From NCBI GenBank assembly GCA_001797815.1, contig MGQK01000080.1, positions 22,907 through 44,933 on the forward strand: a DNA stretch of 22,027 nt, written 5' to 3'. Below the pieces are notes generated by a model. The model was not told the origin of the DNA. It searched no databases and was given only the letters and a program-made list of their open reading frames with translations. Both the position numbers and the translations under genes were made by a program. The first letter of the stretch is position 1, and each line of letters begins with the position of its first letter. Positions 1-22,027 of the stretch are shown here, piece by piece. The stretch is from Deltaproteobacteria bacterium RBG_13_61_14. GTDB lineage: Bacteria > RBG-13-61-14.

Positions 1-1737
1 CAGCAGGTCCTTGATCGCCACCGGCTTTTCCAGGAAACGGCGGTAGCGCGCCGTGGCCAGCCAGCGGCCGACCTCGTCGCTGACTTCGAGCAACCACACG
101 ACTGCACCCGCGCTATGTGCGGCCGGGCTGGTGCCATAAGCACCGCGCTGGCAGCCGGAGAGGGTGTCGAAAGTGCCTGCGCTCTTTTCCACCGTGAAGA
201 GCGGCCGGCCGGTGATCCCGGTAAAAGGGCCGGCAGCACTGCGGGCATGCTTATATTCCGAGGTTACCGCGTCCGCCTTCAAGGCATGGAAGAGCTCGGC
301 AGTCCCCCCCGTGACCAGGATCGTATACCCCAGCCAATAGGTCGTGGCGGGCGTGACGCTCAGGTGCCTGTCCCAAACCAGATCCCCATAGGTGCTCACC
401 CGGACCAGGGAGAGGCTTTTCGAACCCAGATAATTCAACTGGGTTCCCGGATTGCCGGCGTTGTCCGAATAAAGATAAAGGTAAATATCGCCGGCCAGAG
501 AGCCCGTCCGCATGAACTGAAGCGAAACGCGGTCCAGACTGTTATCTTCCGCCCCGGTCTCAAAGCGGACAAAGTGCCAGAGCTCGAGGCCGGTTCCTTG
601 ATCCAGCGAGTGCTCGTCGTCCTTCGGCCCCAACTCCTGGTCCACCACCTGGAAACCCATGCCGGTGCCTTTGCCGGAATAGCGGATCAGCTCGTCCCCG
701 ATGCGGACCACCCCGGTTTCTGGAAAGTCTTCAATGCCCACACACTGCAAGATATCGGTGGGCCCGATGTCACTCCCGAGCGTGGCCCCCAGATCGAGTG
801 CGGCCAGGTCCAGGCCGGAGATCCCGCCATGGGTGACCAGGAGATCGAGCACAATTTGATCCAGGGGCAAGCCGTCCATCCCGTTGTCCTCGGCCCAGAC
901 CACCGCGTTGGAAACCCGGCACCCCACCGGATGGCTGACCGCCGTGGTGCCGAACCTTCCTCCCTGGCACCCGAAAAGCTTGTTCTCGCTCAAGCTGCGG
1001 CCGGCATAGCTCACATACTCGGAGCCATTGTTCTCGTCCTCCACCTTGACCAGGCCCGGCTGGCCAGGGGTCGCATCCGCGAATTCGGAGGCATCCACCA
1101 CCATCAGCTCGGCGCCGCCGGCGTAAGCCACGGTCAGGGTGTTTTCGCTCGACTGTTCCGCCGGGACCTTGACTTCCAGCTTTTTCAAGTAGTCCTGGAG
1201 GGTGATGGTGCATCGGCCCTCGGCTACGGTCACATTGGTGATCAGACCTTTGAAGACCAGCTCATAATCGGTCTCAGGCACGCCCCCAAAACCGCGCCAA
1301 ACCTCAGCCAGCCGACCGCGGTAATTGGGGTTGCGGGCCAAAAAGTTGCGCCAGAAGGTCCCTGCGCTCTCGAAGTTGTGCACGGCCTTGTTTGGATCGG
1401 CGAGGGGCAAAGGCCGGTCGTCGCGAAACTCAAGGTGAATTTCGGCGACCCGGGTGACGTGCTGGTCCGTCTTGATTTCCGTGGGCACAATGGCCATCTT
1501 GGTCAGGTAGGGCAACGCATCAGCCAAGGGCGCCCCCTGGTAGGCGGAGAAACGATAGTCCTTGACGCCCCGCGCATAGTTCGGCTTATCTTTGCAGGTG
1601 ACGTAAGTGTAATAGCAGGGCGTGCCGATGGCGGCACAGGGGGCCTGGCCGAAGGTGTTCTGGCAGTAGTCCAGCCGGAGCTTGACCAGGATGGTCGGCG
1701 TGCGGACCACGGCCGCTTGCTCGGCGGAGAAGGTCAT
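1..1737 (-). CDS. Phage tail hub/baseplate-like protein, C-terminus beyond window edge
   Basis: An open frame of 579 codons begins at ATG 1737 and reaches position 1 with no stop, so the protein is incomplete. Its start overlaps the stop of the upstream distal-tail-like gene (ATGA). The N-terminal part has a cysteine cluster (Cys25, 34, 41, 48, around YCQNTFGQAPC) of a kind I recall from phage tail proteins. Two later segments, GCQGGRFGTTAVSHPVG and GCQRGAYGTSPAAHSAG, repeat the GCxRGxxGTxxxxHxxG pattern common in phage baseplate proteins. Between them lies a beta-rich stretch (LAGDIYLYLYSDNAGNPGTQ) resembling the choice-of-anchor type R domain, a likely surface or ligand-binding module. Role as hub or host-contact protein is inferred from order and motifs. 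The plus-strand open frame over the same bases is a shadow. Confidence 0.8.
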   Translation of the reverse strand, partial: MTFSAEQAAVVRTPTILVKLRLDYCQNTFGQAPCAAIGTPCYYTYVTCKDKPNYARGVKDYRFSAYQGAPLADALPYLTKMAIVPTEIKTDQHVTRVAEIHLEFRDDRPLPLADPNKAVHNFESAGTFWRNFLARNPNYRGRLAEVWRGFGGVPETDYELVFKGLITNVTVAEGRCTITLQDYLKKLEVKVPAEQSSENTLTVAYAGGAELMVVDASEFADATPGQPGLVKVEDENNGSEYVSYAGRSLSENKLFGCQGGRFGTTAVSHPVGCRVSNAVVWAEDNGMDGLPLDQIVLDLLVTHGGISGLDLAALDLGATLGSDIGPTDILQCVGIEDFPETGVVRIGDELIRYSGKGTGMGFQVVDQELGPKDDEHSLDQGTGLELWHFVRFETGAEDNSLDRVSLQFMRTGSLAGDIYLYLYSDNAGNPGTQLNYLGSKSLSLVRVSTYGDLVWDRHLSVTPATTYWLGYTILVTGGTAELFHALKADAVTSEYKHARSAAGPFTGITGRPLFTVEKSAGTFDTLSGCQRGAYGTSPAAHSAGAVVWLLEVSDEVGRWLATARYRRFLEKPVAIKDLL

Positions 1738-2501
1738 TCCGCCAGCCCTTCCAAAGTTAGATTAAGCGAGCGCCAGGATCCGGCTTCGTAGGGCATCGCC
1801 AGTTCCGGTTTGAGCAGGCGCAGGAGATACACTTGTTCGCTGTGGTTCTGGAGGTCCCAGGCCCAAAAGAAGGGGCGTAAGCCGTGTTCGGCAAAGAAAG
1901 GCTTCCAGGCGGTTTCGCACCAGGCCGGAGACAAGTGCCGGAAAGCGACTCGGATCTCCCGACGGGTAAAGCGCTCCACCACCCCGAGCAGGTTTCCGCC
2001 GCGGCTTAACTGGGCCTCGCTCTCCTTGGCCTGGCCATCCGGGTCAAAGCCAAGCTCCGGGTAAACCGGAAACGGCAAGTATTCACCCAGAAACCATACC
2101 CCCAGCCGCGGCGGCGCGGTGTAGCCGGTCGGAATGACCAGCTTGAAATAGCGATGGGTCTGGGCGGGGAAGGTTGTCAAAATGCCCTTGTCCGTGGCGG
2201 GCGTAAAGGGCGTCAGGCAATCGAACCAGTCCACGTCGTTGTCCGAATACTTCAGCGCAAGGTTGGTGACGCCCTGGCTCTTGAGGTCGTGCCCGGAGAG
2301 GCCGAGGCAGGCAGCCGTGATCGTGGCGCCCGCGCCGGCATCCAGTTTCAGCCATTGCTCGTCGCTGCCGGTCCCTTTCCAGGCCAGATAAGGCCGCCAG
2401 TCCTGCAGGTTCTCTTGCGGGAACCCCGAGGCCTCGGTGGAGGCGAGGAGAGCGGCCTTGAGGACCTGATTATTCCAGGCGATGATGGGCTTTGCATTCA
2501 T
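1734..2501 (-). CDS. Distal-tail-like phage protein with discoidin-like domain
   Basis: 255 residues. Roughly residues 20-145 look like a discoidin (F5/8 type C) beta-sandwich: DEQWLKLDAG, a turn with YSDNDVDWFDC, and HRYFKLVIPTG are the pattern of strands typical of that fold. The C-terminal half (from about residue 160) is rich in aromatic residues and has REIRVAFRHLSP and WAWDLQNHSEQVYLLRL. The gene sits between the tape-measure-like gene and the hub-like gene, the place of the distal tail protein in siphoviruses. No Shine-Dalgarno sequence precedes ATG 2501; a hairpin repeat occupies that position, and a good GAAGGAG lies about 100 bases further upstream (2604-2610). No alternative in-frame ATG is close. 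Function is inferred from position and fold pattern. Confidence 0.7.
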   Translation of the reverse strand: MNAKPIIAWNNQVLKAALLASTEASGFPQENLQDWRPYLAWKGTGSDEQWLKLDAGAGATITAACLGLSGHDLKSQGVTNLALKYSDNDVDWFDCLTPFTPATDKGILTTFPAQTHRYFKLVIPTGYTAPPRLGVWFLGEYLPFPVYPELGFDPDGQAKESEAQLSRGGNLLGVVERFTRREIRVAFRHLSPAWCETAWKPFFAEHGLRPFFWAWDLQNHSEQVYLLRLLKPELAMPYEAGSWRSLNLTLEGLAE

Positions 2502-2508
2502 TTTGAAT

Positions 2509-2602
2509 CGTATTTCGTATGTCGTATTTCGTATATCGTATTTCGGTCCGTGGCCGCGATTTATCTTTTATCCGATATACGCCATACTATATACGTCATA
2601 CG
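2509..2602. repeat. Hairpin-forming CGTAT-rich repeat between SD and start codon
   Basis: About 94 bp made of iterated 6-8 bp units (CGTATTT, CGTATGT, CGTATAT) arranged as an imperfect inverted repeat: arms about 2509-2546 and 2572-2602 around a centre with a GC-rich block. It fills almost the whole gap between the tape-measure-like gene and the distal-tail-like gene. On the minus strand it starts two bases after a GAAGGAG motif and ends seven bases before ATG 2501. Confidence 0.8.
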
Positions 2603-2610
2603 TCTCCTTC

Positions 2611-3240
2611 TTACCTCGCAAAGTCGAGGACGATGCTGCCTTCTTTCCACTTGCTGTTGATCCCATCCACAATCTGGTAGAGCTGTTCCCCGGTCAGGGT
2701 GATCGTCTCGTTGGGATCGCGTTTGGCCCCTTCGATGATGATCCGGCCGGTGCGGGCGGGTTCCTCCTCGGCTTGCGGCGCGGCGGGCGGCCGGGAGACA
2801 CCGCCGGCTCCTCCGCCGCCGCCCCCGTGACCGCCGCCCCCGGCGCTGGCGGCCTCGGCGTATTGCTTGACCGCCAGGGCGTGCTGGAGCGAGGAGGCCA
2901 GGGCCATGGGATCCCCGGTGCCGAGGAAGCGGGCGAACTCCTTGGTGGCCTCGGCGATCTCGAAGGGGATCATGACCAGGGCCTGCTCCCGGATGCCTAG
3001 GCCCAGGAACTGGGCCATGATCTTGGCGCTGGAGGCGTAACTTTTCACCTGGAGGCTCTGCGACTGGGTCTTGGTCTGGGTGATCAGATTTTCCCAGTAA
3101 ATAGTCTTTTCCGCTCGCTCCGCCGAGGTCCGGGCCAGGAGATCTCGTTCGCGCGCAGCGTAGTCCTGGAGCAGTTGCTCGCGCGCTTCCAGCGCTTCTT
3201 CCAGGTCGCTCACCAATCCATCGTTGGGTTCTAATGCCAT
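2611..3240 (-). CDS. Very short tape-measure-like tail protein
   Basis: 209 residues. Residues about 10-60 are a charged coiled-coil-like helix. Residues about 60-135 (QSLQVKSYASSAKIMAQF, then FEIAEATKEFARFLGTGDP and SSLQHALAVKQYAEAASAGG) match the alanine-rich helical end seen in many tape measure proteins. A glycine run (GGGGHGGGGGGAGG) follows, then a 55-residue tail. The gene lies directly downstream of the chaperone pair, overlapping its stop by a few bases, exactly where the tape measure gene belongs. Tape measure proteins are usually several hundred to over a thousand residues, so this is either a miniature version, one shortened by an internal deletion, or a different protein that shares the C-terminal pattern. 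No longer candidate exists in the window. Confidence 0.6.
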   Translation of the reverse strand: MALEPNDGLVSDLEEALEAREQLLQDYAARERDLLARTSAERAEKTIYWENLITQTKTQSQSLQVKSYASSAKIMAQFLGLGIREQALVMIPFEIAEATKEFARFLGTGDPMALASSLQHALAVKQYAEAASAGGGGHGGGGGGAGGVSRPPAAPQAEEEPARTGRIIIEGAKRDPNETITLTGEQLYQIVDGINSKWKEGSIVLDFAR

Positions 3241-3509
3241 AGCCGTTGCCGCCTCATTTCCTCGATCAACTCCTCGATCTGGCCCAGGTTCAGCCAGTCC
3301 TCCGCATCGAGGTCGTTTTTCTCAAAGGGATACCCGGCGCGCAGGAGCTGGCGCAGGAGCAAAAGCCGGAGCGTGTCGGGCGAAAGTTTTTCCTCGGTCA
3401 CCTCGCGGCAGTTGACGCAAATCCACTGGGCATAGCGACTCCGCCGTTCCGGGCAGACCTGGCAGGAGACCAGCCCTCCGGAAACAAGGGAGCGGACCTC
3501 CTGGATCAT
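3231..3509 (-). CDS. Tail assembly chaperone, second ORF (T-like) with zinc-ribbon motif
   Basis: 92 residues if started at ATG 3509, which overlaps the stop of the preceding ORF (ATGA). Cys16-x2-Cys19 and Cys31-x2-Cys34 (SCQVC and ICVNC) form a CxxC...CxxC zinc-ribbon-like pair. The rest is helical and acidic (LDAEDWLNLGQIEELIEE). Small paired ORFs between tail tube and tape measure are the G and G-T chaperones of siphoviruses. The frame is open upstream of ATG 3509 through the end of the first ORF, and the junction has a run of nine A, so it may be made as a -1 frameshift fusion, by coupled reinitiation at ATGA, or both. The longer open frame to 3587 is just the overlap region. Confidence 0.65.
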   Translation of the reverse strand: MIQEVRSLVSGGLVSCQVCPERRSRYAQWICVNCREVTEEKLSPDTLRLLLLRQLLRAGYPFEKNDLDAEDWLNLGQIEELIEEMRRQRLWH

Positions 3510-3520
3510 TTTTTTTTCCG
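3506..3520 (-). promoter_or_regulatory. Candidate -1 programmed frameshift site (A9) at an ATGA overlap
   Basis: On the minus strand the first chaperone ORF ends CGG AAA AAA AAA TGA. A one-base backward slip on the A run puts the ribosome on ATG ATC CAG, the frame of the downstream zinc-ribbon ORF, producing a fusion of about 220 residues. This agrees with the G/G-T arrangement known from lambda-like tails. Reinitiation at the overlapping ATGA is the alternative. Confidence 0.55.
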
Positions 3521-3892
3521 TTCTTCGCTCAAGGCCGGCAGGGTGGACAGGTGCTGGCCCAGGGCGATCAACAGCAGCGGGAAGCACTGGCGGACCAGCT
3601 CTTTCCAGTCTTCGCTAAAATCGGGCGAACCGGGATCGCTGCCAATCGGCTGAGGCCCGTGCCCATCGTCCACCACCAGCTCGCCGGAGGGGATTCCCGC
3701 CAGGCAAGCGAACCCCAGCTCCAGGTTGCCCCGGAGCAGATCCAGGGCGGGATTTTGCGAATCCGGGCCCGGCACCTTCATGGCCAGCGTCGCGAGCATT
3801 TCTTCCACCGTGGGCCGGCGGTAGCGCAGCCGGATCAAGGACTCGCCCACCTTCAACTCCAGGGTTCCTTCCCGAACCGAACGCAAGCTCAT
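3506..3892 (-). CDS. Tail assembly chaperone, first ORF (G-like)
   Basis: 128 residues, a small protein with a beta-strand-rich N-terminus (GTLELKVGESLIRLRYRRPT) followed by helices (ELVRQCFPLLLIALGQHL) and a lysine-rich end. Its place directly after the tail tube gene and before the tape-measure-like gene, and the slippery A9 at its 3' end leading into a second ORF, are the signature of tail assembly chaperones. These bind the tape measure protein during tail polymerisation and are absent from the virion. No family motif is distinct enough to name, so the call rests on size, position and the frameshift arrangement. Confidence 0.65.
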   Translation of the reverse strand: MSLRSVREGTLELKVGESLIRLRYRRPTVEEMLATLAMKVPGPDSQNPALDLLRGNLELGFACLAGIPSGELVVDDGHGPQPIGSDPGSPDFSEDWKELVRQCFPLLLIALGQHLSTLPALSEERKKK

Positions 3893-3901
3893 CGCCGACT
3901 C

Positions 3902-5188
3902 CTACCCGAGATAGCCGGCCTGCCGGTTGTAGCAGCGGATGATCGCCCCGCCGTAGATCCCGTCATCGAGCACGATGAGATCACCATCCTGGGCCAGGAA
4001 TTTGTCGTGCACCGCAATCGCCGCGGCCAAAATGCCGCAGGAGGGAAAGATCAGCTCAGCCCCAAATCGTATGCCACTGCCCGGATCAATCTCCGCCCCT
4101 TGCAGGACCAGGGCCGCCGCCAGGCGCTCGGTGTCAGCGTGGTCCAGTTGGTATTGGCGGATGGTATTTTTCAGTTTCTCGCTCAGCTTGATCGTCACCT
4201 GGCGGCCGCCGCGCAGGCTTTGCACCGCGTGGAGCGCGCCCGAGCCGTCCGGCGCGTGCTTGATGACCAGGTTGTTGGTCCCGGCGATGGAGAAGCTGAG
4301 CACGTCGGCGGAGATCACTTCGCCGCCGACCAGGTCGGTGCCGTTGTAGTAGCCGTCCACCACCACCTTGGCCTCGACCAGCTTGAGCGGCGACTCATCC
4401 ACCGCCGGCGGGAACGTGCACCAGGCCGGCTCCTGGGGGATATAGTCCACGTGGAAATCAATCGGATCGGCTGAGGTGCCGACCGCGCTTTCCAGGCTGA
4501 GCACGGCCGGGGTATCGCCGGAAACCTCGCTGACCCCGGGCAAAGACCAGACCTCGGAACCGACGTCTTTGGCCCGGACCCGGAACACGTTCTCCAGCCG
4601 CTCGGCTGCATCCGCGCCTTCGACCGCGTTGGCCGCCAGGGTGATCGAGGAGGAGTTGGCCGGCGCCGAGACCACTTCATGGAAGTAGTTGACCTCGCGC
4701 TTGCCCCAGCCCTTCACCTCGGCGGACAGGCTGGCCCAGCTTTCGCCCAGCTCGAGCGTGAACCCCTCGATGTGGTTCCCGGCCAAGCGCTCTTTGAGGA
4801 TCGAGTGGCCGCGGCGCTGGACCAGGGTGAACGAGGGGTGGTCGAGATCGGGAAGCGGCGTGATGGCGTGGCGGAAGGCCGAGGTGCCGACCGAGGTGGA
4901 AGTGCAGGCGCCGAAGAAATGTGCCAGGACCAAAGCCAGGAAGTCGGGCTTGACCCGCTTTTGGCTGAGCTTCCCTGCGGCGGGGTGGCCGCCGTAATAG
5001 ATCTCGCTCGGACCTTCCCCGCCCGTGATCTGATCGCGGTTGTCCTCGATGGTCCGGGCCAGGCCGAGACCGGAGCCCTGGTCCAGATCCAGGCTCACGC
5101 CGTTGCCAGTCTCCGGCGTGCCCTTGGGATCTTCGCGATCACGGAAGAGGGCCAGGCGGCCGGTTTGTTCCAGAAAGTTCTTGGCCAT
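3902..5188 (-). CDS. Phage tail tube (major tail) protein
   Basis: 428 residues. The N-terminus (LGLARTIEDNRDQITGGEG, then YYGGHPAAGKLSQKRVKPDF) resembles a phage tail tube protein family, including the YYGG motif followed by a hydrophobic FLALVLAHFFG segment. The remainder is beta-rich, as expected for tube-forming subunits, with extra length for inserted surface domains. A clear AGGAG lies eight bases before ATG 5188. The product would polymerise into the tail tube between connector and distal tail. It precedes the chaperone pair, the standard order. There is no sheath gene, so a non-contractile tail is expected. Confidence 0.75.
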   Translation of the reverse strand: MAKNFLEQTGRLALFRDREDPKGTPETGNGVSLDLDQGSGLGLARTIEDNRDQITGGEGPSEIYYGGHPAAGKLSQKRVKPDFLALVLAHFFGACTSTSVGTSAFRHAITPLPDLDHPSFTLVQRRGHSILKERLAGNHIEGFTLELGESWASLSAEVKGWGKREVNYFHEVVSAPANSSSITLAANAVEGADAAERLENVFRVRAKDVGSEVWSLPGVSEVSGDTPAVLSLESAVGTSADPIDFHVDYIPQEPAWCTFPPAVDESPLKLVEAKVVVDGYYNGTDLVGGEVISADVLSFSIAGTNNLVIKHAPDGSGALHAVQSLRGGRQVTIKLSEKLKNTIRQYQLDHADTERLAAALVLQGAEIDPGSGIRFGAELIFPSCGILAAAIAVHDKFLAQDGDLIVLDDGIYGGAIIRCYNRQAGYLG

Positions 5189-5209
5189 AACCTATACTCC
5201 TGACAGGGG

Positions 5210-5229
5210 CGCGGGTGACCGCACCCGCG
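5210..5229. repeat. Short palindrome between tail completion and tail tube genes
   Basis: Arms CGCGGGTG and CACCCGCG around a four-base loop, immediately beside the stop codon of the 5231-5761 gene. Related hairpins with the GCGGGTG arm occur at 9453-9472 and 19311-19338. Confidence 0.75.
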
Positions 5230-5230
5230 G

Positions 5231-5761
5231 CTAGTTCCAGTCGAGCCGGCAGGGAATTTGGACCTCGGCTTCCACGATTCCCTCAGCCGTGTAAGCGCCG
5301 CTGCTCTTTTCCGGCCGGGCCGTGGCGCTGAACGAGGTGCGGGTCAGCGAACAGATCAGCACGCCTTCGGCTTGGTCAATCACCTGGGGCAGAGCTTCAA
5401 ATTGCCGATCGGTCTGCGTCTGCTCGCGGCATAACTCCTCCAGGCGATGGGCGATCTGCTGGCAACGGAAAAGCTCGCTGGTGCGGTCACCGCCCACGCA
5501 GACGATGCGGAAGCTGAGTTCAAAGACCTTGACCGGGTTCCGGAAGTTGGGGGCAAGGCCTTCCCGCTTGCCGGTGATCGTCACCACCAGGGCGGGCACC
5601 TCGTGCCGGCCATAGAAGCCGGGTTCGTCCCGCAGCCGCGCCTCGATGGTCTTGACCGGAGGATCGCCGGCTTCGCACAGTCCTCCCGGGCCGGTATCAG
5701 CCAGTAAGGTGGCTAGCACTTTTCCCCTGACCTGGAGATAATCGCCGTCCGCGAGCGGCAT
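5231..5761 (-). CDS. Probable tail completion/terminator protein
   Basis: 176 residues, mixed alpha/beta. The middle has strands HEVPALVVTITGKR and VKVFELSFRIVCVGGD followed by a helix with two cysteines (CQQIAHRLEELCRE), and the end is a long strand (GIVEAEVQIPCRLDWN). This size and strand-helix-strand pattern, together with a position between the Gp36-like connector and the tail tube, fits the tail terminator or neck proteins. The start at ATG 5761 follows a run of G that is only a weak ribosome binding site; the gene begins 13 bases after the upstream stop and is probably translated by coupling. Sequence alone does not prove the function. Confidence 0.55.
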   Translation of the reverse strand: MPLADGDYLQVRGKVLATLLADTGPGGLCEAGDPPVKTIEARLRDEPGFYGRHEVPALVVTITGKREGLAPNFRNPVKVFELSFRIVCVGGDRTSELFRCQQIAHRLEELCREQTQTDRQFEALPQVIDQAEGVLICSLTRTSFSATARPEKSSGAYTAEGIVEAEVQIPCRLDWN

Positions 5762-5773
5762 GGCCCGGCCCCC

Positions 5774-6547
5774 CTAATCCAGCAAGTCGCCGGGACTCTG
5801 ATCGTCCCGGGATAGCTCGCCCTGATAGACCGGCGCCGGTCCCAGGTAGCCGGGCAGCCGGAGCCGTGGCGCCTGGCGGTCCCGAGGCACCAGAGATTCC
5901 AATTCCGCCAGGGCTTCGGTATCCCAGGTGGCCGGCTGGCCCTCCCGCACACTGCGGCCCAGGAAGCGCAAGCAGTCCGCGGCCGCGAGCCGGCGGCAGA
6001 TCCTTTCGATCAGAGCCGGGGTGGGAGGGTTGTCGCCGATGCCGGGGAAGGGGACCGCGTAGCAGGTGCGGAGATAGGCGTCAATGCGCCGGCTCTGGTC
6101 GGCGATGAAACCGGCGACCACGCTGGTGGAAAGCTCGGCCGGCAGATCACCCGGGAGTTCCTCCAGCACCCGGTCCGTGGTGCTATACAGGGGATCCGGA
6201 CCCAGCGCCGGAATCACCTGAAAAGCGACCAGGATCGTCGGGTAGGGCATGACCTCTTCGCCGTTGACCTGGCAATAGATACTGGCTTCCGCATTGCCCA
6301 GGGCAAAGGAGGTAAGGTCCATGCCCTCCACCGTTACGTAGTAGCCCTCGGAATCTTGCTCCTGGCTCAGGGCCGGGCTGGAACTGGTCGTAGCGGTGAA
6401 CCGCAGGGTGCCGGTGGAATCCCGGAACTCGACTTTGAGGCCGGGGTCGTCCCAGTCCGGGTAGAGGTAGTTGCCCAGGTTGTCGGGCACGCGGAAGTCG
6501 AAGCGGCCGGGTTGGTTGGGTTGGTATTGAGGCAGGGCGAGGCTCAT
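5774..6547 (-). CDS. Head-tail connector, Gp36-like (DUF1320 type) with extra N-terminal domain
   Basis: 257 residues. The C-terminal half (from about residue 125) has DRVLEELPG, then DQSRRIDAYLRTCYAVPFPG and PALIERICRRLAAADCLRFL. This is the helical pattern of the Mu Gp36/DUF1320 connector family: a helix of the type D.IDgYL..RY.vPl followed by a helix starting P.li..i. The N-terminal 120 residues are beta-rich and proline-containing and are not part of the usual family, which is about 140 residues. The family forms the ring joining portal and tail. The gene is separated by one base from the LamG-like gene upstream, so translation is coupled. Confidence 0.65.
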   Translation of the reverse strand: MSLALPQYQPNQPGRFDFRVPDNLGNYLYPDWDDPGLKVEFRDSTGTLRFTATTSSSPALSQEQDSEGYYVTVEGMDLTSFALGNAEASIYCQVNGEEVMPYPTILVAFQVIPALGPDPLYSTTDRVLEELPGDLPAELSTSVVAGFIADQSRRIDAYLRTCYAVPFPGIGDNPPTPALIERICRRLAAADCLRFLGRSVREGQPATWDTEALAELESLVPRDRQAPRLRLPGYLGPAPVYQGELSRDDQSPGDLLD

Positions 6548-6548
6548 G

Positions 6549-7670
6549 TTATTTCCTCACGATTTCCGGTTGGCGTCGGGCCATGATGCCGGGCAGGGAT
6601 CTGGGAGTGAGTTGAATGCTGCCGCTGGTCAAGGTGCGCGGGGAATCGCCGTCGGAATAAAAGGTGAATTCCAGATGCAGGTATCGCCCGGAGAGGGTGC
6701 CCAGGGTCTTGAAGACGGCGAGGGTCATGGGGTCGCCGGTAAAGACGGGGGTGTTGTCGTTATCCAGGTGATAGCGGAGCTTGATCCCGCCCGCGGCGAG
6801 ATCCGTCTCCTCGGCGAAGGTTAACGAGCCGGGGGCCCAGGCGGAATTATTCATCCCTGAATCCAGGCTCAGCTTGGCGGTGGGCGAGGTCTGGTAAAAC
6901 GGCTTGCAGGTCTCGGTGGCGGGCGCATAGTCGGTCGGCATCTCTTTCCCATAAAGGATCAGTTCATCCACAAAAAAATTGGAGAGGCCGCCGACATTGA
7001 GATAGCCGTTGAGACAGACGGGAACAAACAGATTTTCGGGGGGATTGAAAAGCGGCAGATAAGGAGAGTTTATCTGCTCGGCCTTTTTCTCTCCATCCAA
7101 GGAAATTGCTAAATACTTATTCGATGATCCCATGACGAATTGGAGATCATGCCATCCACTCCAAGCGGGTAGATTGTTATTGGCTGGTCCACCATAATTA
7201 TTTCCGTCAGCGCTGGTATAGAGAGTAAGCCCTCCCCAGGTGGCTCCTCCACCAACAAAAACGGTGAAGGTCCGCTGATAGGACCATCCCCACTTACTAA
7301 TTAAATACTGATTCGGGATGCTGTCGAATTTTGCCCGCATGCGCAAGCTGAAGTTGCTGAGCTGGCCATAGCGCTCATAGTTTCCGGGCAGGACCACTCG
7401 GGCATTGGCGCTGGGAAACTTGACGCATTTTCCAAAAACTCCCGGGCTAAAATGCGTGGTCAGATAACCCACGGCCGCATCTTGAGTTCGATTGCCCATT
7501 ACCGTGTCGGTTATAATTCTCAAATAGGAATCTGGAGAAGGATCATTGAACCGGAAGAGGGCGAGGATCTCATCCACGGTCTTGAGGCGGATCTGGGAAT
7601 TTCCCTCCCGGGTTTCCAAACCCTCATCCAGCACCGCGCCGGAATAACCGATGGAAAAGGGCACACTCAT
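6549..7670 (-). CDS. LamG/concanavalin-like jelly-roll protein in the virion operon
   Basis: 373 residues. Residues about 75-240 follow the LamG pattern: FGKCVKFPSANARVVLPGNY, LSNFSLRMRAKFDS, LISKWGWSYQRTFTVFVGGG, a strand with SGWHDLQFVMGSSNKY, LAISLDGEKKA and FVDELILYGKEM. Such jelly-rolls bind glycans or proteins on virion surfaces. The last 130 residues are a separate beta-rich domain. The middle of the gene (about 7040-7330) is visibly more AT-rich than its neighbours, suggesting that this module was acquired separately. Its GTG/ATG start overlaps the stop of the glycosyltransferase gene. It could be a capsid decoration or a neck appendage; neither can be chosen from sequence. Confidence 0.65.
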   Translation of the reverse strand: MSVPFSIGYSGAVLDEGLETREGNSQIRLKTVDEILALFRFNDPSPDSYLRIITDTVMGNRTQDAAVGYLTTHFSPGVFGKCVKFPSANARVVLPGNYERYGQLSNFSLRMRAKFDSIPNQYLISKWGWSYQRTFTVFVGGGATWGGLTLYTSADGNNYGGPANNNLPAWSGWHDLQFVMGSSNKYLAISLDGEKKAEQINSPYLPLFNPPENLFVPVCLNGYLNVGGLSNFFVDELILYGKEMPTDYAPATETCKPFYQTSPTAKLSLDSGMNNSAWAPGSLTFAEETDLAAGGIKLRYHLDNDNTPVFTGDPMTLAVFKTLGTLSGRYLHLEFTFYSDGDSPRTLTSGSIQLTPRSLPGIMARRQPEIVRK

Positions 7671-8383
7671 GCCCTGGCCTCCGTCTGACGCAAACTGCCG
7701 TCCGGGTTGAACACCTGGTCGCGGTAGCAGAGCCAGTGTCGTTCCTCAATGGCCCGCGAGGACAAATGTCCGCAAACTAAGGAAGGATCCACCACGATCT
7801 CAAAGCCGGCGGCCTTGACCTTGCGACAGAAGGACACGTCCTCGGTCACCGTGGTCTCGCCGGTCTTTTGGTAGCGCTCGTACTCGAACCAGGGAGGCGC
7901 AACGGCCTCAAACACCTTGCGCCGGATCAAAGTCGCGCCCATGCCTACCACGTCGCACCCGACCGACCGGCGGTCCGGGCCATACCAGACGGGGTTCATC
8001 AGTTGTTCGTCCGCGGCCACGTTTTTCCAGGAGGGCACGGGCTGATGCGGCGCAGCCTTCTTGAAGTAGAGGGCGCTCAAGATGCCGGTCTTTTCTCCGG
8101 CCTGGGCCAGACCCTGGATGAGCCTGGGGATCAGTTCTTGAGGAAAAACCATGTCGGCGTCCAGGAAGAGAAGGAGGTCGGCGCCGAGCTCCTGGGCGGC
8201 GTGGACCAGGCGGTTGCGGTTGAGGTCCAGCGGAAAGGCCCGGTTGAACAACTGCCAGAACTCGCTGACCCCGAGCTCCGAGAGCGCTCTCAACACCGAG
8301 GGCCGAAAGAGCGCGGCGTAGGAGATCAGGAACGGCGTGTGCACCCAGTCCCAACTGATCGGCACGCAGACCGCGAGTTTCAT
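7667..8383 (-). CDS. GT-A-like family 2 glycosyltransferase inside the phage head operon
   Basis: 238 residues with the features of a nucleotide-sugar-dependent GT-A enzyme: an N-terminal strand (KLAVCVPISWDW), then NRNRLVHAAQELGADLLLFL leading to the metal-binding DxD motif Asp75-Ala-Asp77 (LFLDADMVFP), VGMGATLIRRKVF, and an acidic catalytic-type motif TEDVSFCRK. No signal peptide or membrane helix is seen, so it is cytoplasmic. A clear AAAGGA ribosome binding site precedes ATG 8383. It sits between the capsid gene and the LamG-like gene and overlaps the latter, so the two are co-translated. The substrate is unknown; modification of the virion, LPS or the LamG-like protein is inference from position. 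Confidence 0.8.
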   Translation of the reverse strand: MKLAVCVPISWDWVHTPFLISYAALFRPSVLRALSELGVSEFWQLFNRAFPLDLNRNRLVHAAQELGADLLLFLDADMVFPQELIPRLIQGLAQAGEKTGILSALYFKKAAPHQPVPSWKNVAADEQLMNPVWYGPDRRSVGCDVVGMGATLIRRKVFEAVAPPWFEYERYQKTGETTVTEDVSFCRKVKAAGFEIVVDPSLVCGHLSSRAIEERHWLCYRDQVFNPDGSLRQTEARA

Positions 8384-8399
8384 GGGGGTCCTTTCCGGA

Positions 8400-8430
8400 G
8401 CGGGCCACGGGTTTCAAACCCGTGGCCCGC
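8400..8430. repeat. Perfect 15-bp-stem palindrome after the capsid gene
   Basis: A 31-base perfect inverted repeat with one central base; arms GCGGGCCACGGGTTT and AAACCCGTGGCCCGC. It lies between the capsid gene stop and the glycosyltransferase ribosome binding site, and could slow 3' exonucleases or attenuate transcription after the capsid gene. The GGTTT/AAACC core is shared with the element at 10680-10702. Confidence 0.9.
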
Positions 8431-8442
8431 GGAAAAAGCGGT

Positions 8443-9432
8443 TTACGAAGTGGCGCAGCGGCGGAGCTGCCCGGTCTCGCCGGCCGCAGCGCCGTAGCGG
8501 CCCCAGCCGGCCACGGTCTCGGCATAGGCCAGGATGTCGGTCTCGCTGAGCACGGTCAGGTCCATGCGGATGCCGCTCTTGAGCTTGCGGCCGGGCAGGA
8601 CCACGAAGTAATGCGAGGTGTCGGCCGCGCTCAGGTCCTGGGTCTTGAGGCGGGTGGTCACGGCCAGGCTGACGTTGAAGTTGAGCTCGGTCGCGCCGCT
8701 GTTGATCAGGCTGGTGTTCAGCGCGTTGCGCACCCGGGCCATGAGCTGGACCGGCGCCACCACCACGAAGCGGGAGTTGGCGTTGACGTCAAAGCCCTTG
8801 CCCTGGAGCTCGTCCAGGATCTCGGCGCAGGCGGAGTTGATGGTCTCGGCGTCGCGCACGGCCTTGGTGTCGGAAGCGCCGCCCTGCCAACTCACGTCCG
8901 CGTCGGCCCGGCTCTTCGAGATCAGGTCGTAGTGGGCCTGGGCCTTGTTCGCATACCACTTGGCCCGGAACTCCTTGGCCGTATCCTCGATCTTCCAGTA
9001 TTCCTGGTCGTCGAACCACAGCTTGGACCAACCCAGGGCCCCGCCGTAAAGGTCGAAGTTGACGGTGACCTTGTCGCCCGAGACCTTGTAGACTTCGGCT
9101 TTTTCGCCGGGGGCAATGGCCCGGAAGCTCAAGCCCGAGGACACGTCCACCAGGTCAAAGCCGTTCTTGGCTGTCGCCGTAAAGTCCACCCCCTCGAACA
9201 CCTGTTCCCAGCCCAGGTCCGGCTCGTCCACCTGGTGAAAGCGGGCGATGGCCTCCGCCGCCGAGGCCGGGAAATCACCCGGAGTAGTGAATTCCTGAAC
9301 CCTGGCCCGGAACGCCGGGGCCGCCCGCCGGGGCCGATCCATGAAGTACTGCACCGCTTCCAGGAACTGGCGCACGCCTTCCGGGCTGCTCAGGTCCGCC
9401 TTATTCCAATCTGCAATCATCTTGCCGCGCAT
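8443..9432 (-). CDS. Phage major capsid protein
   Basis: 329 residues. It directly follows the cement gene and the protease-scaffold gene, the standard place of the capsid gene. The region GLSFRAIAPGEKAEVYKVSG, then DKVTVNFDLYGGALGWSKLW and KEFRAKWYANKAQAHYDLI, is the E-loop/spine-helix type pattern of HK97-fold capsid proteins. RFVVVAPVQLMARVRNALNT is the A-domain core, and HYFVVLPGRKLK with DLTVLSETDILAYAETVAGW the following strands. A strong AAGGAG with AGGA beyond precedes ATG 9432, as expected for a highly made protein. Hairpins flank the gene at both ends. The call is firm in role, less so for the exact family. Confidence 0.8.
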   Translation of the reverse strand: MRGKMIADWNKADLSSPEGVRQFLEAVQYFMDRPRRAAPAFRARVQEFTTPGDFPASAAEAIARFHQVDEPDLGWEQVFEGVDFTATAKNGFDLVDVSSGLSFRAIAPGEKAEVYKVSGDKVTVNFDLYGGALGWSKLWFDDQEYWKIEDTAKEFRAKWYANKAQAHYDLISKSRADADVSWQGGASDTKAVRDAETINSACAEILDELQGKGFDVNANSRFVVVAPVQLMARVRNALNTSLINSGATELNFNVSLAVTTRLKTQDLSAADTSHYFVVLPGRKLKSGIRMDLTVLSETDILAYAETVAGWGRYGAAAGETGQLRRCATS

Positions 9433-9452
9433 AATCCTTATCTCCTTCGTGG

Positions 9453-9472
9453 TGCGGGTGCCCTCACCCGCA
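9453..9472. repeat. Short palindrome upstream of the capsid gene
   Basis: Perfect arms TGCGGGTG and CACCCGCA around a four-base loop, 20 bases upstream of the capsid start codon. Same arm type as 5210-5229 and 19311-19338. Confidence 0.75.
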
Positions 9473-9481
9473 GATAGCTTG

Positions 9482-9505
9482 TGCCACCGGTCTGTAACCG
9501 GTGCC
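9482..9505. repeat. Short imperfect palindrome beside the cement gene stop
   Basis: ACCGGT twice around a five-base loop with partly pairing flanks (GTGCC on the left, GCC on the right). It forms, with 9453-9472, a pair of hairpins in the 75-base gap between the cement and capsid genes. Confidence 0.6.
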
Positions 9506-9507
9506 CA

Positions 9508-9876
9508 TCATGAAAGCACGATGAGGTCCACTAAAACCTCGTCGTCGTTCTCGCCCGCGGCCTCCAGAGCCTTGCCGCACTTGGCGTTGCCGGTGGCCAC
9601 GTCCGTGACTTTCTGGGCGGTGGCGTCGTAATACACGCTGGAACCTGCCGCCAGGTTGCGGCCGGTGCCGGTGGCCTTGGGCACCACGATCTTTTCCGCC
9701 TCATAGACCAGCACGAAATCCGAACTGGTCCCGGCATCCTCCACCACCACGCCCAGCGTGTCTCCGACCACGGTCATGCCGCCGGCGCTCAGCGTTTCGC
9801 TGGTGCCGGTGGTGGCCTTTAACGTCTTCGCGCTCTCCAGCTTCGTGCGAAGCTTGAGCCCGCTCTCTGTTACCAT
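9508..9876 (-). CDS. Capsid cement/decoration protein, DUF2190 type
   Basis: 122 residues, a small beta-rich protein. GTSETLSAGGMTVVGDTLGV, EKIVVPKATGTGRNLAAGSSV, YYDATAQKVTDV and GKALEAAGENDDEVLVDL reproduce the DUF2190 pattern of a protein that stabilises phage heads: GdxvxxGdlvgVa, an extended middle strand, GtxvYwD...kvt and iGkaleaa...gd..v.V.L. An AAAGGAGGAAAAC ribosome binding site precedes ATG 9876. It lies between the protease/scaffold and capsid genes, its usual place. Confidence is good because both motif order and length match the family. Confidence 0.85.
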   Translation of the reverse strand: MVTESGLKLRTKLESAKTLKATTGTSETLSAGGMTVVGDTLGVVVEDAGTSSDFVLVYEAEKIVVPKATGTGRNLAAGSSVYYDATAQKVTDVATGNAKCGKALEAAGENDDEVLVDLIVLS

Positions 9877-9940
9877 GTTTTCCTCCTTTGTGGTTTCAGC
9901 GCTTGGCTGTCAACGAACAACTAAAGACCTGACCCCAGGC

Positions 9941-10879
9941 CTAATTTTCCTTGGGGATCAAGGGATTCCTTTGCCAAGGTTGGGAAAGATGCTGGTCCGA
10001 TTCGGGCGGAACCGGAAAACTTCTCTGGGAGGAGGGGACACCATCCGAATGGTGTCCCTCCTCCAAATGCTTCTGCACTTGCTCTTCCACCAACTTGGCA
10101 ATTTGCTCCGAGACTCCAGAGGGGACACCATCCGAATGGTGTCCCCAGTCCGTTGGCTGCTTCAATTGGGCAAGCTCCGCCTCCAACTCCTGAATGCGCT
10201 GGTCCCGCTGCTGGAGCTGGTTCTCCAGGTGTTGCATTTTCTTTTCGGAGGGGACACCATTCGGATGGTGTCCCCCCTCCACCGGTTCGAACTCCTGAAC
10301 CACCGCCAGCAGGCCGGCGCCCGGAAAACCCGGCGAAGCAAAAGCCCGCGAGCCCAGAGCCAGGCCCGTGACCCGGCGCACCGCTTCCACCAGCCAGCTC
10401 TCGGCCTTCCGCCGCCGCGAAAATTCCAGCTCGGCCTCGATGCTGCACGTGTCCAGCTCGCCGGAGCGAATCCGCTCGCGGGCCTCTGGGTCCGCGATGT
10501 AAGCCACGCCCAGGGCATGGAGCCGGCCCTTTAGCCGGCGCACGGTCGCGGCCACGATCTCGCCGACCTTTCTCCGGGGCGAGTTGTCCGCATTGTGGAA
10601 GAGATAGACCGGCGCCTGCGCCAGGTGCCGCGCCAGCTCGCGGATGCGCTCGGCGCTCCAGCGCTTCTTGGTGCCTCGTGGCACATGTTTAAAACCTGTG
10701 CCCCTAGACAAAATTCGGCCTCGGCTTTCGCCTTCATGACCGGCGGTGAGCGCCACGAAGCAGGGATGGGGATCATGGGCCTTGATCGCCTGATAACGCT
10801 CCTCCCCGATCAGCGCTCTCACTTCGTCCCGCGCCATCTCTTGCACCGGCGCGCACAGATAAACTTTCTCCGAATTCAC
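9941..10879 (-). CDS. Prohead protease-scaffold fusion, with four palindromic insertions
   Basis: 312 residues starting at GTG 10879, whose start overlaps the portal stop (GTGA). Residues 1-190 look like a prohead serine protease (S78-like): VYLFHNADN with His95, and GELDTCSIEAELEF with Ser146, are the candidate catalytic pair, followed by VTGLALGSRAFASPGFPGA. Residues 212-241 are a coiled coil (QHLENQLQQRDQRIQELEAE) and the rest is a low-complexity, proline/glutamine-rich tail, as in scaffold domains. The coding sequence is interrupted by palindromic elements encoding residues 59-70, 203-211, 246-254 and 275-283. The last three read GHHPNGVPS or GHHSDGVPS. All keep the frame and lie outside the putative catalytic segments, in the leader region and around the coiled coil. 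Confidence 0.7.
   Translation of the reverse strand: MNSEKVYLCAPVQEMARDEVRALIGEERYQAIKAHDPHPCFVALTAGHEGESRGRILSRGTGFKHVPRGTKKRWSAERIRELARHLAQAPVYLFHNADNSPRRKVGEIVAATVRRLKGRLHALGVAYIADPEARERIRSGELDTCSIEAELEFSRRRKAESWLVEAVRRVTGLALGSRAFASPGFPGAGLLAVVQEFEPVEGGHHPNGVPSEKKMQHLENQLQQRDQRIQELEAELAQLKQPTDWGHHSDGVPSGVSEQIAKLVEEQVQKHLEEGHHSDGVPSSQRSFPVPPESDQHLSQPWQRNPLIPKEN
10028..10064. repeat. In-frame palindromic element, copy 3
   Basis: Core at 10035-10058 with arms GGGACACCAT and ATGGTGTCCC around CCGA; GGAGGA and TCCTCC extend the stem with one bulged base. Translated on the minus strand as GHHSDGVPS within the protease-scaffold gene. Confidence 0.9.
10121..10146. repeat. In-frame palindromic element, copy 2
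   Basis: Perfect 11-base arms GGGGACACCAT and ATGGTGTCCCC around CCGA. Same family and the same reading frame as 10028-10064 and 10247-10280; encodes GHHSDGVPS. Confidence 0.9.
10247..10280. repeat. In-frame palindromic element, copy 1
   Basis: Core 10251-10274 with arms GGGACACCAT and ATGGTGTCCC around TCGG, flanked by GGAG and CCCTCC. Encodes GHHPNGVPS on the minus strand, directly before the coiled coil. The loop is the reverse complement of that in the other two copies, that is, this copy is inserted in the opposite orientation. Confidence 0.9.
10680..10702. repeat. In-frame palindromic element of a second family
   Basis: GGCACATGTTT pairs with AAACCTGTGCC with one mismatch. With flanking bases it encodes RGTGFKHVPRGT (residues 59-70) in the protease-scaffold gene. 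The GGCAC..GGTTT plan resembles the intergenic hairpins at 8400-8430 and 9482-9505. Confidence 0.75.
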
Positions 10880-12180
10880 TCCGGCTCCTCCTCGAATCCG
10901 GCCCCATCAAGGTCACGGCCTTCCAGGTCAGCTTCTTCAGCCTCGGGCTCAATGTCGGGCAAGAGGCTCAGCAAGGTCTTGAGCGAAATCGCGCCTTTTT
11001 CCCAGAGCGGCAGGTAGAGCGCGCTCAAACGGTCCACCTGCGCCTGGGTGATGAACTTCATCCGCGGCTCGACCCCGCCGGCCTGGAAAGGCGCCTTGTC
11101 CGAGGCCAGGTTCAGATTCCGCAGCCGCACCGCCTTGTCGAAGAGGTCCTTGAACCCGCCGATCCAGCTCCGCTGCTCGGCGATGCTGACCAGGGCCACC
11201 GGCTCCATGGTGTTTTCAGCAGTGGCTCGGTTGCTCATGAATTCGGGGAAACCCAGGAACTGGACCGGCACGCCGGCCCCGCCGGCCAGAATCTTGACCT
11301 TGGTCTCGATCTCCTGGCGGATACTCTCCACCCCGGCCGAGTCCATGCCCACCAGACTGAATTCGGCCGGCCCGGCAAAGACCTTCCCAATTTTCCAGTT
11401 CACCCCAGGGCTGAGCAGGCGATCATACAGGTCCTTGGCCTCTTGCAGGTCCTCGGTGCGGAAGTAAGGCGTGGGCGAAGCGAAGTAGCGGTTGATCTGG
11501 CGCCAGTCGCGGAGCGCCTTGTCAATGTCCTCCGCCTCGACCAAAAGGCCGGAGAGGGTGGGGATGCCTTCGCGGCTGTGGATGCGGGCGTTGAACTTGA
11601 TCAAGACCGCGCGCTCGGCCGGGATCACCACTTCCTGGCGGTCGTTGCCCGGCCGGCGGTAGCGGATGCGGAGGATCCGGCTGTAGAGTTCGTCGTCGTA
11701 GTCCACCTCGTAGCGGGTATCGTTCCAGGAGAGGAAGCGGAGGCGGACGTTGCCCGCCTCCGCGTCCCACTCCAGGATGAGGAGCACCTGGCCTTCCAGC
11801 TCTTTTTCCACCGCGAGCGATTGGCCGAATTGGCCGTCGAGCTCGTTCAGGCGGACCATCTCCTGGATCAAGGCCAGTTCCCGGGAAAAAGCGGACGGGT
11901 CGCGGGCTACTGCTTTGAGGCCTCCGGCCATGGCAAGGGCGGCGCGGGTGTCCACCAGGCGCTGGATGAGCTGGTTGCCGTAGCGGGCATAGCCCTTGTA
12001 CTTTTTCACCAGCTCGTCAATCAGCTTCTCCCGGTTGTCGTAGGGGTTGGGAGAGGCGGACGCGCTTAGCGCCTTTTCGCCCGCCGAGAAGGTGAGGATG
12101 TCGGTGATATATTCCTGGCTCTTGGCCAGCTTCACTTCCAACTCCTCGATCCGCTTTGTCTGCGACCTTTTCCCGAACAC
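10876..12180 (-). CDS. Phage portal protein
   Basis: 434 residues from GTG 12180, preceded by AAGGAGAGAGAGC. After a coiled N-terminus come VDTRAALAMAGGLKAVARDP, LVLLILEWDAEAG-type strands (GQVLLILEWD), IPAERAVLIKFNARIHSREG, IPTLSGLLVEAEDIDKALRD, and the late helix pair MSNRATAENTMEPVALVSIA and RSWIGGFKDLFDKAVRL. These reproduce the crown-wing-stem organisation of portal proteins, and the RATAENTMEPV helix is characteristic of the stem. The protein forms the dodecameric vertex through which DNA is packaged. Its C-terminus is acidic and overlaps the protease start. It is the first gene of the operon; the terminase that should precede it is absent. Confidence 0.8.
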   Translation of the reverse strand: MFGKRSQTKRIEELEVKLAKSQEYITDILTFSAGEKALSASASPNPYDNREKLIDELVKKYKGYARYGNQLIQRLVDTRAALAMAGGLKAVARDPSAFSRELALIQEMVRLNELDGQFGQSLAVEKELEGQVLLILEWDAEAGNVRLRFLSWNDTRYEVDYDDELYSRILRIRYRRPGNDRQEVVIPAERAVLIKFNARIHSREGIPTLSGLLVEAEDIDKALRDWRQINRYFASPTPYFRTEDLQEAKDLYDRLLSPGVNWKIGKVFAGPAEFSLVGMDSAGVESIRQEIETKVKILAGGAGVPVQFLGFPEFMSNRATAENTMEPVALVSIAEQRSWIGGFKDLFDKAVRLRNLNLASDKAPFQAGGVEPRMKFITQAQVDRLSALYLPLWEKGAISLKTLLSLLPDIEPEAEEADLEGRDLDGAGFEEEPE

Positions 12181-12201
12181 GCTCTCTCTCCTTGTCTATG
12201 G

Positions 12202-12219
12202 AAAAATGTTGCAGTTTTT
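12202..12219 (-). promoter_or_regulatory. 18-bp element upstream of portal, repeated at 20405-20422
   Basis: AAAAACTGCAACATTTTT on the minus strand, ending 21 bases upstream of the portal GTG. The identical 18 bases occur once more in the window on the plus strand at 20405-20422, also upstream of a gene. Protein binding or promoter function is inference. Confidence 0.5.
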
Positions 12220-12294
12220 AGGGAGGAGAAGAGAGAAAATCCACAGATTACGCCGAGTTCGGGGATTTCTCGAAGAGAAGGCAGAAAAAGCTAG

Positions 12295-12546
12295 GTAATC
12301 GGGGTGTCAGTGGTGTGGGGCGGGATTCATCCGACCCTGGTGCCGGAGACGGCTCTGGCGGCCGATTACATGGACAACATCGTGACCGGCGAGGCGGAGG
12401 AAAGCGCGGTGAAGTTCGCGCAGGCACTGCGGGAAGGGCACTTGCCGGAAGAGGTGCCGGGCGCGGACCGTGCCCCGGATGGTGCCGGACTGGCAGTATT
12501 CCTTGCTGCGCCGGCGGTTTTTAACCGGCGCCTGTCTTGGGCCGAT
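12295..12546 (+). pseudogene. Fragment of a B12-binding radical SAM gene
   Basis: Codons from 12295 read SVVWGGIHPTLVPETALAAD and then YMDNIVTGEAEESAVKFAQA. This closely follows the cobalamin-binding domain of B12-type radical SAM enzymes (VVWGGvHPTllPe...yvDivvrGEgEe). The match ends at about 12465, after which the frame becomes meaningless, and there is an in-frame stop just upstream (12292-12294). Neither the N-terminal part nor the CxxxCxxC radical SAM half is present. A palindrome (12508-12532) lies near its 3' end. It is therefore a relic about 55 codons long, left between the prophage operon and the secreted hydrolase gene, and it marks a rearrangement or deletion at this boundary. Confidence 0.6.
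12508..12532. repeat. Palindromic element in the relic region
   Basis: GCGCCGGCGGTTT faces TTAACCGGCGCC, an imperfect inverted repeat with the GGTT/AACC core seen in several other elements of the window. Confidence 0.6.
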
Positions 12547-12570
12547 CGAGGAGTTTTTCGAGCTCCGGCC

Positions 12571-13815
12571 CTACTTGTCCAAAGATAGCGGCTCCTGATG
12601 CCACAGCTCCACGAACTTATTCTCCGGCTTGGTCAAGACCGCTTCGCCCGAGTTATCGCCTTTTAAATATTTATTGAAGAACGCGACCGAGTAATCCTGG
12701 TAGGCCTGGGCCTTTTCCGCGAAATGGGAACGGAAGCCGGGCAGCACCCAGCCGGCGGCGCTGACGTTAAGGGTCATGTCGGCGATGGTCATGTGGTCGG
12801 TCTTTTTCAGGCGGAGGACATATTTGGGCGCCGGCGCGTGTTCGTAAAGGGTCCAGATCGGATCCCAGGGCACTTCCATGCTCTTGTTGTCGCCGGTGAT
12901 GATCATGACCGGGATTTTGATTTCAGCCGCGGCGCGATCGAGGTGCGGGAAAAAGGCGGCCGGACCGAGCGGCAGTATTGCCTTCACCCGCGGGTCCCGG
13001 GACTGATACGGGTCGGAATTGCGCACGTAGTCCAGGCAGCAGGGGTTGGGAACGCGGTCCAGATCGAGTTTCTCGAAGTCGCAGCCTTCCGGGTTCTGGT
13101 CTTCGGGTTGATCGCAGAAGAAGGGCACGCCGCCGACCATGAGGGAAGTAAAACCTCCCAGGGAATGGCCGGTGACGCCGATCCGGTCCGGGGCGATCTT
13201 GTTATACATAAATGAAGATTGGTCGCCGTTCCAGCGCAGGGCCTGGTCAATGGCGGCCTTGGCCTCGTCCGGCCGGTAAGAAAAATCAAAACCTTTCTCT
13301 CGAAAGCGATCGCCGAAGAGGGCAAACACCGACCCGGAAAGGTTGCCGCCGGACTTGACCGCGGCCCAGGCGATCTGGCCGGGGGTGATGTCCGGCTCGC
13401 GGTCCAGGTGGCACATGGCCGAGTCCTCATGGTCCGGCGCTACCACCACGTAGCCGAAGCTGGCCAGGTTTTCGGTGTAGAAGATAGACTGGGTGCCGCA
13501 GCCGCCCATGCCGTGCGAGAAAAGGATCAGCGGATACGGCGCGCCTTTGTCGTTGAGCGGCGCGTCGGCCAGGGCTTGGCCCTGGACCTTGCCGATGTAA
13601 GGATAGGCCTTGGCGCCGGCCTCGGCTCGAGCCGGGGACCAGACAATGATCGCCATCTCCCGGCCCTGATACGGAATGTGCTCCAACCTGGCCCCCACGG
13701 GGTAGGGGCCTTTGGGCGCAGGGATTTTCGCGCCCGCGCCGGCCCCGGCCGGAACGACGATCATCACCGCCAACGTCAAGGCTATATTTATGGCCGAAAT
13801 TCTTTTGATCATCAT
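12571..13815 (-). CDS. Secreted alpha/beta hydrolase (PAF-acetylhydrolase/dienelactone-hydrolase-like)
   Basis: 414 residues. Residues 1-27 are a signal peptide (KR, a hydrophobic stretch, then PAGAGAGA), so the enzyme is exported. PLILFSHGMGG (about 95-105) is the oxyanion loop, and GHSLGG carries the nucleophile Ser218; Asp309 (ITGDNKS) and His341 (KTDHMTIAD) complete the triad. Six or more cysteines (positions 106, 135, 234, 245, 259, 260) suggest disulfides in the periplasm. The closest families are bacterial proteins related to platelet-activating-factor acetylhydrolase isoform II; the natural substrate is unknown. An AAGGAGGGGATC ribosome binding site precedes ATG 13815 (the following ATG is equally possible). 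It is transcribed away from the hydrolase at 14094. Confidence 0.85.
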   Translation of the reverse strand: MMIKRISAINIALTLAVMIVVPAGAGAGAKIPAPKGPYPVGARLEHIPYQGREMAIIVWSPARAEAGAKAYPYIGKVQGQALADAPLNDKGAPYPLILFSHGMGGCGTQSIFYTENLASFGYVVVAPDHEDSAMCHLDREPDITPGQIAWAAVKSGGNLSGSVFALFGDRFREKGFDFSYRPDEAKAAIDQALRWNGDQSSFMYNKIAPDRIGVTGHSLGGFTSLMVGGVPFFCDQPEDQNPEGCDFEKLDLDRVPNPCCLDYVRNSDPYQSRDPRVKAILPLGPAAFFPHLDRAAAEIKIPVMIITGDNKSMEVPWDPIWTLYEHAPAPKYVLRLKKTDHMTIADMTLNVSAAGWVLPGFRSHFAEKAQAYQDYSVAFFNKYLKGDNSGEAVLTKPENKFVELWHQEPLSLDK

Positions 13816-13970
13816 GATCCCCTCCTTCAGGCAAGCTTCTTTTCAGAAATTGAATTCCTTATGGCAATTACCGCGGGAATTCAGCACCCATTCCATTCTA
13901 TTCCTTTCCGATCATCTTTTTCAAGAGCCGGCTTCGACTTGCCGCCAAGTTTTGGAGAAAGCCCTTGGGA

Positions 13971-13999
13971 TTGCTTTCACGGGTCGGGGTGCTTATACT
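13971..13999 (+). promoter_or_regulatory. Sigma70-like promoter for the 14094 hydrolase
   Basis: TTGCTT (13971-13976) and TATACT (13994-13999) are separated by 17 bases. It lies about 95 bases upstream of ATG 14094 and inside the longer open frame that begins at a TTG at 13965, which argues for the downstream start. Confidence 0.6.
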
Positions 14000-14093
14000 T
14001 AAAGTCAAGCGGTTGCAAAAGGGTTCTCCGATCGAGCCTGCCAGCGGCACCGATCGCCCGATCAAACCCGACGAGAAAGGTTTATGCGCAAAG

Positions 14094-14897
14094 ATGGTTT
14101 CGATTATTGATCATCCGTTGATCAACTCGTTTCTGTTTTACCCTCGCCCGCTCCGGGTCGAAGATTTCCCTTCTTTGCCCCAGGGGTCGCTGCATACCAT
14201 CTTGGTAAACGGCAGCGACCGGATCTCGGCCTACTGGTACCGGCCGCTGCCTGACCGGCCGACCATGCTCTTCTTCCACGGTAACGGCGAGGTGATTACG
14301 GGCTACCTCGATGACTTTCACCGCGCCGTCGAGTTGGTGGGAGCCAACTTCGCGGTTGTGGATTACCGGGGCTATGGGCTGAGCCAGGGCCGGCCGAGCC
14401 TGAGCGCAATCCTGGAAGACGCCCACGCGGCCTGGGCTTATTTCACCGGCGAGCTCGGCCTCCAGGCCGGGCAGATCATCCTGATGGGCCGCTCCCTGGG
14501 CTCGATCCCGGCGCTGGAGCTGGCTTCCAGCCAAGGCCGGAATTGCCGGGGCGTCATCATCGAGAGCGGGATCGCGGGATTCAGCCGCTGGATCGAGACC
14601 ATGGCGCCCATGCTGGGCGGCATCGGCCTCGATTTCCCGGCGCTCAAGCAGGCCTTCCAGGAGAGCCTGGACCACGAGGCCAAGATCAAGAAGATCACCC
14701 GGCCCCTGCTCATCCTCCACACCGAGCTAGATCAGATCGTGCCCTCCGGGAACGCCCGCGACCTCTATGCCTGGGCCGATCCTTCCCGCACCACCCTCAA
14801 AATCTTCCCCCGCGGGGACCACAACACCATCTTCTTTATCAACGCCGGGGAATATTTTCAGATAATCGGGGATTTTATCCAAAGATTGAACGATTAG
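14094..14897 (+). CDS. Cytoplasmic alpha/beta hydrolase (ABHD13/17-like serine hydrolase)
   Basis: 267 residues from ATG 14094. MLFFHGNGE (oxyanion loop), DYRGYGLSQGRPS, GRSLGS with nucleophile Ser134, Asp213 in HTELDQIVP and His243 in RGDHNT give a complete serine-hydrolase triad, in the order and spacing of the ABHD13/ABHD17/Bem46 group. No signal peptide is present with this start. An open frame continues upstream to 13965, but its 43 extra residues are not family-like and overlap a good promoter, so the shorter start is chosen; no clear Shine-Dalgarno sequence supports it. The substrate is unknown; esterase or thioesterase activity is expected from the family. It converges with the 14955-15563 gene. 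Confidence 0.8.
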   Translation: MVSIIDHPLINSFLFYPRPLRVEDFPSLPQGSLHTILVNGSDRISAYWYRPLPDRPTMLFFHGNGEVITGYLDDFHRAVELVGANFAVVDYRGYGLSQGRPSLSAILEDAHAAWAYFTGELGLQAGQIILMGRSLGSIPALELASSQGRNCRGVIIESGIAGFSRWIETMAPMLGGIGLDFPALKQAFQESLDHEAKIKKITRPLLILHTELDQIVPSGNARDLYAWADPSRTTLKIFPRGDHNTIFFINAGEYFQIIGDFIQRLND

Positions 14898-14954
14898 GTA
14901 GGAAACGAGAATCCAGCCTTCCCGGCTCCCTGGGAATTTCGGCGGTTTCTTGAT

Positions 14955-15563
14955 TTATAACGCCGTAATTGCTTGAAGTTTTTCCAGGTATTCCCGAACC
15001 TTGGTCGCGCTCAAGTCCACGTCCTTGTAGTTGGGCATTTTCATTTGCACGGTCTTCTTGTCCGCCAGGAAGGTGGTAAACCCGTGCTGGAACAAATTTG
15101 CCAGCGCCTCACGTCGACGCCCGTCGTTGAGCAGGTAAGCGGCGCGGGTCGGGTCGTTGGTCCGGACTTGGTGGGCCTCGTCAAACTTGGGGTCGCCCAG
15201 CGTGAATTTCTTGAGCAGATCAAAGAAAAAGGTCTGCCGCTTATACCAAGGGACCTTGACCTCCACCCGGAGCCGGAAGTCGAGCGGCCGCATCTGTTCC
15301 ACCACCAGGTAAGGCGGAGTATAGCGAGTGCGCGGGACCAGCCGCACCCGAAGCTCGACCTCAGCCTTGCGCAGGGAAAGGTAGCCCCCTTTGAGGAAGT
15401 TGGACACGAACTCGCCGCCCAGCTCCTGGGCCAAAGTGCGAAGATGCTTGCGCTCGCCCCGCCGGCCGAGGTAATAGATCAGAATCCCCCCGGCCATGAT
15501 CGCGACCCAGATCAAAACCACCGCCAGGCCCGGATCGCTGTCGGACTGTGCCCAGAAATGCAT
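14955..15563 (-). CDS. Membrane-anchored protein of unknown function
   Basis: 202 residues. Residues 13-33 (LAVVLIWVAIMAGGILIYYL) are one transmembrane helix followed by positively charged RRGERKH, so the remaining soluble domain is predicted to be cytoplasmic. The soluble part alternates strands and helices (VELRVRLVPRTRY, PLDFRLRVEVKVPWYKRQ, FFFDLLKKFTLGDPKFDEAH, FTTFLADKKTVQMKMPNYKD). I do not recognise the family. A GGGAGG ribosome binding site sits upstream of ATG 15563. The gene is a single transcription unit between the convergent hydrolase and the divergent purM, so its neighbours do not reveal its role. Confidence 0.7.
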   Translation of the reverse strand: MHFWAQSDSDPGLAVVLIWVAIMAGGILIYYLGRRGERKHLRTLAQELGGEFVSNFLKGGYLSLRKAEVELRVRLVPRTRYTPPYLVVEQMRPLDFRLRVEVKVPWYKRQTFFFDLLKKFTLGDPKFDEAHQVRTNDPTRAAYLLNDGRRREALANLFQHGFTTFLADKKTVQMKMPNYKDVDLSATKVREYLEKLQAITAL

Positions 15564-15614
15564 CTCTTTTAACCTCCCGGTTGAAGTTTTTTATCCAGTT
15601 TATTCTAAAAGGAG

Positions 15615-15788
15615 ATGGAAAGCGATTTCAAGGAGCTTGCCACGCCGCTGCTTTCGCGCTATTTTGATTGCCACCCGACAAGCGCCCGACCAAGGAGACG
15701 GTCATGCCGAAAAAAACGAAAAAGGGCCTCACTTACGCCCGGACCGGCGTGGTGGCCAAGGACGCAGAGGCCTCGTTCAAAACCCTGA
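15615..15788 (+). pseudogene. Possible 5' remnant of a DUF885-like gene upstream of purM
   Basis: An AGGAG-type site (AAAAGGAG) is followed by ATG 15615 and a short frame beginning MESDFKELATPLLSRYFDCH, then PTSA. This resembles the N-terminal pattern of DUF885 peptidase-like proteins (F..La..yl...l..hPt.At). The resemblance ends at the purM ribosome binding site, and the rest of the 57-codon frame is only a shadow of purM. It could be a truncated gene or a coincidental small leader ORF; the evidence is weak. Confidence 0.3.
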
Positions 15789-16789
15789 TCGCCTGGGTCA
15801 ACAAGACGCTCCAGAACCGGCCCGAGGTCAAGACCGAGGTCGGGCTTTACGCCACCGTGATTGATATCGGCCACGGCCAGGGCCTCGCCCTTTCCACCGA
15901 CGGCGTGGGCACCAAGCTCTTTATCGCCCAGATGCTCGGCCGCTTTGACACCGTGGGCATTGACTGCGTGGCCATGAACGTCAACGACTTGATCTGCGTG
16001 GGCGCGCGGCCCATGGCCATGTTGGATTACATCGCCATCCAGAACGCCCGCCACCCGCTTTTGGGCGAGTTGGGCCAGGGTCTCTACCACGGCGCGCTCC
16101 AGGCCGGGATCACGATTCCGGCCGGCGAGGTGGCCCAGCTCAAGGAAATGGTCCGGGGCCTGAAGCCGGGGATCGGATTTGACCTGGTCGGCACCGCGGT
16201 CGGCCTGGTGGACTTGAACAAGCTGGTGGTCGGCCAAGGCATCGAGGAAGGAGACGCGGTGGTGGGGCTCGCAAGCTCGGGCCTGCACTCGAACGGCTAC
16301 ACCCTGGCCCGCAAGGTCTTGCTGAGCAAGTTCAAGCTCAGCCAGAGGCCCAAGGGCCTGGGCCGCACCTTGGGGGAGGAGCTTTTGGAGCCGACCCGCA
16401 TTTACGTCAAGCCGGCGCTCCAGATGCTCGAGCGATGCTCGGTCAAGGCGCTGATCCACATCACCGGCGAGGGCTATCGCAACCTGCGCCGGATCCGCTC
16501 GGCTGCGGGCTTTGTCCTGGACCGCTTTCCCGAAATCCCGCCCATTTTCAAGCTGATCCAGAAGGAGGGCGGGATCGAGAATACCGAGATGGCCCACACC
16601 TTCAACCTGGGCATCGGCCTGTGCGTGGTGGTGCCGCGGCCGGAGGCCGAGGAAGTCATCCGCATCAGCCGGGAGTTCGGGATCCCGGCCCAGGTCATCG
16701 GCCACGCGGTCAAAGACCCGGAAAAGAAAATCGTGATGCCCAGCCTGAAGGTGGTGGGCAAGTCCGATCGCTTTCATGAAGAATCGTAG
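15704..16789 (+). CDS. purM: Phosphoribosylformylglycinamidine cyclo-ligase (AIR synthetase)
   Basis: 361 residues. It performs the ATP-dependent ring closure of FGAM to AIR in purine synthesis. LALSTDGVGTKLFIAQMLGR, TVGIDCVAMNVNDLICVGAR, PMAMLDYIA, GFDLVGTAVGLVD, GLASSGLHSNGYTLARKVL, LEPTRIYVKPALQ and the late MAHTFNLGIGLCVVV are the core PurM signatures. The sequence GITIPAGEVAQLKEM takes the place of the usual GGETAEMP segment, so the nucleotide-binding turn is divergent. This could mark a lineage variant of PurM or an altered activity. The start at ATG 15704 has AAGGAGACGGTC upstream; the longer frame from a TTG at 15668 lacks support. The stop codon lies within a hairpin repeat (16786-16846). 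Confidence 0.85.
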   Translation: MPKKTKKGLTYARTGVVAKDAEASFKTLIAWVNKTLQNRPEVKTEVGLYATVIDIGHGQGLALSTDGVGTKLFIAQMLGRFDTVGIDCVAMNVNDLICVGARPMAMLDYIAIQNARHPLLGELGQGLYHGALQAGITIPAGEVAQLKEMVRGLKPGIGFDLVGTAVGLVDLNKLVVGQGIEEGDAVVGLASSGLHSNGYTLARKVLLSKFKLSQRPKGLGRTLGEELLEPTRIYVKPALQMLERCSVKALIHITGEGYRNLRRIRSAAGFVLDRFPEIPPIFKLIQKEGGIENTEMAHTFNLGIGLCVVVPRPEAEEVIRISREFGIPAQVIGHAVKDPEKKIVMPSLKVVGKSDRFHEES

Positions 16790-16846
16790 GTCGCAGGTCG
16801 GGCAGAGAAAATCTTCTCTTCGCCCTACCTGCGACCTGCTACCTAC
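16786..16846. repeat. Large hairpin repeat overlapping the purM stop codon
   Basis: GTAGGTCGCAGGTCGGGC on the left faces GCCCTACCTGCGACCTGC and ACCTAC on the right, with AGAGAA/TTCTCT in the inner stem: about 60 bp, imperfect. The purM TAG is part of the left arm. It can act as a transcription end or be a repetitive element of the genome. Confidence 0.8.
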
Positions 16847-16888
16847 TGCTCTTGAGCCTCTGCCAGCCTTATGCTACCCTGCTTAGCA

Positions 16889-17371
16889 ATGACCTCCGAG
16901 CCTGCCATCTCCGCGCCGAGCTTGGAGCTCCGCTTCCGCGACATGAGCCGGACCGATCTTCCCGAGATCATGGCCATCGAGAACATCTCTTTCCCCACCC
17001 CTTGGACCGAGGCCATGATCCTGCGCGAGTTCGAGACCCCTCACAGCGTCCATCGCCTGGCCGAGCGCGAGGCCTGCGTGGCCGGCTACATGATCTCATG
17101 GCTCACCCCGCCCGAGGCCATGATCATGAGTCTTGCCGTGCACCCCCAGCTCCGCCGCCAGGGCATCGGCCGGGCACTGCTCTCCGACAGTTTAAAATTT
17201 TTTCATTCCACCGGGATCGAAACGGTATGGTTGGAGGTCCGCCTCCAGAACCTCGCCGCCCAGTCGCTCTACCAGCGCTTCGGCTTCCGCGAGGCTTACC
17301 GCCGGCGGAGCTATTACCAGGATACCGGCGAAGACGCGATCGTCATGGTCAAGAAGGTATCGCCAACATGA
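16889..17371 (+). CDS. rimI: Ribosomal protein S18 alanine N-acetyltransferase-like GNAT
   Basis: 160 residues from ATG 16889 (ATG 16871, six residues longer, is possible; neither has a good ribosome binding site). LRFRDMSRTDLPEIMAIENI and FPTPWTEAMI are the RimI N-terminal motif. MSLAVHPQLRRQGIGRALL holds the acetyl-CoA binding signature R-x-x-G-x-G/A, and NLAAQSLYQRFGF followed by RRRSYYQDTGEDAIVM is the typical RimI end. RimI acetylates the N-terminal alanine of protein S18. The gene overlaps pyrK by ATGA and is therefore translated with it, although the functions are unrelated. Confidence 0.85.
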   Translation: MTSEPAISAPSLELRFRDMSRTDLPEIMAIENISFPTPWTEAMILREFETPHSVHRLAEREACVAGYMISWLTPPEAMIMSLAVHPQLRRQGIGRALLSDSLKFFHSTGIETVWLEVRLQNLAAQSLYQRFGFREAYRRRSYYQDTGEDAIVMVKKVSPT

Positions 17372-18207
17372 AGCCGGTCCAGGCCCAGGTCATCCACAAC
17401 TACACCCTCGCGCCCCGCATCTTCCGGATGGGGCTCCTCCCGCTCGAGCCCCTCCCTCACGCCGTGGCCGGACAGTTCTACATGGTCCGCGTCTCCCGCG
17501 GGCTTGATCCTCTGCTCCGCCGGCCGCTCAGCCACTTCGGCTACTGCCGGGCGCCGAAACCCAAATCCTCCCGGGCAAAAGGCGAAGCCGCGCTGGAAAT
17601 CCTCTACCAGGTCAAAGGCCGCGGCACCGACCTGCTCTCCCGAATGACGCCCGGCGAGCACACCGACCTGATCGGCCCGCTGGGACAGGGCTGGCAGCCC
17701 GAGCCTTCGGCCGAGCGGCTCTTGCTCCTCGCCGGCGGCATCGGCATCGTGCCGCTCCGGGGCCTGGCCGACCAGCTCCGGGTCCAGGGCGATAAGCGGC
17801 CCCTCACCCTGATCTGGGGCGCTGGCACCGGCTCGGAAATTTGCTGCCGCGAGGATCTGGAGGCGCTGGACCTCGAGCTTTTGCCGGCCACCGAAGACGG
17901 GAGCTTCGGCCATCCCGGCCTGGCCACCGACCTCCTGGAGCCCATCCTGGAGGACATCGGGAAAACCCCTGTCGCGGTCTTTGCCTGCGGGCCCTGGGCC
18001 ATGCTCAAAAAGATCGCGGAGGTCACAAGCCAAAAGAAAATTCCCTGCCAGGTCTCGCTGGACGAGTTCATGGCCTGCGGCCTGGGCGCCTGTCTTTCCT
18101 GCGTGGTCCGCGGCCGCGCCCGGGACCACGAGCCTCCGCAGAACCTCCGCGTCTGCAAGGAAGGCCCGGTCTTCCGCGCCGAGGAAATTGATTGGAACGT
18201 GAGATGA
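17368..18207 (+). CDS. pyrK: Dihydroorotate dehydrogenase electron transfer subunit
   Basis: 279 residues starting at ATG 17368, inside the end of rimI. LLRRPLSHFGYC is the flavin-binding RxxS motif of the ferredoxin reductase fold, LLAGGIGIVPLRGLADQL the NAD-binding motif, and FACGPWAMLK a late core motif. The C-terminus carries the four cysteines of a [2Fe-2S] cluster: CGLGACLSC, then a fourth cysteine in RVCKEGPVF. PyrK passes electrons from the class 1B PyrD to NAD+. pyrD follows 143 bases downstream, with a repeat in the gap. The longer open frame beginning at 16852 is a shadow of rimI in a different frame. Confidence 0.92.
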   Translation: MKPVQAQVIHNYTLAPRIFRMGLLPLEPLPHAVAGQFYMVRVSRGLDPLLRRPLSHFGYCRAPKPKSSRAKGEAALEILYQVKGRGTDLLSRMTPGEHTDLIGPLGQGWQPEPSAERLLLLAGGIGIVPLRGLADQLRVQGDKRPLTLIWGAGTGSEICCREDLEALDLELLPATEDGSFGHPGLATDLLEPILEDIGKTPVAVFACGPWAMLKKIAEVTSQKKIPCQVSLDEFMACGLGACLSCVVRGRARDHEPPQNLRVCKEGPVFRAEEIDWNVR

Positions 18208-18211
18208 AGAG

Positions 18212-18325
18212 TTCTCACCACAAAGACACCAAGGGCACAAAGGTTAAGAAAGTTTTGCACCTTTGGCTCTTAAATCTTTCCTCCTTTCTTCAAACTTCGT
18301 GTCTTTGTGCCTTTGTGTTTAAATC
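18212..18325. repeat. CACAAAG-type inverted repeat between pyrK and pyrD
   Basis: CACCACAAAGACACCAAGGG and following bases (left) face GTGTCTTTGTGCCTTTGTG (right) as an imperfect long inverted repeat of about 110 bp. It occupies nearly the whole pyrK-pyrD gap. Elements of this plain CACAAAGACAC type are known as repeats in many bacterial genomes; the pair of arms could form a strong RNA hairpin between the two operon genes. Confidence 0.8.
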
Positions 18326-18349
18326 CTTTCTTCCTTTTCGGAGTCTATT

Positions 18350-19273
18350 TTGCCCAGCCTAAGCCCCAACCTCGAAGTCAATATCGCCGGCGTCGCCATG
18401 AAGAACCCGGTGGCTGCCGCCTCCGGCACCTGCGGCTACGGCGACGTTTATGCCGAGTTCTACCACCCGGCTGAGCTCGGCGCGCTGGTGACCAAGGGCA
18501 TCTCGCTTGAGCCGCGGCTCGGGAACCCCACGCCGAGAATGGCCGAGACCCCGGCCGGCATGCTCAACTCCATCGGCCTGGAAAACGTGGGCCTCAAGGT
18601 CTTTTTGAACGAGAAACTGCCGCCGCTCTGCGATTCCGGCGTCACCGTGGTGGTGAACTTTTTCGGCAACACCGAGGACGAATACGCCTGGCTGGCTGAG
18701 ACGCTTTCTTCGGCGACAGGCGTGGCCGGGCTGGAGGCCAATATCTCCTGCCCTAACGTCAAAGCCGGCGGCATCGAGTTTGGGACCCGGCCCGAGGTGG
18801 CCGGCAAGCTGGTCGAGAGGATCAAGGCGGTCTGCGGGAAGCCCCTCTGGGTGAAGCTCTCGCCCAACGTGACCGATATCGCGGCCGTGGCCAAGGCGGT
18901 GGAGCAGGCCGGCGCCGACGCCATCTCCGCCATCAACACCTTGAAGGGCATGGCCATTGACTTGGACGAACGCAAGCCCGTCCTGGCCAACGTGACCGGC
19001 GGGCTGTCCGGACCGGCGATCAAGCCGGTGGCGCTGCGCATGGTTTACGAGATCGCTCAGGCGGTAAAGGTCCCGGTAGTCGGAGTCGGCGGCATCACCA
19101 CCGCCAAGGACGCGCTGGAATTTATCGTCGCCGGCGCCTCCGCCATCCAGGTCGGCACCGCCTCGTTCGTGAACCCCCGCGCTCCCATCCAGATCATTAA
19201 CGGCATCAAGAACTGGATGCGCGAAAATAGCCTGGAGCGAGTGCAGGACATCATCGGGACGCTGAAGGTGTAG
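18350..19273 (+). CDS. pyrD: Dihydroorotate dehydrogenase, catalytic subunit, class 1B
   Basis: 307 residues from TTG 18350, with GGAG seven bases upstream; no better start is present. NPVAAASGTCGYGDVY, LVTKGISLEPRLGNPTPRM, ANISCPNVKAGGIEFGT (with the catalytic cysteine used by class 1B), VKLSPNVTDIAAVAKAVE, INTLKGMAIDLDERKP, GGLSGPAIKPVALRMVYEI and VVGVGGITTAKDALEFIVAG are the FMN- and orotate-binding motifs in order. The enzyme oxidises dihydroorotate to orotate in pyrimidine synthesis and needs PyrK, encoded just upstream, for NAD+ use. Length and motifs are complete. Confidence 0.93.
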   Translation: MPSLSPNLEVNIAGVAMKNPVAAASGTCGYGDVYAEFYHPAELGALVTKGISLEPRLGNPTPRMAETPAGMLNSIGLENVGLKVFLNEKLPPLCDSGVTVVVNFFGNTEDEYAWLAETLSSATGVAGLEANISCPNVKAGGIEFGTRPEVAGKLVERIKAVCGKPLWVKLSPNVTDIAAVAKAVEQAGADAISAINTLKGMAIDLDERKPVLANVTGGLSGPAIKPVALRMVYEIAQAVKVPVVGVGGITTAKDALEFIVAGASAIQVGTASFVNPRAPIQIINGIKNWMRENSLERVQDIIGTLKV

Positions 19274-19310
19274 TGCCCGGTGCCTGGTGCACAGCAATCT
19301 AATAATTTTA

Positions 19311-19338
19311 GGGGCGTGGGTGACTTCACCCGCGCACC
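19311..19338. repeat. Palindrome downstream of pyrD
   Basis: GCGTGGGTGA and TCACCCGCGC pair (one wobble) across two bases, flanked by GGG and ACC. It is of the GGGTG/CACCC type also found at 5210-5229 and 9453-9472 in the phage operon. It lies 38 bases after the pyrD stop. The rest of 19274-19519 holds no gene. Confidence 0.75.
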
Positions 19339-19479
19339 TTACTTCTTTTTTCCACCTGGGTAATTTCCTTCCCAATCCTGTAGCTCTCTCCATTCCCGGA
19401 ATTTCTTTCCATTCCGGCCCTCTCTCCCAACCGGATGATATTCCAAACAATTTTTTCCCGCGCCAAATGGCATAAGGCT

Positions 19480-19488
19480 TGCTATACT
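19480..19488 (+). promoter_or_regulatory. Extended -10 promoter element
   Basis: TGCTATACT is an extended -10 box without a clear -35 partner, 31 bases upstream of ATG 19520, so the transcript would have a short leader containing the AAAGGAGG site. Confidence 0.4.
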
Positions 19489-19519
19489 TAATCAAGTAAA
19501 AACCCAAAGGAGGACGGTC

Positions 19520-20110
19520 ATGGAAGAGACGATAATTTTAGCTTTGGCTGGACTGGCGGCCCTTATAGTTCTCACCTTCCCAATTCATCTCATTGTCTTG
19601 ATAATTAGGAAAATAAAATCTCGTCGAAATCCACCCCAGCAAAGACCTGCATCATCCCCGGTTATCACCCATTTTGTGATTGCAAGCATAATATTCCTGG
19701 CCGCTATTGCCATTCCTAACTTTTTAAAATTTAAAGTTAGGAGTGCAAAAAGCCCCCAATCCGAAGCCAAAACCAACCTTGGCGCCATCTACATGGCCCA
19801 GCTTTCTTACTTTAGCGACCACCTCACCTATGCCGGCGGCTCGGATACTTTCAAGCTAATCAATTGGGAGCCGGCGGGGCAGAATCGCTACGCTTATTAT
19901 TGCCAGGGCGCGATGATACCCAACAAGAACACCCGATACCTGAAAGAGCCGCCTCTGCCTGGCAGAAACTGGCCGGTGGATCAGGTGCCCGCGACTTCCG
20001 ATACCGGCTTCACCTGCATGGCGGTTGGCAATATTGATAATGATGACACTCTCGATGTCTGGTCTATCAATGATTCGAAAATCTTGAGAAATGATCTAAA
20101 CGACATTTAA
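19520..20110 (+). CDS. Pilin-like protein with two membrane segments and no prepilin leader
   Basis: 196 residues, preceded by AAAGGAGGACGGTC. Residues about 4-29 are a first hydrophobic helix followed by RKIKSRR. Residues 51-71 (FVIASIIFLAAIAIPNFLKF) and the following EAKTNLGAIYMAQLSYFSDH match the N-terminal helix of type IV pilins and pseudopilins (AIAIPNFLKFq...EAKTNLgAIytAq.sYf). The prepilin peptidase site (G-FTLIE) that should begin this helix is absent and replaced by ITHFVIAS. The C-terminal half is pilin-like: YYCQGAMIPN, CMAVGNIDNDDTLDVWSIND. It may be a processing-defective pilin relative used as a membrane protein. The gene is more AT-rich than its neighbours. Its partners are not in the window. 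Confidence 0.75.
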   Translation: MEETIILALAGLAALIVLTFPIHLIVLIIRKIKSRRNPPQQRPASSPVITHFVIASIIFLAAIAIPNFLKFKVRSAKSPQSEAKTNLGAIYMAQLSYFSDHLTYAGGSDTFKLINWEPAGQNRYAYYCQGAMIPNKNTRYLKEPPLPGRNWPVDQVPATSDTGFTCMAVGNIDNDDTLDVWSINDSKILRNDLNDI

Positions 20111-20293
20111 AGACCAATTCCGAATGCAAGCTAAAGCATCGAGCAGGTATCCTAACCTGCCCTGCGCTGTTCGTATCTTTTTCAGTTTAATTGTGGATAA
20201 ATTTCTTCCCTATATAATCTGCCTAATCTGCATTGCAATCTGGCCTCAACTTTTCTTTTTGAAAGTTATTTTTCAACCGTCGCTAAGACCAGC

Positions 20294-20356
20294 GTAGGGG
20301 CGCAATTCATTGCGCCCCCGGTCGGAGAGGCAGGGCGCGATAAATCGCGCCCCTAC
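20294..20356. repeat. Composite palindrome: two hairpins within an outer inverted repeat
   Basis: GGGGCGCAAT-TC-ATTGCGCCCC (20297-20318) and GGGCGCGAT-AA-ATCGCGCCC (20333-20352) are two separate hairpins. The outer ends GTAGGGGCGC and GCGCCCCTAC are also inverted copies, so the whole 63 bp can fold as two hairpins or one long stem. Confidence 0.85.
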
Positions 20357-20404
20357 TTCGGTTGCGGTCCTGCCGCGCTGGGAAATCAGCGGATTTTCCA
20401 TCTG

Positions 20405-20422
20405 AAAAACTGCAACATTTTT
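20405..20422 (+). promoter_or_regulatory. 18-bp element, second copy
   Basis: AAAAACTGCAACATTTTT, the exact counterpart of 12202-12219 on the opposite strand. It ends 30 bases before ATG 20453 and is followed by ACAAGG and AGGAG, similar to the sequence after the portal copy. Confidence 0.5.
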
Positions 20423-20452
20423 ACAAGGGTGTAGGAGTATGCCTTCCTCGGA

Positions 20453-20917
20453 ATGAGTGAAGAAAGCCAAGCCAATGCCGGCGCCGGTCTTTTCGACCTG
20501 GAAGAGACGCCCTCGGACAATCTCCTGGCCAAGAGCAAGCGCGCGGATTATGAACTGGAATTCATCCGCAAGCTCCACATTCAGGCCATTGTCCAGGCCG
20601 ACCGGGCGCAAGGCCTGAATGACGCGCTCCTCAAACAGATCGCTTCCCATCTCAAGCTCCTGGACCTGCAGATCAAGCTTTGGTCGTGGCTGCAGAAGGA
20701 GGACGACACCGGCCTGGCCTCGGCCGCGCCGCTCTATGACCTGTGGCAGATTCTGCTTGAAATCCCGGAACTGGGCGAGATCCTTTCCCGGCGGGAAGTG
20801 CGGGAGCAAATTCTGGCCAAACTTTCCAGCAAAGAAAACCAGGAAGAAAATTTTACCACAGAGACACCCCTCGGCCTGAGCTCGGGCCGAAGGCAGAGAG
20901 CACAGAGTTCAAGATAA
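20453..20917 (+). CDS. Helical protein of unknown function with a repeat-encoded C-terminus
   Basis: 154 residues, almost entirely alpha-helical by composition, acidic at the N-terminus. Segments such as SKRADYELEFIRKLHIQAIV, QIASHLKLLDLQIKLWSWLQ and YDLWQILLEIPELGEILSRR are amphipathic. I do not recognise the family; a small regulatory or terminase-small-subunit-like protein is possible but not shown. There is no Shine-Dalgarno sequence at ATG 20453. A five-codon ORF (MPSSE) with GGAG upstream, starting at 20439, ends in an ATGA overlap with it and could couple translation. The last 20 residues (from 135) come from an inserted repeat (20856-20972), so the original C-terminus is probably lost. 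Confidence 0.6.
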   Translation: MSEESQANAGAGLFDLEETPSDNLLAKSKRADYELEFIRKLHIQAIVQADRAQGLNDALLKQIASHLKLLDLQIKLWSWLQKEDDTGLASAAPLYDLWQILLEIPELGEILSRREVREQILAKLSSKENQEENFTTETPLGLSSGRRQRAQSSR

Positions 20918-20972
20918 TTTAAAATTTTGAATTTCTTTCTTCTCCGTGTTCTCTGTGTGCTCTGTGTTGAAC
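20856..20972. repeat. CACAGAGA-type inverted repeat with a nested palindrome
   Basis: CCACAGAGACAC and AGAGAGCACAGAGTTCAA on the left face CTCTGTGTGCTCTGTGTTGA on the right. Inside the left arm lies a second palindrome, about 20868-20893 (CCTCGGCC facing GGCCGAAGG), which interrupts it. The repeat covers the 3' end of the 20453 gene and the gap to the convergent radical SAM gene. Confidence 0.8.
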
Positions 20973-20980
20973 TCTTTCTC

Positions 20981-22027
20981 TTACTCCAGCGTGCAATTGC
21001 AGGACTGCTTCTCGCCGGGCAGACCGAGCTTCTGGTGGACTTCGGCCGTTTCCTTGCATAGCCCGATTTTTTTGCAGTTCAGGATGCCCATGAGAAACTG
21101 GTAGATGGAAAGGCGCAGCTCCGGCGCGAGCCGGAGCCTCCCGTCCGGGTCCTGGAAATCTTCCCCGTAGCGGAAGACCTCGCTGCCGAAGCGGGCGAAG
21201 TTGGGAAGCGTCTTGAAAAAGCGGAGGGTGCCCAGGGTCACGACCTCCGGCGCGACCGCGTTGATCGCCTCGGCGATTGGCCGGTAGTGCACGGCCCAGT
21301 TCTCGATGGGGATGATCGGGTCCAGCCGCAGCCGCACGTCCCAGCCTCGCTCCCGGAGCCGCCTTGCCGCTTCCAGCCGCTTGAGCGGCGGCGGCGACTT
21401 TTTCTCGTAGCGGCGGGCCACTTCCTCGGCGTTGAGCGAGAAGCTGACGATCACCCGGGGCGTAGGCTCCATTTCGAGCAGGCTGGCGACGTTGGTGGAC
21501 TTGGTGAGGAAGAGGAGTTTGTGGCGCTTCTGGCCGGCAAAGAGCGGGACGAGGTTGCGGGAGAGTTCGGTCGAGTCGTCCCAGGCGAGGCCGTCGGAAA
21601 GCTCGCCGCAGTTGAGCACCGCGGGCCGCTCCTCGGCCAAAAGCCACTCGCGCACCTCCTGGAACATGCGCGCGGTGTTGCTGAACACGGTCGGCTCCGG
21701 GTAATGGCGCAGGGTGAGGTTCAGGTAGCAATACTGGCACTCGTAGGGGCAGCCGTTGGCATGGGCCAGGATGTGGAAGTGGGGGCAGACGATGCCTTCG
21801 GGCGTCTTGTCGAAAAAGTGGATGAAATTGGAATAGCGCTTGCGCTCGAGGTAGCGCGGGCCTTGCTTGGCCGAGGGCGACTTGAACAGCGGCTCCTGGT
21901 TCCGCCGGATCTGGTCTTTCTTGCGCTCGTTCTGCCGGCGGTAGGTGCCCATGGTCTGGTGCGCTTTCCAGGCCCGGATCGAAAACTCCTTGACCCCGAA
22001 GCGCTGGGACACCTCGGCCAGCGGCTC
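20981..22027 (-). CDS. Radical SAM protein, spore-photoproduct-lyase-like, N-terminus at window edge
   Basis: The frame is open to position 22027, so the start may lie beyond the window; a GTG at 22012 is the first candidate. Counting from there, Cys88, Cys92 and Cys95 (CPYECQYC) form the CxxxCxxC cluster that binds [4Fe-4S] and SAM. CPHFHILAHANGCPYECQYC, then VLNCGELSDGLAWD, KHKLLFLTKST-like (HKLLFLTKST) and VIVSFSLNAEEVARRYEKKS are the pattern of spore photoproduct lyase-family proteins, including the DPIIPIENW segment. The end is cysteine-rich (SCNCTLE). The true substrate is unknown; SPL-like proteins also occur in non-sporulating bacteria. Confidence 0.8.
   Translation of the reverse strand, partial: EPLAEVSQRFGVKEFSIRAWKAHQTMGTYRRQNERKKDQIRRNQEPLFKSPSAKQGPRYLERKRYSNFIHFFDKTPEGIVCPHFHILAHANGCPYECQYCYLNLTLRHYPEPTVFSNTARMFQEVREWLLAEERPAVLNCGELSDGLAWDDSTELSRNLVPLFAGQKRHKLLFLTKSTNVASLLEMEPTPRVIVSFSLNAEEVARRYEKKSPPPLKRLEAARRLRERGWDVRLRLDPIIPIENWAVHYRPIAEAINAVAPEVVTLGTLRFFKTLPNFARFGSEVFRYGEDFQDPDGRLRLAPELRLSIYQFLMGILNCKKIGLCKETAEVHQKLGLPGEKQSCNCTLE

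Follow-up and report, generated by a model that had tools for sequence, protein, structure and literature searches.

The small dispersed repeats (SDRs) of Nostoc, 21-27 nt in length, resemble the element described here in size, in forming hairpins with compensatory changes and in their presumed mobility, although Nostoc is unrelated to the host of our element; to our knowledge, in-frame invasion of genes is not a described hallmark of SDRs. Examples of such invasion by selfish palindromes have so far come chiefly from Rickettsia and a small number of REP-rich bacteria. The Rickettsia palindromic elements (RPEs) are about 150 bp long as first reported (PMC10969869), and the GTAG/CGTC REPs are small palindromes that are mainly intergenic, sometimes lie in frame in ORFs and can supply stop codons (PMC3733652). 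TIRYTs are transposases flanked by terminal inverted repeats with the shared motif GGGGWSAS (Di Nocera et al., PMC3733652). Here we describe a much smaller element that invades genes in an uncultured lineage, with its presumed intergenic parent and a transposase seemingly in the same genome.

In the window, that is, the whole stretch of 22,027 nucleotides that was analysed, three palindromes (24-26 nt perfect; GGGGACACCAT-4 nt-ATGGTGTCCCC) lie in frame in the gene at 9941-10879 on the minus strand, as the first-pass annotation had observed, and one shared frame of the 312-aa ORF reads all of them as GHHSDGVP or GHHPNGVP. The copy toward the 5' side of the gene (10250-10275, arms of 11 nt, plus strand GGGGACACCATTCGGATGGTGTCCCC) is read as GHHPNGVP and the middle copy (10121-10146, arms of 11 nt, GGGGACACCATCCGAATGGTGTCCCC) as WGHHSDGVP. 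The copy toward the 3' side (10034-10059) is read as EGHHSDGVP, and its outermost pair is broken (G/T), leaving a perfect part at 10035-10058 with arms of 10 nt and a loop of 4. The copy at 10250-10275 is reversed and the inversion alters the 4-base loop alone, which bears out the earlier remark that one copy has the opposite orientation and nearly the same peptide. The accompanying claim that the element has no stop codon in any of the six frames holds for the TCGG loop of the window and fails for TCAG/CTGA, the commonest loop of the family, which puts TGA in one frame. A palindrome of a second family (GGCACAGGTT-3-AACCTGTGCC type) lies in frame in the same gene at 10680-10702 and is read as GTGFKHVP; this stretch (residues 61-69) is shorter by about 5 aa in the same-order protease homologues. 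The second family occupies 12 places in the source genome, with a further copy in frame at C68:22182. All four palindrome-coded peptides fall where pLDDT is below 50, as it is over 43% of the protein.

The host gene encodes a phage prohead protease/scaffold-like protein, as indicated by the ORF, its homologues and the predicted fold. Pfam and PHROGs searches with the 312-aa protein gave no match, and its identity is drawn from gene order and the fold search. The gene stands between a gene in a portal-like position (phrog_27684, unknown function) and genes for head decoration (phrog_122) and a probable capsid (phrog_24071, unknown function). A BFVD fold search with the predicted protein, modelled by AlphaFold with low overall confidence (mean pLDDT 58.7), found phage prohead proteases (best E 3.4e-8), and the top PDB fold match was T4 gp21, a weak one (E 0.004). 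The original label of phage protease-scaffold gene is thus sound. Relatives with 36-46% identity occur in G001, G002, a delta-proteobacterial MAG and a viral contig, and the NPLIP end is conserved among them. His38 (DPHP) and Ser146 (DTCSIEAE) are also conserved among the homologues, and these residues would presumably suit a prohead-type protease.

The family was sought in the source genome (4.74 Mb, 132 contigs, 95% complete) by pattern searches and in chosen stretches of the genome, with the reversed pattern as a control. Fourteen places matched with at most three mismatches and none matched the control; a relaxed pattern likewise gave 14 copies, none of them with more than one arm mismatch, and beyond these a single chance site with three mismatches. 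Chance is therefore excluded for the palindromes, and the possibility that they occur nowhere else in the genome, which would have told against a mobile family, is set aside. No degenerate copies of the 26-nt element were found in the source genome. The family consensus is GGGGACA[C/G]CAT-NNNN-ATG[G/C]TGTCCCC (26 nt), and four copies form a covarying subfamily (GGGGACAGCAT/ATGCTGTCCCC). Across the family the arms are held almost constant, with changes at 4 of 308 positions, three of them at the outermost base, and the loop varies, with changes at 8 of 56 (Fisher p 6e-5). As single-stranded DNA, the 26-nt unit folds into a full hairpin (-12.4 kcal/mol). The flanks of the copies differ from one another and carry no constant tag; A/T occupies 20 of 25 flank bases in a hand count, a figure biased by the limit of palindrome extension itself. 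At G000:C81:185421-185467 (L012), a 21-nt tandem duplication has placed half a mini-palindrome ahead of a complete one.

Coding calls were made with a codon model trained on the examined loci, together with homology. Nine of the 14 mini-palindromes lie inside six unrelated genes, and the reading frame is open in every case. Besides the three copies in the protease gene, coding copies were found in genes for a PfkB kinase (C42), a BatA/vWA protein (C60), two TPR membrane proteins (C45 and C105, one copy each) and a sigma-70-region-4-like HTH protein (C65), the last holding two copies in two different frames. The CTGA loop of the C21 copy gives the TGA stop codon of a histidine kinase, the C113 copy lies just ahead of the start of a penicillin-binding-like gene, the C67 copy overlaps or precedes a start, and two copies at C81 are intergenic. 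In the protease gene, the codon model alone supports read-through at one copy; the other two are read through as well, since the frame runs on to the conserved NPLIP C-terminus downstream. Each of the three frames is represented among the coding copies, with GHH/GQH in seven, GTP at C42 and the GDT type (WDTIPMVSP) in one C65 copy. The GHH frame is preferred (p 0.008 by copies; p 0.045 with the protease copies counted once).

Relative to 17 homologues, nearly all of one length at the insert, the PfkB gene shows a net gain of 6 aa, and the BatA/vWA gene shows a net gain of 5 aa relative to two same-order homologues (G001/G002); the C45 and C105 inserts do not align unambiguously. In the protease alignment, all three mini-palindrome peptides are absent from the homologues, none of which carries the same nonapeptides with non-palindromic codons. 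The alignment proposed in the first-pass annotation thus established that GHHxxGVP is missing from the homologues; the nearest homologues, just 36-57% identical, offer no exact empty site from which to read an insertion point or the inserted length. No target-site duplication was found at the mini-palindrome copies. Since a clean 26-nt insertion shifts the frame, every surviving copy needs a compensating gain or loss. The net gains of 5-6 aa are smaller than the 9 aa expected from clean insertion, which suggests imprecise integration or later trimming.

In its behaviour the mini-element resembles Rickettsia palindromic elements and intragenic REPs, but it belongs to neither group, as its size and tags do not fit. 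Both it and the RPEs are palindromic repeats that lie in frame in many unrelated genes (here nine copies in six genes, with homologues lacking the insert), add a peptide and leave the gene open, and in both cases multiple families occur within one genome. In contrast to RPEs, the mini-element is a near-perfect hairpin of 26 nt with a 4-nt loop, and it is set apart from them by their described size and host; the parallel with RPEs that had been drawn from the window thus stands for in-frame gene invasion and falls for length, 26 nt against about 150 bp. With GTAG/CGTC REPs it shares the placement of small palindromes in frame inside ORFs and the supply of a stop codon. Neither a GTAG nor a CGTC tag was found at one end, the copies are not predominantly extragenic (9/14 coding), and membership was rejected because the flanks lack a constant tag. 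The proposal of a new family of protein-invading mini-palindromes is upheld by 11 more copies, by five other unrelated genes invaded in frame and by homologues without the peptide; the family is new as a sequence, whereas its kind is already known from RPEs and intragenic REPs (PMC3733652, PMC10969869).

The source genome contains 19 Y1_Tnp (IS200-like) matches. At C46 the Y1_Tnp domain is uninterrupted, and inverted copies of GGGGACANCATACTTAATTC stand on both sides of the transposase; the full transposase-linked repeat type, GGGGACACCATACTTAATTC, is the candidate parent. The arms of the mini-palindrome are identical to the first 11 nt of the GGGGACANCATACTTAATTC repeat, with the same C/G alternative at the variable base, and every copy carries GGGGACAC or GGGGACAG, in agreement with GGGGWSAS, on at least one arm. 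The GGGGACANCATACTTAATTC repeat occurs at about 75 places genome-wide, some of them inverted pairs of 49-59 nt. The 54-nt pairs (REPINs) at C4 and C82, GGGGACACCAT-ACTTAAT-TCAGATG-...-GTGTCCCC, include ATTCAGATG, which corresponds to the commonest mini-element loop with its flanks (9-nt match) and arises in about 0.5% of interior shuffles. In addition, two internal deletions bounded by short direct repeats (AT, ATG) would turn a 54-nt inverted pair into the 26-mer. The likeness to TIRYT/REPIN systems (PMC3733652, PMC3116915) thus lies in the GGGGWSAS repeat start, in a Y1 transposase of the same genome with the full repeat at both ends, and in the inverted pairs. Unlike these repeats, the mini-element has no inner ACTTAATTC half, a part that the transposase may need; it is self-complementary via its terminal 11 nt, and it is found in genes. 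The full repeats, by contrast, lie almost entirely in non-coding DNA: this holds for 48 of the 50 GGGGACANCATACTTAATTC sites examined, with one further site touching a gene and another in frame. This sole coding case, at C22 (L121 1261-1314), is a 54-nt inverted pair of the terminal repeat in frame in a gene (RGTPYLIPHDSKQLSMVSP). A related repeat adjoins a 59% identical transposase in another genome (G033, L138), and the full repeat was absent from the viral contigs scanned. Another Y1 transposase of the source genome, 48% identical to that of C46, is flanked at G000:C40 (L032 1241-1267 and 1975-2007) by self-complementary palindromes with GGGACAG or CTGTCCC.

In our view, the three palindromes probably represent a non-autonomous, dispersed hairpin element of 26 nt that descends from a TIRYT/REPIN repeat and tolerates coding DNA. 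The dispersal of copies into genes is well supported; descent from the TIRYT repeat is moderately supported by the sequence comparison and is the best lead. As for the mobilising enzyme and the insertion chemistry, we infer that the mini-element would be a minimal relic of the paired, REPIN-like terminal inverted repeat of the C46 Y1/IS200-like transposase and would have spread as a single-stranded hairpin, perhaps with this transposase acting in trans and with imprecise integration. Selection would then have removed insertions that shifted the frame or hit structured parts, leaving survivors in flexible loops and mostly in the hydrophilic GHHSDGVP frame; the inserted peptide itself is probably without function. 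More specifically, and only tentatively, a REPIN-type repeat could have been reduced to nothing but its terminal hairpin, 26 nt with arms of 11 nt and a 4-nt loop, and reached coding DNA through loss of its stop-bearing inner part, giving in-frame inserts of about nine codons. Hairpin-templated correction or recognition by the transposase would keep the arms perfect in this scenario, which is possible rather than likely. If true, this hairpin would be among the smallest mobile elements known, stop-codon loss could open coding DNA to a mobile repeat, and short insert peptides would have a route into proteins. Parent repeat, paired form and coding-compatible mini-hairpin make up a testable series.

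Alternatively, the copies could form a dispersed family of hairpins that has no relation to the TIRYT repeat and was spread via hairpin-DNA capture at breaks, template switching or a different enzyme, with the shared GGGGACACCAT a coincidence or a convergence on the GGGGACA motif. Such a family would fit the transposase loci, since no mini-palindrome lies beside any of the 19 Y1_Tnp matches, whereas the full GGGGACANCATACTTAATTC repeat does flank the transposase gene at C46; a direct mini-palindrome-transposase linkage was rejected on this ground. It would also fit a distribution unlike that of the REP-like repeats (coding share 9/14 vs 1/50), the presence of the second, unrelated palindrome family likewise in frame in genes, and the lack of length intermediates between 26 and 54 nt, none of which was found except a 47-nt local duplication at C81. 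However, eleven terminal nucleotides and the same C/G alternative are common to both repeats, and the 9-nt match in the 54-nt REPINs runs across the loop, and we regard an unrelated origin as unlikely. If derivation from the paired repeat is right, the missing intermediates imply that it happened once and that the product then spread.

A functional DNA or RNA site tolerated in genes, such as a protein-binding palindrome, an RNA hairpin or a translational pause element, would account for arms that are near perfect and covary (CAC/GTG and CAG/CTG) while the loop drifts. As RNA, the 26-nt unit also folds into a strong hairpin (-19.9 kcal/mol). Such a site is nevertheless very unlikely, given just 14 copies with an inconsistent position relative to genes, and given that the strict 26-mer was found in 0 of 385 other genomes, two same-order relatives included; a scan of viral contigs for the mini-palindrome also gave 0. 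As the first-pass annotation had alternatively suggested, GHHSDGVPS could be a peptide module with a function in the prohead protease, repeated around its scaffold coiled coil. This would explain three copies in one gene and one frame with nearly the same peptide, but is hardly credible and was rejected, since the protease homologues lack the peptide, the arms show no synonymous drift and the same DNA recurs in five other, unrelated genes, in other frames at C42 and C65, at gene ends and outside genes.

Further palindromes were observed in the window. A 31-nt perfect palindrome at 8400-8430, GCGGGCCACGGGTTTCAAACCCGTGGCCCGC, lies between phage-like genes and is related to the second family. Two more intergenic hairpins, GGTGCGGGTGCCCTCACCCGCA and GCCACCGGTCTGTAACCGGTGCC, are located at 9449-9507, and the GGTGCGGGTGCCCTCACCCGCA hairpin is similar to those adjoining Y1_Tnp genes at C71 and C130. 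At 20296-20356, a canonical GTAG-tagged REP pair, GTAGGGGCGCAATTCATTGCGCCCC ... GGGCGCGATAAATCGCGCCCCTAC, occupies an intergenic position.

Follow-up and report, generated by a model that had tools for sequence, protein, structure and literature searches.

What do two exact copies of an 18-bp sequence, AAAAACTGCAACATTTTT, do when one stands before a portal-like phage gene and the other, in opposite orientation, before an open reading frame of 154 codons (ORF154) on the far side of a block of host genes? The window analysed here is the whole stretch of 22,027 nucleotides that holds both copies (positions 22907-44933 of contig MGQK01000080.1, hereafter C80), and belongs to a 4.74-Mb MAG of 132 contigs (G000, the genome under study). 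It was compared with two genomes of the same order, both from another family (G001 and G002). The most likely answer, as judged from sequence comparison, is that the two 18-mers are copies of one control switch for separate gene groups of a tame, inherited phage-like particle.

The 18-mer in the window and in the genome

The first-pass annotation had placed the exact 18-mer 20-30 bases before a gene on each side, and a scan of the window confirmed this, with gaps of 21 nt to the portal start codon (GTG, 12180) and of 30 nt to that of ORF154 (ATG, 20453). Its view that chance was an unlikely source also held: no further match was found in the window even when up to three mismatches were allowed, 100 dinucleotide shuffles of the window gave none, and the two-copy match is far in excess of chance expectation. 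Both copies are followed by ACAAGG and GGAG, as had been noted, but the same register is not kept, as ACAAGG lies 6 nt further away at the portal copy. In addition, GGATTTTC was found in exact form upstream of both copies, again as described earlier; within 60 bp, it is exact at only these two of the 42 genomic sites examined, and it is absent at the third copy on C80. The GGATTTTC before copy 2 resembles CGATTTTGS, which precedes elements in G002.

That third exact copy lies at C80:45203 (window position 22297), 270 bp beyond the window edge, and these three, all on C80, are the only exact 18-mers in the genome. A degenerate form, AAAAACTGCAMCATTTYT, gave 28 sites at up to one mismatch, 35 at up to two and 56 at up to three, the last to be compared with 8 sites for the reversed control pattern. 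The sequence contexts of all degenerate-form sites were read, and about 41 copies were considered credible, while the remaining sites look like chance. Approximately 36 of these head dispersed repeats and five are non-repeat copies, namely the three on C80, one at C81:74651 upstream of ParB-like and PAPS-reductase-like genes, and one at C75:19938 near a tyrosine integrase. The exact 18-mer was also met in 14 AT-rich viral contigs of IMG/VR, where the context is different, and these were taken as chance matches.

The idea that every copy would precede a phage gene did not hold, as most of them (about 36 of about 41) head dispersed repeats. Scattered copies had been named as the finding that would reduce the element to an ordinary repeat, and the genome-wide count bears this out in part. 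Nevertheless, since the genes next to the non-repeat copies are of phage or mobile-element type, and the portal site is conserved across families (see below), the 18-mer is not just another repeat.

The opposite orientation of the two window copies had also suggested inverted recombination sites able to invert the 8.2-kb segment from 12202 to 20422, an arrangement that we now consider extremely improbable. There are dozens of copies in the genome, in both orientations; no recombinase gene was seen among the open reading frames of the window or of the surrounding C80, so that the locus does not qualify as an inversion switch; and the orientation of each copy is accounted for by the direction of the downstream genes, the third exact copy likewise pointing into a phage gene run. 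Moreover, the diverged site of the relatives keeps its upstream position while the host flanks differ.

Table 1. Features of the window (positions counted from its first nucleotide).
Feature	Position	Strand	Remarks
18-mer copy 1, proposed activator-dependent promoter of the portal operon	12202..12219	-	AAAAACTGCAACATTTTT; diverged form before the portal gene in G001 and G002
CCATAGACAAGGAGAGAGAGC, spacer/weak -10-like region and portal ribosome-binding site	12181..12201	-	weak match to CCATATAATAGAG of the repeats
GGATTTTC upstream of copy 1	12235..12242	-	15 nt away; doubtful as a functional part
Portal-like gene, first of the head/tail operon	10876..12180	-	PHROG 27684; 68-70% to single-copy G001/G002 orthologues
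Head protease/scaffold-like gene	9941..10879	-	assigned by synteny; G001 orthologue matches PHROG 24820, unknown function
Head cement/decoration protein	9508..9876	-	Phage_cement_2, 2.7e-13; PHROG 122
Major-capsid-like gene	8443..9432	-	PHROG 24071; 70-71% to G001/G002
Connector and tail genes	1734..6547	-	gp36-like, tail-terminator-like, tube-like (3902-5188), short coiled-coil (2611-3240), F5/8-type (1734-2501)
18-mer copy 2, proposed promoter of the packaging-module gene ORF154	20405..20422	+	diverged form before the G001 orthologue
GGATTTTC upstream of copy 2	20391..20398	+	6 nt away
5-codon ORF behind GGAG	20439..20456	+	stop overlaps ORF154 start (ATGA); by inspection
ORF154, small-terminase candidate heading the packaging module	20453..20917	+	syntenic G001 orthologue
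Spore-photoproduct-lyase-like (SplB-like) radical SAM gene in the packaging module	20981..22027	-	also in G001, 59%
Host genes between both sites	12571..20110		purM-like (15668-16789), pyrD-like (18350-19273), pilin-like (19520-20110; Pilin_PilA weak)

Particle genes and their conservation

The exact 18-mer is found upstream of all three phage modules of C80. Downstream of copy 1, portal-like, protease/scaffold-like, cement, capsid-like, connector and tail genes follow one another, the last of the run being an amidase gene further left on C80. The G001 orthologue of the portal gene gives a weak Portal_Mu match, under the curated cut-off, and the capsid-like gene has a distant match in Microcystis phage MACPNOA1. 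The run behind copy 3 comprises a methyltransferase-like ORF, a ParB-like ORF and the large terminase gene (TerL), the region of which is interrupted by runs of N in the assembly; the SplB-like gene, on the opposite strand, is found between this copy and copy 2. In G001, TerL matches PHROG 38 at 2e-99 and also Terminase_6C; together with the cement, capsid-like and endolysin-like genes, it marks the set as derived from tailed phages (Caudoviricetes).

We then focused on the gene behind copy 2. ORF154 encodes 154 amino acids that match no protein family and no PHROG, and its predicted structure is all-helical at low confidence (mean pLDDT 54.7). It lies within the packaging module and is not adjacent to TerL. 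Based on this position and on the low-confidence helical model, we regard it as a small-terminase candidate. As in small terminases of the gene transfer agent (GTA) type (PMC6854486), the protein is short, predicted to be mostly helical and encoded in a packaging module; unlike in those, SplB-like (other strand), methyltransferase and ParB-like genes separate it from TerL, no sequence family can be detected, and the model is of low confidence. A short ORF (ATG CCT TCC TCG GAA TGA) starts at 20439 and, as its stop overlaps the ORF154 start, translational coupling may be possible.

The head/tail cluster of both relatives has the same gene order as in the genome under study, while the flanking genes are different. 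Each of the three genomes has intact reading frames for ten particle genes; dN/dS between G001 and G002 is about 0.12-0.25, and the particle genes are under purifying selection. In this set of three genomes, too small for a test of tree congruence, the portal gene is single-copy in each, and its identity between the families (68-70%) is comparable to that of the host gene purM over the same genome pairs (62-64%); the purM-like orthologues of the relatives lie on other contigs. Regarding the packaging module, the order ORF154, SplB-like (minus strand), methyltransferase, ParB-like and TerL is common to G000 and G001. Identity between the two amounts to 61% for TerL (single-copy in G001), 59% for the SplB-like protein, 43% for both the methyltransferase and the ParB-like protein, and 32% over 94 amino acids for ORF154 (E 5e-7); the module was not found in G002, a genome 87% complete. 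The head/tail cluster and the packaging module are split by host genes on C80 and lie on separate contigs in G001, the picture of full endogenization, often over several loci, that GTAs present.

The element in relatives and in dispersed repeats

A diverged form of the element precedes the portal gene in both relatives, reading AAAAACCTATGTAACATTCTTCCTATATATAGAGGGG in G002 and AAAAAACTCTATGTTACGATTTTCCTATTTATAGGGGG in G001, and both match the repeat form AAAAACTGCAACATTTCTCCATATAATAGAGG of the genome under study. Another one stands before the G001 orthologue of ORF154, where its PWM score of 16.7 compares with a shuffle maximum of 2.1. Overall, three genomes from two families carry the element at the portal, and two genomes carry it at the packaging module. 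Dispersed further copies, at least 10 in G002 and 6 in G001, head repeats there as well, most of which stop at contig breaks. In addition, an upstream box, TCAA-N2-[GA][GC]TTA, is common to G001 and G002 about 36 bp before the core.

A link of the 18-mer to the ribosome-binding site, as a 5'-UTR or translation-initiation element, could be suspected in the genome under study, where only about 15-30 nt separate it from the start codon at the portal gene, ORF154 and most repeats. However, in G001 the portal start is about 110 nt downstream of the homologous element, and in G002 about 170 nt, and the element is thus not tied to the ribosome-binding site; repeat ORFs also lack a third-codon-position excess, and among them are ORFs with a lost start or a newly gained stop. 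We consider a translational role highly improbable, if somewhat less so than the inversion.

In the approximately 36 repeat copies of the genome under study, the 18-mer forms the first bases, followed by a variable middle and then, on the 3' side, by a conserved array whose 21-bp units read CCACCCCATTCTGCACAGCAA in the commonest subtype. Two kinds of product were considered for the repeats and rejected: a small-protein family, given the absence of a third-codon-position excess, array frames that differ, starts lost in some copies and a stop gained, and, for the 12 copies folded, a structured RNA, as their consensus reached -7 kcal/mol over 386 columns. Rfam gave no match in five scanned stretches of C80 and of repeats, no copy of the repeat was found in plasmids, and no 21-bp array was found near the phage genes of C80. 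Downstream of the repeats no common gene type was seen, except for two copies that precede homologous MTPEQILNR proteins.

These repeats raise the possibility that the 18-mer is simply the conserved left end of a MITE-like dispersed element, of which landed copies or leftover stubs happen to stand before phage genes with no regulatory role. The many copies that start a repeat agree with this, as does the resemblance of the G001 and G002 portal sites to their own repeats for 25-55 bp further upstream; indeed, a repeat may have given rise to these portal sites, through insertion or conversion. On the other hand, no repeat sequence follows the portal and ORF154 copies, where coding starts within 21-30 nt, and random landing, at so few copies per genome, would rarely hit the portal site in each of three genomes, from two families, and the packaging site in two of them. 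We therefore regard a role-less repeat end as unlikely.

Matrices built from the repeats only were used to compare the sites across genomes. At seven of the eight phage-side sites, the repeats of the same genome clearly fit best; at the eighth, the G001 packaging site, the own-genome matrix was also highest, but weakly over this core. Such lineage-specific matching would be expected from a shared, changing DNA-binding factor, and gene conversion or repeat insertion at the phage sites would yield it too. The first-pass annotation had proposed a shared promoter or operator and a displaced phage gene at 20453. Because the diverged element precedes the particle modules of the relatives (the portal operon in both, and in G001 also the same-order packaging module with the ORF154 orthologue), and the phage-side sites score best with the repeats from the genome they lie in, a shared promoter that would place ORF154 in the particle regulon is well supported.

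A proposed promoter shared by a GTA-like particle and repeats

Altogether, we think it likely that the 18-mer is the core of an activator-dependent promoter common to the split operons of a chromosome-resident, phage-derived (GTA-like) particle, and that the same promoter heads the dispersed repeats. The 18-mer would occupy the -35 region, with a weak TA-rich -10 downstream, and one trans-acting activator would switch on modules that are separated by housekeeping genes, all firing together: the head/tail operon, ORF154, and the methyltransferase/ParB-like/TerL run. The promoter would have been reused by, or derived from, the repeats, which by carrying it could act as parasites of the factor or as its decoys or targets. 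What the comparison shows directly is sequence, placement, synteny, conservation and purifying selection, and from these we infer promoter activity, the activator, particle production, gene transfer and the role of the repeats. Several observations weigh against such a promoter: most copies sit at dispersed repeats and few at phage genes, the -10-like part past the 18-mer is weak at the phage sites, the packaging module did not turn up in G002, the portal sites of G001 and G002 resemble their repeats further upstream, and the TerL region of C80 holds runs of N. A T7-like RNA polymerase (RNA_pol, PF00940) gave no match in G000-G002, and control genomes were equally silent.

The attributes of GTAs as viriforms are tailed-phage origin, endogenization, vertical inheritance in step with host diversification, a genome of their own that is not fully packaged, and delivery of the packaged DNA to other cells (PMC9662315). 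The first two of these five are found here, and on the third there are the portal and purM identities of three genomes, hence our use of "GTA-like" rather than "GTA". Like RcGTA, BaGTA and BhGTA, the putative system has phage-derived head and tail genes over several loci, apparently inherited vertically and under purifying selection; unlike them, it belongs to a different lineage with a different gene set (portal PHROG 27684, MCP PHROG 24071). In Caulobacter crescentus, GafY acts together with IHF to turn on the main GTA cluster as well as about 18 accessory promoters, which have degenerate -35 elements (PMC11150451). The arrangement proposed here is similar in joining a main particle cluster and genes elsewhere by promoters that are related, need an activator and have poor -35 boxes, and which in our case are predicted from sequence. 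It differs in that the core is another, AT-rich 18 bp, the regulator is postulated, and a dispersed repeat family carries the particle promoter. In the literature searched, we found no description of a repeat family that shares a GTA promoter.

The proposed promoter offers a sequence handle on a probable GTA-like particle whose host lineage, delta-proteobacterial and uncultured, is one in which such systems are difficult to spot, and would tie scattered genes into one regulon, including a small-terminase candidate that could not be assigned otherwise. As for the repeats, the plainest reading is a simple mobile repeat that carries the promoter at its end. It appears unlikely that they have a function of their own within the particle system, in which the promoter and a protein-binding-like 21-bp array would serve as decoys that set an activator threshold, or as distributed start points of transcription or packaging, co-evolving with the regulator in each lineage. 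P4 and PICI satellites offer a parallel, as both they and the repeats could use a regulatory signal of the helper particle; unlike these satellites, the repeats are short, number dozens per genome, have no integrase or replication genes and bear no sign of coding or of a conserved RNA structure. A promoter shared with dozens of repeats in a lineage-specific form is unusual, and this sharing makes it testable whether the repeats titrate, exploit or serve the domesticated phage.

Repeat ends and neighbouring genes

At their 3' end, the dispersed repeats headed by the 18-mer, the proposed activator-dependent promoter core, carry arrays of 21-bp units, a length equal to two helical turns; in the source genome, the loci showing this include L049, L051, L062 and L063. 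These units fall into at least four subtypes, to which a CCCAT-like core is common. Homologous proteins starting MTPEQILNR come after two repeat copies, and represent a possible candidate regulator.

In addition, an inverted repeat precedes the window's second 18-mer by approximately 50 bp, and similar GTAGGGGCGC-type sequences were found again at other places in the genome. On contig C75, an 18-mer copy with two mismatches lies near a tyrosine integrase, and the C-terminal RRKPEIVRR of an ORF in the same locus resembles the RRQPEIVRK ending a tail ORF of the window. On contig C81, the 18-mer in its degenerate form precedes ParB-like and PAPS-reductase-like genes.

Genes of the putative phage-derived particle

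The usual tape-measure position is taken by a short alanine-rich coiled-coil ORF, with a length of 192-209 aa across three genomes, which may indicate a very short tail. Between the tail genes and the capsid-like gene, a glycosyltransferase-like ORF was observed, for which the ORF lists of the two relatives from another family (G001 and G002) hold no counterpart at the corresponding position. Moreover, the near-perfect palindrome GGGGACACCATCCGAATGGTGTCCC occurs three times within the protease/scaffold-like gene, with spacings of 87 and 129 bp. In two families of the order, a radical SAM gene resembling that for spore photoproduct lyase lies within the terminase module.

Coordinates of the features described (window or extracted locus)
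Feature	Position	Detail
Coiled-coil ORF	window 2611-3240	
Tail ORF (RRQPEIVRK)	window 6549-7670	
Glycosyltransferase-like ORF	window 7667-8383	
Palindrome copies, protease/scaffold-like gene	window 10032-10297	
Inverted repeat	window 20294-20356	24 bp, loop 15 bp
Radical SAM gene	window 20981-22027; L150:1411-2628	59% identity between both
MTPEQILNR proteins	L064:4797-5585; L072:8778-9575	
ORF (RRKPEIVRR), C75	L068:8011-8397	
18-mer copy, C75	L068:8939-8956	
Second interval given with 18-mer copy and tyrosine integrase, C75	L068:9771-10595	
Degenerate-form 18-mer with ParB-like and PAPS-reductase-like genes, C81	L056:8652-10718
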